Shown piece by piece: positions 1-64,000 of a DNA stretch of 64,000 nt; positions within the stretch are counted from its first letter, which is position 1; each line of letters starts with the position of its first letter. The notes under the pieces are model-generated. The model was not told the origin of the DNA. It worked only from the letters and a program-made list of their open reading frames with translations, and made no database searches. A program made the position numbers and the translations under genes. Source of the stretch: an uncultured Algibacter sp. (GTDB lineage: Bacteria > Bacteroidota > Bacteroidia > Flavobacteriales > Flavobacteriaceae); the NCBI GenBank assembly GCA_937958265.1, contig CALGNX010000001.1, positions 186,001 to 250,000 on the forward strand. Reading direction: 5' to 3'.

Positions 1-285
1 ATCAGCAATTTCCTCTACTCTGCACGGTCTAGGCCTCATAAAGGTACGTTTAAAAACATTTGTTATTTGGTCTGTAAACGTAATCATCAATACAATTACT
101 ACTATAAAAATTAATAAAGCTTTTAAGCCATAGTTCTTGTACAAGAAAAATAATAACAAAACATATAGCGGGATAAAAGAAAACTTACTTGTTATAACTA
201 ACCATAAGGTATCCCAAGGCGCAGACCCTAAATTATTTAAAAATATAAAAAGTTCTGTATCGTAATTTAAAAGCTGTTCAATCAT
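1..285 (-). CDS. PAP2-family membrane phosphatase, N-terminal part
   Basis: The reading frame starts at the ATG at 285 and is still open at base 1, so only the first 95 residues are present. They begin MIEQLLNYDTELFIFLNN and contain two hydrophobic stretches. Near the edge is KRTFMRPRPC, which fits the first phosphatase motif (KxxxxxxRP) of the PAP2 superfamily. Family members remove phosphate from lipid phosphates such as undecaprenyl pyrophosphate or phosphatidylglycerol phosphate at the membrane. The SGH and H motifs needed for catalysis would lie outside the window. The gene was found by reading the minus strand directly. Confidence 0.8.
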   Translation of the reverse strand, partial: MIEQLLNYDTELFIFLNNLGSAPWDTLWLVITSKFSFIPLYVLLLFFLYKNYGLKALLIFIVVIVLMITFTDQITNVFKRTFMRPRPCRVEEIAD

Positions 286-293
286 GGAGGTCT

Positions 294-387
294 GTTTGGG
301 CGTTACCACAAGGGTCGGGCTTTACATTGCAAGTCCTCGCACCTCCAAAAGTCGGGCTGTGGGCTTTACATTGCAATCCCTAACGCA
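294..387. repeat. Short intergenic element with GCGTTA/TAACGC ends
   Basis: The stretch opens with GGGCGTTA (298-305) and closes with TAACGC (381-386), an inverted match to GCGTTA. Inside it a 16-base direct repeat, GGGCTTTACATTGCAA, occurs at 317-332 and 361-376. It is more G+C-rich than its surroundings and lies between two minus-strand genes. From memory, similar GGGCGTTA...CCCTAACGC intergenic elements recur in flavobacterial genomes, but no second copy is in this window. Confidence 0.55.
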
Positions 388-389
388 AA

Positions 390-617
390 TTAGTTATCAT
401 ATTTTGCGACTTCATTATCATAAAAATCAGTAGCCTCATTTATAGCATTTTCAGTTTCAGCTTCCAATTCACCCTGGTCTTCAGCATCAAAATCTTCGAA
501 CCATTCCACCTCATCATTTTCAAGATTAATAATAAACCTTGGAAACTCGGTATGAATAACATAAATAGCATTTGGAAACTCGGTATTGTCACCGAGTATA
601 AATTTTGGAAGACTCAT
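390..617 (-). CDS. Small acidic hypothetical protein
   Basis: This 75-residue protein is not one I recognise. It starts MSLPKFILGDNTEFPNAIYV, has two similar short stretches (NTEFPNAIYVI and HTEFPRFIIN), and then an acidic middle rich in Asp and Glu (EVEWFEDFDAEDQGE). There is no signal peptide or membrane segment. It starts 10 bases after the stop of the MATE exporter on the same strand, so the two are probably co-transcribed. The even composition and clean start suggest a real gene of a family restricted to flavobacteria. Confidence 0.65.
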   Translation of the reverse strand: MSLPKFILGDNTEFPNAIYVIHTEFPRFIINLENDEVEWFEDFDAEDQGELEAETENAINEATDFYDNEVAKYDN

Positions 618-627
618 TTTTTATTTT

Positions 628-2004
628 TTATTTATTGGACAAAATTAACCTTTTAGTTAAATAATTAAACCTTAAATACAATAAAATTGAAGCCGTAGTT
701 AAACCTGCAAGCAAACCTAACCAAATTCCAAAACTACCATACATAGTCTCTTTACCTAAAAACCAACTAATAGGAAAACCTACTAGCCAATAGGACACAA
801 AAGTAAGTATTGTAGGTATTTTTACATCCTGTAAACCGCGTAAAGCCCCCAAAACTACAACTTGAATACTATCGCTTATTTGAAAAATAGCCGCCGCAAT
901 TAATAATTTTGAAGCGATACTAACTACCTCCATATTATCCGTTAAATTTTCAGCATCGCTATAATCAACATATATCATTGGTAAATAATCGTGAAAAACA
1001 AAGAAAATTAAAGCAAAACCTGTAGCCAAGATAATACCCATTAAAAATAAAGATAGTGCTATTCTGCGTAGCTCAAAATAGGCTTTTAGCCCCTTTTGGT
1101 TCCCTACCCTAATCATAGCTGCAACGCTTAAACCCATTGCAACCATAAATGTCATGGAGCCTAAATTTAAGGCTATTTGATTTGCAGCTTGTGGGTTTTT
1201 ACCCAACAGACCACTAAGCCAAACAGCAGCTGTAAAAATAGCAACCTCAAAAAGCATTTGAAGTGCACTTGGTGTTCCTAGATTAATAATTTTTTTAAGC
1301 ATCTTGGAATCCAAAACAAAAATTTTAATTTTAGTAACAACTCTTTTCGATTTATCATTACGCTTTAGTAAAAACCACAAATACCAAACCATTATAAGTC
1401 TAGACACCAAAGTACCGTAAGCTGCACCAACAATTCCCAATTCAGGAAAACCAAATTTCCCAAAAATAAATACGTAATTTAAAACAACATTTATAACATT
1501 ACCTAAAAGTGTAGCATACATGGGCGCTTTAGTCATAGATAATCCATCACTAAATTGTTTAAACCCTTGAAACACGATAAGTGGAATTAACGATACGGCT
1601 ACAAAGTCTAAATACGGAAGGGCTAACTCAACAACCTCCTTAGGTTGTTTCATTAAAAACATTAAAGGTTTGGCAAAAAAAACCAACAAAAAAAGAAGTA
1701 GCCCCAAGACAGTACACAAAAACAAACCATGCTTAAAGGTAGATTTACCTAAAGCAAAATTTTTTGCCGCATCAGCTTCTGCAACTAAAGGCGTTATTGC
1801 TGTAGAAAACCCTATACCTAAAGACATGGCAATAAACATAAAACTATTGCCTAACGATACTGCTGCTAACTCTGCTGTGCCCAACTGGCCAACCATTATA
1901 TTATCTACAAAGCTAACAAAGGTATGCCCTAGCATACCTAACATAACAGGTGCAGAAAGTTTCCAGTTGTATTTAAATTCTTTTGTGTAATCGGCTAATT
2001 GCAT
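628..2004 (-). CDS. MATE-family multidrug/sodium antiporter
   Basis: A 458-residue integral membrane protein of the usual length for MATE exporters, which use a sodium or proton gradient to expel cationic drugs and metabolites across the inner membrane. About twelve hydrophobic segments are visible in two homologous halves. The start carries the family pattern: a short cytoplasmic lead (MQLADYTKEFKYNWKLSAP), then VMLGMLGHTFVSFVDNIMVGQLGTAELAAV. The second half has the parallel LINLGTPSALQMLFEV stretch. It is followed after 10 bases by a small hypothetical gene. The substrate cannot be inferred. Confidence 0.92.
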   Translation of the reverse strand: MQLADYTKEFKYNWKLSAPVMLGMLGHTFVSFVDNIMVGQLGTAELAAVSLGNSFMFIAMSLGIGFSTAITPLVAEADAAKNFALGKSTFKHGLFLCTVLGLLLFLLVFFAKPLMFLMKQPKEVVELALPYLDFVAVSLIPLIVFQGFKQFSDGLSMTKAPMYATLLGNVINVVLNYVFIFGKFGFPELGIVGAAYGTLVSRLIMVWYLWFLLKRNDKSKRVVTKIKIFVLDSKMLKKIINLGTPSALQMLFEVAIFTAAVWLSGLLGKNPQAANQIALNLGSMTFMVAMGLSVAAMIRVGNQKGLKAYFELRRIALSLFLMGIILATGFALIFFVFHDYLPMIYVDYSDAENLTDNMEVVSIASKLLIAAAIFQISDSIQVVVLGALRGLQDVKIPTILTFVSYWLVGFPISWFLGKETMYGSFGIWLGLLAGLTTASILLYLRFNYLTKRLILSNK

Positions 2005-2395
2005 AGCGCAAAAGTAATATTTACGTATTGCTTTATACGCTTTTTATAGTTTTCTTTTACATAATCGACCTGTTTTAAATTTAGTTTACTTAAACAATGC
2101 AGTCAAACTTTTTACTTTGCCTAATTATTAAATAAACATTGATATTAGGCACACATGTTTTGTATCTACAACCTTCAAGCCAACGGTAATGGTTTAGAAC
2201 TTATAATTTAAAAATTACACCAAATATGATTTAAAATTAGGCTAAAGAACTTGAATAATATCGTGCCTATATGAGAAATAAAAGCATAACATTAGCTACG
2301 GTTTTATTTTATTTTGAAATAAAAGTGCGATAGAAACGCGTTATTAGCCTTCCTTTATATTTTAATTGGGATTAGAGTTACACCTACACTATAAA
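2005..2395. other. Intergenic region, nothing recognised
   Basis: This is the AT-rich spacer upstream of the MATE gene and downstream of the HPF gene. No open frame with coding character, no RNA gene and no clear hairpin terminator were seen. The MATE promoter must lie near 2005-2060 but no convincing TANNTTTG box stands out. Confidence 0.5.
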
Positions 2396-2698
2396 TTAAT
2401 AACTTTTTAGTTTATCCTTCCGTTTTGTTAATATGGTACTTAACTCGTCTGTAGCTTCGTTAAGAGACAAAACAAAGTCGGCATTACTAGCCTCTGTAAA
2501 TACCCTAGGCCCAGGCAAACTTAATCTGATATTACAAATTTTACCCGTTTTATTTGATGTTGTATTTTCTACTTTAAAAAATATATCTGCCCTAATAATA
2601 TCTTGAAAACGCATCTTTAATTTATCTATTTTGTCTTTGGCGTAATCTTCTAATCTATCGCTTTGTTCTACATTATGGTATTCAAATATATATTGCAT
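2396..2698 (-). CDS. hpf: Ribosome hibernation-promoting factor, HPF/RaiA family
   Basis: A 100-residue protein with the beta-alpha-beta-beta-beta-alpha layout of the HPF/YfiA family: MQYIFEYHNVEQSDRLEDYAK at the start, the helix KDKIDKLKMRFQDII, strands around ADIFFKVENTT and CNIRLSLPGPRVFTEA, and the final helix with a basic tail. The family binds the decoding centre of the 30S subunit and keeps ribosomes inactive in stationary phase. At this length it is the short type, without the dimerisation domain of long HPF. It stands alone, with long spacers on both sides. Confidence 0.88.
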   Translation of the reverse strand: MQYIFEYHNVEQSDRLEDYAKDKIDKLKMRFQDIIRADIFFKVENTTSNKTGKICNIRLSLPGPRVFTEASNADFVLSLNEATDELSTILTKRKDKLKSY

Positions 2699-3033
2699 TT
2701 ATGTTATTTGTTAATTAATAAATCATTCGGTTGCAATATATAAACTGAATCAATCTTTAATTAACACATACGCGTTTTATAATAACGCTTTTAATTTAAT
2801 CTGCCCTAAAAAAATTTCAGCGAAAGCGACATTCATAACATTTTTTTTTGTAAAATCCCCGTACCAAACAACCTGTTTTTAAATATAATTGATAATAAAA
2901 CAACTAATTAAACCTGGTTTTTGTTATCATGATTGTGTAACAAACAACTTACCTTAAAGTGCTACAAGTTTTTACCATAGTTTATTTTAATATTATTTAT
3001 TCGACACCTATAGTAACCTCCTTAAAATTAATA

Positions 3034-3064
3034 TTCCCTAAAGCAAACCCAAATATAGACGAAT
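3034..3064 (+). promoter_or_regulatory. Putative shared operator, copy A
   Basis: TTCCCT at 3034-3039 is followed by 18 bases and then GACGAAT at 3058-3064, preceded by TATA. The right half is identical to copies at 13533-13563 and 18478-18508; the left half is degraded. It lies about 50 bases upstream of the TANNTTTG box of the glycosyltransferase operon, where an activator could sit. Confidence 0.5.
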
Positions 3065-3112
3065 AGCTGCTTTGTGAAGACAAATAAAACAATTAGTAGG
3101 AATTAAATTATT

Positions 3113-3120
3113 TATATTTG
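3113..3120 (+). promoter_or_regulatory. Promoter -7 box TATATTTG
   Basis: TATATTTG matches the Bacteroidetes TANNTTTG element. Transcription would start near 3126, which makes the TTG at 3126 an unlikely start codon and favours the ATG at 3150. No TTG -33 box is found at the usual distance, consistent with dependence on an activator. Confidence 0.6.
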
Positions 3121-3149
3121 TTAAGTTGCCATTATCCTTCAAACTATTA

Positions 3150-6100
3150 ATGAAAGAAACCTCAAATAAACATCTAATTGTTGCCTTATTATTAGGTATT
3201 GCATTTCATGGCACCTGTATATTTTTCACCTTAGAAACCACTTACGATGCTTTAATACATTTATTTTTTGCAGATCATTATGCAAATAGTTGGTTTGAAC
3301 CTTGGAATTATAGGTGGTATACTGGTTTTACTGTAATGAGCTACCCACCTCTAGTACACCAATCTATAGCCGTACTCTCATTAATTGGCGGCTTAAAATT
3401 TGGTATGTTTAGCGTTGCGCTAATTAGTATTGTGCTTTTTATTACAGGAGTTTATCGGTTTTCATTACTTATAACATCGCATAGAGCAGTTGCCGGATAT
3501 GCTGCTATTTTAGCTGTTTTATCATCCTCTTTTGTTGAAACGCTTCATGTTTTCGGACAATTACCAAGTATTATAGGTATTTCAGTCTTAATGCATGCTT
3601 TACCAGAAATATATTTATGGCTAAAAACAGGTCGTTACAAATACCTTTTCACATCTCTGTCGCTTATATCTGTTACCGTTACCTCACACCACGTAACTCC
3701 TATTTTTGGAATGTTATTTTTTATTTTTCCATTAATTGGCATGGTTATTATGGATGTTTCCCGAGAGCAAGTAAATACTGTTAAGGGCATAACGTTTAAA
3801 GTTTTTATTATAAGCTTTTTTAAACTTTTTAAGCGTATTATAAGTTTTGGTATGCTCTCGTTAGTTATTATTGTGGGTTGTATTCTCCCCTACTGGATAA
3901 ATTCTAAAAAAAACCCTATAACCCAAGTCCCAATTCCACATGGTTCGCGCGATAATTTTTTAGAAATCACATCTTCCGGACTCGTTTTCTTTTTAATTCC
4001 TTGGGGTATTTTATTAGTTTTATTGCCGTACATATTTTATAGATATTACGCTAAACGTTATTTATTTTTTGGTTTATCTATTACTATTCTTACCGTTTTA
4101 GGAACAGGTGGCACCACATTTATACCTCGATTAGTTTTAGGTGAAATGGCATTTAATATTTTAACTCTAGACCGTTTTACACTTTGGGCCTCCATAATGT
4201 CTTTACCCATTTTTGGCGAGTTTGTTTTCCGTTTTGTACAAGGCGACTTAAAACAACTTATCCAAAACAAATTTGGCGCCATTTACCATAGAATAATTGG
4301 AGGTATACTTGCCGGTTTATTTTTGTTTATGACAATTTTTACTATGAGTCTTAGTTATTTTAGGCCATCGCAACCTCAACAAATTAAAATGTTACCTATT
4401 ATTAATTTTTTAAGCCAGGACCAACATGATAATTGGCGGTATATGACTTTAGGTTTTGGCGATCAAATGGCATGGCTATCTGCACAAACTAATGCTATGA
4501 GTGTAGATGGCAATTACCATTCTGCAAGGCGTTTGCCAGAGCTTACAACCCGCCCAATTGAGCGGTTGGAAAATTCAAAATTTAAAGGCGTTGAAGGTAT
4601 TGGCTCTTTGCAACAATTTTTAACAACACCCGAAAAATATAATTTTAAATACATTTTCTCGAACGATAAATTTTATGATCCCATTTTATATTTTTGTGGT
4701 TGGCAACGTTTAAGGCAATTAGAAAATGGTATTCAAGTTTGGGAAAAACTAAATGTACCTCCTGTTTCGAGTATTTTACCGAAAGAGGATGTAGCTAAAT
4801 GGTTAAAAATTCTTTGGGGTGTTATGCCTTTTTTAACTGTAATTATAGCTTTTATTTTAAATATTCAAATGCTTTGGGTAAATGCATTGAAAACAAGAAT
4901 TAAGGCCGATCCCGTATTTTTTAAATTTCAGAATAATTATTCTAAATTCTCTAAAGGCATACTTACAATTACACATTTTTGGTCTGTAGTACTAGCTATT
5001 ATTTTTTGCTATGGCGGTTACATTTTCTACATTAAAAATGATGCGCACCATAATCCTAAAAATGTACTGCTAGCGTATTACGATGCGCTGGATTTTAAAA
5101 AATTTGGAAAAGCTTATAGCTTAATAAATCCTAAAAGCAACTTACCAATTGCGCAGTACATGCTAGAAATATCAGTCACAGACGGCTTACTAAGTTCTTA
5201 TGCTAAATTAGATGCTATTGAAACTAATATAATAGCCAAAACAGATAATTTAGCCACTGCTAGAGTGCATACAAAATGGATTACACCATTAGAAAAAATT
5301 AACAAAACAGATTACAAAACATTAACCAAATTAAACGGTAAATGGTATGTAAACCCAGACACTATTGATTTGGATTTACCACCAGACCAATTGTATTCTG
5401 GTAATGTTACAAAATATTTTAACCAAGGACGACGCCGCATTACCACCGAGCAAACCCACCACGAAGATGTTTTAAAACAGCCTGTTTTAGAAATTATTAC
5501 CGCAAAACTTGTTAAACACAATGCTAGTTATGCTATAATTGGTGAAATTCAAAATATAGATAACGTACCTGCAGATGTTGTTTTAAAAGGTACTTTATAT
5601 AATGATGATAATAAAGAATTAGCGACCTATAATGCCAAGTACCATATTAAACATAAATTAATGCCTAAAGAAGTAAGTTCTTTTAAAATTAATTTTGAAG
5701 GTATTGCCTGGTCAAAAACACAAGATTCTATCCCTAAAACATTTAACCCAGACGAGTTTACACCCGTTGAATTTGAAGAACAACCCACTAAATTTAATTT
5801 ACAACTTGCCGGAAATGTTTCAGGATCGGACCTATACAAAGGCGCAACGCTAAGCAGTTTAAATGTTTCAAAAAAGACTATTACTGGTAAATTATACAAT
5901 TCAGGATTGGCAGAAGTTACTATTCCACAACTATTATTTACGTATTATAATAAAGATAAAACTATGCTTTGGGTAGACCATCTATTTATTCCAGAAGGTA
6001 TAAGGCAACAACGCCAACAACCTTTTAAATACCCTGTTTTAACAAAGGATACTATTCAAGTTATAAATAACAATATGGCAAATTGCTATGTAAACGGCTT

Positions 6101-6239
6101 ACCCAATATATCGATATCCAACAAAATAGTACCAAACAGAATTAAAAATCAAACACGAGCTTTGTTACAACCTATCGATAATGAGAACTACAGCTTTATT
6201 AAAATTGAAATTAACACGTATATAGGAAACCCTAATTAA
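3150..6239 (+). CDS. Large GT-C-like membrane protein (PTPS-related domain)
   Basis: About 1029 residues from the ATG at 3150; a TTG start at 3126 is possible but coincides with the predicted transcription start. Roughly the first 600 residues are a many-times membrane-spanning region. The first loop carries TTYDALIHLFFADHY and YRWYTGFTVMSYPPL, the pattern of the Pfam family named 6-pyruvoyl-tetrahydropterin synthase-related membrane domain. Despite that name it resembles GT-C glycosyltransferases that use polyprenyl-phosphate sugars, with an acidic residue in the first external loop. The last 400 residues are largely soluble and of unknown fold. The gene overlaps the next one as TAATG. I infer addition of a sugar to a surface polysaccharide; the donor may come from the GT2 domain at 11909-13048. 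Confidence 0.7.
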   Translation: MKETSNKHLIVALLLGIAFHGTCIFFTLETTYDALIHLFFADHYANSWFEPWNYRWYTGFTVMSYPPLVHQSIAVLSLIGGLKFGMFSVALISIVLFITGVYRFSLLITSHRAVAGYAAILAVLSSSFVETLHVFGQLPSIIGISVLMHALPEIYLWLKTGRYKYLFTSLSLISVTVTSHHVTPIFGMLFFIFPLIGMVIMDVSREQVNTVKGITFKVFIISFFKLFKRIISFGMLSLVIIVGCILPYWINSKKNPITQVPIPHGSRDNFLEITSSGLVFFLIPWGILLVLLPYIFYRYYAKRYLFFGLSITILTVLGTGGTTFIPRLVLGEMAFNILTLDRFTLWASIMSLPIFGEFVFRFVQGDLKQLIQNKFGAIYHRIIGGILAGLFLFMTIFTMSLSYFRPSQPQQIKMLPIINFLSQDQHDNWRYMTLGFGDQMAWLSAQTNAMSVDGNYHSARRLPELTTRPIERLENSKFKGVEGIGSLQQFLTTPEKYNFKYIFSNDKFYDPILYFCGWQRLRQLENGIQVWEKLNVPPVSSILPKEDVAKWLKILWGVMPFLTVIIAFILNIQMLWVNALKTRIKADPVFFKFQNNYSKFSKGILTITHFWSVVLAIIFCYGGYIFYIKNDAHHNPKNVLLAYYDALDFKKFGKAYSLINPKSNLPIAQYMLEISVTDGLLSSYAKLDAIETNIIAKTDNLATARVHTKWITPLEKINKTDYKTLTKLNGKWYVNPDTIDLDLPPDQLYSGNVTKYFNQGRRRITTEQTHHEDVLKQPVLEIITAKLVKHNASYAIIGEIQNIDNVPADVVLKGTLYNDDNKELATYNAKYHIKHKLMPKEVSSFKINFEGIAWSKTQDSIPKTFNPDEFTPVEFEEQPTKFNLQLAGNVSGSDLYKGATLSSLNVSKKTITGKLYNSGLAEVTIPQLLFTYYNKDKTMLWVDHLFIPEGIRQQRQQPFKYPVLTKDTIQVINNNMANCYVNGLPNISISNKIVPNRIKNQTRALLQPIDNENYSFIKIEINTYIGNPN

Positions 6240-7441
6240 TGCACTTGAAATTAACATACATACTCATTTCTGGATTAATAACTTTATTGGCTTCAACTAC
6301 CAGTAAAAATAATGAAACTATTCAACTTTTAACGAAACAAATACAGTTTGAAGCTGGAGATACTATTGAATTAAATTTTTTAACTACCAGCACTAAAACA
6401 CCTAGTTTATATATTAGTAGTAGTTATGGTTCCACACTTGTTAAAGCAAATTTAGAATCTGGTATTTTAAAATATAGCATACCGCAATTAATATCAAATA
6501 AAAAGGGACTAGTTAATTGGACATTACTAAGTGAAAATAAACTTTGCGGGAAATTAAATATTACTGCTAACCAAAAAGCAAAAGTACTTGAAACCTATTT
6601 AGGACCTCCAAGTATTGAAGCTGGCGGAACAGATTACGCTATGTTAGTAGTGATTCCCAGTGATTTATATGATAATCCGCTAGCCGATAGTACATTGGTT
6701 ACAATAAAGCATCAGTTTTTAGAAAACCAAGGCAATAATACGGTTTTTATAAAAAATGGTATTGCTTATAAAAATATCTATTCAGGAAAAAAGTCAGGGC
6801 GCATTCTAGCATCATCAGAATGTTTGGCGTTTAACTCTAAAGAATATACGATAAACGTTATGCCTGCCATACCTTCAAATTTTAAAATTAATTATAATAG
6901 AAATCATAAATTTGCTGATGGCAACCAAATTACAACCTTTTCAACCTCTATTATAAAAGATAAACATGGCAATATAGTTAGCGATGGCACTTATGTGGAA
7001 TTCTTTATAACCAATACATCAAACGTTATACTAAAAACGTTTGGAACAACATTACATGGTATTGCAAAGGCTAAAATGATTCACCCAGACCATGAAGACC
7101 AATGGCACGTTAATGCATTTATTGAAGGTATGGCAGAAAGTAATACCATTACTTTAAAATTTTTACCTATAATTTCCCATTTTAACGTTTTATTCTCACA
7201 AAATAATAGAATAATAACCGTGGGGCCTTTAAAAAGTTTTATGAATCAAATGGTGCCTGATGGCTTAGAAGTTGAACTATCAGTCTATGAAAATAACATA
7301 AAAACCCAAACACTTTACAAAAGTTCTTTTGAGGGTTTTGCTACTTTTAAATTGGATACAAATAAATTCCCTAGTAAAAACTATACCTTTAAAATTAAAA
7401 CGGCAGGTATAGAAAAAACACGCACCAACGTAAAACTATGA
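6239..7441 (+). CDS. Secreted protein with Ig-like repeats
   Basis: This 400-residue protein starts at the ATG overlapping the preceding stop (TAATG) and ends overlapping the next start (ATGA), so the three genes are translationally coupled. Residues 1-20 look like a signal peptide, followed by beta-rich modules. KHGNIVSDGTYVEFFI and DLYDNPLADSTLVTIKH match the big-1/invasin type Ig fold, where a D.xGNPV phrase precedes each strand set. There is no T9SS tail and no lipobox. I know no assigned function; placement between a membrane glycosyltransferase and a glycosidase suggests a periplasmic scaffold or polysaccharide-binding role. Confidence 0.55.
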   Translation: MHLKLTYILISGLITLLASTTSKNNETIQLLTKQIQFEAGDTIELNFLTTSTKTPSLYISSSYGSTLVKANLESGILKYSIPQLISNKKGLVNWTLLSENKLCGKLNITANQKAKVLETYLGPPSIEAGGTDYAMLVVIPSDLYDNPLADSTLVTIKHQFLENQGNNTVFIKNGIAYKNIYSGKKSGRILASSECLAFNSKEYTINVMPAIPSNFKINYNRNHKFADGNQITTFSTSIIKDKHGNIVSDGTYVEFFITNTSNVILKTFGTTLHGIAKAKMIHPDHEDQWHVNAFIEGMAESNTITLKFLPIISHFNVLFSQNNRIITVGPLKSFMNQMVPDGLEVELSVYENNIKTQTLYKSSFEGFATFKLDTNKFPSKNYTFKIKTAGIEKTRTNVKL

Positions 7442-8955
7442 CGGGTATAAACAAAAACATATTACGAAGCATTCTAGTGCTCTCTTACATTGCCATTATA
7501 GCATTTGTTCTATTTGGTATTGGTAGTTTATTAAGTTACTTAAATACCGGAGCCGACCGTAGTAAAATGCTGCATACTGAAATTAAAAAAGTAGATCAAT
7601 ATTTACCAAAAACAGCATGGGAACCTTTAAATAATGAAGGTAGGCCAATGGATAATCAAACTTTAAACGCGATACAGAATGATTATTTGGATGCTTGGTA
7701 TGTTAAACATGTTGCCTATAAAACTAACACCCTAGTTGGTATTGATGATTATTATACAGAAAATGCTAGGAAAAATATTATTTCTATTATTTCAAAAAAC
7801 AAATCTGAAAATATTTCTATTGTTAGTACTACCTTACAGCACCATATTACTTTAGAGTTTTTTAGTGAAGATGGACAATTAGCTGTTATTAGCGATAAAG
7901 ATGTTATTGAATATAAAAGAATTTATAATGATGAATTACTCGTTTTAGAAACTACCGAACAAACCAACTATAAAATAATTTTACTTTTAGAAGATGGCTT
8001 TTGGCGCATTAGGCATATCATTAAAGAAAAAAGTAAAAATTTCAATTCAAAATTTAAACCAGCTCAAAAAAACATAGGTTTACTAAAAGGAATTAATTAT
8101 TACCCAAAAGCATCGCCGTGGAATATGTTTGGCGATAAATTTAATACAAATACAATTTTACAAGATTTCGATATAATAAAGAAAGCTGGTTTAACCAGTA
8201 TTAGAATATTTGTACCCTATGAAGATTTTGGAAAAGCAAATGTAAATTCTAAAAAACTAAAGAAACTTAAAAAAGTACTAGATTTAGCACAAATAAAAAA
8301 ACTAAAGGTAGTTATAACGCTTTTTGATTTTTATGGCGATTACTCTGTTTTAAATTGGACATTAAATCAACACCATGCAACAACTATAGTTTCAAACTTA
8401 AAGAATCATCCTGCTTTATTGGCTTGGGATATAAAAAATGAACCTAATTTAGATTTTGAATCCCGTGGCACGCTATTAATTACTGCATGGTTAAATTACA
8501 TGATTGATGTAATTAAAACTACAGACACCATCCACCCCGTAACCATAGGTTGGTCTAACGCAGAAAGCGCTACAATTTTGAGTGATAAATTAGATTTTAT
8601 TACGTTTCATTACTTTGAAGATTTAAATGCTTTAGAAGCAACATATCTCAATTTAAAATTAGAAATACCCAATAAACCCATAGCAATTACCGAGTTTGGT
8701 ATATCTTCATATAAAGGCTTTTGGAATCCTCTAGGAAGTACTGAGTTAGACCAAAGTAACTACCACAAAAAAGCGCAACGTATTTTTAAACAAAATACTT
8801 TAGGTTTTATGGCATGGACGCTATACGATTTTACTACTATACCTAAAAAAGTTGTTGGTGTTTTACCCTGGAGAAAACGAGCACAAGAGCACTTTGGCTT
8901 TATTAAACAAAATGGAAATATAAAACCTGCTTTTAAACACATTAGTAAAGAGTAA
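7438..8955 (+). CDS. Membrane-anchored GH5-like glycosidase
   Basis: 505 residues. An N-terminal transmembrane segment at about 10-35 is followed by a region around 60-200 that looks like an NTF2/SnoaL-type fold (DAWYVKHVAYKT, DGFWRIRHIIKE). From about 215 there is a TIM barrel of glycoside hydrolase clan A: LLKGINYYP, the acid/base glutamate in DIKNEPN near residue 333, and the nucleophile glutamate in ITEFG near 418. It starts with a 4-base overlap (ATGA) with the gene before. Synthase-type exopolysaccharide loci commonly carry such a glycosidase (BcsZ, PslG, PelA), which trims polymer in the periplasm; I infer the same role here. The family could also be GH2 or GH39-like. Confidence 0.75.
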   Translation: MTGINKNILRSILVLSYIAIIAFVLFGIGSLLSYLNTGADRSKMLHTEIKKVDQYLPKTAWEPLNNEGRPMDNQTLNAIQNDYLDAWYVKHVAYKTNTLVGIDDYYTENARKNIISIISKNKSENISIVSTTLQHHITLEFFSEDGQLAVISDKDVIEYKRIYNDELLVLETTEQTNYKIILLLEDGFWRIRHIIKEKSKNFNSKFKPAQKNIGLLKGINYYPKASPWNMFGDKFNTNTILQDFDIIKKAGLTSIRIFVPYEDFGKANVNSKKLKKLKKVLDLAQIKKLKVVITLFDFYGDYSVLNWTLNQHHATTIVSNLKNHPALLAWDIKNEPNLDFESRGTLLITAWLNYMIDVIKTTDTIHPVTIGWSNAESATILSDKLDFITFHYFEDLNALEATYLNLKLEIPNKPIAITEFGISSYKGFWNPLGSTELDQSNYHKKAQRIFKQNTLGFMAWTLYDFTTIPKKVVGVLPWRKRAQEHFGFIKQNGNIKPAFKHISKE

Positions 8956-8958
8956 CCA

Positions 8959-10161
8959 TTAAGCCATAGCAACTTTAGTTTTCCCCTTATTAGATATAAT
9001 AGTTTTAAATGTATTTAAATAAATATCTGCTATTTGAGACATAGGATGTGCCGTTGCTGCTTTATAATTAGCCTTACCTAAAGCTACTCTATAGCTTGTG
9101 TTGGTTACTATGTTTTTAATAGCTTCTGCCAAACTCTCAACCGATGTTGGCTCAAAAAACTCGCCTTTATAGCCCTCATCTTGCACAAGCAAAGCTAAAT
9201 CTCCTAAATCTGGCATTACCACAGCCTTGCCATAACTTCCTGCCTGGTGTAATACCCCTGAACTTCCTGTTGTAGAGGTATACGGGAACACCACTACTGC
9301 ACTTTGGTTAAACAACATTGGCACTTCATATTCTTCCACATATCCTGTAAAACGCACTTGTGGCACATGTTTATAATCTGCTTGTACTTTAGCTAAATAC
9401 CCTGGTACATTAGGGTTATCTGTTCCTGCAATAACAACTTCCAAGTTTAACCCTGTAGATTTTCTAACCTGCGCTACGGCTTCAATCATGCCTTCTACTT
9501 TTTTATAGGTTCCAAACTTCCCAAACGTCATAATTTGCATTGGCTCTGTTGGTATATTGTAATCTGGCTCATCAGGAATTTCGAATGTACCATGTGGAAT
9601 TAATTTTATATTTTTAACATGATATTTTTTTTCTAAAATAGCCACGTATTTTTGCATTGTAACCGCAACAACATCTGCCTGAAGAATTAAACGTGTTAAG
9701 CTTGTACCAATAAAGCTATAAATTTTTTGCATAAATTTATTACTTGTAAATCCTGCACTTCCTAAATCTACTTCCTCAAGAATATTATGTAATAATACAA
9801 TGTTTGGTATTTTTTTAAGTTTGCAAACTAAAGGTAGCATTAAACCTAAGGCTGCTGCAATTTTTTTATCTCCAAACTTCATAAATTGCAAATTAAACAA
9901 AACAGCTTGTGGTTTCACTTGACTTATGGCTTTGGTAACATTCAAAATATTTTTATAACTATTAAACGTCCAACATTCTTTAATCGTAACTTTACAACCT
10001 GCTTCGCTAAATTCAACATCTTTTTCACCATTTGTAGTATCTGTTAATAATACTAACTCGGTAATGGTTTCTTTTTGCCTAAAATGTTTTACTAAATGAT
10101 AAGCGTATTCATTTAACGTTACTTTACTTGGTGGGTACGCTGTTACAATGGCTAGTTTCAT
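8959..10161 (-). CDS. GT4-type glycosyltransferase
   Basis: A 400-residue GT-B fold glycosyltransferase. The N-terminal Rossmann half starts MKLAIVTAYPPSKVTLNEYAY; the C-terminal half has IMTFGKFGTYKKVEGMIEA (nucleotide-sugar site) and VRFTGYVEEYEVPMLFNQS. Where GT4 enzymes usually have EX7E, this one has STTGSSGVLHQAGSYGKAVV, so the second Glu is Gln. The GSSGVLHQA pattern looks like its own subfamily rather than decay. The gene follows the flippase on the same strand after about 100 bases with no terminator between, and converges on the GH5-like gene with a 3-base gap. Likely a cytoplasmic step in assembling a lipid-linked saccharide. Confidence 0.82.
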   Translation of the reverse strand: MKLAIVTAYPPSKVTLNEYAYHLVKHFRQKETITELVLLTDTTNGEKDVEFSEAGCKVTIKECWTFNSYKNILNVTKAISQVKPQAVLFNLQFMKFGDKKIAAALGLMLPLVCKLKKIPNIVLLHNILEEVDLGSAGFTSNKFMQKIYSFIGTSLTRLILQADVVAVTMQKYVAILEKKYHVKNIKLIPHGTFEIPDEPDYNIPTEPMQIMTFGKFGTYKKVEGMIEAVAQVRKSTGLNLEVVIAGTDNPNVPGYLAKVQADYKHVPQVRFTGYVEEYEVPMLFNQSAVVVFPYTSTTGSSGVLHQAGSYGKAVVMPDLGDLALLVQDEGYKGEFFEPTSVESLAEAIKNIVTNTSYRVALGKANYKAATAHPMSQIADIYLNTFKTIISNKGKTKVAMA

Positions 10162-10260
10162 GGTTTATTTTATTTTTACATTTAAAGATTAATACAACTA
10201 AAATTTATAATTTATAAATGGTCTTATCGCTACTACAAACAACCAAAAGGTTACCTAAAT

Positions 10261-11511
10261 TTAAACCCTCTTGTTCTTGATTTGATCATACTTAAAAAAC
10301 ACAAGTTGTATGACCAACAATAATACCATAGCCACAATTTGCATATGTACCACATCTTCCAAACTGTCATGATAAATTATAACCAAGCCCATTTGTAACA
10401 CACCAAATATGCCTGAAATTATAACGGGTACATACTGCTCTAACGACAAGTAATAATAAGCGAAAATATTTGAGATAGCAAACATAGACGTAGCAATAGC
10501 ATATTGCCATAATAATGGTGCCATAGCTATGTAACTATTACCAAACAAAAGACTTATAATAATTTCTGGAAAGCATAAACAAACTAAAATAATTGAAATA
10601 GAAATTGCCGCTATATAACCTACATATTTAAAGAGTATTGGTGCCGTTTCCTTACCCTCTTTTTTAAGTTTAACCACTGTTGGTAATAAAAGCATTACAA
10701 ACATCCATGCAATAAAATAAACAATTCGCCCTATTAATGCCAATGAGGCATACAAACCGGCCTCATAAGAAGTAAAATAATGTTTCACTAAAAGAATATC
10801 GCTATTGTTTATAATAATTTGAGTAAGCTCATAAAAAGCAGTTATTACAAAAAAACTTTTTATTTCTTTTAAATGTGCCTTACTTAATACTAAAGCTTTT
10901 TTTGCTACAAGCGTTGGGAATTTAAAAGGTACCAAACCAAATAAAAATGATGCTAAAATACCTACCGCAATAACCACAGAAGATTTAATATCAAAAATTA
11001 AAATAAGCCCTAAGGTTATAATTAATCGACTTAACATCTCGAATTGGTACGTTATAGATAAAGATTTTAATTCGTTTTTACCTTGAAAAACACCCCGGTT
11101 TACGCTCATTAAAAAGTAAAGTGGCACACCACAACCAAAAACAATAAACATTTTAAAAGACGAGGTGTTAAATAAGCGTTGCAATTCACCTGCAAAAACT
11201 ACTATAAACAGCCCCATAATAGCACCCACCAACAAAGCGCTTTTATAAATTTTAGATATAAAACTGTTAAAGATATCCTGCTCGAAAAGCACCGAAAATT
11301 TAGCTGTAACCAATTGAAATGTCATAGCCGCAAAACTCAACACCAATAAAAAGGTTATAAGCACAGCGGCATCTGCAAATTGCGCTGGCCCTAAAACACG
11401 ACCAAGTATTAAATTATATAAATAATTACCACCATTTACAACTAGCACACTTAACATAAATATATGCTCTGGAGTTACTTTTTTTAAATTTAATATTCCT
11501 GTTATTTGCAT
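10261..11511 (-). CDS. Wzx-like oligosaccharide flippase
   Basis: A 416-residue membrane protein with about twelve hydrophobic segments and the MOP-superfamily layout of Wzx-type polysaccharide exporters: a near N-terminal YLYNLILGRVLGPAQFADAAVLI, the pair of helices around NRGVFQGKNELKSLSI, and the middle stretch INNSDILLVKHYFTSYEAGLYASL, where family members have a conserved Asp. Such proteins turn lipid-linked sugars from the cytoplasmic to the periplasmic face. It heads an operon with the GT4 gene, and its upstream region is shared with the divergent REC-GT2 gene and contains an operator copy. Confidence 0.82.
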   Translation of the reverse strand: MQITGILNLKKVTPEHIFMLSVLVVNGGNYLYNLILGRVLGPAQFADAAVLITFLLVLSFAAMTFQLVTAKFSVLFEQDIFNSFISKIYKSALLVGAIMGLFIVVFAGELQRLFNTSSFKMFIVFGCGVPLYFLMSVNRGVFQGKNELKSLSITYQFEMLSRLIITLGLILIFDIKSSVVIAVGILASFLFGLVPFKFPTLVAKKALVLSKAHLKEIKSFFVITAFYELTQIIINNSDILLVKHYFTSYEAGLYASLALIGRIVYFIAWMFVMLLLPTVVKLKKEGKETAPILFKYVGYIAAISISIILVCLCFPEIIISLLFGNSYIAMAPLLWQYAIATSMFAISNIFAYYYLSLEQYVPVIISGIFGVLQMGLVIIYHDSLEDVVHMQIVAMVLLLVIQLVFFKYDQIKNKRV

Positions 11512-11661
11512 AATCCCTTTTTTAAAATTTCAAATTATTTAATTACGCAATATTCTTTAAGTACCAAGCACTAAAATTATCTTTACCATAATAACTTAAT
11601 TTAGTAGCACTTTAGCGTCTAGTACAAATATCTATTTTTACATAGCACTATAACTATAAAT

Positions 11662-11692
11662 TTCGTCCAGATACATTTAGCTTTAGGTGAAT
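11662..11692. promoter_or_regulatory. Putative shared operator, copy B (divergent region)
   Basis: TTCGTC (11662-11667), 18 bases, then GGTGAAT (11686-11692). The left half is the perfect complement of GACGAA; the right half keeps GNNGAAT, preceded by TA and followed by G as in other copies. It lies in the 397-base region between the flippase operon and the REC-GT2 gene and could serve both. The rest of 11512-11908 is AT-rich with nothing else recognised. Confidence 0.5.
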
Positions 11693-11908
11693 GCACTAGT
11701 TTTTTTATTTAAAGTAAATTAATAATTACAAATCTATATCTATAGCTCTTAAAGTATAAATTTCGCGCGCTATAAAATTACATCTTATAAATATAACACT
11801 TAAACGCTATTATTTAAAAATACACGATGTATTTACTTATAAAAATATTACATTTACAGTAATGCTCTTTTAAAAAAATGATACAATTAACTATAAGCAC
11901 CTACAATT

Positions 11909-13048
11909 ATGATTAAAATCTTAGCCATAGATGATCAGCAACTTATTTTACTATCATTAGAAAAACATTTAACAGATTTAGGGTTTGATATTAAATGTGC
12001 AAACTCCGGAAAAGATGGTTTAAAAGTGTTCGATATTTTTAAACCTGATATTGTAATTGTAGATATTAATATGGACGGTATGTCTGGCTTAGATGTTGTA
12101 AAAAAAATTAGACTAGAAAGAAAATCTAAAACAAAAATATTAGTCCTTTCTGGTAATACCAATGAAGATACTATAATTGATGGTTTTGATTTAGGTATTG
12201 ATGATTATATGAAAAAACCTGTTTCTCTTAACGAGGTAACCGTTAGAATTAATAGAATTTTCGGACTTAAAAACATTAAATACCAGGGCAATAACAAAAA
12301 AGATCAAATGCTTCAAAAACGTTGTGTTGGTGTTGTAATACCTTGTTACAATGAAGAAGAACGTTTGCTAAGCAAAGAATTCATTGACTTTATTGACAGT
12401 AATTTAGGTTACCATTTATGCTTCGTTAACGATGGTAGCACTGATAAAACATTAGACGTTTTAAATAATTTAAAAACGGGCAGAGAAACTAATATTAGTG
12501 TTTATAATTGCAAAAAAAATGGCGGTAAAGCAGAAGCAGTTAGGCAAGGTGTTTTACATTTGGTTGAGGATCCTCAACTAGATTATATTGGATATTTAGA
12601 TGCCGATTTATCTACAGATTTTAGAGATTTTGACGATTTAGTAAAAACTATTGAAACTTCAAATTTTAAAATTGTTAGTGGTTCTAGAATGACGAGAATG
12701 GGTGCTAACATTGCCAAAGAGTCTGCACGTGCTATAATAAGTAAAACGATAAACCTTATTATAAGAACCATTCTAGGCATGTCTTTTAATGATACACAGT
12801 GCGGAGCAAAAATCATGGATAAAGATATTGTAAAACTTATGTTTAAAGATAAATTTATTACACGATGGATTTTTGATGTCGAAATTTTTATGAGAATGCG
12901 TAAACATTATGGTAAAGAGAAAGCAATTTCCTATATATGTGAACAACCTCTTAAACGTTGGGTTCATGCAGATGGCTCCAAATTATCCATGAGAGACTCT
13001 GTTCAAATTGTAGGACAACTAGGCCAAATTGCAATACATTATAGATAA
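11909..13048 (+). CDS. Response regulator fused to GT2 polyprenyl-phosphate glycosyltransferase
   Basis: 379 residues in two domains. Residues 1-120 form a CheY-like receiver: acidic pocket AIDDQ, phospho-acceptor Asp52 in IVIVDINMDGMSG, and the lysine in DDYMKKP. From about 140 there is a GT2 catalytic domain of the DPM1/ALG5 type: VVIPCYNEEERL, FVNDGSTDKT, GGKAEAVRQG, the metal-binding LDADLST, SGSRM, DTQCGAKIMD, RWIFDVEIF and the C-terminal LKRWVHADGSKLS. ALG5-like enzymes make a polyprenyl-phosphate sugar that GT-C enzymes use on the outer face. All key residues of both domains are present, so phosphorylation may directly control sugar-donor synthesis (inference). It lies divergent to the flippase and its upstream region carries an operator copy. 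Confidence 0.85.
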   Translation: MIKILAIDDQQLILLSLEKHLTDLGFDIKCANSGKDGLKVFDIFKPDIVIVDINMDGMSGLDVVKKIRLERKSKTKILVLSGNTNEDTIIDGFDLGIDDYMKKPVSLNEVTVRINRIFGLKNIKYQGNNKKDQMLQKRCVGVVIPCYNEEERLLSKEFIDFIDSNLGYHLCFVNDGSTDKTLDVLNNLKTGRETNISVYNCKKNGGKAEAVRQGVLHLVEDPQLDYIGYLDADLSTDFRDFDDLVKTIETSNFKIVSGSRMTRMGANIAKESARAIISKTINLIIRTILGMSFNDTQCGAKIMDKDIVKLMFKDKFITRWIFDVEIFMRMRKHYGKEKAISYICEQPLKRWVHADGSKLSMRDSVQIVGQLGQIAIHYR

Positions 13049-13105
13049 TATGCAATAAAACAACTACTATTTTTTTTAAAAATTTAAAAGTATAATTGAA
13101 TAGAA

Positions 13106-13387
13106 TTAAGCAGTGCGGTTTGTTTCCATACTTTCATAAATATCTTTACAACCGTAACCGATAATATCAATTTTTTTATTGTAGTATAATGCTGCTAAAA
13201 AAAGATTTTCAATTACTTTTAAACCATTTTTACCAATAGCTGTTACACCGCTAATATTAATGGTTAATGTCTTTTTATAAAGCAATAAAAAGCCCATATG
13301 CCTTTTAAATTTATCGACTGTAGTTGCATTATTAATACTACCTTCCAACAAAACCACTCCGTTATTTTCTTTAATTACTAAATCCAT
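13106..13387 (-). CDS. STAS-domain protein
   Basis: 93 residues matching the STAS fold of anti-sigma-factor antagonists: strand EENNGVVLLEGSINNATTVDKF-type opening, helix, the strand LTINISGVTAI, then helix KNGLKVIENLFLAALYY, and IDIIGYG. In SpoIIAA-like antagonists the loop reads DSSG with a phosphorylatable serine; by my alignment the equivalent here is GKNG, so the serine is missing. It may work as an adaptor and not through a phosphorylation switch. Divergent from the TPR/barrel gene, with an operator copy between them. Function inferred from fold only. Confidence 0.7.
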   Translation of the reverse strand: MDLVIKENNGVVLLEGSINNATTVDKFKRHMGFLLLYKKTLTINISGVTAIGKNGLKVIENLFLAALYYNKKIDIIGYGCKDIYESMETNRTA

Positions 13388-13532
13388 AATCTTATAAAAT
13401 TTAAATTATATTACTTTTATTTCTCAACAACTCACTTATAAATATACCTTAAAATATTTTGAATTATTCTTGGCTAATTAGTAAATCGTTCTATACAAAT
13501 ATGGCATTATATTTAACGTAATAACTTTCAAA

Positions 13533-13563
13533 TTCGTTTAATAGCGCTTTGGTATAGACGAAT
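13533..13563. promoter_or_regulatory. Putative shared operator, copy C
   Basis: TTCGTT (13533-13538), 18 bases, then GACGAAT (13557-13563), preceded by TATA. The best-preserved inverted repeat of the set. It lies between the divergent STAS and TPR/barrel genes and ends 48 bases before the ATG at 13612. Confidence 0.55.
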
Positions 13564-13611
13564 GATTGAATAGTATTGATTAACTTGCAATTACAATAAA
13601 ACAAATACAAT

Positions 13612-15672
13612 ATGCCCCAAAAAAAACGAATTATATTGCTGCTTTTATTTTTATCTGTCGCAATCCATGCTCAAGATATGCGAGATGGTTACACCTATTT
13701 AGAAACCGGTAAATATGAACAAGCAGAGGTTTTTTTCAAAAAAGTTTTAAAAAATTATCCAAATAATAAAACAGCTAGATTGTGTTACGGAAGAGCTATT
13801 GGTTTAAATAACCAACCTGAACAAGCAAACGTAATTTTTAGTAATTTACTATCCGATTATCCAACAGATTTTGAAGTAAAACTAAACTATGGCGAGTCGC
13901 TATTATGGAATAATAATTTCCTAAAAGCAAAACACTATTTTAAAAGTTTAATTGATGAAAACCCCAGAAGTTTTCCTGCATTATTAAGTTACGCCAATAC
14001 CCTTTCAAATTTAGAAGAATTTGATGAGGCCTTAAATTATGTTGATAAAGCACTAAACGTTTTACCCGGTAATGTTAACGCACTTACTTCAAAAAAATAT
14101 ATAAATTTGGGCTATGCCTATAAAAACCAGCAACTGCAAAACTTTAATGAAGCAGAGCTATTATTAAAAAACAACTTAACGCTTTTCAAAGATGATAAGG
14201 ATACTTTATTAAATTTAGCAAACCTCTATTTAATCATAGGTAAGTTTAATAACGCTGAAAATATTTATAATACCATTGCTAGTAATAAAGCCAATAAAAC
14301 ACTTGCATTAAACGGATTAGCTTTAGTAAACCACCTAAAAGGTAAAGAAAAAAATGCTTTAATTACAAGCCAAGAAGCCTACAAAACCATTTCTGAATTA
14401 ACCGATATCAATTTGATAAAGCAAACTAAAGAACGCTACATACAAGCGCTTATTTGGAATAAAAAATTTAAAGAAGCTAACATATTAATTAATGAATTAC
14501 ATGCAGCACAACCTAACACAAACTGGATTTTAGCATTACGCGCTACCCTTAATATTTATAAAAGTGATTTTAAAAAAAGTATTACAGATTACAACTATAT
14601 TTTAGAAAACGATAGCACATCGTTTGATGGTAACTTAGGAAAAGCAAATACACTAAAAGCTTTAGGCAAATACAATAAGGCTTACCAAGCTGCAGAAAAC
14701 ACTTTAAAATATTATAAAAAACAAAAGGACGTTACCAATTTTATTTCAACCTTAAACACCAATTTCACGCCGTTTTGGGAAACAAAAGCAACCTACTCTT
14801 TTGATAATGGTGATAATACAACTTTTGGCACACAAACCAAAGTAGAATTTCCAACATCAACAAAATTTAAATGGTTAGTTCAATATGGATTTAGAACCAC
14901 CAATAATAAGGTAACTAATTTTAATGCGCTGTCAAACGATTTTTCTTTAGGTTTTGGATATCAATTAATATCAAATATTACCTTTACAGGTACGGCTGGC
15001 GTAACCTCAGCAAAGGCAAATACGAATGACTACACTAAATTAGTAACTGATTTGGCGCTTCATATAAAACCTTTTAAATTACAGGTTTTAGATATTGGAT
15101 ACAAAAGTGAAATACAAAATTTTAATGCTGAATTATTAAACAGAGAAATAGTATTAAATAACATTTATGCTAATTATAATTTAAGCACTAACGTTAATTT
15201 AGGTTGGTTTACACAATATTTTTTTACATGGCAAAATGATAACAATACGAGAAACTTACTATTTACATCGCTTTACTATAATATTCTACCAAAACCAGCA
15301 TTAAAAGGAGGTTTAAACTACCAATACATTACCTTTAAAAATCAGGTACCAACTATTTATTTTAGCCCAAAACAATTTAATGCAGCCGAAATATTTATAA
15401 ACATTATTAAAAATGAAACCAATACAAAAACTAAAGCATGGTATTACGAACTTACCGGTGCAATAGGTTTACAATATATTAATGGTAATAGTAGCCAAAA
15501 CACCTACCGCATACAAAGTAAATTAGGGTATAAATTTTCTCCACGTACATTTTTAAACATTTACGGTACGCGTAGTAATATCGCTTCTGCTACTGCTGCT
15601 GGTTTTACGTTTAATGAAATTGGAATACGTTTTAAATGGTACTTAACCCATACACCTATTTTTAGAGATTAG
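13612..15672 (+). CDS. TPR / outer-membrane beta-barrel polysaccharide exporter
   Basis: 686 residues. A signal peptide (about 1-20, ending AIHAQ) precedes a TPR superhelix to about residue 370, with repeated phrases such as YLETGKYEQAEVFFKKVLKNYP, FKSLIDENPRSFPALLSYANTL and LKALGKYNKAYQAAENTLKYY. The last 310 residues are alternating polar/aromatic strands of an outer-membrane barrel, ending with an aromatic-rich strand (GIRFKWYL). The PgaA, BcsC and AlgK-AlgE exporters have the same two-part plan: periplasmic TPR guiding polymer to an outer-membrane pore. I infer that role here. An operator copy sits 48 bases upstream. Confidence 0.75.
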   Translation: MPQKKRIILLLLFLSVAIHAQDMRDGYTYLETGKYEQAEVFFKKVLKNYPNNKTARLCYGRAIGLNNQPEQANVIFSNLLSDYPTDFEVKLNYGESLLWNNNFLKAKHYFKSLIDENPRSFPALLSYANTLSNLEEFDEALNYVDKALNVLPGNVNALTSKKYINLGYAYKNQQLQNFNEAELLLKNNLTLFKDDKDTLLNLANLYLIIGKFNNAENIYNTIASNKANKTLALNGLALVNHLKGKEKNALITSQEAYKTISELTDINLIKQTKERYIQALIWNKKFKEANILINELHAAQPNTNWILALRATLNIYKSDFKKSITDYNYILENDSTSFDGNLGKANTLKALGKYNKAYQAAENTLKYYKKQKDVTNFISTLNTNFTPFWETKATYSFDNGDNTTFGTQTKVEFPTSTKFKWLVQYGFRTTNNKVTNFNALSNDFSLGFGYQLISNITFTGTAGVTSAKANTNDYTKLVTDLALHIKPFKLQVLDIGYKSEIQNFNAELLNREIVLNNIYANYNLSTNVNLGWFTQYFFTWQNDNNTRNLLFTSLYYNILPKPALKGGLNYQYITFKNQVPTIYFSPKQFNAAEIFINIIKNETNTKTKAWYYELTGAIGLQYINGNSSQNTYRIQSKLGYKFSPRTFLNIYGTRSNIASATAAGFTFNEIGIRFKWYLTHTPIFRD

Positions 15673-15769
15673 ACTTTATCCTAATAATATTTTTTTTAAA
15701 CTTATCGAGTTACTAAAAATTTACATTTGTATATGGCTATTATATTCACTAGGATTATTCAACCTAATA

Positions 15770-15803
15770 AAAAAGGCAAAAAACCTACGTTTTTTGCCTT
15801 TTT
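15770..15803. terminator. Bidirectional rho-independent terminator
   Basis: AAAAGGCAAAAAA and TTTTTTGCCTTTT form a 13-bp stem around a CCTACG loop, with A and T tracts on both sides. It sits between the convergent TPR/barrel gene and the T9SS protein gene and can serve both. Confidence 0.85.
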
Positions 15804-15835
15804 ATAGAATAGCACTTACTGCTTTTTATTTAATA

Positions 15836-18421
15836 TTAATGAATACACAATTTTAGAGTTTTATAGTTTGTGTATTTACTTTTAATACTACAAAAATAAA
15901 AACCAGTAGTTAAACCATCCAGGCCAAGAGGTATTCTGTTATGTCCTGATTTAATATTAATTTTTAATTGTTTTACTAAACTTCCAACTTTATTATAAAC
16001 TAATAATTGTGCAGTTTCTGTATTTTTTGCTGAAAAATGAATGGTTGTTTGCGAATACATAGGATTTGGTATTGCTGTTGTTTTAACTTCATTAGCTGTT
16101 AAATTTTTAGCAACCGCTAATACATTGTTTTTCGAGAAACGTAATTGTCTCAAAATCATTTTCTTAGTAACTTTTTCACCATTTTCAGATAACATGGTAA
16201 ATACTATTGATGTTACGTCTTTAACCTCTAGCGGTAAACCATTAGTTGATTTAAAATCTGAAAATAATACGTTGTAATTGGTTAAACTATCGGTTAATAC
16301 AATACTTGTTTTGTACTGCGTTTCCCAATTGTTAATACTTTCTTTAACTAACCTTATTATTAGTTTACCGGTGCCTTTAGCCTTTAATTGAAAACTGCTA
16401 TACGCTGCTAAATTTACTGGATTAAATTTTGGTGTTAAAGCTCTATAAGCTGCAATATACTCGCTTGTTGTAGCTTCTAGACTGATATTCCGCTCTACCG
16501 CATATTCATCGTCATTAAAGTCTTCATCGTTTAACGCTGTGCTATAATTAGTAACGGATGTTGTTGGCGCTGCATCATCATAACCCCATGGACCGTCTGA
16601 CATGAATAAATCGTCTGGAGTATGCACACCATCGCCAATTCTAAAGCCTATATCAAATAAGTGGCCTGTATTTATTTCTATTTTGGAAATATAATTGGGG
16701 CTTAAGCTAATACTGGATGTTATATAATCTATATCTTCCGTTTCAGCACGTCTTAATCCGCCATCAAACGTAATAGATTCTGTTCTATTTGTATTTACAA
16801 TTTCTAAATTTAATTTACCTTTTTTATAGCTTCCCGTTCTTACAAATACTGTTGGTGGTAGGGAATTATTATAGCTTATTATTGGTCTTTGTACATCTAA
16901 TAATTTTACAACCTCCTCTCCTAGTTTTACTAAATCATCTAAAGAATTAGACCAAATTTGAAAATTATAAAACCCCACACCGCTTTCATACTTATCGAGA
17001 TTCCAATGGCTTTCAATTCCAAAATTCGCACCATTATTTACTAACTTAGCCGAAAGACTTAGTACAAACTCTAAACTACCATCAATAGTGCGTATTAAGG
17101 ATTTTATAAATTGTTGATTATTAATTTCAATTGTTGATACGGCTATTAGTTCTGCGCCCAATAGTCTATCACAAATGTATTTTGTGTGCTCATAAACATC
17201 TTTGTCCGTTTTAAGTAATAATACAGATGCAACAGTCTTCTCGTTTCTAATATAATCTACAGAGTACACCGCATTAGCATTTGTAATACCTATTAAATCT
17301 TTTGGAGAGGATTCAACAACAACATCTTCTTGTATAACGCCAAGAGGCATTAAATCGGATAATTGAAATGCGTTATTCTTACCTGTATTTCTTTTTCCAT
17401 ATGTTAATGATTTAGTAAAACGCTTTGCCTTAGTGTTATCAAACTTATAGTTTGTTTGCGCTCTATTAAAGTTTCGTTTAGTTATCTGTTGTGATAGTCT
17501 ATTATTACTTTCTAATCCGCCTGCATTTGCACTAGATGAACTAAACGATTTAAGTATGGGGCAACCTGTATAACCAGAGCACGATGGATCTTCGCAATCT
17601 ACTAGGCCATCGCCATCATCATCAATACCGTTATCGCAAATTTCTTGTAATACTGGAGCGGTTGGGCAGCGCGCACCATCGTTTTGAGAACTTGAAGGGC
17701 CAAAGGCAAATAAATTAGATTCCATTACTCCACTAGCATCTAAATCTTGTACGCTTTGAATCACATATATGGTTCCTGTTTGATTTGCAGACACATAAAA
17801 TCTTCCTGATGCATCAAAATAAACCGCTCCATACGTATAATTTAAACCAGAGAGAATTGGTACTTCACCTAAATTTTTCACTTCTCCTGTTTCTGCGTTT
17901 ATTCGGTACAAAATATTTGTTTTCTTTTCTACAGCATATAATTTGTTATCTACCGCATTAAATGCCCAATCATGTATGCTAATATTTTTAGATAACTTAT
18001 GCGTCGCCTCATAGCTTACATAATTATTAGATTCTGGATTTAAATTTATAGCGTAGTATGAAGATCCGCTACCTTTTAAATAATACGTCCCATTTAATGC
18101 TACATCACCAACATAACAACCACTATCTGGTAATTCATCGATATAGAATGATGTTGTTTTAAAATTTTTACCAATTTTAACAATTGTTTTTGCTGGCGCA
18201 CTTAAAGACCCCCAAATAAAACCATCTGAGGTGTTATATGCCGCAGCATTAATATTTGCCTCGGTTATATCTGTAGCGATTTCGAATGAATTTCCGGACG
18301 CTAAATCGATGGCATAAACATCATTATGCTGAAATAAGTAAGCACTATAATCACAATTAAAAGGTACTTCTTGTGCTACTGCCTGTATCGTAAAAACGAT
18401 TAATAATATTATTTTGTTCAT
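15836..18421 (-). CDS. Secreted multi-domain protein with T9SS type A tail
   Basis: 861 residues: a signal peptide (ending AVAQ); a beta-propeller-like start of the DUF6923 type (AYLFQHNDVYAIDLASGNSF); at about 260-285 a calcium-loop-like CDNGIDDDGDGLVDCEDPSC; a long central beta-rich part with no family I recognise; and at about 770-861 a Por-type secretion tail (IPNPMYSQTTIHFSA ... GLTTGFYFCSI). The tail directs export and surface attachment by the type IX system. An operator copy lies upstream, tying it to the polysaccharide genes, so it may be a surface or matrix protein. No enzymatic motif is visible. Confidence 0.75.
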   Translation of the reverse strand: MNKIILLIVFTIQAVAQEVPFNCDYSAYLFQHNDVYAIDLASGNSFEIATDITEANINAAAYNTSDGFIWGSLSAPAKTIVKIGKNFKTTSFYIDELPDSGCYVGDVALNGTYYLKGSGSSYYAINLNPESNNYVSYEATHKLSKNISIHDWAFNAVDNKLYAVEKKTNILYRINAETGEVKNLGEVPILSGLNYTYGAVYFDASGRFYVSANQTGTIYVIQSVQDLDASGVMESNLFAFGPSSSQNDGARCPTAPVLQEICDNGIDDDGDGLVDCEDPSCSGYTGCPILKSFSSSSANAGGLESNNRLSQQITKRNFNRAQTNYKFDNTKAKRFTKSLTYGKRNTGKNNAFQLSDLMPLGVIQEDVVVESSPKDLIGITNANAVYSVDYIRNEKTVASVLLLKTDKDVYEHTKYICDRLLGAELIAVSTIEINNQQFIKSLIRTIDGSLEFVLSLSAKLVNNGANFGIESHWNLDKYESGVGFYNFQIWSNSLDDLVKLGEEVVKLLDVQRPIISYNNSLPPTVFVRTGSYKKGKLNLEIVNTNRTESITFDGGLRRAETEDIDYITSSISLSPNYISKIEINTGHLFDIGFRIGDGVHTPDDLFMSDGPWGYDDAAPTTSVTNYSTALNDEDFNDDEYAVERNISLEATTSEYIAAYRALTPKFNPVNLAAYSSFQLKAKGTGKLIIRLVKESINNWETQYKTSIVLTDSLTNYNVLFSDFKSTNGLPLEVKDVTSIVFTMLSENGEKVTKKMILRQLRFSKNNVLAVAKNLTANEVKTTAIPNPMYSQTTIHFSAKNTETAQLLVYNKVGSLVKQLKINIKSGHNRIPLGLDGLTTGFYFCSIKSKYTNYKTLKLCIH

Positions 18422-18477
18422 GATATGTTGTATTTATACCATAAAACTAGTGTAAAAGTAAATCTTAAAATGTATTT

Positions 18478-18508
18478 TTCGTTGGATGAAAATTAAGTGT
18501 AGACGAAT
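18478..18508. promoter_or_regulatory. Putative shared operator, copy D
   Basis: TTCGTT (18478-18483), 18 bases, then GACGAAT (18502-18508), preceded by GTA and followed by GG. It lies 57 bases upstream of the start of the T9SS protein at 18421 and just downstream of the LytTR regulator gene. Spacing is identical to the copies at 11662 and 13533. Confidence 0.55.
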
Positions 18509-18530
18509 GGAAGTGTTTTAAAGTTTAAAA

Positions 18531-19241
18531 TTATAATAAGTTTAATCGTTTCATTAATTCAGGACGATTAGAACGACTTACGGGAACAACCTCTTTTTTT
18601 ATAAGAACACTATTATCCTCTATATCAATTATTTTTAAAACATTAATTATATAGGAACGATGTATTTTTAAAAAAATACTACTTGGTAATTTCTCTTCAA
18701 TTTTTTTTAATGTAGAGTGTACGGTATAATTTTTATGTTCTGTTTTTAAAAGTATGTAATCCCCTTTGGCTTCTATTAAATATATGGTAGAGATATCTAT
18801 TTTAATTAATCGTCTATTAATATTAATATATAAAGCATTTCCCAATGGGGTTTCTAAAGCTTTTTTAGAATTCAAATTTAGTTTAGTTACATTTAAGCTT
18901 TTTGCTTTTTGAACGGCTTTATTGAAGCGCTCTTGAAGTATTGGCTTTACCAAATAATCTAAAACACATTCATATTCAAACGCTTGTATAGCGAATTGAG
19001 GATCGGAAGTGGTTAATATTATTTTTGGTGGATTTTTTAAGCTTTCAATAAAATCGAATCCTGTAAAATCTGGCATGTGTATATCCAAAAAAATTAAATC
19101 AACCTTGTTTTGGTTTAAATATTTAATAGCTTGCATAGCATTTGGAAACGCTTCTAACAGTTTTAAACTAGGTGTTTGATTGCAAAGTTGCGATATAATT
19201 GCCCTAGCCGTGGCCTCATCATCAATAATAATACAGTTCAT
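18531..19241 (-). CDS. LytTR-family response regulator
   Basis: 236 residues. Receiver domain 1-120 with acidic pocket IIIDDEA and phospho-acceptor Asp53 (LIFLDIHMPDFTGFD); LytTR DNA-binding domain from about 130 with IYLIEAKGDYILLKTEHKNYTVHSTL and FLKIHRSYIINVLKI, the family hallmark. Last gene of the seven-gene signalling operon, 9 bases after the Hpt gene, so it is the likely DNA-binding output. No sensor of the LytS type is adjacent; phosphate probably comes through Hpt. An operator copy lies immediately downstream, in front of the T9SS protein gene, which makes this regulator a candidate for binding it (inference only). Confidence 0.9.
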   Translation of the reverse strand: MNCIIIDDEATARAIISQLCNQTPSLKLLEAFPNAMQAIKYLNQNKVDLIFLDIHMPDFTGFDFIESLKNPPKIILTTSDPQFAIQAFEYECVLDYLVKPILQERFNKAVQKAKSLNVTKLNLNSKKALETPLGNALYININRRLIKIDISTIYLIEAKGDYILLKTEHKNYTVHSTLKKIEEKLPSSIFLKIHRSYIINVLKIIDIEDNSVLIKKEVVPVSRSNRPELMKRLNLL

Positions 19242-19250
19242 AAAATAACA

Positions 19251-19568
19251 TTAAAGTGTCTTTAAATAGTTTGTTATTACTGTAATTATAGCATCAAAAT
19301 CCTCTTTGCCAATGGTTCGATTTTCCAATAAATTTTCTTCAAATTTAACAGCTATCTCATAACTATTTTCAAGTCCTAAAATACTAATTTTATGTTTAAG
19401 TTTATGTACACTTCCTGCAGCTTCTTTAAACTTTTTGTTATTCATATTTTCAAAATACAAAGCTTTTTCATCTGGGAATTCTTTTTTAATTATTGTAATA
19501 AGCTTAGCTTTAAAAACGTTATCTGTTCCAGATAATTGGTTTACATAGTTTAGGTTTGGCTGCTCCAT
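19251..19568 (-). CDS. Hpt phosphotransfer protein
   Basis: 105 residues, mostly helical, with the Hpt phosphorylation motif SVHKLKHKISILGLE; His55 is the predicted phosphate acceptor. Stand-alone Hpt proteins pass phosphate between the receiver of one regulator and another. It starts 2 bases from the end of the upstream kinase gene and is followed by the LytTR regulator, consistent with a phosphorelay: kinases to CheY-like protein to Hpt to LytTR. The order of transfer is an inference from gene content. Confidence 0.82.
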   Translation of the reverse strand: MEQPNLNYVNQLSGTDNVFKAKLITIIKKEFPDEKALYFENMNNKKFKEAAGSVHKLKHKISILGLENSYEIAVKFEENLLENRTIGKEDFDAIITVITNYLKTL

Positions 19569-19570
19569 AA

Positions 19571-20620
19571 TTATTTTTTAATAGTGAAATAAAATGTTGT
19601 TCCTTTATTTATTTTAGACTTTACTTCTATATCCCCGCCATAAAGATGTACAATTTTTTTTACGATAGATAATCCAATCCCTGATGAATTTGGAGTGTTT
19701 TCTAGTTTTTGAAACGTTTCAAAAATTTTATCAAAGTAAGCGTCTTCAATGCCCTTACCGTTATCTTTAATATAAAACTGCCAAAAGTTAGTATTGTCTG
19801 TACAACCAATTTCAATAAAACCTTTTTCCTTGTCATTATACTTAATAGCGTTATCTATTAAATTTTGAAATAACTGTTGTAATTTAAACTTATTAGCTCT
19901 AACAGTAGGAAGTACTTTTAGCTTTGTAATTGAAATGTGGTTTGGTATAATAGCATCCTCAATAATCCCCTCTACAAGCTTATTCGTATCGACATCGTAT
20001 AATTCAGTTTGATTTTTACTAATGGTGGAATAATTTAAAATACCACTTATTAGAGCGTCCATTTTTTCTACATTATCTCTAATTAATTTTATACTTTTAT
20101 TGCCATTATCTCCTAACTTATCACTATAATCTTCTTTTAGCCAACTTGTAAGTGCATCTATACTCCGCAGTGGCGACTTTAAATCGTGAGATACCATATG
20201 TGCATAATCATTTAATTCTTGGTTTTGATATGCTAACTCGCTTAATAGGTTTTCTCGTTGTTTATTTATTTTAATTATCTCCTTAGTTTGATTATTAATA
20301 AAATCTACCATTTTCAAACCATCCAAATCTGTGTTTTCTATTCTTAATTTGTGAGGAAGCTCATAGAATTTTAAAGTTTCTATAACATGCTTTAATTTGT
20401 CTATAACTTCTTTTTGCCCTAAAGCTTCCTCCTTTAACTGCTCGTTAGCTACAAATAATTCTTCAGAGCTTATAGCCATTGCGCGTTGTTGCATAACATA
20501 TTGCTCGTCAAAATTTGAATACGACCTACTAATAGCATCTAAAAACTGCTTTAAATTAGGAGATGCTGCCAGTTCATCTTTTAAGTATTTTCTAACTTGC
20601 CTTTTAAGTAATGAATTCAT
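19571..20620 (-). CDS. Cytosolic sensor histidine kinase
   Basis: 349 residues with no membrane segment. The first 130 are predicted coiled coil and helix. The dimerisation and phosphoacceptor helix has HMVSHDLKSPLRS (His145), followed by the ATPase domain with N box QNLIDNAIKYN, G1 DNGKGIEDAYF and G2 SSGIGLSIVKKIV. All catalytic motifs are intact. Its ATG overlaps the FIST gene stop by one base. Lacking its own sensor domain, it probably takes its signal from the FIST protein, as NosP-type proteins act on kinases encoded next to them. Confidence 0.9.
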   Translation of the reverse strand: MNSLLKRQVRKYLKDELAASPNLKQFLDAISRSYSNFDEQYVMQQRAMAISSEELFVANEQLKEEALGQKEVIDKLKHVIETLKFYELPHKLRIENTDLDGLKMVDFINNQTKEIIKINKQRENLLSELAYQNQELNDYAHMVSHDLKSPLRSIDALTSWLKEDYSDKLGDNGNKSIKLIRDNVEKMDALISGILNYSTISKNQTELYDVDTNKLVEGIIEDAIIPNHISITKLKVLPTVRANKFKLQQLFQNLIDNAIKYNDKEKGFIEIGCTDNTNFWQFYIKDNGKGIEDAYFDKIFETFQKLENTPNSSGIGLSIVKKIVHLYGGDIEVKSKINKGTTFYFTIKK

Positions 20621-21753
20621 TATTCGCTTATTAGCGTTATCGTCATTGTTTGGTTATGTAACTGGCAATTTTTATCGCCATTAAATGGAGCTATCTCTCC
20701 GTAAGAATAAAACCCACATAAGGTAGCATACTTACCAACAACAGCTTCTACTTCTTCAATTTCTTCTTCCACACGTTGGTCTAACACTAATTTTCTACCA
20801 ATACAACTCACCAATAAAGCTAGTTGGGGTTTATTTACTCTTAATTTTAAAGCTTGTTTTGCTGCCATTTCAGATGCATTTGCAATACTATCTATATTAG
20901 TCATCATAAGCTGTACTTTAGAGTTTTCTGGAATATCACCAGCAAGAATCATGGTATTATCACTATCATTAATATTTAATATTGTTCTTACAAAAGATTG
21001 CTTCTCTTGTGCGGTTTTCACATTTAAGGGATACAATAAAGCCGCTGCAGGTAATTCACTAGATTTTTCGCCTAAATATTTTTTATATAAATCGAGTGCT
21101 GGTTTATTATCTAACTCATAAAGCACGTTAGCTTTTGATTTTGTAACCACGCGCTCTGGGCCAAATGGCGTCCAACCTCCATAAATTGAAAACGAAACTT
21201 CCAAAGTTTCACCATAAAAAGCCACTGCAATAATTTCACCTTGTTTAGGGTTTTCATTGTAGCCAGCCAAGGTTTTATCAAAACGTGCAGCATCACCACA
21301 AAGCCCTCCAGTAATCAAAATATTATTTTTAGTTGCTGCATTCATTCCTTGGGTTAATTCACTACCATTAATAAAGCTACCTTCAGATAAAACAAAAATA
21401 TATTTTAAACCTTCCTCCGGGAATTGTTTAACTAAATCCTGCCCCGTTTTAAAGCTATTTAAGCTAGAATTTAACACGTTACTTGTTTTAATTAAAAACG
21501 TGCTTTTTTCAAACTCAATAGCAGTAATTGTTAAAGTATCATCATCCACACTATTGGATGTAATATTACCGCTAGTAGATCCAAAAATGATATGACCATC
21601 TGGAAACACCTCTAATATCTGCTTATAAACAGAACTATTTTCCAATAAAAATCTATTTCCTAAAACTAAAACTAATGGTTTTATTAATTGTATATTATCA
21701 GTTAAGTACTCCCATTTACCATCTTTATGTTTTGTTAGCTGTACGGTTTTCAT
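20620..21753 (-). CDS. FIST-domain sensor protein (NosP-like)
   Basis: 377 residues covering FIST_N and FIST_C. FIST_N shows FPDGHIIFGSTSGNI and NNILITGGLCGDAARFDKT; FIST_C shows GGWTPFGPERVVTKSKANVLYEL, NKPALDLYKKYLG and the C-terminal LCGFYSYGEIAPFNG. FIST proteins are predicted small-ligand sensors, and a subset called NosP binds haem and senses nitric oxide. Whether this one binds haem cannot be told from sequence. It is encoded between two histidine kinases in an operon that also contains an H-NOX, which makes an NO role plausible. Starts 3 bases after the PAS kinase stop. Confidence 0.85.
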   Translation of the reverse strand: MKTVQLTKHKDGKWEYLTDNIQLIKPLVLVLGNRFLLENSSVYKQILEVFPDGHIIFGSTSGNITSNSVDDDTLTITAIEFEKSTFLIKTSNVLNSSLNSFKTGQDLVKQFPEEGLKYIFVLSEGSFINGSELTQGMNAATKNNILITGGLCGDAARFDKTLAGYNENPKQGEIIAVAFYGETLEVSFSIYGGWTPFGPERVVTKSKANVLYELDNKPALDLYKKYLGEKSSELPAAALLYPLNVKTAQEKQSFVRTILNINDSDNTMILAGDIPENSKVQLMMTNIDSIANASEMAAKQALKLRVNKPQLALLVSCIGRKLVLDQRVEEEIEEVEAVVGKYATLCGFYSYGEIAPFNGDKNCQLHNQTMTITLISE

Positions 21754-21756
21754 AAT

Positions 21757-23733
21757 CTATTTTTTTAAGGTAAAGAAAAAGGTTGTTCCTTTATTTGATT
21801 CGCTTTCTAGCCATATTTCGCCTTCATGTAAATCAATAATTTTTTTAACTATAGATAACCCAATTCCTGTTGATTCTTTGCTTTTATTTAAGGCATGAAA
21901 TATTTTAAATATTTTATCATGAAATTTCTTCTCGATACCCATACCATTATCTGCTACAGAAAACTGATAATGTGTTGGCATATCTTTTACATCTATTTTT
22001 ACAAACCCTTCTTTTTTATTTATAAACTTAATGGCATTTCCTATAAGATTTTGAAATAGCTGCTGTAACTTGGTTTTATCACCCTTTAAGGTAGGTAGTT
22101 TATTTAAAATAGTAACCTTTATGTGTTCTGGCTTGTACATTATTTGAATTAAAGTAGTTATAACTTCATCTAAATTAACATCAGCCATATCGCCAGTATT
22201 TGAACCTATACTTGAGTAATTTAATACATCTGTAATTAATTGCTCCATTTTATCCAAAGTGGCATCAATTAATTTAAAATTTTGCAAACTTAAATCATCT
22301 AATTTCCCAACATTATCCTCCTTAATCCAGCTTACTAAGGCGTTTATACTTCTTAATGGCGACTTTAAATCGTGGGAGACAATATGTGCATATTCTTGTA
22401 ACTCATCATTACTTTTTTCTAACTTGGTAAGCAATTGCTCTTTTTGCAACTCTAAATTTTTTAAATCTGTAATATCCAAATGAATACCAATAGAGCCAAT
22501 TATTTTACCTTTTAAACTATAATTTGGAGCACCACTTACAAGCCAATATTTAAGCTCTCCAGATTTAGTTCTTATTTTAACTTCATATGAGTTGGATTTA
22601 CCTTTTTGACGTTTTAAGCTCTCATTTTTAATAATTTCCGAGCCCTGACCTACTGGAAAAATAGATCCAGCATTTTTCCCAATAAGTTCATGCTCTAAAT
22701 AGCCAGACATTTTAGAGAAACTTTGGTTTGTCATTAAAATTTTATCGTGATTATCAACTTCTATTAAACCCAAATTCATGTTTGCAATAATATTACTATA
22801 CTTTTGCTTTTGAGCCTCTAAACTTTTACGATAATTTCGTCTTAAAGTCACATCTTTATAAGCCCAAAGATGGCCTTTATAAACAGTATTTTCATATATA
22901 GGAATATAATCACGTAACAATATTTTACCACTTACCATTTCTAACTCATCGCCTATAACCTGTGTTCTTTTTTCTAAAATTTCGTTAATTCTTGTTATAA
23001 AGGTTTTAGGGTTTTTAAACAAAACTTTATTTTGTTCTGCAGCATTACTACCATCTTGCCCTTTTAATAAATCTGGACTTGTATTTATTTTGAAGAATTC
23101 GCAAAATTTATTATTAGTTAATATAATTTTTCGATTTTCGTCTTCCAATAAAATACCGCTATCTAAATTTATAATAAGGGTAGTTAGTCTATTTTCAGAC
23201 TCTATTAACTGGCGTTCTGCTTTTTTTGCCTCGGTAATATCTCTTACAATACCTTGTGCTGCAACAGCAATGCCATCATCATAAATAATACTAGCATTTA
23301 TATGCACAAGCTTGCTAATATTTTTCTTTGTTATAATTTTTAGATGAAAATCTGTTAATGTGCCTTTTTTTAAAAGTGTTTGGAAAGATTCTGAAACACG
23401 CTGTAATTCCGATGGATCTGCTATTTTAAGCAAATTATAATCTTCTTTATCATCTTCAAAATCCAATAAATTAATAGCTGGATTATTCATTTTAAGAATA
23501 TTACCAAACAAATCCATAATAACGTAAGCATCTACAATGTTTTCAAAAACACCTTGTAATTGTGAGTCTGTTTTATTAAGCAAACCCTCCAACTCTATAT
23601 AAGATTTTTCTAAATTTTGTTTAGCTTCATATAACTCTGCTGCTTTATTTTCAAGGATTTTCTCAGCCTGCTTTCGGGCTGCTTTTTCGCGAGTAAGCGC
23701 GCGCTGTAAAACGTCAATTTTATCTTGACTCAT
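21757..23733 (-). CDS. Multi-PAS sensor histidine kinase
   Basis: 658 residues, soluble. An N-terminal coiled coil (1-58) leads to three PAS modules at about 60-170, 183-297 and 312-425, the last two ending in typical PAC phrases (WAYKDVTLRR, GSIGIHLDITDLKN). Then come the phosphoacceptor AHIVSHDLKSPLRS (His454), N box QNLIGNAIKFI, G1 DNGMGIEKKF and G2 STGIGLSIVKKII. All catalytic motifs are present. The start overlaps the H-NOX stop by one base; H-NOX proteins usually regulate the kinase encoded beside them, so this is the likely HnoK counterpart. The end closely resembles the kinase at 19571-20620, suggesting duplication. Confidence 0.9.
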   Translation of the reverse strand: MSQDKIDVLQRALTREKAARKQAEKILENKAAELYEAKQNLEKSYIELEGLLNKTDSQLQGVFENIVDAYVIMDLFGNILKMNNPAINLLDFEDDKEDYNLLKIADPSELQRVSESFQTLLKKGTLTDFHLKIITKKNISKLVHINASIIYDDGIAVAAQGIVRDITEAKKAERQLIESENRLTTLIINLDSGILLEDENRKIILTNNKFCEFFKINTSPDLLKGQDGSNAAEQNKVLFKNPKTFITRINEILEKRTQVIGDELEMVSGKILLRDYIPIYENTVYKGHLWAYKDVTLRRNYRKSLEAQKQKYSNIIANMNLGLIEVDNHDKILMTNQSFSKMSGYLEHELIGKNAGSIFPVGQGSEIIKNESLKRQKGKSNSYEVKIRTKSGELKYWLVSGAPNYSLKGKIIGSIGIHLDITDLKNLELQKEQLLTKLEKSNDELQEYAHIVSHDLKSPLRSINALVSWIKEDNVGKLDDLSLQNFKLIDATLDKMEQLITDVLNYSSIGSNTGDMADVNLDEVITTLIQIMYKPEHIKVTILNKLPTLKGDKTKLQQLFQNLIGNAIKFINKKEGFVKIDVKDMPTHYQFSVADNGMGIEKKFHDKIFKIFHALNKSKESTGIGLSIVKKIIDLHEGEIWLESESNKGTTFFFTLKK

Positions 23734-24272
23734 TAGTTTTTATTAATTAAAAACTTAACCTCTGTACCGTCTTCTTTTAATTTTTCTAAAACAATGGTAG
23801 CTGTGCTATTAAAATGTGCAAAAGTTTTATTCATTAAGCCCAAACCAAAATGATGCATAGCTCGGCTAGATTTATAAATTAAAACCAATGTATTATCTGT
23901 TTTTTCAAGAACTTCAAAGGTTGGTAATTCTGCATCTGGATATATTTTTCTAACTTCTACATGAATATGATTTTCTATAGAGGATATCATTTCTATAGGA
24001 TCTTTATAAGTTGCTAAAAGCCCTGGGTAACTATCTTCTATAACACTAAAAAAATGTTCTGCATAAACGAGCAACAAATCATCTATTGAAATACTAGTAT
24101 GCGCGCTTAAATGCTGTAATAATTGAAGCATCTCTGAAAAATTATACGTACCTACGGAAGTATAAATACCACCAGACTCTAAATTGGATTGTGTTATAAT
24201 TTTATCTACTACCTCCAGCCCAAATTTATCTTCAACCAAATCTAAAAACTCACTAAAAATAATACCCTTCAT
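23733..24272 (-). CDS. H-NOX (haem-nitric oxide binding) protein
   Basis: 179 residues, the usual length of stand-alone bacterial H-NOX proteins. The proximal haem ligand is His104 in NHIHVEVRKIYPDAELPTF, aligned by the following Pro-containing loop; the propionate-binding YxSxR motif is Tyr133-Ser135-Arg137 (IYKSSR). N-terminal helices carry GGIYTSVGTYNFSEMLQLL, as in the family. These proteins bind NO, and sometimes O2, through haem and inhibit a partner kinase or cyclase. It overlaps its neighbours by one base on each side, between a CheY-like protein and a PAS kinase. Whether it discriminates O2 (distal Tyr) cannot be told here. Confidence 0.9.
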   Translation of the reverse strand: MKGIIFSEFLDLVEDKFGLEVVDKIITQSNLESGGIYTSVGTYNFSEMLQLLQHLSAHTSISIDDLLLVYAEHFFSVIEDSYPGLLATYKDPIEMISSIENHIHVEVRKIYPDAELPTFEVLEKTDNTLVLIYKSSRAMHHFGLGLMNKTFAHFNSTATIVLEKLKEDGTEVKFLINKN

Positions 24273-24682
24273 TATATCTGTTTTAATTCGTTAATGCTCC
24301 AATATGCTAATAACTTCTCAATTTTAGATACATAATCTTCATATTTCAATGGTTTTAAAACATATCCAGCAATACCTATTTTATAGCATTCTAGTAAATC
24401 TTTTTGATTGTTAGAGGTTGTTAAAATAATGGTAGGTATATATTTTAAAACGCTATCTTTTTTAAGAATACTTAAAAACTCGATACCATTAATTTTAGGC
24501 ATATTTAAATCCAACAAAATTATATCGGGTAATTCGTCTTTTTTTTCTAAGATAACTAATGCCTCTTCTCCATTGTCTGCTTCAATAATTTTATGATTTA
24601 GTTTTAGTGATGAAATCGTTCTATTCAATTTCATTACCTCGATCATGTCATCCTCTATCAATAATATATTTAAAGCTTTCAT
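24272..24682 (-). CDS. Single-domain response regulator (CheY-like)
   Basis: 136 residues with only a receiver domain: acidic pocket LLIEDD, phospho-acceptor Asp58 in IILLDLNMPKINGIEF, TTS switch residues and lysine in YVLKPLK. There is no output domain, so it acts by protein contact or as a phosphate shuttle to the Hpt of the same operon. First gene of the seven-gene operon; its stop overlaps the H-NOX start by one base. A sequence matching one half of the polysaccharide-locus operator lies about 120 bases upstream. Confidence 0.92.
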   Translation of the reverse strand: MKALNILLIEDDMIEVMKLNRTISSLKLNHKIIEADNGEEALVILEKKDELPDIILLDLNMPKINGIEFLSILKKDSVLKYIPTIILTTSNNQKDLLECYKIGIAGYVLKPLKYEDYVSKIEKLLAYWSINELKQI

Positions 24683-24800
24683 TTATTATTTTATTAAATT
24701 AAAATTAGCGAGTAAGTTTAAAAATAAAATAATATGTTGAAATACAATATCTATTTCGGCAGACTTGTGTTTTAATATAGGTGTTTTACGTTTAAGTATC

Positions 24801-24809
24801 GACGAATGG
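24801..24809. promoter_or_regulatory. Half-site resembling the shared operator
   Basis: GACGAATGG at 24801-24809 is identical to the right half of copy D at 18502-18510. The left half at 18-base spacing is absent; a weak TACGTT lies closer, at 24787-24792. It is upstream of the signalling operon. The rest of 24683-24970 is AT-rich. Confidence 0.3.
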
Positions 24810-24911
24810 TTTTACCGCACTTAAATAAGTACTCTAGTTTAGCCTTTAAAATAGTTTTACTTAGAAAAAATAAAAACATACTAATTATTAATAATCTTCA
24901 CATTAATTAGT

Positions 24912-24932
24912 GGGGTTTTTATAAAAAACCTC
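24912..24932 (-). terminator. Weak hairpin after the nitrate operon
   Basis: GGTTTTT and AAAAAACC pair around a short centre at 24914-24930, 40 bases downstream of the rubredoxin-domain gene. The stem is AT-rich with a small G/C cap, so termination is probably partial and some read-through into the signalling operon is possible. Confidence 0.4.
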
Positions 24933-24970
24933 CTTTACCAAAATTTAAGGTAAGTTTTACATAATAGGCC

Positions 24971-26398
24971 TTAACGTACTAATATCTTCTTTTTATAGCT
25001 GCTTTTGGGAGCCTCACAGAGCGAACATTCGTAAGTTTCGGGCAAACTCTCAAAAGAGGTATTGGAGGGTATATTTTTAGTTTTATCTCCAAAAGCTTCA
25101 CTATAAATAGTCATACAATCTTGGCACTGGTAAACTTCCTGCTCTGTTTTTTCTTTAACAACCGGTTGTATTACTTCATCGCGCTCTGTTCCTAATTGCT
25201 CAAAATACAATTGGCTTAACTCCATTAGTAAGCCTGGTAATTCAACCTTATCAACATCTTGTACATGCAATATATAATCGCGTGTATTAGGATCGAAATT
25301 TTTGGCATACAGTAAATTAAAGGTATCTCGTATTTTAAAATCACCTTTAATTTCTGGTTGTCTATTTTTTTCAACAACTATGGATGTAAAATTATAGGTA
25401 TCACTATCATAACTTGTTATACCAAACGTTAATCCATAGGTGCTAATATCATTTTGATCAAAATTAGTAACCAAATATTTTTTTAAACTAAGTGCCTCTT
25501 TATCATTAACAGGTAAATGCCAATTCATTTCCAGCATGGAGTGGCGCACATTAATTCCAAATTTCCCAAGGAATTTCTCCCACTTTAATTTAGAATGTAA
25601 AGGAATACCTTTTACAATAAAAGACTTCCAGGGTGTTATTGAAATTTTTCCTATTTTATTTTCAAAACACAAATCGCACATAGCCTTTAAAAAAGGAATA
25701 TCGTATCTATTGTTTCTCCAATATAAGCCCAACCAATATCTATCTAGGCCTATACGGTTCATGCCTTCGTAATACGGAAAAGGATAAAAAGGAACTTCCA
25801 AAGGTTTATCAACCGTTCTATTATTTGTTTCTACAGCATCAATTACTAAATCGAAAACGGTTTCAATAGTTTCAGGTTCTTCAATTAAAATATTCTCAAT
25901 AGCTAATTCAATTTTATCCATGTCCCAGCTGTAAATTAATACAGGGTACATTTGTGTTTTTTCCCAACCCGGAAGCCTTAAGTATAAGTACCAATAATCT
26001 TCATGGTCCGAGGCTATAAAGTTAACATTACCGGTAAATAAAGGCACTAGTTTCTGTTTTGGGTCTGTAACATTTATACGCAACTTTGGGTTGTGCTTAA
26101 ATTGCTCCAAAACATACAAATAACGCTCTCCTGTTAACCATGATGTGCTTGGTAAAATTTCTGTGGATACGTAAGAAGATACAATATTTTCAACACCATC
26201 GCGCTTAGGTTTTACAAACTGAATTTTATCGAATTGAGAAAATTTACTTTCATCAATTTCCTCGGGGAAAATAATATCCTGTCTCGAGCCAAAAGAAATC
26301 GTATCCAAGCCTAAGGCCTCGGCAGCCTCACAAATATATTTTAATTCTCCGGGCGATAATACACCGCCATTAATACGTAATCTATAAGGTTCAATCAT
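24971..26398 (-). CDS. Siroheme-reductase-like scaffold fused to rubredoxin
   Basis: 475 residues. The start LRINGGVLSPGELKYICEAA resembles the ferredoxin-like half domain of sulfite/nitrite reductases, and a second such stretch lies near 275-330. The four cysteines that hold the siroheme and 4Fe-4S cluster in those enzymes (C-x5-C and C-x3-C) are not present; the only paired cysteines in the body are MCDLC. The last 55 residues are a rubredoxin domain with YQCQDC and ECSLCE. So it is probably an electron carrier or assembly partner, not a nitrite reductase. Its ATG overlaps the stop of the nitrate reductase fusion (TAATG), which supports a role in that pathway. Confidence 0.75.
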   Translation of the reverse strand: MIEPYRLRINGGVLSPGELKYICEAAEALGLDTISFGSRQDIIFPEEIDESKFSQFDKIQFVKPKRDGVENIVSSYVSTEILPSTSWLTGERYLYVLEQFKHNPKLRINVTDPKQKLVPLFTGNVNFIASDHEDYWYLYLRLPGWEKTQMYPVLIYSWDMDKIELAIENILIEEPETIETVFDLVIDAVETNNRTVDKPLEVPFYPFPYYEGMNRIGLDRYWLGLYWRNNRYDIPFLKAMCDLCFENKIGKISITPWKSFIVKGIPLHSKLKWEKFLGKFGINVRHSMLEMNWHLPVNDKEALSLKKYLVTNFDQNDISTYGLTFGITSYDSDTYNFTSIVVEKNRQPEIKGDFKIRDTFNLLYAKNFDPNTRDYILHVQDVDKVELPGLLMELSQLYFEQLGTERDEVIQPVVKEKTEQEVYQCQDCMTIYSEAFGDKTKNIPSNTSFESLPETYECSLCEAPKSSYKKKILVR

Positions 26399-29300
26399 TA
26401 TGCTAATACTTTTGTGTTTTGAAGAATTTCTCTTACTTCGGTTTTACAACTTCCGCAACCTAAACCAGCTCCTGTTCTATTACACAACGCTGTAAAATCG
26501 GTACATCCTTGCGCTATAGCTTCCTCAATATTACCCGCTCCTACTTGGCTGCATGAGCAGACAAGCTTACCTAAAACAGGTACATCATTCGAGCTACCTC
26601 GCAACAATTTATCGCGCTTATCTGCCATTTCAATTTTACTTTCAATCATGGTTTTAAATTCGGCAAACTCATTTTTATCACCCATTAAAACAGCACCAAT
26701 AAGCAAATCGTCTTTTACAATACACTTTTTATAATAGCGCTTTTTTATATCTGTAAAAATAATTTCTTCGTAACTATCATCATTTTCTGGCACATTAATT
26801 TCACCTATACTACATAAATTGAGGTCGTTAAATTTTAAAATATTCATTAAAACAGAACCTCGGTAAGCGCTACTAATGTCGCCTGCTATAAAATTAGCTA
26901 AAATATTTGCCTGCTCCTCTGCAGCAGATGTAATACCAAATAATTGATTATTAAATTCTGCAATTTCACCAATGGCAAAAATATCTGGGTGGGAAGACTG
27001 TAAATGTTCATTTACTTTAACACCTCTAGTACATTTTATACCATTTTCCCGCGCTATTTCAATATTTGGAATAGTACCAATAGCATATACAATGGCATTA
27101 GCTGTTATAAATTTGCCACTTTTTAAAGTAATATTTAATTCGCCAGTTTCATCATCATCAAAAACAGTACTTACCTCATTATCAAAATAAATTTGGATAC
27201 CGCGTTCTTGCACATCCAAGGCTAATAATTTGCTAGAAATTTCATCTAATTGCCGTTCCATTAAACGCGAAGCACGCTGTACAATAGTAATTTTTGCATT
27301 TTTATGCTTCATTGCAGCAGCCAATTCCAAACCAAGTAACCCACCTCCTACAATTACAACATGTTGCTCCTCTGGTGGCAAACCAGTAGCATCTAAATAG
27401 GTTTTAAAATTATCTGCATCTATTTTGTTACGCATAGTGAATCGCCCTGGTAAATTAATTTGAACATCTTTAGGAATAAAAGCACGACTTCCTGTAGCTA
27501 GTATTAATTTATCAAAATGGTGTGTTTCAGTATTACTATCTGTAACAACTTTGTTGTTTTTATCTATTTGTGTAATATATGTTTCTGGGTGCAAACAAAT
27601 ATTAAGTTTTTTTAATTCTTTTTCTTTTATTTTTAAAAGTTGCTCCCAAGATAATTCCTCGGTAACATATTCTGGCAATAATACTCTATTGTAAAAAACA
27701 TGCGATTCTTTTGAAAACACGTGTATTTCGTCAGTTTCATTCTGCTCTCTGTAATTTTGAACAAAACGAAATGCCGCTGCCCCTGCTCCTGCAATAATTA
27801 TTTTATCTACAGACTTCTTGTACTTGGATACTGCTACTCGAGTAAATTTAAAATCGGGCTCTTTTGATACGGGATCTACATGTGTATTTGTTAAATTATT
27901 TGCTCTATTTAAATTACTTTGTAGTTGCTTACCCCAATGCATTGGCAAAAACACCACGCCTTTTTTAATGGCATCTGTAACTTTAGCCCTTACGCGAACC
28001 ACACCATTTTCTCCTTTTATTTCTGAAATGTCTCCATTTTTAATTTTACATAAAAAAGCATCTACAGTATTAATTTCTAATACCGGTGTTGGATAATGTG
28101 TTTTTAAACGAGAGACTTTCCCTGTTTTCGTCATAGTATGCCATTGGTCTCGTACACGCCCCGTTGTTAAAATTAACGGGTAATCTTCGTTTGGTAAAAC
28201 AGAAGTATTCACAATAGTACTTGGTATATTAAATTGTGCTTTTTGCGATGGTGTATAAAACTTTTTATCGTTAAACAGTCGCGGTGTACCAGGGTGTCTG
28301 TATTTTGGCACTGGCCATTGGAAAGTGCCTTCGGTTTTTAATCGATCGTAATTTAAATAAGAAACATCAATATTTGTGCCTTTTGTCATAGATGCATACT
28401 CATCATATATTTCACTAGCACTATTAAAATTAAAACCTCGAAAACCCATACGCTGCGCAAAATCACAAAAAATTTCCACGTCTGGTCTTGCTTCACCTGG
28501 CGCATCAATTTCTTTAGGCAAATAGGAGATACGACGCTCTGAATTCGTCATTGTGCCTTCCTTCTCAAGCCATCCTGCTGCAGGTAAAACTAAATCCGCG
28601 AAAGCGACCGTATCCGATTTATGAGATATATCTTGAACCACAACAAACTTGGCGTTTTTCATAGCCCTTTCTACACGGTTTAAATTAGGCAAACTTACTA
28701 ATGGATTTGTACAAGCAATCCAAACAGCCTTCATTTTACCACTCTCCAAAGCATCGAACATTTCAGTAGCTGTTAATCCTGGTTTCGGATTAATTTTATC
28801 TACACCCCAAAACTGAGCGACTTCGCGGCGGTGCTCTTCATTTCCTAAATCCTTATGCACGGCTAATAAATTGGCCATACCCCCTACTTCACGACCACCC
28901 ATAGCATTGGGCTGCCCTGTAAGAGAAAAAGGACCTGCACCGGGTTTACCTACCTGACCTGTAATTAAAGATAAGTTTAAAAGTGATATATTTTTATCTG
29001 TACCAACCACACTTTGGTTTAAACCCATGGCCCACATGCTTATAAAACCTTTGGAAAGGCCTATAATATCTGCAGCCTTTTGAATGTCCTTCTCTGGAAC
29101 ACCACATAATTTGGAGGCTTGCTTTAAAGAGGTGTTAAAGATTAAAGTTTTATAATCCTGAAAACCTTCGGTATGGTTTTTTATAAAATCTTCATCTATT
29201 AAACCTCTTTTATATAAACACCTGCCAATGGCGTTATATAAAATAACATCTGTGCCTGGTAATAACTGTAAATGTAAATCGGCAAAATTAGCTGTATCTG

Positions 29301-29919
29301 TTTTTCTGGGATCAACTACTATAATTTTTACATCTGGCTGATCTTCCTTACGCTTTTCTATGCGCCTAAATAAAATAGGGTGACACCATGCAGGGTTTGC
29401 TCCTGTTATTAAAAAGGTATCTGCTAAATCAATATCTTCATACGAAATTGGCACGCTATCCTCGCCAAAAGCTTTTTTGTAACCCACAACAGCAGAGCTC
29501 ATGCATAAACGCGAATTCGTATCGATATTATTGGTACCCAAAAAGCCTTTGGTAAGTTTATTTGCAATATAATATTCTTCGGTAAGACTTTGACCCGAAA
29601 CATAAAACCCAACACTGTCTGGTCCGTGCTTTTTTATTATAGATTTAAAAACACTTGCAGCCCTATCCAATGCGTCATCCCAACCTACCCGTTCTCTTGG
29701 GTGTGAGCGGCTCCAACGCATTTCTGGATACAAAATCCTATCGCTAGTATCATTAGCCACATAATGTAAATTCATGCCCTTAGAGCAAAGCAACCCCTTG
29801 TTTACAGGATGATTTGCATCACCTTCTACTAAAACTTTGTTATTACTATCTTTTTTAACAATAATACCGCAGCCAACACCACAATATGAGCACGTTGTTT
29901 TTACTTCGTTTTTATTCAT
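26398..29919 (-). CDS. Assimilatory nitrate reductase fused to FAD oxidoreductase and BFD domain
   Basis: 1173 residues. Residues 1-700 are a NasA/NapA-type molybdopterin enzyme: 4Fe-4S ligands Cys10, Cys13, Cys17 and Cys45, the likely Mo ligand Cys in NSRLCMSSAVVGYK, and GQPNAMGGREVGGMA. From about 735 to 1080 there is a NirB-like FAD/NAD(P)H module with GAGAAAFRF, YNRVLLPEY and the second dinucleotide fold VVIVGGGLLGLELAAA. The end is a BFD-type [2Fe-2S] domain with VCSCSQ and GLGCGSC. The fusion would let NAD(P)H reduce nitrate to nitrite in the cytoplasm in one chain. It lies between narK and the rubredoxin-domain gene on one strand. A nitrite reductase gene is not in the window. Confidence 0.9.
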   Translation of the reverse strand: MNKNEVKTTCSYCGVGCGIIVKKDSNNKVLVEGDANHPVNKGLLCSKGMNLHYVANDTSDRILYPEMRWSRSHPRERVGWDDALDRAASVFKSIIKKHGPDSVGFYVSGQSLTEEYYIANKLTKGFLGTNNIDTNSRLCMSSAVVGYKKAFGEDSVPISYEDIDLADTFLITGANPAWCHPILFRRIEKRKEDQPDVKIIVVDPRKTDTANFADLHLQLLPGTDVILYNAIGRCLYKRGLIDEDFIKNHTEGFQDYKTLIFNTSLKQASKLCGVPEKDIQKAADIIGLSKGFISMWAMGLNQSVVGTDKNISLLNLSLITGQVGKPGAGPFSLTGQPNAMGGREVGGMANLLAVHKDLGNEEHRREVAQFWGVDKINPKPGLTATEMFDALESGKMKAVWIACTNPLVSLPNLNRVERAMKNAKFVVVQDISHKSDTVAFADLVLPAAGWLEKEGTMTNSERRISYLPKEIDAPGEARPDVEIFCDFAQRMGFRGFNFNSASEIYDEYASMTKGTNIDVSYLNYDRLKTEGTFQWPVPKYRHPGTPRLFNDKKFYTPSQKAQFNIPSTIVNTSVLPNEDYPLILTTGRVRDQWHTMTKTGKVSRLKTHYPTPVLEINTVDAFLCKIKNGDISEIKGENGVVRVRAKVTDAIKKGVVFLPMHWGKQLQSNLNRANNLTNTHVDPVSKEPDFKFTRVAVSKYKKSVDKIIIAGAGAAAFRFVQNYREQNETDEIHVFSKESHVFYNRVLLPEYVTEELSWEQLLKIKEKELKKLNICLHPETYITQIDKNNKVVTDSNTETHHFDKLILATGSRAFIPKDVQINLPGRFTMRNKIDADNFKTYLDATGLPPEEQHVVIVGGGLLGLELAAAMKHKNAKITIVQRASRLMERQLDEISSKLLALDVQERGIQIYFDNEVSTVFDDDETGELNITLKSGKFITANAIVYAIGTIPNIEIARENGIKCTRGVKVNEHLQSSHPDIFAIGEIAEFNNQLFGITSAAEEQANILANFIAGDISSAYRGSVLMNILKFNDLNLCSIGEINVPENDDSYEEIIFTDIKKRYYKKCIVKDDLLIGAVLMGDKNEFAEFKTMIESKIEMADKRDKLLRGSSNDVPVLGKLVCSCSQVGAGNIEEAIAQGCTDFTALCNRTGAGLGCGSCKTEVREILQNTKVLA

Positions 29920-30113
29920 CTGGGTTAAGGTTTAAGCTCTAAATAAATCATTATAAACTTAGTAAGCAAATTAGATTTCTTTTATTCGGATTCCTTCAAA
30001 AAAGAATCTTAATATTTTTAAAATGAAAAAAAATACACACAAAAACTAATTAATTTATTTAATTTCACTAGAAGTTTTGGTTATCGCTTTCGCTGATATA
30101 AAAAAATAAAATA

Positions 30114-31541
30114 TTAACGCTTAACTGTTAAAGTCACTAAATTTTCAGGTTTTATATTGGCATTTATTTTTGCTTCATTTTCATCTTCCGTTGAAAAACG
30201 AATAGCTAAAGTTACTATAGCAGTTAACAAAACCACAATACTTATTACAAAGTAACCGCTTGAAACCGCCAATGAGGACGCAGCAGATTGTGCTGCCTGT
30301 ACAACATCCTCACCTAATCCCTGATTTAAAACTATTGCCGCTTGCTCTGCTGTTGCCGATTTAGATTTTAATAACATAGCCGCTAAAAATGCACCAACAT
30401 TACCACCTGCCCCTACAATACCCGAAACCGTACCAATAGCCTTTTTATTAATAAAAGGTACTACTGAAAATGTTGCACCTTCTGCCATTTGAACCGATAA
30501 ACTAAAAAGTATTAAAAATACTATACCTACCACTATACTTGTAGCCAATGAAAACGTCATTAACATAACACCTTGGAAAGCTAAAATACCTACTAAAAAT
30601 AGCACACGACCTCTTAAACCTTTTATTTTTCCAAATCTATCACCAAAAAAACCACCTAAAGTTCTTGCAAAAATATTCATTAAAGCGAACGATAAAACGA
30701 TATTTCCTGCAGTAACTCTTTCCAATTGAAATGTGTTTTGTAAATAATCATCCATTGTTCCATAAACAGTTAATTCAATACCAAAACATGCCGCATAAAC
30801 TAAAAATAGAATCCAAATTCTATAATCCTTTAATACTTTAACAAAAGGTACTTGATCTTTCTTAGTATTTACCATGTTACCAGCAGCCTTTAAATCCTTA
30901 AAATTTCCTTCAGGCGTATCTTGTGTGAATTTAAAATATACAATACCCATTAAAAAACAAACAACACCAGCTATTACCATAGAATACCTCCAAGCTTCGC
31001 TATCTGCAACACCAAAGGCTACAACTGCGGCCGCTATTAAAGGCATACCTAAACGATTCGCTCCACCACCAAGATTACCCCACCCTGCCGATGTTGCATT
31101 GGCAGTACCAACTATATTTGGGGCAAACATTAACGACGTATGTACTTGCGTAATTACAAAAGAAGCCCCTATAAAACCAATAAATAACCTGCATACTAAA
31201 AACTGGGCTGGTGTTTGTACCAAGCCACATAAAACAACGGGAATAGCACCCAACATTAACAGCCACGTATAACACAAACGCGGTCCATATTTATCGCACA
31301 ATTTACCAATTAATAAGCGCGCAAAAACAGTTCCGGAAACTGCCAAAATAATGGAGTTCCATTTTTGTGTAGGCGTTAAACCCAAATCTTTTACAACATC
31401 TGGCATAAATGGTACAATACCAAACCATGAGAAAAAACATAGGAAAAAGGATATTGCAGTTATCCAAAACGTACGTATTTGTAAACTTTTAAGGTTTAAT
31501 AAATTTAAAGTTGCTGATTTAGCTTGTGAAGCTGTTTTCAT
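30114..31541 (-). CDS. narK: NarK-type nitrate/nitrite MFS transporter
   Basis: 475 residues with twelve membrane segments and NarK-family signatures: TFWITAISFFLCFFSWFGIVPFMP in the first helix, LCDKYGPRLCY, a nitrate-signature glycine stretch in helix 5 (TSAGWGNLGGG), and the second in helix 11 (GIVGAGGNVGAFLAAML). It is longer than usual because of a loop of about 35 residues near the end (LLKSKSATAEQ to SSLAVSSGY). It imports nitrate for the reductase fusion that follows after 194 bases. The promoter region has a strong dyad overlapping the -7 box. Confidence 0.92.
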   Translation of the reverse strand: MKTASQAKSATLNLLNLKSLQIRTFWITAISFFLCFFSWFGIVPFMPDVVKDLGLTPTQKWNSIILAVSGTVFARLLIGKLCDKYGPRLCYTWLLMLGAIPVVLCGLVQTPAQFLVCRLFIGFIGASFVITQVHTSLMFAPNIVGTANATSAGWGNLGGGANRLGMPLIAAAVVAFGVADSEAWRYSMVIAGVVCFLMGIVYFKFTQDTPEGNFKDLKAAGNMVNTKKDQVPFVKVLKDYRIWILFLVYAACFGIELTVYGTMDDYLQNTFQLERVTAGNIVLSFALMNIFARTLGGFFGDRFGKIKGLRGRVLFLVGILAFQGVMLMTFSLATSIVVGIVFLILFSLSVQMAEGATFSVVPFINKKAIGTVSGIVGAGGNVGAFLAAMLLKSKSATAEQAAIVLNQGLGEDVVQAAQSAASSLAVSSGYFVISIVVLLTAIVTLAIRFSTEDENEAKINANIKPENLVTLTVKR

Positions 31542-31542
31542 A

Positions 31543-31585
31543 ATTAAGTATTTTATACGTACAAATCTACGTATTAATACTTAAT
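31543..31585. promoter_or_regulatory. Long dyad over the narK promoter
   Basis: ATTAAGTATT (31543-31552) is the exact inverted match of AATACTTAAT (31576-31585); inside these, ATACGTA (31555-31561) pairs with TACGTAT (31568-31574) around a 6-base centre. A TANNTTTG box read on the minus strand, TAGATTTG (31569-31562), occupies the centre. Because the predicted start of transcription lies inside the dyad, an operator is more likely than an RNA hairpin. Confidence 0.55.
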
Positions 31586-31598
31586 TTTTGTTTTTAAC

Positions 31599-31608
31599 AT
31601 TACGTAAT
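31599..31608. promoter_or_regulatory. Palindrome ATTACGTAAT upstream of narK
   Basis: A perfect 10-base palindrome centred about 47 bases upstream of the predicted narK transcription start. The position fits an activator site, for example of a Crp/Fnr-type regulator. TACGTA also occurs at 31556 and 31568. Which protein binds is unknown. Confidence 0.4.
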
Positions 31609-32173
31609 ATTTAAAAAAATGTAAAGTTTATAATTAATTGGATTAAACCTTAAATAATTGACAAAATAAGATAGCATTTTAACAATAATTTTTCGTTATT
31701 TCTACAATATAATACAGTTCAAAATAGAGTTAAACGCTTTTATTTGATAACACTAAAGGAATATTAAGCAAAGTCTTCACAACAAAAAATTTTGGCTTTA
31801 AGCATTTTGGTTACATTTTTAAAAGAGATATATTTTTTTATCAAATTTTTTTTTATTTTACTAGAAGCTTAAAATATTTAAGCATCAACAATTTAATTAT
31901 CATCCAACTTTTACAACTATAGATTCCGAAGTTATAACATTGAATATGAATTAATTAAAATTAAAAATTGATTATCTTATTTGAATTTAGGTATTTTAGA
32001 TTTATATTGCATTGCCTTAGGATACTAAACCAAAATATAACTTATTTCATTTTTTTATTTAATTTTTAGTTCCTTTGTAAACGTGATGCCCTCAAATTAT
32101 TAATTGTTAAATCGATACCTTTTGCGCTCTGATTTTAATTTAAAATACCTTTAATCCATTAAATAAAAAAAAT
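31609..32173. other. Intergenic region, nothing recognised
   Basis: An AT-rich spacer between divergent narK and the adhesin gene. No coding frame, RNA gene or hairpin with a G/C core was seen. The adhesin promoter must lie near its right end. Confidence 0.5.
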
Positions 32174-35100
32174 ATGAAAAGGATCAATAATCTTTTTGTA
32201 GTTCTGTGCTTTTTTTCCTCGGTAGCTTTGGCTGGCCAAAATCTTTTAAATAACGGTGACTTTGAAAATGGCGGCGCAGGAACAGGTTTTACTGTACCTG
32301 ATTACAGTTTATACACGGGAGGCGACACACGACCAGGCCAGTATGCTATAACTAATAACCCTTCTGGGTTAAATCAGTTTTTCACACCTAACTTAATGGA
32401 TCACACTCCCGGAACAGGTAATACTGTTATGCTTGTTGATGGTAGTCAAAACCCAAACGCTTCTTTTTGGAGTGCAGGAGATAATAACATGGGCTTATGT
32501 GGTTTAATTATTGGGCGTACATATAACTTTAGTTATTGGATTCGTACTGTTTCCATAACCACTACAGACGCTAGTACGCAACCAAATATAACTACTAATT
32601 TTACAAATGCAAATGGAACCTTAATAGTAGGAGATCCTACAGTAGGGTTGCCAACTGAAGATTGGCAACAAGTTATTTATTCCTTTACACCAACTGCGAC
32701 TTGCGTTAATATAAATCTGGTTAACATAAATCTAAGTCCAGGTGGGAACGATTTTATTTTAGATGACTTAGAAGTTATTCTAGAATTATGCCCACGAACC
32801 ATCTTAGCTATAAATAACCCTAATCCTATATGCGAACCCAACGTTATCGATTTAACAGACCCTGCTGTTACCATGGGAAGTATCGGTGGTGGTATGCTTT
32901 CATATTGGATGGATATGGCTACAACAATGCCTTTAGTAAATCCTTCTACAGTTAATGTAAGTGGCACCTATTACATAAGGAGCGAATCTGGACCAACTTG
33001 TGTTGATGTTAAACCTGTTAGTGTACTTATTAAGCCAGTAACAGTACCATCGTTTGACCAAATAGGGCCTTTTTGCGAAGGCGATATGGCTAACCCACTT
33101 CCAATAGTATCAAACAACGGTATTGTTGGCTCTTGGTCTCCACTACTAGATACCACAACCCCAGGAACAACAACCTACACCTTTACCCCAGATACAAATC
33201 CAAATTTAGTTTCTAATGGCGATTTTTCTGAAGGTGATACAGGTTTCACTACAGATTACATGTTTTTACCTACCTCCAACGGAGCATCAAACGGTGTATA
33301 TGGTATTGTAAGCAATTCTAACATTTGGTATAATGCTTTAGCATCATGCAACGATACTGAAGGAACTGATAATTTTATGGTGATAGATGCTTCTACTTCA
33401 AATGGTGGTAACGATAGGGTTTGGTGCCAAACCATACCTGTAATGCCAGGAGAAGATTTTATATTTTCATATCAATCGCAATCTGTTTCTAGCAACAATC
33501 CAGGAAGGTTAGAAGTTGAAATTAACGGGATACTAATTGGTACTACAGCTAATTTACCTAACCGAACGTGTACTTGGGCTTTAAATTCAATTCCGTGGAA
33601 TTCCGCTGGTGTAAATGTTGCTGAAATTTGTATTTTTAACAGAAATACAAGCCTAGATGGAAATGATTTTGGTTTGGATGATATTCGGTTAACACCACAA
33701 ACTATTCAATGTGCTAGCCCTGTTGACATGATGGTTACTGTAACACCTGCCGTAACACCTACATTTAACCCCATAGCACCCATATGTGTTGGCGAGGTAT
33801 TAACACCATTGCCCACCACGTCTTTAGAAGGAATCATAGGGACTTGGTCGCCAGCATTAGATAACACGACAACCACTACATATACCTTTACTCCAAATAC
33901 AGGACAATGTACAACCACACCCTTAACCGAGATTGAAATTGAAGTAATGCCTGGAAATGTTACACCAACCTTTACTGCTATAGCCCCTATTTGCAACGGA
34001 GACACTTTAGCTACCTTACCAACAACGTCTAACGAAGGAATTACAGGATCATGGACGCCAGCATTAGATAATACGACAACAACAACTTATACGTTTAATC
34101 CAACAGCAGGACAATGTGCATCAACTACATTAACAACGCTTACAATAACAGTTAACCCTACTAATACACCAACATTTACAGCGGTTAATCCTATTTGCCA
34201 AGGCGATACATTGTCGCCATTACCAACAACATCTAACGAAGGGATTACAGGAGCATGGACGCCAGCATTGGATAACACAACAACAACTACGTATACTTTT
34301 ACGCCAGACCCAAACCAATGTACACCTACCATGTTAACGACATTAACCATTGATGTTAATTCGGAAATTACACCCACATTTACGGCTATTAACCCTATTT
34401 GCGAAGGCGATACATTGGCGCCATTACCAACAACATCTAACGAAGGGATTACAGGAGCATGGACGCCAGCATTGGATAGCACAACAACAACTACGTATAC
34501 TTTTACGCCAGATCCAAACCAATGTACATCATCTACATTAACCATGCTAACAATAACAGTTAATCCTATAACTACTCCAACATTTGCGATGGTTGGATCT
34601 ATTTGCGAAGGTGACACATTAGCGCCATTACCAACAACTTCTAACGAAGGAATTACAGGAACATGGACGCCAGCATTAAATAACACGACAACAACAACGT
34701 ATACATTTACACCAGATTCAAACCAATGTACATCCACAATGTTAACCACATTAAATATTGTTGTAGATCCTGCAATTACACCAACATTTGCAGCGGTTAA
34801 TCCTATTTGCCAAGGCGATACATTGGCGCCATTACCAACAACATCTAACGAAGGGATTACAGGAGCATGGACGCCAGCATTGGATAACACAACAACAACT
34901 ACATATACTTTTATACCAAATTCAGGGCAATGCAGCACTACTTTTATGCTAGAAATTGAAGTAAACGAACCTATACAACCAAATTTTGAAGAGGAATTAA
35001 GTTTATGTAGTGGTGAAATGGTTCCGGTATTACAAACAGTTTCACCAAATGGCATTAATGGAACCTGGAGTCCTGCTTTGGTAAGCAACACCACCAGTGG

Positions 35101-35659
35101 GAATTACACATTTACACCAGACCCTAATGTATGTGCAACACCTCAAACAATTTCAGTTACTGTAAATGGAATGTTAATGATTAATTTTACAACAAATGTA
35201 GGCGTGGAATTTTCTGGAGATAGAACAGTAACGGTAACAACTACCACAGCTGGTAATTTTCTATACCAATTAGATAATGATTTTCCACAAGAAAACAACG
35301 TATTTGAGAATGTAACTCCAGGAAGACATGAAATAACCGTAACAGAAGCCAATGGTTGTTCTGTAGGAGTATCGCAAATGATACAATTAATAGATTACCC
35401 TAAATTTTTCACACCTAATGGAGATGGTATTAATGATAGTTGGAATGTATTGGGTTTTGACTCAGATGCCAATGTGAGTGTTCAAATTTTTGATCGATAT
35501 GGCAAGTTTTTGAAACAAATTGAAACAACAAATTCGGGATGGGATGGCACTTATAATGGCGCCATTATGCCAACTAACGATTACTGGTTTATTGTAGAAT
35601 ACGAACTAGAACCTAATGTAAGAAAACAATTTAAAGCAAATTTCACATTAAAACAATAA
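32174..35659 (+). CDS. Repeat-rich adhesin with CHU_C-type (T9SS type B) end
   Basis: 1161 residues. A signal peptide (about 1-20, ending VALAGQ) is followed by two carbohydrate-binding-like jelly rolls (LLNNGDFENGGAG and LVSNGDFSEGDTGF, each about 150-170 residues). Then comes an array of Ig-like repeats of about 68 residues, each with CxGDTLxPLPTTSNEGITG and WTPALDNTTTTTYTFTP. The end has YPKFFTPNGDGINDSWNV and NDYWFIVEYE, the gliding-motility-associated CHU_C domain used for type IX export. Likely a surface adhesin. Codon use inside the repeats is nearly uniform, pointing to recent duplication. It faces away from narK and is followed by a hairpin terminator. Confidence 0.88.
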   Translation: MKRINNLFVVLCFFSSVALAGQNLLNNGDFENGGAGTGFTVPDYSLYTGGDTRPGQYAITNNPSGLNQFFTPNLMDHTPGTGNTVMLVDGSQNPNASFWSAGDNNMGLCGLIIGRTYNFSYWIRTVSITTTDASTQPNITTNFTNANGTLIVGDPTVGLPTEDWQQVIYSFTPTATCVNINLVNINLSPGGNDFILDDLEVILELCPRTILAINNPNPICEPNVIDLTDPAVTMGSIGGGMLSYWMDMATTMPLVNPSTVNVSGTYYIRSESGPTCVDVKPVSVLIKPVTVPSFDQIGPFCEGDMANPLPIVSNNGIVGSWSPLLDTTTPGTTTYTFTPDTNPNLVSNGDFSEGDTGFTTDYMFLPTSNGASNGVYGIVSNSNIWYNALASCNDTEGTDNFMVIDASTSNGGNDRVWCQTIPVMPGEDFIFSYQSQSVSSNNPGRLEVEINGILIGTTANLPNRTCTWALNSIPWNSAGVNVAEICIFNRNTSLDGNDFGLDDIRLTPQTIQCASPVDMMVTVTPAVTPTFNPIAPICVGEVLTPLPTTSLEGIIGTWSPALDNTTTTTYTFTPNTGQCTTTPLTEIEIEVMPGNVTPTFTAIAPICNGDTLATLPTTSNEGITGSWTPALDNTTTTTYTFNPTAGQCASTTLTTLTITVNPTNTPTFTAVNPICQGDTLSPLPTTSNEGITGAWTPALDNTTTTTYTFTPDPNQCTPTMLTTLTIDVNSEITPTFTAINPICEGDTLAPLPTTSNEGITGAWTPALDSTTTTTYTFTPDPNQCTSSTLTMLTITVNPITTPTFAMVGSICEGDTLAPLPTTSNEGITGTWTPALNNTTTTTYTFTPDSNQCTSTMLTTLNIVVDPAITPTFAAVNPICQGDTLAPLPTTSNEGITGAWTPALDNTTTTTYTFIPNSGQCSTTFMLEIEVNEPIQPNFEEELSLCSGEMVPVLQTVSPNGINGTWSPALVSNTTSGNYTFTPDPNVCATPQTISVTVNGMLMINFTTNVGVEFSGDRTVTVTTTTAGNFLYQLDNDFPQENNVFENVTPGRHEITVTEANGCSVGVSQMIQLIDYPKFFTPNGDGINDSWNVLGFDSDANVSVQIFDRYGKFLKQIETTNSGWDGTYNGAIMPTNDYWFIVEYELEPNVRKQFKANFTLKQ
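33752..34960 (+). repeat. Tandem 205-base coding repeats in the adhesin
   Basis: Six consecutive units of about 204-207 bases start near 33752, 33958, 34163, 34368, 34573 and 34772. Units three, four and six are nearly identical over long stretches around CATTACCAACAACATCTAAC, while the first and the flanking copies (33040 and 34975) are diverged. The pattern is typical of expansion by unequal recombination. Confidence 0.85.
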
Positions 35660-35711
35660 AAGTATTTTACACTTATTAGTATATCAAATAAATTTTTAAG
35701 ATTAAAAAAAT

Positions 35712-35745
35712 AAAAAAGCGTGACAGAAGTCATGCTTTTTTTATT
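35712..35745 (+). terminator. Rho-independent terminator after the adhesin gene
   Basis: AAAAAAGCGTGAC and GTCATGCTTTTTT form a stem with one G-T pair around an AGAA loop, followed by more T. It lies 53 bases after the adhesin stop. Confidence 0.85.
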
Positions 35746-35841
35746 TGTTTAAGGTGCTATAATTCGTTAACAAATATTAAAAACCTCTTTAAAGAAAGTA
35801 GTACTAAAAGTAATTTCCTTCTACCAACCAAGATTCTAAAT

Positions 35842-35881
35842 TTTATCTTTTTTTTGATTTAAAAATCAAAAAAAAGATAAA
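35842..35881. repeat. Perfect 19-base inverted repeat
   Basis: Two 19-base arms (35842-35860 and 35863-35881) are exact complements separated by AA. Arms read TTTATC, eight T, GATTT and the reverse. There is no gene on either side within 180 bases. It may be a terminator-like hairpin, a cruciform, or the remains of a mobile element. The rest of 35746-36103 shows nothing else. Confidence 0.7.
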
Positions 35882-36103
35882 TTACTTTCATAATTTCCAA
35901 GAATTAAATTTAGCTCTTGTAGCAAATTATAATAAATAGTTTTTTTAAAAAATTTAACTCATAAAACAGACACAACTACAACATACCACTAAACCTTAAA
36001 AAAAAATCAAATTTCAGTTAAGTTTTAAGCTTTCATATATTGCAGTCTAAAAATCTTCTGATAATTCAATACCAGCATTATAGCCTTCAATATGTAATTT
36101 TAG

Positions 36104-36111
36104 TATTTTTG
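36104..36111 (+). promoter_or_regulatory. Promoter -7 box TATTTTTG
   Basis: TATTTTTG fits TANNTTTG and lies 16 bases before the ATG of the NarL-type regulator, implying a very short leader. Confidence 0.5.
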
Positions 36112-36127
36112 TTATTATTTTATAACT

Positions 36128-36793
36128 ATGAACGTAATTAATGTAGTACTTGCCGATGACCATATTTTGGTTAGAGATGGCATAAAAGCACTTTTAGAAG
36201 ATCAATCTGACATTGTTGTTATTGATGAAGCATCAAATGGTAAGGAGGCACTCAATGTTATAAATAAAAACAAACCACACGTTTTAATTATAGATATAAG
36301 AATGCCGGAAATGAATGGTATTGAGGCTGTTGAGGAAATTACGAAATCCGGAATTAATGTAAAAACACTTGTATTATCCATGCATGACTCTGAGGAGTAC
36401 GTAGTAAAAGCCATTCAAGCAGGTGCAGATGGTTATTTGCTAAAAGGAGCAAGTAAAGAAGAATTTTTGAAAGCAATATATAAAGTGGCATCAGGAGGTA
36501 AATATTTTACTGGAGATGTATCGGCAATTATTATGAAAAATTTTGTTGATGGTACTAAATCTGCTACAATAGAAAAAAATAAAGCACAAAAAGAACTTAC
36601 CTTTAACCTAACTAAGCGTGAAAAACAGATTCTTAATTTAGTTTTACAGTTAAAAAACAATAAGGATATAGCTGAAGAGCTTAACATAAGTAAACGAACA
36701 GCTGAGGTACATCGCTTTAACCTTATGAAAAAGCTAGAAGTAAAAAACTTAATGGAGCTTAGCCATAAAGCAAAGGCCAATAATTTAACATAA
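36128..36793 (+). CDS. NarL/FixJ-type response regulator
   Basis: 221 residues. Receiver domain 1-125 with acidic pocket LADDH, phospho-acceptor Asp56 in LIIDIRMPEMNGIEA and lysine in GYLLKGAS; LuxR-type helix-turn-helix at about 157-218 with LTKREKQILNLVLQLKNNKDIAEEL and ISKRTAEVHRFNLMKKL. No kinase gene is next to it, so it is an orphan; its partner must be elsewhere. It is the only gene between the adhesin and msrA, with long spacers on both sides, so neighbours do not reveal the target. Confidence 0.92.
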   Translation: MNVINVVLADDHILVRDGIKALLEDQSDIVVIDEASNGKEALNVINKNKPHVLIIDIRMPEMNGIEAVEEITKSGINVKTLVLSMHDSEEYVVKAIQAGADGYLLKGASKEEFLKAIYKVASGGKYFTGDVSAIIMKNFVDGTKSATIEKNKAQKELTFNLTKREKQILNLVLQLKNNKDIAEELNISKRTAEVHRFNLMKKLEVKNLMELSHKAKANNLT

Positions 36794-36894
36794 TATATAC
36801 AAGCAGCAATTTATTTAGCAAAAACATAGCACACCTGGTCTTAAAAGTTATAATTAACTGCTCTGCTAATAATTCCATTTATTAATTGAATTCA

Positions 36895-36919
36895 AATAAT
36901 AATAATAATAATAATAATA
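36895..36919. repeat. (AAT)8 microsatellite
   Basis: Eight AAT units plus one base. It lies in the 439-base spacer between the NarL-type regulator and msrA, about 100 bases after the regulator's stop. The remaining spacer is AT-rich with no recognised feature. Confidence 0.9.
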
Positions 36920-37232
36920 GCGTTTTTTTTATATAACGCGTATTTGTAATTCTATTTATATTTTCTATACCACGAACGTTTTAAGTTTGAAAAAATGCTT
37001 CTTTGCCATTTCTATATTTTAATCGCAAGAAACACCTTTTAAAATTGACACAGCATATAACCTTATAACCTCCCTAAACAAGTATTTAAACTATTTATAA
37101 AAGGTAATTTAATAATGGGTTAATGCTAGATAAAATGAGCTCTAAGAAGACTTTTATAAAAATATTCACAAAACATTATCACAAAAAAACTTAAGTTTTT
37201 GTAAATTTATTCGTCTATTTAAAAAAAACATT

Positions 37233-37883
37233 ATGACAAAAACAATAGCAATAGTGATATTTACATTATTTTTAAGTTGCCAAAATACAGCTCAGTCAAC
37301 ACGCCTGGAAAAAGCGAATACAAAACCAATTGAAGTTCCAATAACTAACGGCAAAGCAAAAGCCTATTTTGCAAGTGGTTGTTTTTGGTGTGTAGAGGCC
37401 ATCTACGAAAGTGTTAAAGGTGTGGAAGAATCTATTTCAGGATATTCCGGCGGACACACAAAAAACCCTACCTACGCATCCAGCAATACAGGCAAAACAG
37501 GACATGCTGAAGCTGTCGAAATTATATACGATCCAAAGGTAGTTACCTTTGAAACTTTAGTAGATGTTTATTTTGCATCGCAAAACGTTACGCAGGTAAA
37601 CGGACAGGGAAACGATAAAGGACCACAATACCGTTCTATAATTTTTTATCAAAATGAAGTACAAAAGCAAATAATTTTAAGAAAAAAAGAAGTTTTAGCA
37701 AAGAAAATAAATCAAAAAATAGCGGCGGAGATATATCCTTTTCAAAAATTTTGGATTGCAGAGGATTATCACCAAAACTATGAAAAACGCCATCCAAATA
37801 ATAGTTATATAAAAAATGTATCTATTCCTAGACTAAATAGATTTAGAGCTAAATTCCCGCACAAATTTTTAAAAGCTCATTAA
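37233..37883 (+). CDS. msrA: Peptide methionine sulfoxide reductase A, lipoprotein
   Basis: 216 residues. The first 20 are a lipoprotein signal with lipobox LFLSC (Cys16). The MsrA domain has the catalytic Cys50 in ASGCFWCVEAIYES, then GYSGGHTKNPTY, TGHAEAVEIIYDP, GPQYRSIIFYQ and the C-terminal YHQNYEKR. It reduces methionine-S-sulfoxide in proteins. The lipoprotein signal places it outside the cytoplasm, where it would repair envelope proteins. There is no fused MsrB domain. A strong terminator follows. Confidence 0.95.
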   Translation: MTKTIAIVIFTLFLSCQNTAQSTRLEKANTKPIEVPITNGKAKAYFASGCFWCVEAIYESVKGVEESISGYSGGHTKNPTYASSNTGKTGHAEAVEIIYDPKVVTFETLVDVYFASQNVTQVNGQGNDKGPQYRSIIFYQNEVQKQIILRKKEVLAKKINQKIAAEIYPFQKFWIAEDYHQNYEKRHPNNSYIKNVSIPRLNRFRAKFPHKFLKAH

Positions 37884-37920
37884 AAAAAAACAAGTCGCTT
37901 CTAAATAAATATATAAATTT

Positions 37921-37958
37921 AAAAACCTCAAGTTAAAAAATATACTTGAGGTTTTTTT
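37921..37958 (+). terminator. Rho-independent terminator after msrA
   Basis: AAAAACCTCAAGT and ACTTGAGGTTTTT form a 13-bp stem around a 10-base AT loop, with extra T residues after it. Confidence 0.9.
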
Positions 37959-38148
37959 ATTGGTTAGACTTAAATCATAATTAATTTTGCTTTTAACTAG
38001 TAATTTATACTTGAGAAAGTTTTTGCCTTGACAATATCAATAACACTAAAATTAGCACCATTATGATACACTTTTTAAGTGTAACTCGCTATAGTGTTTA
38101 ATACAATATTATTAGCGTGCTGAATGCTTATAAACATATTTCAACCTA

Positions 38149-38156
38149 TATATTTG
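38149..38156 (+). promoter_or_regulatory. Promoter -7 box TATATTTG
   Basis: A perfect TANNTTTG element 15 bases before the ATG at 38171. It lies inside the longer open frame that begins at 38117 and so supports the downstream start. Confidence 0.65.
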
Positions 38157-38170
38157 TAAAAATTAGAATT

Positions 38171-38815
38171 ATGAAAATACTTTTCCATCTTTTTATATTA
38201 AGTTTTATCGTTACGAGTTGTAAACAAGAGGTTAATAAAGAAGCAATATTTAAAAAACCAACTAGTGTTGCTGAAAAAATATCTCGTGCTCATGGTTTTG
38301 AAAACTGGAAAAATGTTACTGAAATATCTTTTACATTTTTTGGAAAACGAACATGGGTTTGGCATCCAAAAACTAAAGATGTTCAATTAATTAAAGAAAA
38401 CGATACTATACATTACAATAGAAAAGCTATAGATAGCTTAGTATTACAAACCGATAGTGCTTTTATAAATGATAAATACTGGTTATTAGTTCCCTTTCAG
38501 CTTATTTGGGATAACACAGCAACAATTTCTAAACCCCAGCAGGAAGTAGCACCAATAAGTAAAACTAACCTAAATAAAATAACGCTAACCTACCCAAAAG
38601 AAGGCGGGTACACTCCTGGCGATGCGTATGATATATATTACGGAAATAATTATATAATAAGAGAATGGGTGTTTAGAAAGGGGAATAACGAAAAGCCATC
38701 CCTGATTACTACGTTTGAAAATTACAAAACATTTAAAGGTATTAAAATAGCACTAGATCATAAATCGGCAGATGGTAAATGGAATTTAAAATTTACAAAC
38801 ATCACTATTAAATAA
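38171..38815 (+). CDS. Lipoprotein of unknown function
   Basis: 214 residues from the ATG at 38171; the frame is open back to 38117, but a promoter box lies in between and the lipoprotein signal begins at this ATG (MKILFHLFILSFIVTSC, lipobox Cys17). The mature part has KISRAHGFENWKNVTEISFTF, a tryptophan-rich TWVWHPKTKDVQL, and GGYTPGDAYDIYY. The layout resembles LolA/LolB-like lipid-binding folds of small Bacteroidetes lipoproteins, but I do not recognise the family with certainty. It stands alone between msrA and kynureninase. Confidence 0.7.
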   Translation: MKILFHLFILSFIVTSCKQEVNKEAIFKKPTSVAEKISRAHGFENWKNVTEISFTFFGKRTWVWHPKTKDVQLIKENDTIHYNRKAIDSLVLQTDSAFINDKYWLLVPFQLIWDNTATISKPQQEVAPISKTNLNKITLTYPKEGGYTPGDAYDIYYGNNYIIREWVFRKGNNEKPSLITTFENYKTFKGIKIALDHKSADGKWNLKFTNITIK

Positions 38816-39065
38816 CAGAAGTTTTGATTCATTTTAATATTCTATAAATTAACCAACAAAAATAGATGGCTTATTTTCTTAAAATTTATAACTTTTAAAG
38901 ACAAATTTTAAAGCTAACAGGCCTACTACAACTTTAAAATAATAGCCAATATTTTCAAACACATTTAACACTAAATTTTAAAAACACATAAGAGACGCAT
39001 AACCTTATTATTAAAAATTGAAGCATTTCAGTTTTAAAGCTTTTCATTTCTAAATTTATAATTCC

Positions 39066-39073
39066 TATTTTTG
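39066..39073 (+). promoter_or_regulatory. Promoter -7 box TATTTTTG
   Basis: Fits TANNTTTG, 8 bases before the TTG that opens the kynureninase frame. If used, transcription would start at about 39080, making that TTG leaderless or pushing the start to the TTG at 39102. Confidence 0.45.
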
Positions 39074-39080
39074 TTATTAA

Positions 39081-40373
39081 TTGAGAAAAAAACAGAATAC
39101 GTTGTCGCACCACAAGTTAAGCTTAGAGTATGCTTTAGAGCAAGATAAAAACGACCCTTTAAAAGCGTATAGAAATCAATTTCATATCCCCAAAAGCAAA
39201 CACGGCGATACATGGATTTACATGACCGGAAACTCCCTTGGTTTACAACCAAAACAAACAAAAAGCTACTTAAATCAAGAACTTGAGGATTGGCAAAATT
39301 TAGGTGTTGAAGGGCATTTTGAGGCGAAAAACCCTTGGTTAGACTACCACAAGCTATTAACAGATAGTATGGCAAAAATAGTAGGTGCCAAGCCTATTGA
39401 GGTTATTGTTATGAACACGCTTACCGCCAACTTACACTTCCTAATGGTTTCGTTTTACAAACCTACAAAAACACGATACAAAATACTTATAGAAAGTGAT
39501 GCTTTTCCTTCTGATAAATATGCTGTAGAATCGCAATTACGCCATCATGGCCATAATGATAAAGAAGGCCTTGTACTTTGGGGAACTAAAAAAAACACTA
39601 ATTTATTAGATTACGACACCTTAGAAACTATATTAAAAAACCAAGGCCATGAAATTGCGCTTATTATGGTAGGTGGTGTAAATTATTACACAGGCCAATT
39701 TTTGGACTTAAAACGGATTACAGAACTGGGCCATAAATATGGCTGTAAAGTTGGTTTTGATTGTGCTCATGGTGCAGGTAACGTAGCTTTAAATCTTCAT
39801 GATTCTGGAGCAGATTTTGCTGTTTGGTGCACCTACAAATATTTAAACTCCGGACCAGGAAGCTTAGGTGGTTGTTTTATTCATGAGCGGCATGCCTACC
39901 GTAAAGACCTAAACAGATTTACAGGATGGTGGAGCCATAATAAGACCACACGTTTTAAAATGCGTGATGATTTTGACCAAATACCAGGAGCAGAAGGCTG
40001 GCAATTAAGCAACCCCCCTATCCTCTCCATGGCATCAATAAAGGCATCTTTAGATATGTTTAACGACGCTGGTATTGATAATTTATTTATTAAATCGAAA
40101 AAATTAACCGGTTATTTTGAGTTTCTGCTGAAGCAATTAGGCGAAGAAACAATTCGTATCATTACACCAAACAACCCTAATGAACGCGGTTGCCAATTAT
40201 CAATTCAAGTAAAAAACGCGAATAAGACATTGCATAATAAATTAACAAAAGCCGGAATAATTAGCGATTGGCGCGAACCTGATGTTATACGCTGTGCTCC
40301 GGTCCCTTTTTATAATACATTTGAAGACGTATTTAGGTTAGTTGAAAAACTAAAGTTCATCTTAAATAAATAG
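39081..40373 (+). CDS. kynU: Kynureninase
   Basis: 430 residues counted from the TTG at 39081. It is a PLP enzyme of fold type I that hydrolyses kynurenine to anthranilate and alanine (or 3-hydroxykynurenine to 3-hydroxyanthranilate) in tryptophan catabolism. Signs: DTWIYMTGNSLGLQP, VMNTLTANLHFLMVSFY, SDAFPSDKYAVESQ, GFDCAHGAGNV, the PLP lysine in WCTYKYLNSGPGSLGG (Lys253 in this numbering) and the C-terminal DWREPDVIRCAPVPFYNTFED. No ATG precedes the conserved part, so it starts with TTG at 39081 or at 39102. No other kynurenine gene is adjacent. Confidence 0.95.
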   Translation: MRKKQNTLSHHKLSLEYALEQDKNDPLKAYRNQFHIPKSKHGDTWIYMTGNSLGLQPKQTKSYLNQELEDWQNLGVEGHFEAKNPWLDYHKLLTDSMAKIVGAKPIEVIVMNTLTANLHFLMVSFYKPTKTRYKILIESDAFPSDKYAVESQLRHHGHNDKEGLVLWGTKKNTNLLDYDTLETILKNQGHEIALIMVGGVNYYTGQFLDLKRITELGHKYGCKVGFDCAHGAGNVALNLHDSGADFAVWCTYKYLNSGPGSLGGCFIHERHAYRKDLNRFTGWWSHNKTTRFKMRDDFDQIPGAEGWQLSNPPILSMASIKASLDMFNDAGIDNLFIKSKKLTGYFEFLLKQLGEETIRIITPNNPNERGCQLSIQVKNANKTLHNKLTKAGIISDWREPDVIRCAPVPFYNTFEDVFRLVEKLKFILNK

Positions 40374-40918
40374 ATTACAACCTATTAAGCCTATTCTTAA
40401 AAGATTAAAAGCCTTTTTTTAAAAAAATACAAGAGAAGGTTTTTAATTTTAAAGCACTTTAAAAGCAAAAACGTTTTTTTTTCAAGAGCTAATAATGCGT
40501 TAAACTAAAGTTAAACCTTTACTAACAAATACGTATCATTCTTCCAATAAAAATTAGAACTAAGTTAATTCAAAATATAAACACAAAATTAGTACTACTT
40601 TTATAATAAGGATAGGCAAGACTAATAATGTTGATCTAACAAATATCTATAAGTGCACAACAGTTATAAATAAGACAAAACATTAATGCATATTACCCAT
40701 GTATAAAGTAGTGCATTCTCTTCGCTTAGCATAATATAAAACAGCAATTTTATAATTTTTCAAAGGCATTAGAGAGCACACCGTATATAATAATTTCGCA
40801 ATATTAGTTTTTCAATAAAAACCTAATTCCAATACATCTAGTTGAATAAATATATCTAAATCTGTTGCTTATAATTATTTAATATTTTATTTACTCTCAT
40901 ACTGAAGAAACTATAAAA
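40374..40918. other. Intergenic region, nothing recognised
   Basis: An AT-rich spacer between convergent kynU and a membrane protein gene. There is no coding frame, no clear hairpin with a G/C core and no repeat shared with elsewhere in the window. Confidence 0.5.
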
Positions 40919-41674
40919 CTAGTCTAAAGTAACGGTCAGATTATCCAAATCATCGTTACTTATGTTTAATAATTTAGACTGTTCATAGAAAAAATAAAAA
41001 CCAATAATAGCAAGTTTAAAAGACAATAATCTTATAAACGACCTATCAACGACATATATCAAGGCAAGATCCATTACTTCTGAAAACACAATTAACAAAG
41101 AGCCAGTAAATAAATACAATGCTTTCTTGTTATCCTTATGAAAATAATTCAAAAGTGCTAAAGACAGTAATAATAGAATTACAATATTATAAGAACACTC
41201 TAAATAAAAATCGTTCTCATATATCAAATTTGGATATATTAGCTTTTGTAAAACGTACAAGAAATAAATATTTAAAAGAGCTAAAACAGCAACGTGCACT
41301 TTAAAGCTTTTAATTATAAATTTAAAGTCTAAAGATTTAATTAATTTAACTATTAAAAACACATAAGACAAAACGTACAGACCATTACCAATATAATACT
41401 CTATATCATCAAAAATCATTGAATCAATGGTCATATGGGACATAGTAATAGCACAAAAATCTGCTAAACTATACGTTAACAAAAATAAGAGAAAAAAGAT
41501 GTTTTTTTGTTTGACATAAAACAAATAAGATACAGTAATAAGTGGGGCTGTTACACTATGAAAATGAAAAGACAACACTTTATTACCATTAAATTCAAAA
41601 AAAACAGAAAGTAGGAAGCAAGTTATAATCAAAACAAACAAAACAAAGCCAAACAAACGTTTTGAATTATACAT
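40919..41674 (-). CDS. Integral membrane protein, possibly YhhN-like
   Basis: 251 residues with about seven or eight hydrophobic helices and few charges, starting MYNSKRLFGFVLFVLIIT. The pattern of helices, with YLFYVKQKNIFFLLFLLTYSLADF and YYIGNGLYVLSYVFLIVKL, is like flavobacterial members of the YhhN family (TMEM86/lysoplasmalogenase-like). I cannot see the family's conserved residues clearly, so the assignment is tentative. Isolated gene bordering the accessory patch. Confidence 0.6.
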   Translation of the reverse strand: MYNSKRLFGFVLFVLIITCFLLSVFFEFNGNKVLSFHFHSVTAPLITVSYLFYVKQKNIFFLLFLLTYSLADFCAITMSHMTIDSMIFDDIEYYIGNGLYVLSYVFLIVKLIKSLDFKFIIKSFKVHVAVLALLNIYFLYVLQKLIYPNLIYENDFYLECSYNIVILLLLSLALLNYFHKDNKKALYLFTGSLLIVFSEVMDLALIYVVDRSFIRLLSFKLAIIGFYFFYEQSKLLNISNDDLDNLTVTLD

Positions 41675-41870
41675 AGAATTTAATGTTTAAATGAAACAAA
41701 TATACATATTTACTACAATTAAACGATTAAAATTACGATTTAACGAAACATTTTAATAATTAAAGTGACACACATATTTTTCGACAAATATAAGATTCCG
41801 TATGAGTAACTATCAAAAAATAATTTAAACGTGTTTAAAACCACTATTGAGACTATACTCACTAATTCAA

Positions 41871-42541
41871 TGTAGGCTTCCCTAAAAATAGGACAGTTTT
41901 TAATTCGAATTTACTAACTTTAAATTCAAACTGTCACAATGAAAAGCAGCAAATTTAGCGAGACTCAGATTATCAAGGCTCTTAATAAAAACTACAAATC
42001 ATTTAATCTTTATTTTCAAGATGAAAGTAGATTTGGTTTAATAACCCATGTAGGAACTGCGCTTACTGCTAAAGGTGTAAAACACATAGTGAACTTTCAA
42101 TAGGCTTTTAAAAATACTTACTTATACGGAAGCTATTCTCCAATAGATGGAAGTCACTTTACATGGGAAGTAGAAGGTGTTGATACCCTTATTTTTGAAG
42201 CCTATTTAAAAGCATTTTCCCAGTACAGACCTGAGGAATTAAAAATTGTGATTATTGATAACGCAGGTTTTCATTCTACTAAAAATATAGAAATTCCGGA
42301 TAATATTAAACTTATTAGAATACCACCATATACCCCAGAATTAAATCCTTGTGAAAAAGTATGGCAATATTTAAAAGAACGATTCAAAAATAAAACATTC
42401 GAAAATATAAAGGAACTTAAAAAATGGTTACACCAAATTGTTAAAGATGAAATTAACAACGAAAACATCATTAGCATTGTAAAATCAGAATTTCATATAA
42501 ATCAGTTTAAAGCGCATTTTAATTAATAATTGGTATTATAC
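41871..42541 (+). mobile_element. Chimeric IS remnant: IS3-type left end joined to IS630-type right part
   Basis: The left end TGTAGGCTTCCCTAAAAATAGGACA-like stretch at 41871-41895 and a start MKSSKFSETQIIKAL match IS3-family OrfA leaders. From about 41995 the reading frame becomes IS630-type transposase. The right border TAATTGGTATTATAC at 42527-42541 matches the ends of the MITE at 48370-48538. The junction indicates one element inserted into, or recombined with, another. Confidence 0.7.
41939..42526 (+). pseudogene. IS630-family transposase, broken
   Basis: One frame of 195 codons runs from the IS3-like ATG to the stop, interrupted by TAG at codon 55 (42101-42103), where the family has FQQ; this looks like CAG to TAG. 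After it, the DDE domain continues: YLYGSYSPIDGSHFTWEVE, VIIDNAGFHSTKNIEIP and PPYTPELNPCEKVWQYLKE, containing the second Asp and the Glu. The first catalytic Asp region (FQDESRFG) precedes the stop. The N-terminal helix-turn-helix half is missing, replaced by about 18 codons of IS3 OrfA. Not functional as written. Confidence 0.85.
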
Positions 42542-42735
42542 CCCAAAAGAACTTTGGAAAAAATGCAAAAAAAAATCTACTGAGACACTCTACAAACTCA
42601 CAAACAGATTTTCTAATGGAGCTTTGAAATAATAATTTTACATTATAGAAGAAAAGATTACTTCTCTATCCTTACCTTATTTGCGCTGGTCTAAATTAAT
42701 AAATCATAATTCTAACATATACAACAAATTCAATA

Positions 42736-42803
42736 AGCCGATTAAACTTTTCATCAACTCATATTTTAACTGTATTTCAGCCGAATAATTAATTTAATCG
42801 GCT
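42736..42803. promoter_or_regulatory. Inverted AGCCGATTAAA / TTTAATCGGCT sites
   Basis: AGCCGATTAAA (42736-42746) and TTTAATCGGCT (42793-42803) are exact complements, with AGCCGAATAA at 42780-42789 between them. They end 1 base before the ATG of the Fic remnant, so they are probably the old operator of that gene. Confidence 0.45.
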
Positions 42804-42804
42804 C

Positions 42805-42903
42805 ATGACCTATAATTGGCAACAAAAAGATTGGACATAATTTTCTTATGATATAGAAGAGCTAGAAGATAAATTATATGTTTTTGCTCATAAAATCAAA
42901 TAG
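42805..42903 (+). pseudogene. Fic-family gene remnant (N-terminal DUF4172 piece)
   Basis: Reading from the ATG gives MTYNWQQKDWT, a stop at 42838-42840, then FSYDIEELEDKLYVFAHKIK and a stop at 42901. This is the opening of DUF4172-Fic proteins (MTYNWQQKDWPNFSYD...), with Pro-Asn replaced by Thr-stop. The Fic domain itself is gone; the fragment runs into the end of the hipA gene on the other strand. Fic proteins modify targets with AMP; nothing active is left here. Confidence 0.75.
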
Positions 42904-44159
42904 AAATAACATTAAAAGCTCCTGCTTTGTTCTCTTGTTCTAATCGTGAAATGCCATATTTATTAGCATATTTTTTCCATTGAGAAACAACACCTCGAAT
43001 TTCATTAATTATAATACCTCCCTCCTCTTTCTCAATTCTAAAATACGGAGCAACCTCTAAAGCCAAATAAAGATCTAAAGCATTGTCATCTTCAGAAATG
43101 TTTAGTTTTAATCCCATACCTGTTTCTACTGGGTTTATGTCATATGCAGGAGATAATACCCAGCCTCTATCTGTCAATAAAAACCCATGATTTCTTAAAT
43201 GATCATCTGTGTTAGAAACACAAATACTAAAAACAATTCTTCGCCATAATTGTTTTAGATCGTTTTCTGGACTTGCACCGTGCTTAGTAATAAAATCTAC
43301 CAACTCTAAATAACTAACTCCGGAGGAAGCGTCTGTTCCATCTGTATAACCCAATAAAGTCATTGCCGATGCGAAATGAATTCTTTTACCTGTAATTGTT
43401 CTATCAAAACGCTTCGTTAAAAACGTGTGTTGATTACTGCTGAATTTTTCGGCTTTAGATTCTGCCATTACAATTCCTGATTGAATAGCTAAATCATAAG
43501 TCACCATTTCCCAACCACCAATATCATCATCATCATTTTTACTCGGAAATTTAGCAATCCATAAACTGCCTTGATTATCTAAAACACTTGCCTTTGGTCT
43601 TGCTCCTCCTAAAGAAGAACCAGGAGAGACTAACATTTGTAACCACTTTAAATAATCTGGATCATCTAAACTATCATCATCTTCCAAACGCAAACTTATT
43701 TGCTCCAATTCCCTAATTGAAGTCCAAGGCGGACTTGCCAATGCTTTATTATCATTCAAAAAAGAGCCTTCTTTATCCAATTTAAAACGTAAAGCTCCCA
43801 TTCTATGACCATCAAAAACACCTAATAAAAAATCTGTCTCAAATAATTTATCCGTTTTTCTTTCTTCTTTTCTTGCAAGTGCGGCTTCTCTTCTTTTCAT
43901 TAGCACCCTACCCCAACGATCTGGAGAGGAATCTAAAAACAGCCCGAAATTTGACTTCTCATCATTCAAATATTGTATACCTTCAAACAAACCCAAATCT
44001 GGATCTAATTGATATGTATAATCAGATTGTAACCAATCTTTATGATAGGCAAAAGAAAATATTTCTTTCCCTCTTAAAGTTTCTGAAAACAACTCACCTA
44101 CTTAAAGTAGGAGCTCCCAATTCTACCCAATCAGCATAGACATATATAGTTCTTTTCAT
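42896..44159 (-). pseudogene. hipA: HipA-type serine/threonine kinase toxin, frameshifted
   Basis: The gene starts at the ATG at 44159 (MKRTIYVYADWVELGAPTL), 2 bases after hipB. After codon 19 one extra A at about 44102 brings a stop; without it the frame continues GELFSETLRGKEIFSFAYHKDWL for 398 residues to the end. The kinase part is otherwise whole: the phosphate-binding loop in SPGSSLGGARPKA, the catalytic Asp in SNTDDHLRNHGFLL, and SPAYDINP. HipA phosphorylates glutamyl-tRNA synthetase and causes dormancy in Escherichia coli. As written the toxin cannot be made from its normal start; a TTG at 44092 might start a shortened form. Confidence 0.8.
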
Positions 44160-44161
44160 TC

Positions 44162-44476
44162 TTAGTTTCTTTTTGGAGCTCGCTCTTTAATTGTTAAACC
44201 AATATCTTGTAGTTTTCGTCCTAGAACGTCATCTTTTGCTAGATTTAAAAAGTCTTTCTCTAAGCCAAGTACATTTAAAACTTTAATATAAGTACCAATG
44301 CTAACAGAACTTTTTCCCTTCTCTACAGAATATAATGTTCTTCTGCTAGTACCTGCCCGCTCTGCAACTTGATCTGCACTTAACTTTCGTCTTAAACGTG
44401 CCAACTTTATTTGTTCGCCCATTTCTTCCAACAAACGCTCAAGCTTAGGTAGTAATATTGAATTGTTTTTAGACAT
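44162..44476 (-). CDS. hipB: HipB-type antitoxin / XRE repressor
   Basis: 104 residues from the ATG at 44476. The frame is open further upstream, but that stretch holds the promoter box and two operator sequences, so the shorter form is chosen. The helix-turn-helix is at about 20-75: GEQIKLARLRRKLSADQVAERAGTSRRTLYSVEKG. HipB-type proteins bind their own promoter and the HipA partner. The frame appears intact although the toxin is frameshifted, which may be tolerated since the antitoxin alone is harmless. Confidence 0.85.
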   Translation of the reverse strand: MSKNNSILLPKLERLLEEMGEQIKLARLRRKLSADQVAERAGTSRRTLYSVEKGKSSVSIGTYIKVLNVLGLEKDFLNLAKDDVLGRKLQDIGLTIKERAPKRN

Positions 44477-44481
44477 AACTT

Positions 44482-44523
44482 GTAATATATTACACAAATA
44501 TACATTTCTTGAGTAATATATTG
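44482..44523 (-). promoter_or_regulatory. hipBA promoter with two operators
   Basis: The palindrome GTAATATATTAC (44482-44493) is repeated as GTAATATATTG (44513-44523), 31 bases apart. Between them on the minus strand lies TATATTTG (44502-44495), a TANNTTTG box. Transcription would begin inside the first palindrome, a layout suited to autorepression by HipB. Confidence 0.6.
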
Positions 44524-44738
44524 CCACTTATAATATATATTATCAAAATAATATTAAGGGAGTAAAGCATTAAGTACTCATAGAATATAAGATTAACACC
44601 TATTAATTTGAAAAGTAACTTGAAATAATAAGAGTTATTGTGATAAAGAAGTAATAGTAGATGATTGTTCCAGAACAACGATAGAATAAAAATAATTTTA
44701 AAAATTTCTATCCCCTATTTCGTCCCCTTAAAAACAAA

Positions 44739-44772
44739 AAACCCTTGAAAATCAAACGATTAACAAGGGTTT
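44739..44772 (-). terminator. Rho-independent terminator of tRNA-Arg
   Basis: AAACCCTTG and CAAGGGTTT form a 9-bp stem around a 16-base loop; read on the minus strand it is followed by a T-rich run. It lies 3 bases beyond the 3' end of the tRNA. Confidence 0.8.
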
Positions 44773-44775
44773 AAG

Positions 44776-44849
44776 TGAGCCCTGAAGGATTCGAACCTTC
44801 GACCGCCTCCTTAGAAGGGAGGTGCTCTATCCAGCTGAGCTAAGAGCCC
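44776..44849 (-). tRNA. tRNA-Arg (anticodon TCT)
   Basis: A 74-base cloverleaf is read on the minus strand: acceptor GGGCTCT, D-arm with AGCTCAGCTGGATAGAGC, anticodon arm CCTCCCTTCTAAGGAGG with anticodon TCT, and T-arm GGTTCGAATCC, ending in discriminator A. CCA is not encoded. It decodes AGA codons. The accessory patch (41.7-44.7 kb) lies on its 3' side, the side where integrative elements insert, but no duplicated 3' end was found. Confidence 0.95.
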
Positions 44850-45224
44850 TAAAAGAAAGTTTTTTGCTTTCCGGTGTGCAAATATATAACTAACTATATA
44901 TCTAACCAAAAAAAATGTTTATAATTTTAATATTTTTTTAATTAACACAGAACAAAGCATTGTAAAGTATAAATTTCTAGTAACTAGCATTAAATTTTAA
45001 CGTCATAAAACCTTAAAAAAATAATATTTAATGATGAAATATTTGCCCCCAATTAAAGTAAACCATAAAATAGCCCTAATTTTTAATTATTACATCAATA
45101 TTTTTAATAAAAAAAATATTGAGATAATTTTTAACAGCAATACATTTTTTAACGCTGTAAAAATTAAAACCATTTGGATTTAAAATAATTATAACTATAT
45201 TAACAATCTAAAAAACACCAATTT
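44850..45224. other. Intergenic region, nothing recognised
   Basis: Very AT-rich. The divergent promoters of the tRNA and the thioesterase gene must be here. No coding frame or G/C-containing hairpin was seen. Confidence 0.5.
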
Positions 45225-45761
45225 ATGTTTAAACACGCTAAAGAATCGAGAGTTTTAATAACCCAACTTATGCTGCCATCCCACTCTAATTTTAGTGGTA
45301 AAATTCATGGTGGTTATATTTTAAATTTAATGGATCAAATAGCCTTTACCTGCGCTTCAAAACACTCAAGAAATTATTGTGTTACAGCATCTGTTAATAA
45401 GGTAGATTTTTTAAATCCTATTGAGGTTGGCGAATTGGTTATTTTAAAAGCTTCTGTAAATTATACAGGTAAAACGTCTATGGTTGTTGGTTTGCGAGTA
45501 GAGTCAGAAAACATACAAACAGGAACTAAAAAACACTGCAACTCATCTTATTTTACTATGGTTGCAAAAGATGAAAAAGGAAAAAATGTACCTGTACCAG
45601 GTTTAATTTTAGATACCGAACAAAGTGTACGGCGTTTTGCGAGAAGTATTGCCAGACAAGACCAAACCAGAAAAAGATCTTCACGTTTTAATGCTTCAGA
45701 TTTTAAAATAGGAGAACATCTAGAAAGTATTAAAACCCAAAATGCCAAAATCGAACTATAA
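45225..45761 (+). CDS. Acyl-CoA thioesterase, hotdog fold
   Basis: 178 residues with the hotdog domain of the YciA/ACOT type: LMLPSHSNFSGKIHGGYILNLMDQIAFTCASKHS, where the Asn-x-x-Gly-x-x-HGG and Asp match the catalytic pattern, followed by VTASVNKVDFLNPIEVGELVILKASVNYTGKTSMVVGL. Such enzymes hydrolyse acyl-CoA to free acid and CoA in the cytoplasm. The C-terminal 40 residues are a basic extension. The next gene follows after 55 bases, but seems unrelated. Confidence 0.92.
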   Translation: MFKHAKESRVLITQLMLPSHSNFSGKIHGGYILNLMDQIAFTCASKHSRNYCVTASVNKVDFLNPIEVGELVILKASVNYTGKTSMVVGLRVESENIQTGTKKHCNSSYFTMVAKDEKGKNVPVPGLILDTEQSVRRFARSIARQDQTRKRSSRFNASDFKIGEHLESIKTQNAKIEL

Positions 45762-45816
45762 TTTGTAAGGTAACTTTGTCTAATACGATTAAATAACGGT
45801 AGTATAATTTAAGAGC

Positions 45817-46194
45817 ATGAAAAAAGTAATAGTATTTGTAATATTAATTATAATAATTGTAATTGGTTATAATTATATCTATCAAGACCACCGTAATGTT
45901 ACGGAAGAACAGGCGTCATATTCAATTAGCGCTCTTAAAATTAGTGAAGAATTTTTTAATAACCCTGTAACTTCAGAAAAAAAGTATTTAAACAAGACTA
46001 TTACTATAAGTGGTTTGGTTACCGCGATACATAAAAACAATTTAACTTTAAATACAAAAGTATTTTGTATGCTTACTAAAACCCAATTTTCAAAAATCAA
46101 TTCTAAAATAAAGGTAAAAGGTCGGTTTATTGGGTATGACGATTTATTAGAAGAAATTAAATTAGATCAATGTCACATAATTAAACAAGACTAA
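45817..46194 (+). CDS. Membrane-anchored OB-fold protein
   Basis: 125 residues: an N-terminal membrane anchor (about 1-22, mostly Ile and Val), then a soluble part resembling the tRNA_anti-like OB-fold family: KKYLNKTITISGLVTAIHKNNLTLNT, KVFCMLTKTQFSKIN, IKVKGRFIGYDDLLEEIKLDQC. The ending LDQCHIIKQ is a strand with a Cys seen in related proteins. Facing the periplasm, it precedes a DUF5777 barrel gene by 39 bases and is probably co-transcribed with it. Function unknown. Confidence 0.7.
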   Translation: MKKVIVFVILIIIIVIGYNYIYQDHRNVTEEQASYSISALKISEEFFNNPVTSEKKYLNKTITISGLVTAIHKNNLTLNTKVFCMLTKTQFSKINSKIKVKGRFIGYDDLLEEIKLDQCHIIKQD

Positions 46195-46233
46195 CTTTAA
46201 AGTATTACTATTTAATTTTTACTTATTGGAAAT

Positions 46234-47088
46234 ATGTATAAACAAAAACTTTTATTATTAATTTTACTTTTACCTTATTTAGGACTTTCTCAAGAGGACT
46301 TACTTAGCGAAATTGACACCATTTCAACACCTAATGAATATACCACAGCCGCCTTTAAAGGTTTAAAAATAGTAAATTTTGAGTCAACTAAATTAGCCTC
46401 TAAAAATGAACTTAACTTTATAGTTTCGCATCGGTTTGGTAATGTTAAAGACGCTTTTGATACATTTTTTGGTTTAGATGAAGCCGTTACCAGATTCAAT
46501 TTTATTTATGGAATTTCAGATGGCTTAAATATTGGTATTTCAAGAAGCTCTTTTTTAAAAATATTTGACTTTACAACCAAATACAGGTTATTTAGGCAAA
46601 AAGAAAACGGTTTTCCATTTACTATAGTTGGGTTTAATGCACTACAAATTAATACGGCTTTGGATAAAGATAATTTACCTAGGTTAAAATTTAAAAACAG
46701 ATTAGGCTATACCAGCCAAATTCTTATATCAAGAAAAGTAAATAGCAATTTCTCTTTAGAGCTTGCACCTACATTTTTTCATGATAATTTCGTAGTTGTT
46801 GATACGCAAAGCAATTCGCAATACGTAATTGGTTTTGGTGGACGACATAAACTCACAAAACGCTGGTCCCTAAATGCAGATTATGGTATACACTTAAATA
46901 GGGCTAAAAATTCACCATTTAAAAACCCTTTATCAATTGGGGTAGATTTAGAAACTGGAGGACATGTATTCCAAATGCATTTTAGTAATTCGCAAGCCAT
47001 GAATGAAAACGGATTTCTTGGCCAAGCAAGTGGCGATTGGTCTAAAGGCAATATATTTTTCGGTTTCAACCTAAGTAGAACGTTTTAA
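46234..47088 (+). CDS. DUF5777-type outer-membrane barrel protein
   Basis: 284 residues with a signal peptide (about 1-19, ending GLSQ) and long beta-hairpins from residue 55 on: KNELNFIVSHRFGNVKDAFDTFFGLDEAVTRFNFIYGISDGLNIGIS, later VIGFGGRHKLTKRWSLNADYGI, and the final aromatic strand IFFGFNLSRTF. This matches the DUF5777 family of small barrels, whose role is unknown. Following genes encode a haem-motif lipoprotein and a YceI protein, so it may be the pore or docking protein of an envelope redox module (inference). Confidence 0.8.
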   Translation: MYKQKLLLLILLLPYLGLSQEDLLSEIDTISTPNEYTTAAFKGLKIVNFESTKLASKNELNFIVSHRFGNVKDAFDTFFGLDEAVTRFNFIYGISDGLNIGISRSSFLKIFDFTTKYRLFRQKENGFPFTIVGFNALQINTALDKDNLPRLKFKNRLGYTSQILISRKVNSNFSLELAPTFFHDNFVVVDTQSNSQYVIGFGGRHKLTKRWSLNADYGIHLNRAKNSPFKNPLSIGVDLETGGHVFQMHFSNSQAMNENGFLGQASGDWSKGNIFFGFNLSRTF

Positions 47089-47123
47089 AAAAAAAATACA
47101 AATAATTAAATTAAAATAACATT

Positions 47124-47516
47124 ATGAAATATAAAAATTTAGTTTGCGCTTTATTAATGTCAACAATACTTTTTAACTGTTCTGATGATAGTACAGATGA
47201 TTTGCAGGGAGAAATGCCAAACGAAGAAGTAACTCCTGAAACAGGGATTGAACCTGGTACAGAAACAAATTTAATTACCTACAATGGCGAAGTAAGAGAT
47301 ATTATAAATAATAACTGCACACAATGTCATGGTAGTACACCAACAAATGGAGCTCCTTTTTCTTTATCTACATTCGAGCAAGTAAGCAGTAGAATTGGGC
47401 GCGTTATAGCTAGAATTAACAACGAGGCTAACCCTATGCCAATTAGAGGATTAATGCCTACTGAGCTAAGAAATCAAATTAAAAAATGGCAGGATGATGG
47501 TTTATTAGAAAACTAA
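47124..47516 (+). CDS. Single-haem cytochrome-like lipoprotein
   Basis: 130 residues. Lipoprotein signal with lipobox ILFNC (Cys19), an acidic linker to about residue 50, then DIINNNCTQCHGSTPTNGAPF with haem motif C65-T-Q-C68-H69. NPMPIRGLMP offers a methionine as sixth ligand. The C-terminal part LRNQIKKWQDDGLLEN is the closing helix of class I c-type cytochromes. It would hold one haem c on the outer or periplasmic face. The barrel gene ends 35 bases upstream, indicating an operon. Confidence 0.85.
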   Translation: MKYKNLVCALLMSTILFNCSDDSTDDLQGEMPNEEVTPETGIEPGTETNLITYNGEVRDIINNNCTQCHGSTPTNGAPFSLSTFEQVSSRIGRVIARINNEANPMPIRGLMPTELRNQIKKWQDDGLLEN

Positions 47517-47753
47517 TTTGTGTTAATTTAAAAATACAAATAGAATCATGTCTACATGTATAAAAAACCGATATTAAACCTAGAGAGGTAACCGCGTTAC
47601 ATTTTAGATAAGTCATTCAAAATATAATTTACCAAAGAAAATGGCATACATATTTTGTTTTTTTACTAATTAAGGGAATCACTGGCGTAGCTTAATTCGA
47701 AATAATTTATTTAACATTTTAGTAGCAAGCTAGATAATTTAAAACTAGAAAAC

Positions 47754-48308
47754 ATGATAAAGCAACTATTTTATATTGTACTTTTTATAAATATTACTGT
47801 TAGCGCTCAAACAAAATACCTAACAAAAACCGGTACTATTAATTTTGAAGCTTCAATGGCATCCTTTGAAGAGGTTAAAGGTATAAACAAATCTGTTACT
47901 GCTATTCTAAATGCAGATAATGGACAATTCGCTGCATTAGTATTTGTTAAAGGATTTCGTTTTAAAAACGCACTAATGGAAGAGCATTTTAATGAAAATT
48001 ATGCGGATTCTGATAGCTACCCTAAAGCTACATTTAAAGGAAATATAATTGACTTTTCTTCAAACCCATTAAATCCCAACACAAAACTTTTATTAAATGG
48101 TACATTAACGTTTCACGGAAAATCTAAAGTAATTAATGGTATTGCACTAAAGATAAATAAAAGCCAAAACACTATTTCATTAGTTGGAGAATTTAATGTC
48201 TTAGCCTCAGATTTTGATATAAAAATACCAAAAGTAGTTAAAGATAAAGTTTCAAAAAACATCACCATATCATTTGATCTTAATTTGATAAATAACACAA
48301 ATAAATAA
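47754..48308 (+). CDS. YceI-family protein
   Basis: 184 residues with a signal peptide (about 1-18, ending TVSAQ) and the YceI lipocalin-like fold: GTINFEASMASFEEVKGINKSVTAILNADNGQFAALVFVKGFRFKNALMEEHFNENY, the phrase YPKATFKGNI typical of the family, TLTFHGKSKVINGIALK and a final FDLNLINN. YceI proteins bind isoprenoid quinones or other long lipids in the periplasm. It follows the cytochrome lipoprotein after 237 bases in the same direction. Confidence 0.9.
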   Translation: MIKQLFYIVLFINITVSAQTKYLTKTGTINFEASMASFEEVKGINKSVTAILNADNGQFAALVFVKGFRFKNALMEEHFNENYADSDSYPKATFKGNIIDFSSNPLNPNTKLLLNGTLTFHGKSKVINGIALKINKSQNTISLVGEFNVLASDFDIKIPKVVKDKVSKNITISFDLNLINNTNK

Positions 48309-48369
48309 ATACCTAATTAATAATATTTTAAGCAGATTAATTTCTTAGCCACAAATATTTTTTAAAGTG

Positions 48370-48538
48370 TAATACCAATTATTATTTAAAACAAGCCATA
48401 TAATTAGTTTCTATTGGGGTCATATTTCATTATAAAATAAAACCATAACTAAGGCTATACTTTGGTTTTCTATTTCATCTTAGCACAATATAATTCAAAT
48501 TATTTATAGCTCATTTTAAATAATAATTAGTATAATAC
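48370..48538. mobile_element. IS630-related MITE
   Basis: About 169 bases with terminal inverted repeats: TAATACCAATTATTATTTAA at the left (48370-48389) and its near complement at the right (48514-48537, TTTTAAATAATAATTAGTAT...). The left arm differs by one base in 22 from the right end of the IS630 remnant at 42527. Ends start with TA, the target of IS630. The inside has no coding frame. Likely a non-autonomous derivative mobilised by an IS630 transposase. Confidence 0.7.
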
Positions 48539-48590
48539 TAGCTTCATTAAAGTGTTTTCAAAACAAACAGTACATCGGTACATCATTTCT

Positions 48591-48635
48591 ATTAAACACA
48601 AGAGAGCCGCTAAAAGCGGCTCTCTTGTGTTTAAT
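48591..48635 (-). terminator. Perfect 21-bp hairpin terminator
   Basis: ATTAAACACAAGAGAGCCGC plus T forms a perfect 21-bp stem with 48615-48635 around a 3-base loop. It lies 38 bases after the DOMON protein gene (minus strand) and between convergent genes. There is no long T run, but the G/C core is the strongest in the window. Confidence 0.75.
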
Positions 48636-48672
48636 AATCTTATTCTTATTGTAAGTAATAATATAGTACTTT

Positions 48673-49452
48673 TTATAACTTAACAAATCGCTTTAATACT
48701 TCGACATTCCCTGATAGAGATGAAAGCTTTACTAAATATATACCACTATTCCATTGGGACGTATTAATTATAGAAGACGATCCATTTAAAGTTTCCGAAT
48801 ATACTTTTTGGCCTAATACACTGTAAACCTCTAAGTCGACTTTAGTATTAGATAAATTAGAAGTACTCACATTAATTAAATCTCTACTCGGGTTAGGGTA
48901 AACAGAAAGCTCAGGTTTAGTATCAAATTGTGGTGCACTTAATGTAATACTAGAAGTAGTAGCACCACGGGTAGCTGCACCATGATACCCTAGACCAAAT
49001 ATTCCTGGACGGTGTGCCCAGGTTAAAACTATATTATCCATAGTTTCAGTAAATACATAATCGTCTGTATTACCTGTATCCAAGGCTCTTGTTGCTATTA
49101 TACGTCTTGTACCGTCTGTTATTGTATTCTCTATTATAGTCCAATCCTGTTGCGTATCCATACTTGGGGTGCTTGTATTACCATTAAAGGAACTATCGCG
49201 TAAGCTTGCTCCTGCCTCATCTTCAGTATAAATAACACAATCGCCATTATTAATCATATTTGTTACCCCAAAACCCAGCGCCAGGTAACCGTTGGAAGGT
49301 CCAATTAGGTTTAGCGTTACCAAAGAAGAACTAATATCAAGTTGGGCAACATATCCTAAACTTGGAGATAATACAATAGGCCCAGTTGAATTTTGAGCCC
49401 AAAAAGCGTAAGATAAAATTAAAGTAAAAATTGTTAAAGTAATTTTTTTCAT
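48673..49452 (-). CDS. DOMON-domain secreted protein with T9SS tail
   Basis: 259 residues from the ATG at 49452, which lies 3 bases after the ankyrin gene stop; the frame could start 2 codons earlier with TTG. A signal peptide (about 1-19, ending FWAQ) is followed by a DOMON domain at about 30-160: VTLNLIGPSNGYLALGFG, NNGDCVIYTEDEAG, and DNIVLTWAHRPGIFGLGYHG, which may bind haem or sugar. The end, about 175-259, is a Por-type sorting tail (LSVYPNPSRDLINVST ... GIYLVKLSS). Exported through type IX secretion to the cell surface. The ankyrin gene is the first gene of this operon. Confidence 0.82.
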   Translation of the reverse strand: MKKITLTIFTLILSYAFWAQNSTGPIVLSPSLGYVAQLDISSSLVTLNLIGPSNGYLALGFGVTNMINNGDCVIYTEDEAGASLRDSSFNGNTSTPSMDTQQDWTIIENTITDGTRRIIATRALDTGNTDDYVFTETMDNIVLTWAHRPGIFGLGYHGAATRGATTSSITLSAPQFDTKPELSVYPNPSRDLINVSTSNLSNTKVDLEVYSVLGQKVYSETLNGSSSIINTSQWNSGIYLVKLSSLSGNVEVLKRFVKL

Positions 49453-49454
49453 AA

Positions 49455-49973
49455 TCAATATGGTCTTAAAATGTTAATTATTTGTTCATCTTTTAGGGTT
49501 AAAGCATGATCCATTGCAGATTTACCTGTTGCATCTTTCAAATTAGGGTTAGCACCGGCGCCTACCAACAAACCTACAATTTCACTATGTTTAAACATAG
49601 TAGCGTAATGTAGTGCGGTAACACCTTGAGCATCAGAAATTTTAACATCGGCATTATGTGTTAATAAAAGCTTTACAATATTAGTTTCTCCTTTTACTAC
49701 GGCAGCCATAAGCGGGGTACCATACGCACTGTTACCATTTACTGTTTTAACTTTATCTACTAGAAACGAAACAATAGCTTCATTCCCGCTATAACATGCT
49801 AGTGTTAAAGGCGAATAACCATCTTTATTCACAGTATTAATAATATCTTTATTAGCTTTAAATACTTTTTTTATATCCTCTAAACTTCCAGATCTAGCAA
49901 TCTGAAAAACATTAGATTGTGCAAAAGTTAAAAAACTGAATAACATAAATACTACTAACGTAAATTTATTCAT
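49455..49973 (-). CDS. Exported ankyrin-repeat protein
   Basis: 172 residues with a signal peptide (about 1-18, ending TFAQ) and four ankyrin repeats of 33 residues: NKDGYSPLTLACYSGNEAIVSFLVDK, AYGTPLMAAVVKGETNIVKLLLTHNADVKI, QGVTALHYATMFKHSEIVGLLVGAGANPNLKD and a shorter last one. Ankyrin repeats bind proteins; exported examples next to catalase or haem proteins protect them. Its stop is 3 bases before the DOMON gene ATG, so the two are co-transcribed. Confidence 0.88.
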   Translation of the reverse strand: MNKFTLVVFMLFSFLTFAQSNVFQIARSGSLEDIKKVFKANKDIINTVNKDGYSPLTLACYSGNEAIVSFLVDKVKTVNGNSAYGTPLMAAVVKGETNIVKLLLTHNADVKISDAQGVTALHYATMFKHSEIVGLLVGAGANPNLKDATGKSAMDHALTLKDEQIINILRPY

Positions 49974-50060
49974 CTAACAAGATTTAATTATTTTTAACTA
50001 AAGTAAGTTATATATTACTAAAATACAGTAATTATAAACTTACAAATACAAATTTTTATG

Positions 50061-50105
50061 TTTAATAAAAAAAAAGACGAAAATTTAGATCAAATTCCCG
50101 TCTTT
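50061..50105 (-). terminator. Rho-independent terminator after carB
   Basis: AAAGACG (50073-50079) pairs with CGTCTTT (50099-50105), with AAATTT/AAATT pairing inside; on the minus strand nine T residues follow. It lies 22 bases past the carB stop. Confidence 0.8.
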
Positions 50106-50126
50106 AACCTCAATAATTTTAAAATA

Positions 50127-52979
50127 CTACTTACTTAAATACATTTTTCGTCTAGAATACAAATCGTAAAACGCATCATCTTTTAAGCTATCTATAAATA
50201 AAATACTTTCTCCTGTACTTTTCATTTCTGGCCCTAACTTCTTATTAACGTTATGGAATTTATCAAACGAGAATACAGGCTGCTTAATGGCATACCCATT
50301 TAATTGCGGATTAAACTTAAAATCGGTGATTTTATTTTCACCCAACATCACTTTAGTAGCATAGTTTACATAAGGCTCACCATAAGCTTTTGCTATAAAA
50401 GGCACAGTTCTAGAAGCTCTCGGGTTTGCTTCAATAATATAAACCTTATCATCCTTAATAGCAAACTGAATATTTATTAACCCTACTGTATTAAGCGCTA
50501 AAGCTATTTTGTTAGTATGATCTATAATTTGTTGCATAACCAAAGGACCTAAATTAAATGGTGGCAATAAGGAATTACTATCGCCAGAATGCACACCACA
50601 AGGCTCAATATGTTCCATAATACCTATAATGTAAACATTCTCACCATCGCAAATCGCATCAGCCTCGGCCTCTATCGCACCATCTAAGTAGTGGTCCAAC
50701 AACAATTGATTTCCAGGCATTCTGCTTAACAAGTCAACCACATGCTTTTCAAGCTCCTCTTTATTAATAACAATTTTCATTCCTTGTCCTCCAAGAACAT
50801 AAGATGGACGCACTAAAATAGGGAAATCCAATCGATCTGCAATAGCAGAAGCTTCATCTGCTGTTGTTGCGATATCAAATTCTGGGTAAGGGATATTATT
50901 TTCCTTTAATAGCTTAGAAAACAAACCTCTATCCTCAGCTAAATCTAAAGACTCAAAACTTGTCCCTAAAATTTTAATCCCATATTTTGTCAATTTTTCA
51001 GCAAGTTTCAAAGCTGTTTGGCCTCCTAACTGAACAATAACACCATCTGGTTTCTCATGCTTAATAATATCATAAATATGTTCCCAAAAAACGGGCTCAA
51101 AATATAATTTATCTGCTGTATCAAAATCTGTGGATACTGTTTCTGGGTTACAGTTAATCATAATGGTTTCATACCCGCATTCTGCTGCCGCTAAAATACC
51201 GTGCACACAACAATAATCAAACTCAATACCTTGACCTATTCTGTTAGGCCCAGAACCCAAAACAATTACTTTTTTCTTATTAGAAACAACACTTTCATTA
51301 GCAGAATATCGCTTACCATCGGCGGTTTCCATATCACTTTCAAAGGTAGAATAATAATAAGGTGTTTTAGCTTCAAACTCTGCGGCGCAAGTATCTACTA
51401 ATTTATAAACACGATTTATATTAAACGCTTCTCGCTTACTATAAACCTGGCTTTCTAAACAGCCCAACATATGCGCTATCTGCCTATCGCCATATCCTTT
51501 TTGTTTTGCCTCTAATAGTAAATCCTTCTCTATTGTATCGATGTTAAAGGTAGAAATTTCATTGTTTAAAAAGTGTAATTCCTCGTATTGCTTTAAAAAC
51601 CACATATCAATTTTAGTGATTTCATGAATTCTACTTAACGGAATTCCCATTCTAATAGCATCGTAAATAATAAATACTCTATCCCAAGAAGCATGGGTTA
51701 ATTTATCTATAATTTGATCATAATTTTTATTCTCTTTACCGTCTGCACCTAATCCATTTCTACTAATCTCTAGAGATTGTGTAGCCTTGTGCAAAGCCTC
51801 TTGAAACGAGCGGCCAATACCCATAACCTCTCCCACAGACTTCATTTGCAGCCCCAATTGCCTATCAGCACCCTCAAACTTATCAAAATTCCAACGTGGT
51901 ATTTTAACAATAACATAATCTAGAGTAGGCTCAAATAATGCCGAAGTAGATTTAGTTATTTGATTTTGTAACTCATCCAAATGGTAACCCAGAGCTAATT
52001 TAGTTGCAATTTTAGCAATAGGATACCCCGTTGCTTTACTTGCTAAAGCAGACGAACGCGAAACACGAGGGTTAATTTCAATAGCAATAATATCCTCATT
52101 CTCATCAGGAGAAACAGCAAATTGCACATTACAACCACCAGCAAAATCGCCAATATTGCGCATCATATGTATTGCCATATCACGCATTTTTTGGTACGTT
52201 TTATCGCTTAATGTCATAGCTGGAGCAACCGTTATAGAATCTCCAGTATGTATTCCTATGGCATCCATATTCTCAATGGAGCAAATAATTACAACATTTC
52301 CGTTAGCATCCCTAAGTAACTCAAGCTCAAACTCTTTCCATCCAATAAGTGCTTTATCAATCATTACCTCATGTATTGGCGATATTTCCAACCCACGCGT
52401 TAATAATTTATCAAAGTCCTCTTCTTTATAAACAAAAGAAGCACCTGCACCACCCAAAGTGTAAGATGCTCTAATAATTAAAGGAAAACCAAATTTCTGA
52501 GCAATTTCCTTACCCTTCAAGAAAGAATTAGCCGTAGCCTGCGGCGCCATAGGCACCCCTATTTTAAGCATTAATTCTCTAAACTGCTCTCTATCTTCTG
52601 TTATATTAATAGCATCAATATTAACACCAATAATATCTACATTAAAATCTTTCCAAATACCTTTTTCATCTGCTTGAATACATAAATTCAAGGCTGTTTG
52701 CCCCCCCATTGTTGGCAAAACGGCATCAATTTGTGGATGTTCCTTTAAAATTTGAATAATAGATTTCGTGTTTAAAGGTAACAAATATACATGATCTGCC
52801 ATTGCAGGATCTGTCATTATTGTTGCAGGGTTTGAATTGATTAAAATAGTTTCAATTCCATCTTCTCTAAGCGAACGTAATGCTTGCGTTCCTGAATAAT
52901 CAAACTCACATGCTTGCCCTATAACAATGGGTCCTGAACCAATAATTAATATCGATTTTAATTTTGTATTTTTCGGCAT
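50127..52979 (-). CDS. carB: Carbamoyl-phosphate synthase large subunit
   Basis: 950 residues with the two homologous halves of CarB: IIGSGPIVIGQACEFDYSGTQALRSLREDGIETI at the start and VLGSGPNRIGQGIEFDYCCVHGILAA near 570, each followed by an ATP-grasp domain (IRASYTLGGAGASF; VRPSYVLGGQGMKI). It makes carbamoyl phosphate from ammonia released by CarA, bicarbonate and two ATP, for pyrimidines and arginine. It ends with GPEMKSTGES and a short tail where the Escherichia coli enzyme continues into the MGS-type allosteric domain, so UMP/ornithine control is probably absent; this short form is, to my knowledge, usual in Bacteroidetes. carA is not adjacent. Confidence 0.97.
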   Translation of the reverse strand: MPKNTKLKSILIIGSGPIVIGQACEFDYSGTQALRSLREDGIETILINSNPATIMTDPAMADHVYLLPLNTKSIIQILKEHPQIDAVLPTMGGQTALNLCIQADEKGIWKDFNVDIIGVNIDAINITEDREQFRELMLKIGVPMAPQATANSFLKGKEIAQKFGFPLIIRASYTLGGAGASFVYKEEDFDKLLTRGLEISPIHEVMIDKALIGWKEFELELLRDANGNVVIICSIENMDAIGIHTGDSITVAPAMTLSDKTYQKMRDMAIHMMRNIGDFAGGCNVQFAVSPDENEDIIAIEINPRVSRSSALASKATGYPIAKIATKLALGYHLDELQNQITKSTSALFEPTLDYVIVKIPRWNFDKFEGADRQLGLQMKSVGEVMGIGRSFQEALHKATQSLEISRNGLGADGKENKNYDQIIDKLTHASWDRVFIIYDAIRMGIPLSRIHEITKIDMWFLKQYEELHFLNNEISTFNIDTIEKDLLLEAKQKGYGDRQIAHMLGCLESQVYSKREAFNINRVYKLVDTCAAEFEAKTPYYYSTFESDMETADGKRYSANESVVSNKKKVIVLGSGPNRIGQGIEFDYCCVHGILAAAECGYETIMINCNPETVSTDFDTADKLYFEPVFWEHIYDIIKHEKPDGVIVQLGGQTALKLAEKLTKYGIKILGTSFESLDLAEDRGLFSKLLKENNIPYPEFDIATTADEASAIADRLDFPILVRPSYVLGGQGMKIVINKEELEKHVVDLLSRMPGNQLLLDHYLDGAIEAEADAICDGENVYIIGIMEHIEPCGVHSGDSNSLLPPFNLGPLVMQQIIDHTNKIALALNTVGLINIQFAIKDDKVYIIEANPRASRTVPFIAKAYGEPYVNYATKVMLGENKITDFKFNPQLNGYAIKQPVFSFDKFHNVNKKLGPEMKSTGESILFIDSLKDDAFYDLYSRRKMYLSK

Positions 52980-53040
52980 TTTATACGGTATTATGTTTTA
53001 AATTAACGGTTTATAAAAATACTAATTACAAGATATAAAA

Positions 53041-53068
53041 AAAGGCATTACCGTTAAGTAATACCTTT
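53041..53068 (-). terminator. Hairpin after rpmH
   Basis: AAAGGCATTAC pairs with GTAATACCTTT with one mismatch around CGTTAA-like loop bases, preceded and followed by A/T runs. It is placed 24 bases after the rpmH stop. Confidence 0.7.
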
Positions 53069-53091
53069 AATTTATTAATAACTATAAGTCA

Positions 53092-53253
53092 TTATTTCTT
53101 ATGTCTTGTTTCTGTAGAAACAGATAATTTCTTTCTTCCCTTAGCTCTTCTACGAGATAAAACTTTTCTGCCATTAGCAGAAGCCATTCTTTCCCTGAAA
53201 CCGTGTTTGTTTCTTCTTTTTCTCTTTGATGGCTGAAACGTTCTTTTTGGCAT
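53092..53253 (-). CDS. rpmH: Ribosomal protein bL34
   Basis: 53 residues read directly on the minus strand: [20 protein letters not shown], then [20 protein letters not shown] and [13 protein letters not shown]. This is the full L34 signature (KRTFQPS, KRxxxHGFRxRM, GRxVLxxRRxKGRxxL). It is a structural protein of the 50S subunit. It was too short for an automatic frame list. It follows carB promoter-side with its own terminator; rnpA is not next to it as it is in many other bacteria. Confidence 0.98.
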
Positions 53254-53532
53254 GTTCTTATTTTTTAAACTGTATTGTATCTTTAATGTAATGGCCTATT
53301 AAAACCGTGGGCAAATATACAAAGCCTTTGTTACTAAGCAAATCATTTTTAAAAAAAAATTAAAAAAAAATTTAAACACTAATAAACACACCTCAGTACA
53401 CTATATTAATTTGACACAATACCTTAAATTATTAAACCACTATATCTAGAATACATAAAAATTTAGTTTCTTTGCAGGTCTTAAACAATAAATTTAGTCC
53501 ATTAACAAGATCCAGTTATTAAAAAATAAATC

Positions 53533-54111
53533 ATGTACAATAAAATTATAAAACTTATTATCGCTGCTGCAATCATCGTGTTTGCTATTTATCAATTTAC
53601 CGAGGGTTATATTGGAAATGGTATAGCACTTATACTATTGTCATTAATATTTATATTTCTTTATTTTAAAAACGAATTTATTTTACTTTCATTTTTAAAA
53701 TTAAGAAAGCAAGATTTTGAAGGCGCTAAAAGCTGGTTAAATAAAATTAAAAACCCAGAAGCAGCATTAGTAAAAAAACAACAAGGCTATTATAATTACC
53801 TACACGGTATTATGGTTTCTCAAAGTAATATGAACGAAGCCGAAAAATACTTTAAAAAAGCCCTAGCACTAGGTTTATCTATGGATCATGATATTGCAAT
53901 GGCAAAATTAAACTTATCTGGCATCGCATTTTCTAAACGCCGCAAACAAGAAGCCCAAAAACTGTTATCCGAAGCACAGCAACTAGATAAACAAGGTATG
54001 CTTACAGAACAAATTAAAATGATGAAACAAAACATGAAACAAGCCGCTGGCCCAAGCCAACATTACGGCTCAGGGGCTTCTGTAAGATCACAAAAAAGGA
54101 AAAGCCGATAA
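53533..54111 (+). CDS. Membrane protein with TPR-like repeats
   Basis: 192 residues. Two hydrophobic segments at about 7-24 and 29-46 form a hairpin, followed by helical repeats of the TPR type (LRKQDFEGAKSWLNKI, YNYLHGIMVSQSNMNEAEKYFKKALALGL, LNLSGIAFSKRRKQEAQKLLSEAQQL) and a basic disordered tail with SGASVRSQKRKSR. Cytoplasmic-facing scaffolding is likely; I know no specific function. It faces away from rpmH with its promoter in 53254-53532, where nothing else was found. Confidence 0.8.
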   Translation: MYNKIIKLIIAAAIIVFAIYQFTEGYIGNGIALILLSLIFIFLYFKNEFILLSFLKLRKQDFEGAKSWLNKIKNPEAALVKKQQGYYNYLHGIMVSQSNMNEAEKYFKKALALGLSMDHDIAMAKLNLSGIAFSKRRKQEAQKLLSEAQQLDKQGMLTEQIKMMKQNMKQAAGPSQHYGSGASVRSQKRKSR

Positions 54112-54159
54112 TTAGCAAAATATATTTAATTAAACCTATCTATATTAAACTACTCTAAA

Positions 54160-54680
54160 ATTATTGAAATATTTTGTATTGTTGATGAATTCTGCAAAGA
54201 ATATGACCAAATAGTCAATAAAGCTCTTTTGAGCAACCCAGTAAAACTGGCCATCAATTATATCTTAAAGTGAGGCAATAACCTTATCAATTCTATTTTA
54301 ATTAAGTGGATTTAGAACCTTCAAACATTTTTATATGTTTTACCTCCAAAAGCATATGAAAGATAATTTTCCCAACACAGCTTCCTACAATAGATTTACG
54401 GACGTTGTCGGGTAAAATCTAATGCCATGAGCTTATTTTTAAAGACTTGTGGTTTATGTGGGTAACAGGTATTTCTTTTGTAGATTCTACTCCAATTAGA
54501 GCATGCAAACCCAAACGAATTAATTCAAACAAAGTGTTCAAAGGTATTGCTACTACTGGTAAATCTACTATGGGACGGTTTCTTAGATTTAAACTTCATA
54601 TCATTATAAACGATAAAGGTGAAATTCTATTTTTTTTACTATCGCACAAGTAAATGCTGATGGTAGACGGAGTTAATCTA
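54160..54680 (+). pseudogene. IS982-family transposase, decayed
   Basis: Pieces of an IS982 transposase lie in several frames: [20 protein letters not shown] near 54168, a middle piece around 54330-54440 (FYMFYLQKHMKDNFPNTASYNRF, then a LFLKTCG piece), and a frame at 54447-54653 with GISFVDSTPIRACKPKRINSNKVFKG and FKLHIIINDKGEILFF, which carry the DDE-type first Asp. Stops and frameshifts separate them and the C-terminal third is missing. It fills the spacer between the TPR membrane protein and the glycoside hydrolase operon. Confidence 0.8.
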
Positions 54681-54750
54681 CTTTGAACTTATAAAATATA
54701 AGAAACTGAGTTAAAAAAATAACAATTGCCTTTTTCAATTATTTAGTGTT

Positions 54751-57700
54751 TTACTTTTTTATAATTTTTGATGTCAAAATAGTAACAGGCCCTAACAATC
54801 CAGAAGGCAATAATTTATCTGTTGCTTTTTGAAAAGAATACACACTAAAGGTACTACGTGGCCCTTCTGGAAGCGACTCATTATTTCTAAACCATTTTGG
54901 CATTTTTTTAAACTTCCCTCTAAATCCTGAATCGCCAAAACCTGGACTACCTCTTTTAACAACATACCCTGTTTGGTTTGGTAATTTTTCATCTCCAATT
55001 AAACGATTTGTCCATTGGTTAGTTACCTGTATTTCTAAAGTGTTTTTGCCTTCTTTTAATGCATTTGTAACATTAAATTGGTGCGGTGCTATCCAACTTA
55101 CGCCAATGTCTTTTCCGTTTAAAATGACTTTCGCTATCACATTAACTTCTCCTAAATTCAACTGAAACTTTTGGTCCGATTTCAGCGTCCCTTTTTCGAT
55201 ATTAAATATAGTATTGTAAATTGCTGTACCAGAATAATGTTTTATTTGTTCTGTGTCGTGTGTTGTCCAATCGAATAATTCGTCTGTTTTCAGCGTTGCT
55301 TTGTAATAGTCTTGCTCTCTAAAATTGATGTCCCAATTGCCTTTTATTTCAACAGGATAAGGAATATCGTTTACATTAATAGTCCAGTTTTCTGAATCAT
55401 TTACAAGTGCTTTGTAGTTTCCATTTTTACAAACTTCAGCCTGTAAATTATTATTAGCATCCAAACTAAATGATGGTTTCAATACGTTATTAGAAGGCGT
55501 GTAAACTACTTTAGGCTGTTCTAATCTTGCATCTTTAAATACTACAAAAACCGATTCTTGTGGATGCATTTCTATAACAATATCCGTTCTTTCATTTTTA
55601 GTAGTGTATTCTACTAATTTGGTGATTTCACCTGTTTCGGCATTCCAAAGTTCTGGTACTTTTCCTTCAATTAAAAAACTACAGTTTAGCGTTTCTACTT
55701 CAGTTAAATTATGATTGTATACAAAGTAGATATCTTCTTTTTCGGTACGTCTGTGGTAAAAATTAAAATCGGGTTGCCCTTCTACAATTACATCTTTCTG
55801 AATGTTGTTTTCTTCAAAAATATCTTCCCATTCGCTTGAGCTGTAAGTTTTTTTATTCGACCAAATTTCATTTACCAAAGTATTAAATTCTGCTTGCATA
55901 GCTTCAGTAACCTTATATCCTCCTAGTTTTTTAGGTTTTTTACCAACAATTAAAGCCTCTTGTTGCGACAATTTATGAATTCCTCTTAAGGTTTCTATAT
56001 TTATAATGTCATGTCGCTGTAAAGACAATGCGTTATACGTAATGCCACTAGGTAATTTCAGTTTGCCATTTTCAACTTTTAAACGATTAATAATAACATC
56101 GGCATTTACACAATCGTACTTGTAAGCCGCTGGTAATTTAGGTCGCATTTGATTGGCGTGAATAACATGACTTGGTGCCCTATCGCCAACAAAAACCAAC
56201 ACATCTAAAACAGGGTTTCCTTGGCGTAACATATAAGAGCCTCTCGCCAAATAATTAAACCATTCTGGGCCTGCATTGTCCCACCACGTTTGTGTTCTAT
56301 CTATATGAGAACCTACAAAACTCATACTCATTCCTGGTTTTACATGCGTATTGGATTGGTGTGCAAAACGATGAAACATATACTCGTTAATACCGTTTGT
56401 CCACTCATAATCGCCTTTTTGTTTTGCTAAAGCTGGATGAAAACCCCAATTGTGTTTTGTGCTTGTAAACGCTTCTGCAGAAATGATATTTTTACCATAA
56501 ATATGTCCTGCAGAAACTGCCGCACGTTTGTGTTTATTTGGTTTTCCTAACCAGAATTCGCCCATTGGAATATCTGCATTTCTACCTGCATCTAAACTGT
56601 TAAAAGGCCCCACAAATCCGTAAGGCTCAACATAAGAAATTAAACCATCTTTATGGCACAGTTCTGTAAAGTAATCGAAGTAATTGGTTACCATCAAATC
56701 ACTTACCAACTGTTTCATATCCCAAAAAACGGCTTCGATGGTAGCGTTATTTTCTATAGACTTTCCTGCGTACATCAATAAAAAAGGTGTAAAATCGTAC
56801 CCAAATCTTTCTTGAAATAGCTGCTCCATATCATCCGTCCAGTTTTGCGGACCAACTTCATAGCTATCAATCTCAACATATTGCAAGGCATTTGGCGCAT
56901 CAATTTTTGCTTGTTTCACTAGTTTACCCACAAAGGCATCGTAATGAATTTTTAATGCTTTTTTACTAAATTTATCTACCTCCAACCCTGTTCCTGCATC
57001 AGAAGCTGGCTCGTTAGTTGCACCAGAAGCTGTAAATCCGAAACGCATAATCGTCCAATTTCCTTTAGGTAATTTTACTTTTAAATTTCCATCCGCATCC
57101 ATTTTATCACTTAAAATAAGAATATCTTCTTTTTTAATATAGGCTTTAGTTGCTAAATTTTTAATTGCACGTCTGTTTTTTCTATAAGATATATACTCCA
57201 TGATGTTCCCTAAAACAGGACTTGCAGAAAGTTGCATTTCATAAATACCGGCTTCGAGCTCAGATTCAATTCTAAAATAGCGTGCAGTAACAGGTTTAAA
57301 ACTTTCATAAAAATAACACTCGTCTTTACCTATACGCTCTGCATTAGGCTTGTGTGCTACTGTAAAATTAACGCCATCATTTGATTTTAGTAAGGTCAAT
57401 CTTCCCTTGCGTTTGTTAATGAAAACGTTTATGGTTTGAATGGTGTGTGGTTTTCCGTAATCGAATTGTATCCACCCTTTTGCTTTTAAATTGGTGTGCG
57501 TATTGGTTTGTTTATCTGTGGCTAAAGCAACATTAAAGTTTTTATCTGATGTTGTGATTACAGGATTTGCTTTATTATCAATTAACTCGGTTGCTAAAGT
57601 TGGATACGCCACAACAGCAATATCTTTATAAAAATTATGTCTTGCTGCTGGTTGTGGTAATTTTACACGGACTGCTTTTCCACCCTTTGTAATTACCTGA

Positions 57701-58147
57701 CTATTAACAACAACTTTCATGGCATTTTCTGGGGTTACCCATGGCCCTTCCACTAGAGGTCCAACCATCGCAATTATGCACTCCAAAACTCAAACCTAAT
57801 ATTTCACATTCTTTGGCTGCGTGGGTTAAGATATCTCTGTGTTCTTGAGAGTTGTATGTTACATCGCCTTCTGGCAAACCCATAGACACATTAAAAACCA
57901 AAACACCCCCAATACCTGCATCCTTTATAGCTTTTAAATCTTTGGTAAATCCTGCCTTAGACATATTATCACTATTTACATGATACCATGTTCTAGGTTT
58001 AGCTTCTTGTGGTGGGTTTTTAAATCCAGTTTCAAGGCTATCTTCTTTTTCTGGATTGTTTTTAATATTTTGATGCTGGTACGATGCTAAAATCAAACAG
58101 AATAGAAACGTAACCTGTTTTACACTAATATTAAAATCGACTTTCAT
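54751..58147 (-). pseudogene. GH106-like glycoside hydrolase (alpha-L-rhamnosidase type), frameshifted
   Basis: One gene in two frames. The first (58147 down to about 57750) has a signal peptide and FKNPPQEAKPRTWYHVNSDN and GGVLVFNVSMGLPEGDV; the second (57786-54751) continues PWVTPENAMKVVVNSQ. The break is one extra A at 57748-57749: without it HNCDGWTSSG runs on to GPWVTPENAM. The rest is complete for about 1130 residues: YVEIDSYEVGPQNWT with candidate catalytic Glu/Asp, YVEPYGFVGPFNSLDAGRNADIPMGEFW, KNIISAEAFTST and a C-terminal galactose-binding-like sandwich (IYNTIFNIEKG...VILNGKDIGVSW). GH106 enzymes release rhamnose. Assay or resequencing would decide whether it is really broken. Confidence 0.75.
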
Positions 58148-58198
58148 TTATTTACTATTTTTTATTTTACTAACAAGAGTAAGCCTGGAGTTATGTGT

Positions 58199-61100
58199 TT
58201 AATCTACAAACAACTCATCAATATAAGGCCCACTTTCTCCTGTAGTTTCTATTTTAATATTGTTTGCACCCGAAACCAATGTTATAATGGTTGGTACAAA
58301 CTTCCATTCTTTTTCCCAACCTCCAGTTGGCTTAAATTCTAAGGTTTTTATGTACGTGTCGTTAACATAAAGTTTCATAGGGTATAATGCGCCTTTATTG
58401 TTGTGCATGTACCTAAAACGAATACTATAATCGCCGGCTTCGCCATCATTTTCTTGATAAAATGTTACAGCGCCTTCTTTTCCTTCAAATTTCACGAAAC
58501 CACTTCCTTTGTAACGGTGTGCATTGTTACTCACTTTGGCACTACCCTCAAGTATGCCTTCTTCGGCAGAAATATTAACCCCTCTGCCAATCCACATATC
58601 CTTAGAATGTTCATCACCCCAGAATAAACCTTCACTTTTACCGAAAGTTTCACTCATATTTAAAAGAACTTTACCACTTTGCCTAATAACTGCTTTAACT
58701 GTTGTTCCATCTGAAACTTCGAAAACGCCTGTGTAAGCAATACCTTTTACCTCGGGGTTTTCACCATTTGTAGTGTATAGAATTTCTAAATCTTCAAAAT
58801 TTGACTGCCCAATAACCGCAAACTGTTTTGCATCAATTGTAATTTTATTTGACGTAAAAAGTGCTTTATCCCCTAAAATTGATGCTGTAATAATTGACGC
58901 TTTCTTGGCATTAGGCAACGCTCTTAAAAACAACCTGTTTTTCCCGAAAAATAAAGCTCTAAAATCTGATTTTGTTCTACTTGTTGGGTCAATAGGATTT
59001 CCATTTTCCATAGAAATGGTTTTTACATCTCCAATAATATTATAATAGACTTTATTTTCTCCATACGGATATAAAATGTTGTTTTCATCTAAACTTTCTG
59101 ATGTAATAATATAACCTGTCGTAAAACTATCTTCTGCGTCTAATTTTTGAAGGCTTGTTTTTAATTTTGAAGGTTGCTTGCTTGTACTAAACGATGTTCT
59201 TTTTACTTCTTTTCCATCAATATAAGCTACTGCTTCTAACTTACCTTCTTGATAAGGTACCATCCATTCACATTGCATTTCGTTCCAAACCGTTCCTGGT
59301 TGGTCTTTTCCTAGTGATTTTCCGTTCAAAAACAGCTCTACCTCATCTGCATTGGAATAGACCCAAACCGGAATTACAGTTCCTTTTTCCATTCTTGGAT
59401 GTGACCAATGTGGAAGTATATGAATCATAGGTTCTTTAGTCCACTGACTTTGATAAAAATAAAATAAATCTTTTTTAAATCCTGCTACATCTAAAGCACC
59501 ACCCATAAATAAGTTGAAAGGCAAACCTCCATGTACCAATCCAGCTTCTCCATAATAATCGAAACCTGTCCACCTAAAATGCCCACTATGCCATGGATTG
59601 TCTCGCATTACTTCCCAATATTTTCTTGCAGAAACTCTTACAGTGGCATTGTCATAAGAAGAATTAAAACTTTGTTTTCTGTTTCTCCAATTTTTTGGAT
59701 TGATGCCTTCGTAAAAGAAAATTTCTTTCTCGGTTAAATTTGGCAATTCGTAAGTTCCGGGCAATTCGTTATCTCGCCACCACGTTTGTGTTCTGTAATA
59801 CCCTCTAGTTTGCCAAGTATGTGGTGCTTCTGTTGAAATAAATGGCTTATCGAACGTTCTATTTTCTATAAACGTTTTAGTTTCAGAACCTCCATTTACA
59901 CCTGTAATATCCATATCTTCTGGGTTTCCTGCTCCAGAAGTAAATAAACGTGTTGGGTCTAAACTTTTACCTAATTTCACCAATTCTGGTGCAATATCGC
60001 TGTGGGTTTCGTTTCCTAAACTCCACACAAAAATACTTGTGTGATTTCTGTCTCTTGTAATCCACTCTGTTATATCGCGTTTCCACCATTCATCAAAAGC
60101 CTGCTTGCCATAATCTTGAGGTGCTTTTTTGTGCCAACCGTCAAAAATCTCGTCCATTACTAACAAACCAATTTCATCGCATAAATCGTAAAACATGGGT
60201 GGAGTTGGGTTATGTGAAGGGCGAATAGCATTAATGCCCATATCTTTTAAAGATTGTAATTTCCAACGTAACATAGGTTTCGTCCAAGCACCTCCAACTG
60301 GGCCACCTTCCCAATGTTCGCAAACGCCTTTTAATTTTACGTTTTCTCCGTTTAACCAAAAACCTGTTTTGATTTTCCATTCCACGGTTTTAAAACCAAA
60401 ATTGGTTGTAACCTCATCAATTACTTTTTTTCCAACTAAAAACTGTGTGACTGCTTTGTATAATACTGGTGTTTCTGGACTCCAAAGTTTTGGGTTTTTC
60501 ACGACAAGATTGTGTTGAATATCTATTTCATCATTAGAATTCACACCCTTAAATTTAGCATAAGAACTTGCTAATTCTTTTCCTTCTGGGGAAAATAATT
60601 TTACCACATATTTTAACTTTTTAATTTCATGAATTGCTGCATCTTCAATAATAACACTAACTTTTGCTTCGTTTTTGTTAATCGATGGTGTTTTTATAAA
60701 AATTGAATTTGGCTGAAAGTGTGTTTTATTGACTTCAATTAATTTTACAGGTGCATAAATTCCACAAGGATGATACCAACGTGCGGAAGGTTCTAAAGCA
60801 TTATCAACACGAACAGCAACAGTGTTTTTTCCTTCTTTTAAGAATTTTGAAACATCGTATCTAAAACTGATGTAACCATAAGGCCTTTTACCTAAATAGT
60901 TTCCATTTACCCAAACTTCGCTATTCATATACACACCATCAAAATTCATGTACGTAATTTTAGAAAGGCTTTCCTTTTTTATTTTGAAATCTTTACGATA
61001 CCAACCAATGCCACCATCGTGATAACCACCACCTTGTCCTTGATCGCCACCTTTACGAACCCCTTTCTCAAACGACCAATCGTGCGGAACGTTTATATTT

Positions 61101-61264
61101 TGCCATGAAGAAACATCAATTTTTTGATTAGAAAACAATGGATTATCTTCTAATATGAAGTTCCAATTATTATTAAAATTGGTTTCTGTGCGTTGTGCTT
61201 TAATACAATTAACACAAAACAACATAAATACAACACAAAAATTTAGTTTAACATGGTTTTTCAT
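58199..61264 (-). CDS. GH2-family glycoside hydrolase with CBM-like end
   Basis: 1021 residues. Signal peptide (about 1-23), a sugar-binding jelly roll (INVPHDWSFEKGV, VWVNGNYLGKRPYGYISFRYDVS), an Ig-like sandwich, and the TIM barrel with VKLKGVCEHWEGGPVGGAWT, INAIRPSHNP, acid/base Glu in VWSLGNETHSD and a candidate nucleophile Glu in FISTEAPHTW. A DUF4982-like module (VELFLNGKSLGKDQPG) follows, then a chitobiase-type strand region and a CBM6/35-like end (DYSIRFRYMHNN, NNIKIETTGESGPYIDELFV). Substrates are beta-galactosides, glucuronides or similar. It ends 50 bases before the GH106-like gene and belongs to the same operon. Confidence 0.85.
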   Translation of the reverse strand: MKNHVKLNFCVVFMLFCVNCIKAQRTETNFNNNWNFILEDNPLFSNQKIDVSSWQNINVPHDWSFEKGVRKGGDQGQGGGYHDGGIGWYRKDFKIKKESLSKITYMNFDGVYMNSEVWVNGNYLGKRPYGYISFRYDVSKFLKEGKNTVAVRVDNALEPSARWYHPCGIYAPVKLIEVNKTHFQPNSIFIKTPSINKNEAKVSVIIEDAAIHEIKKLKYVVKLFSPEGKELASSYAKFKGVNSNDEIDIQHNLVVKNPKLWSPETPVLYKAVTQFLVGKKVIDEVTTNFGFKTVEWKIKTGFWLNGENVKLKGVCEHWEGGPVGGAWTKPMLRWKLQSLKDMGINAIRPSHNPTPPMFYDLCDEIGLLVMDEIFDGWHKKAPQDYGKQAFDEWWKRDITEWITRDRNHTSIFVWSLGNETHSDIAPELVKLGKSLDPTRLFTSGAGNPEDMDITGVNGGSETKTFIENRTFDKPFISTEAPHTWQTRGYYRTQTWWRDNELPGTYELPNLTEKEIFFYEGINPKNWRNRKQSFNSSYDNATVRVSARKYWEVMRDNPWHSGHFRWTGFDYYGEAGLVHGGLPFNLFMGGALDVAGFKKDLFYFYQSQWTKEPMIHILPHWSHPRMEKGTVIPVWVYSNADEVELFLNGKSLGKDQPGTVWNEMQCEWMVPYQEGKLEAVAYIDGKEVKRTSFSTSKQPSKLKTSLQKLDAEDSFTTGYIITSESLDENNILYPYGENKVYYNIIGDVKTISMENGNPIDPTSRTKSDFRALFFGKNRLFLRALPNAKKASIITASILGDKALFTSNKITIDAKQFAVIGQSNFEDLEILYTTNGENPEVKGIAYTGVFEVSDGTTVKAVIRQSGKVLLNMSETFGKSEGLFWGDEHSKDMWIGRGVNISAEEGILEGSAKVSNNAHRYKGSGFVKFEGKEGAVTFYQENDGEAGDYSIRFRYMHNNKGALYPMKLYVNDTYIKTLEFKPTGGWEKEWKFVPTIITLVSGANNIKIETTGESGPYIDELFVD

Positions 61265-61279
61265 TAGCTGTTTTTTCTT

Positions 61280-64000
61280 TTAATACTTTTTAGCAATTAC
61301 AGTATACATTCTGCAATTTTTTGGAGCGTCGCCATCGCTATTTCCAGCCATAATAATACTTTCTCCTGCTTCTGCTACTCTATGAAAAACGGACATAACC
61401 ACTTCGCTTACTTTAACATCATCACCATTATCCTTATAATCTTTAAGTAAAAAGCTTGGTCTTGGTACTGTATCATCATGCAATACATAAATATGCATTT
61501 TTGTACCTGCTATAAATTGTAATTGATCTCTAGCCCAATACCTATTATCAGAATTTGGGGTTCTTACATATTCAGATGCATTTAAGTATCTAGGCAATAC
61601 CGTATAATTGTATTCTAAATCTGTATAGGCTTTTTTACCCCAATGCATGTTTGTTCTTAACATGGCTTTAGCATCGCCTGTGTAACTAAATTTTTTAAAC
61701 AATTCGCTTTTATTAGTAACACCTGGAACATATTCTGGTATTTCTGGTGTATGCACAGGCATAGGCTCTTCGGTTAATACGTTTTCAAAAACTTGAGGCA
61801 TTACAGTTGTTAAACCATGCTCTATATTTACGAGTAAAGAAGTAATTTCAATACTAGCAGGTTTTAGTCCTTCTTGAGTTGCTGTAATTTTTACAGCACC
61901 TGCTTTTAAAAGCGACCGAACCGCTACACGGTTTATACCAGCTTCAATATCTAAATACAAATTATTTGTGCTATTTGCTTTTCCGCTATTATAGCCACCA
62001 CGCCAAATTCCTTGTCCAGAAAATGTAAAATCAACACGGCCTTTTGCTAATGGGCACCTTCTGCCTTGAGCATCTAGAACCTCAACATCTACTAAAGCTA
62101 CATCAGACCCATCAGCCTGCCATCCTTTTGGCCCCGTAATTGGCGTTAATTTTAATGCTACGGGTTCGCCCGATGTCGATTTAGTTTGTGTAACCCTTAT
62201 TTCATCTTTAATTAGGCCTTCTACTTTTATATCTCCTGCTTCCCAAGCTACGTTTTTAAACTGATAGACATAACCATTTTTAGGCGTATTCTTTTCTCCT
62301 ATAAGTTTTCCGTTCACATATAGTTTTACAGCCGCTGTATTAGAAATTACAAAAATGTCTTTTTTAATACCTTTCTCATAATTCCAATGCCCTACAATAT
62401 GTGCTTGTGGTTCTGGTCTCCACATAGCTTTTAGTGCATAAAAAGCTTCTTTAGGCAAACGTACCCCATCTACCTCGCCACTGGCTCTGGTAACTTCTGT
62501 AGGACAGCGCCCACCATGTGGTCCATCTGTAAATACCCAGTTTGCACCACCAACATGATAGGCTTTTCTACCCATTTTATCCCACCAATGGTAAGCCTGT
62601 TTTACTGCAAATTCTTCTGAATTTAAGGTGTATGTATTCTTTTCTATATTTGGGTGGTTATAAAAATTATCGTCTGGAGATTCTTTATCCCAAATACGTC
62701 GTGGCGCTTCTTCGCGGTTATATTCACTTTCTACAATTGGTAAATCTGCATATTCGCGTTCCCAACCTTCAGTTCCTATTTCAATAGAAACATATCCTTC
62801 AGAATCATTTTTCACATCAGCCCTTCTATTCCCCATTAACCGTTTTCCGTTAGGATCAAAGGTTTTAATAGCGTCAAGAATTTCTTTATAATGTGCTTCT
62901 GATTCTGCCCAATTTCCGCCTTCCCAAATAAATATAGAGGGGTGATTACGGTAATACACAATCATATCCTTAAAAGCTTTAATTCGAATATCCCATGTTT
63001 CACCTTCATCCTCAGATTCGCCACTTACACCAGGCATTAATGTTACAAAACCATATTTATCGCCCATAGCAATTTCTGCTGGCGATCCTGCACAATGTCC
63101 CCAACGAATAAAATTACCACCAGCTTCGTCCATTAATCTAAACGTATGGTCGCGCAACCAATCTGGTAATGCTGCCCCTAATCCTGCCCATGAGTTTGTT
63201 GGCTTTTGCCCCCAACCATGTAATTTTGCATATTCGCCATTATTATGAAAACCTGTATCCTTATTGAAATCGAAACTTCTAATACCTAAAGGTGTTTCAT
63301 AAGTATCTAGAACAACATCGCCTTCTTTTAAAGCAGTTATTACTTTATACATATAAGGATGACGCGTATACCATAAATTTGGATTTTGAATATTTGAACG
63401 CGTAGAAAACATAAATTTTTCGCCTGCTGATATACTTTTTTCTTTTGTTGCTGTTTCTACAACTTTGCCTTCGTTATCGACAATTTGGGCTATAAATGTG
63501 ATGTTTTTAGTAGTCTTATCATCATTTTTAACTTCGGCTGTAACAGTAACATCGGCTTTTTCTTTACTTATATTTTCAGCATATACATAAGTACCCACAG
63601 TTTCTAAATTATCGTAAAGCGGTAATGTAATATGCACGGGATCCATAGTATGAAGAAAAACATTTCTATAAATACCACCATGGGTTGGATGCCAATGTTC
63701 GTGATTCCAAACTAGAGGGAAATTATTTCTAAAATGATCGCCGCGATCGTTATTAACTTTTACGGCAATAATATTGTCCTCATCTCCAAATTTAAGGTGT
63801 GGCGTTAAATCGAAACCAAAAGGAATAAAACCTGTTTGATTTTGCCCTAAGTGAATGCCATTTACATAAACATCTGCTATTTGACGTACCGATTCAAACT
63901 CTATAAACACTTTTTTGCCTGAAGCTGTAGCTGGAAGTTTAAAATGCTTACGATACCAAACCGTACCGCGCCATTGATTATCTTCCCCGTCATGATGGCC
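61280..64000 (-). CDS. GH2-family glycoside hydrolase, 5' end outside the window
   Basis: The frame is open to base 64000 and reads WRGTVWYRKHFKLPATA near the edge, so the true start is beyond it; a GTG at 63910 is not the start. More than 900 residues are visible: a jelly roll (DVYVNGIHLGQNQTGFIPFGFDL), an Ig-like part, a barrel from LGIRSFDF, a DUF4982-like module (VKLYVNGKLIGEKNTPKNGYV) and further beta modules. Where GH2 has the acid/base in GNE, this one reads IWEGGNWAESE, so the Glu is Trp; the nucleophile region VESEYNREEAPRR is kept. The stop is 15 bases before the next gene. Probably export-directed, but the signal lies outside the window. Confidence 0.82.
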   Translation of the reverse strand, partial: GHHDGEDNQWRGTVWYRKHFKLPATASGKKVFIEFESVRQIADVYVNGIHLGQNQTGFIPFGFDLTPHLKFGDEDNIIAVKVNNDRGDHFRNNFPLVWNHEHWHPTHGGIYRNVFLHTMDPVHITLPLYDNLETVGTYVYAENISKEKADVTVTAEVKNDDKTTKNITFIAQIVDNEGKVVETATKEKSISAGEKFMFSTRSNIQNPNLWYTRHPYMYKVITALKEGDVVLDTYETPLGIRSFDFNKDTGFHNNGEYAKLHGWGQKPTNSWAGLGAALPDWLRDHTFRLMDEAGGNFIRWGHCAGSPAEIAMGDKYGFVTLMPGVSGESEDEGETWDIRIKAFKDMIVYYRNHPSIFIWEGGNWAESEAHYKEILDAIKTFDPNGKRLMGNRRADVKNDSEGYVSIEIGTEGWEREYADLPIVESEYNREEAPRRIWDKESPDDNFYNHPNIEKNTYTLNSEEFAVKQAYHWWDKMGRKAYHVGGANWVFTDGPHGGRCPTEVTRASGEVDGVRLPKEAFYALKAMWRPEPQAHIVGHWNYEKGIKKDIFVISNTAAVKLYVNGKLIGEKNTPKNGYVYQFKNVAWEAGDIKVEGLIKDEIRVTQTKSTSGEPVALKLTPITGPKGWQADGSDVALVDVEVLDAQGRRCPLAKGRVDFTFSGQGIWRGGYNSGKANSTNNLYLDIEAGINRVAVRSLLKAGAVKITATQEGLKPASIEITSLLVNIEHGLTTVMPQVFENVLTEEPMPVHTPEIPEYVPGVTNKSELFKKFSYTGDAKAMLRTNMHWGKKAYTDLEYNYTVLPRYLNASEYVRTPNSDNRYWARDQLQFIAGTKMHIYVLHDDTVPRPSFLLKDYKDNGDDVKVSEVVMSVFHRVAEAGESIIMAGNSDGDAPKNCRMYTVIAKKY

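Follow-up and report, generated by a model that had tools for sequence, protein, structure and literature searches.

Within the window, the 64-kb stretch of DNA from an uncultured Algibacter sp. analysed here, an exopolysaccharide locus adjoins an operon of signalling genes. On the forward strand, the locus opens with a large protein (3150..6239) that was labelled GT-C in the preliminary description, that matched no Pfam family and whose conserved start is the ATG at 3150 rather than the TTG at 3126. Two further forward genes (6239..8955) encode a protein of 400 residues, whose weak matches are Ig-like, and a TIM barrel protein of the GH2 type. A GT4 glycosyltransferase (8959..10161) and a Wzx-type flippase (10261..11511) follow on the reverse strand, then a receiver domain fused to a GT2 glycosyltransferase (REC-GT2; 11909..13048, forward), a STAS-domain protein of 93 residues (13106..13387, reverse; PF01740 at E 4.6e-4, slightly below cut-off), a TPR protein that is a putative exporter (13612..15672, forward) and a type IX-secreted (T9SS) protein with DUF6923 and a C-terminal sorting domain (15836..18421, reverse). 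The TPR protein has a partial match to the PgaA-type export porin model TIGR03939, far below cut-off, and together with the Wzx-type flippase it recalls PgaA/Wzx-type export; we take the gene set of the window to fit none of the Pga, Pel or cellulose loci.

The signalling operon lies entirely on the reverse strand. Its first gene encodes a stand-alone receiver (REC; 24272..24682) and its second an H-NOX protein (23733..24272). H-NOX proteins are marked by an HNOB domain, a heme-ligand histidine and a YxSxR motif. The window protein scores 133 bits against PF07700 (cut-off 25.5), possesses His102 and YKSSR and is closely related to the solved H-NOX of Kordia algicida, 6bdd (E 2.6e-99). A PAS histidine kinase (21757..23733), a NosP-like protein with FIST and FIST_C domains above cut-off (20620..21753) and another histidine kinase (19571..20620) come next; the FIST protein reaches 66 of 450 bits with the NosP model NF041558, far below cut-off, and the two kinases cross-match, leaving the HK1 count across the named loci unused. 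The following gene (19251..19568) encodes a phosphotransfer (HPt) protein whose Pfam match (E 0.0094) is below cut-off. Its predicted structure (pLDDT 93) has the four-helix HPt fold with an invariant histidine, His55 in all 41 aligned rows, and its top Foldseek matches are HPt proteins (TM up to 0.76, none reaching E 0.001). The last gene (18531..19241) encodes a REC-LytTR response regulator, with PF00072 and PF04397 above cut-off, which is the proposed binder of all the operators described below. Its FLKIHRS corresponds to the FhRhHRS signature with K for the first R, and F190, K192, H194, R195 and S196 are invariant in our alignment A4.

Five operators in the window

In front of four units of the polysaccharide locus, the preliminary description had recognised an inverted repeat, TTCGTY and GACGAAT with 18 bp between them. 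The four sites of the 64-kb window stand where it placed them, all are intergenic and TA precedes each right half. The inverted-repeat label must be given up, since relatives instead keep direct repeats: two or three units in the same direction, repeating every 21 bp and centred on TGTAGAYGAATGG, form the conserved element. All operators are given here on the forward strand, with E-values from a whole-genome scan. Operator 1 (3054..3087; E 6.9e-4), before the GT-C unit, consists of u2 TATAGACGAATAG (3054-3066) and u3 TGAAGACAAATAA (3075-3087), a direct copy 21 bp downstream that is identical at 9/13 positions; the original pairing was wrong at this site, the left half ATTCCCT being no half-site and the better partner of GACGAAT lying downstream. 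Operator 2 (11661..11694; E 2.8e-4) is antisense to the flippase and contains u1 TTTCGTCCAGATA (11661-11673) and u2 TTTAGGTGAATGC (11682-11694). Operator 3 (13532..13565; u1 ATTCGTTTAATAG, u2 TATAGACGAATGA; E 1.4e-9) separates the reverse STAS gene from the forward TPR exporter, and operator 4 (18477..18510; u1 TTTCGTTGGATGA, u2 TGTAGACGAATGG; E 1.6e-10), antisense to the T9SS gene, is the strongest site of the genome. A fifth site, absent from the preliminary description (24776..24809; u1 TATAGGTGTTTTA, u2 TATCGACGAATGG; E 8.7e-4), is antisense to and precedes the operon REC - H-NOX - kinase - FIST - kinase - HPt - LytTR. Thus, the four units originally grouped as a regulon are retained, but the candidate regulon is larger and includes the signalling operon.

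Five sites, each within this locus, reach E <= 1e-3 in the whole-genome scan, whose profile counts them among its 50 training sites; the next best stands at E 0.10. A profile built on 45 sites from other genomes ranks exactly these five at the top of the 64 kb, although not wholly independently, because the profile that located the sites in relatives was partly seeded by the window's four sites. Alignment A1 comprises 50 of 65 intergenic anchors, 15 near-duplicate or doubtful ones being omitted. In one or more of the three registers, each of the five sites outscores everything in 60 Markov windows. The strict TTCGTY-N18-GACGAAT occurs twice in the window (sites 3 and 4) and in none of 100 shuffles. 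The identical spacing had been taken to argue against chance, and a spacing of 18 does yield exactly the four sites when up to 3 mismatches are allowed across the two 7-mers, but every other spacing in the range 10-29 (19 in all) yields 0-3, and by spacing and mismatches alone sites 1 and 2, with three mismatches each, are at background level; it is their conservation in relatives that lifts the four sites above chance. Genome-wide, the looser raw pattern TTCGTY-N18-RACGAA finds only the two strict sites. It was discarded as a genome-wide signal (2 matches versus 2 for the backward control), as was TATAGACGAAT alone (5 places versus 3 for the backward control). A half-site TTCGTC at 37209, before msrA, is a single unit outside the top profile matches and was likewise rejected.

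Direct repeats with a period of 21 bp

When all offsets and orientations were compared (80 anchors, some of them coding), the direct period of 21 was foremost, at -21 (z 4.2) and +21 (z 4.1), the next best reaching 2.5. Upstream of REC, one of 76 operators was dropped because its u2 differs from the core by more than 3 mismatches; the other 75 have a direct identity of 8.55/13 at 21 bp (background 3.39) and an inverted identity of 4.92/13 at the original spacing (background 3.14). Over 13 bp, the 98 sites of the fetched loci give 6.23 direct and 4.15 inverted. A palindromic operator with inverted halves 18 bp apart, occupied by a symmetric dimer, is scarcely credible given these values, even though some observations speak for it: the exact TTCGTY-N18 occurs in all 3 STAS-only sites, where inverted identity (6.33/13) comes near direct (7.0), in 4/12 T9SS, 3/18 TPR/STAS and the 1/1 flippase-only site, and the 6-bp core alone is a tie over all 98 sites (2.80/6 direct, 2.90/6 inverted). 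However, inverted half-sites conserved at a fixed spacing, which would mark a palindromic operator, appear in exact form in only 15/98 sites and 4/75 REC operators; by target in the fetched loci, they are found in 1/16 REC, 1/19 GT-C, 0/15 GT4 and 2/14 other sites, and site 1 has none. The direct repeats are themselves uneven, u1 and u2 of the window operators sharing only 3-7/13 positions. In the small T9SS group the best offset is not clearly 21 (-21 scores 6.25, -17 scores 6.08), nor is it in the small group of other targets, where it is -25.

The broad consensus of the LytTR family is [TA][AC][CA]GTTN[AG][TG]. By eye, TTCGTCTAC agrees with it partially, at 6/9 positions, N counted, and published repeats diverge widely in the portion of PMC6193735 available to us. 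The same portion describes autoregulation and LytTR operators made of direct 9-bp repeats, in most cases with 12 bp between them, that lie immediately upstream of -35. Operators of the LytTR type have direct repeats with 9-bp units 11-13 bp apart, a period of about 21; here a period of 21 outdoes the other offsets and the inverted arrangement over all sites and over the REC operators, less clearly in the T9SS and other groups.

Promoter geometry

A -7 box lies downstream of the operators. For the GT-C unit it is TATATTTG (3113..3120, forward), recognised by sequence and by an aligned box in relatives; on the reverse strand, the flippase unit has GATATTTG (11625..11632) and the STAS side CATATTTG (13496..13503), each 62 bp from u2, and the T9SS gene TAGTTTTA (18442..18449), 61 bp from u2. 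In about 51/72 antisense promoters (ties split) the box is 61-62 bp from the start of u2, that is, the repeats stand at a fixed distance just upstream of the core promoter, as in LytTR-type operators; for the REC operators the distance is ambiguous, 62 or 82. The distance from operator to ATG is near constant for most targets. A reading of the two halves as a -35/-10 promoter was rejected because a normal -7 box follows at a fixed distance. The TPR exporter has a -7-like box, TAACTTGC (13581..13588, forward), which matches the flavobacterial SM5 box TAnnTTGY and begins only 15 bp after u2 ends, such that a bound protein could block polymerase there. Repression by LytTR of some or all units nevertheless appears unlikely, since at the antisense promoters a constant distance separates the repeats from the -33 region downstream of them, as with published LytTR activators. 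Activation is thus the direction of control that we favor.

Conservation with the LytTR regulator

The motif is present at related flavobacterial loci, where its absence would have counted against the preliminary reading. At E <= 1e-3, it was detected in 26/29 relatives with a LytTR ortholog versus 2/69 without (under stricter filters that lose weak matches), and in 12/15 LytTR genomes outside the training set (Fisher 3e-10, kinship ignored), a co-occurrence confounded by kinship and synteny. The three LytTR-bearing relatives short of the threshold (best E 0.003-0.0085) are G018, whose LytTR is 74% identical, G020 and G027; upstream of REC, nothing exceeds the profile threshold in G018 and G027, and G020 has an operator above it. 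The two genomes with the motif and no LytTR ortholog are G057, with a decayed operon, and G061, whose LytTR proteins have diverged. With REC sites left out of the scoring profile, an operator precedes REC in 76/76 named loci covering that stretch (n = 80; REC was not found in 4), and in G043 a non-homologous polysaccharide locus has these operators too, again next to this LytTR. It is conceivable that the operators serve another regulator, a second LytTR protein or a different factor, as these genomes do encode further LytTR proteins of about 36-48% identity. We consider this very unlikely: the motif follows this ortholog group, precedes its operon and accompanies it to the non-homologous locus, and the DNA-binding half of the regulator is near invariant across the 18 sequences of A4. 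In 15 fetched relatives an operator of its own precedes the GT4 glycosyltransferase gene; in the window none was found before it.

In 20/20 stretches that contain two or more sites (95 in total), all sites lie on the same strand, a count in which two weak opposite-strand matches overlapping stronger sites (L128, L131) were merged away; among 300 of the 318 matches listed, at least two are on the opposite strand, both in L255. Gene arrangement accounts for the common orientation: the REC operon, T9SS gene, STAS/flippase, GT4 and divergent REC-GT2, all of them antisense targets, share one strand, and of 41 sites with a sense target 29 have an antisense one as well. A replication-oriented or mobile element, the first impression, was dismissed. 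Sites with a sense target alone are frequently weaker, as for GT-C in the window and for TPR in G002, G004 and G009, with TPR in G006 as an exception.

H-NOX accompanies the regulator as well. At E <= 1e-50, it is found in 26/29 LytTR-bearing relatives versus 1/69 others, with weaker matches (E 1e-45 to 1e-22) in 5 more of the 69, and a Kordia genome (L259) carries the same LytTR module. This association and the closeness of the window protein to a solved H-NOX point to nitric oxide as the signal. It is possible, though we would not favor it, that regulator and operators act as proposed on another input such as oxygen, redox state or another kinase ligand. In 3/76 REC loci (L227, L257 and L270), no H-NOX was detected although operator and LytTR are kept, and the FIST protein scores below the NosP cut-off. 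Since H-NOX was undetected in 6/80 named loci (3 of them ending at contig ends) and FIST in 29/80, where operator and LytTR likewise persist, nitric oxide cannot be the input everywhere.

Discussion

The repeated motif probably serves one regulator as its binding site, and the gene of that regulator neighbors likely sensor genes for nitric oxide. A single transcription factor for the whole locus, with the adjoining LytTR protein as candidate, had been proposed from the outset, and it is well supported at the sequence level by the period-21 repeats, the promoter spacing, the co-occurrence and the operator before the LytTR operon, but not in its inverted-repeat architecture with an 18-bp gap. 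We consider it highly probable that the LytTR protein binds the five operators, is fed by a phosphorelay, activates its own operon and co-activates the exopolysaccharide units, probably in response to nitric oxide. The sequence itself shows the operator architecture, the promoter spacing, the list of sites in the genome, the co-occurrence with this LytTR and the HPt fold; binding, activation, the order of phosphotransfer and nitric oxide as signal are inferred from it. Each operator would offer two or three same-direction repeats of about 13 bp, and since 21 bp correspond to two turns of DNA, LytTR protomers would be aligned side by side along one face of the helix, immediately ahead of the core promoter. 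The signalling operon, with its H-NOX and FIST/NosP-like sensors, pair of kinases, receiver and HPt protein, would supply the phosphorelay that delivers phosphorylated LytTR, which would switch on its own operon and, via the four other operators, the large GT-C unit, the flippase unit (perhaps also the REC-GT2 unit), the units of the STAS protein and the TPR exporter, and the gene of the type IX-secreted protein, such that exopolysaccharide export may be coordinated in response to nitric oxide.

The proposed system resembles HdrR and BrsR of Streptococcus mutans, for which the accessible part of PMC6193735 describes a pair of direct repeats, 21 bp in period, just ahead of the core promoter, and a regulator acting on both its own operon and an output locus. 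Unlike these, the window system has another repeat sequence, often a third repeat, a Bacteroidota -7 box and one operator used divergently, as well as kinases and an HPt protein in place of a membrane inhibitor. AgrA of Staphylococcus aureus is partnered by the quorum-peptide kinase AgrC. It is likewise a REC-LytTR response regulator acting on direct repeats, upstream of P2 and P3 (PMC4227749, in the part available). In contrast to AgrA, the window LytTR comes with an HPt protein and a gas-sensor operon. The output of H-NOX/NosP signalling in Proteobacteria is mostly c-di-GMP or quorum sensing. That signalling likewise couples NO sensors to kinases with biofilm as output, whereas here a predicted LytTR activator would act directly on exopolysaccharide promoters. 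The literature searched yielded no published description of the motif, as had been stated earlier, and none of an H-NOX/LytTR pathway: the available part of the Kordia algicida H-NOX (6bdd) paper treats the isolated heme protein by simulation and holds no regulon, and that of the H-NOX paper PMC6769237 names LytTR once, for AgrA.

A more speculative scenario, to which we give limited credence, is that the phosphorelay acts on exopolysaccharide at two levels, LytTR controlling the genes while the same relay phosphorylates receivers fused to sugar transferases, such as REC-GT2 in the window and the receiver-Bac_transf fusion of the non-homologous locus of G043. If so, enzyme activity and gene dose would respond together without c-di-GMP. 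The locus provides a concrete candidate regulon for a structurally solved kind of gas sensor, the flavobacterial H-NOX, and an operator whose predicted promoter geometry may guide target finding in genera such as Winogradskyella, Lacinutrix, Psychroserpens, Algibacter, Kordia and Aquimarina. In marine flavobacteria, a LytTR activator may thus provide a route from nitric oxide to exopolysaccharide.

Results

The preliminary description had read four sites in the window (3034-3064, 11662-11692, 13533-13563 and 18478-18508) as inverted repeats, TTCGTY-N18-GACGAAT. All four are intergenic and lie where it placed them, but they are built as direct repeats. Aligned across genomes, they contain a 13-bp main unit, TGTAGAYGAATGG (u2), flanked on both sides, at 21 bp and in the same orientation, by weaker copies (u1 and u3); the consensus of 50 sites (alignment A1) is AnnTTTnGTTnAnTnAnAnTTTAnTGTAGACGAATGGTAnATTnnTnTAGATnAA. 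When all offsets were scanned in both orientations, direct -21 (z 4.2) and +21 (z 4.1) were prominent, the next reaching 2.5. At 98 sites in the loci taken from relatives, mean identity over 13 bp is 6.23 direct versus 4.15 inverted. Operators upstream of the receiver gene REC, often near-perfect direct repeats (e.g. GTGTAGACGAATGACAGTTAAGTGTAGACGAATGG in the relatives' locus L223), average 8.55/13 at direct -21 against a background of 3.39 (n=75), and 4.92 in the inverted arrangement. Site 1 has its better partner downstream (9/13 identical). With the 6-bp core alone, the direct and inverted models tie. The best interpretation of TTCGTY is a diverged unit (TTTCGnYnARTGR aligned to TGTAGAYGAATGR) whose likeness to a reverse complement would be due to chance; TTTCGT is seen repeatedly at STAS, TPR and T9SS operators, rarely at REC or GT-C operators, and at none before GT4.

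The strict inverted pattern occurs twice in the window and never in 100 shuffles. With up to three mismatches, the 18-bp spacing returns exactly the four sites, but other spacings reach up to three matches each, so the two weaker sites are unremarkable by this count; across the genome, the loose inverted pattern occurs no more often than a backward control. Support for all four sites rests on sequence conservation in relatives. A profile built from 45 sites of other genomes, window sites excluded (the relatives' sites had themselves been found by a profile seeded with the window's four sites and 13 from relatives), ranks u2 positions 18498, 13553, 11682, 3054 and 24797 highest in the window. 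With the full model, four of the five score above the best of 60 Markov windows (17.7); 24797 passes this comparison with u1+u2 (21.9 vs 17.3) and 3054 also with u2+u3 (19.2 vs 18.7). In the whole-genome scan only these five pass E 1e-3, the next best being 0.10. The fifth site (24776-24809) precedes an operon (18531-24682, minus strand) whose last gene encodes LytTR.

In about 51/72 promoters, reading antisense (CCATTCGTCTACA...), a -7 box (TAnnTTTG) begins 61-62 bp from u2. With the box at -12 to -5, as given in PMC9723704, the centres of the two repeats would lie near -47 and -68. On the operator's other side GT-C has a box of its own, and the TPR exporter box, TAACTTGC, fits the SM5 box TAnnTTGY that the same source reports for F. 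psychrophilum. The GT-C start ATG 3150 (ATGAAAGAAACCTC) recurs in relatives, and the listed TTG 3126 is probably wrong.

Many Flavobacteriaceae encode full-length relatives of the receiver-GT2 protein (11909-13048). In stretches around its gene from 19 genomes (several extended, four genomes added; that of G056 holds little beyond the gene), content and order are largely kept: a large GT-C protein, a 400-aa protein, a GH2-like protein, GT4 and the flippase, then often STAS, the TPR exporter, often the T9SS protein, and the signalling operon. In genome G043 the signalling module precedes another kind of polysaccharide locus, which comprises a UDP-glucose dehydrogenase type enzyme, an epimerase, a receiver-Bac_transf fusion and STAS and carries the same predicted operators. 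Genomes G002, G004 and G009 (L038, L041, L047) carry an extra ORF, absent from the window, between the T9SS gene and LytTR, with its own operator 80 bp upstream. Elsewhere in these genomes (L176, L174 and L175, respectively) an operator stands before a similar gene trio, a possible distant regulon member; the first gene in L174 encodes an S49 peptidase, and no Pfam match was obtained for those downstream proteins that were tested.

Of 98 relatives, 29 have a LytTR ortholog (E <= 1.7e-83, about 60% identity or more), and the motif is present at E <= 1e-3 in 26/29 genomes with the ortholog versus 2/69 without; among LytTR-bearing genomes outside model training it occurs in 12/15. REC and its upstream sequence are present in 76 of the 80 named loci, and an antisense operator there beats 40 mononucleotide shuffles in 76/76 (sense direction, 3/76), two being weak (L256, and L259 from Kordia). 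This distribution supports the proposal of one factor, with LytTR as a candidate. LytTR-bearing G018, G020 and G027 lack the motif at E <= 1e-3; a profile search before REC detects an operator in G020 and none above threshold in the G018 and G027 stretches. The motif occurs without the ortholog in G061, which has a diverged version of the module, and in G057 (L274), where a near-perfect direct-repeat operator persists before a REC-H-NOX-kinase operon that looks decayed, with an in-frame stop in H-NOX, a short FIST match and no LytTR found within the stretch examined.

Discussion

The direct-repeat type of LytTR operator is already known (PMC6193735 and PMC4227749). No description of the proposed combination of NO sensors, an HPt relay and LytTR with direct control of exopolysaccharide units turned up in the literature searched, most subscription journals lying outside it. 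Besides LytTR, the signalling operon encodes a receiver, H-NOX, a PAS kinase, a FIST protein, a second kinase and a 105-aa HPt-like protein. The window H-NOX is closely related to the structurally solved protein from Kordia algicida, and H-NOX at E <= 1e-50 is found in 26/29 LytTR-bearing relatives versus 1/69 others. The FIST protein is NosP-like, below the NosP cut-off. The 105-aa protein, with a below-cut-off HPt Pfam match (E 0.0094), an invariant His and a confident structure model that matches HPt proteins best in fold comparison, is identified as an HPt. Because H-NOX was not detected in 6/80 named loci, three of them cut by contig ends, an NO input is likely but not assured. Nitrate/nitrite-metabolism-like genes (24971-31541: molybdopterin oxidoreductase, rubredoxin/NIR_SIR protein, MFS transporter) directly adjoin the operon, and a link between the two is conceivable.

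A receiver is fused to a GT2 glycosyltransferase in the window and in L042 (1623-2756), where a stand-alone receiver neighbours it (2788-3150), and to a Bac_transf sugar transferase in a non-homologous locus (L129, 10273-11460). These fusions, together with the neighbouring receiver, suggest that sugar-transferase enzymes may themselves be under direct phospho-control.
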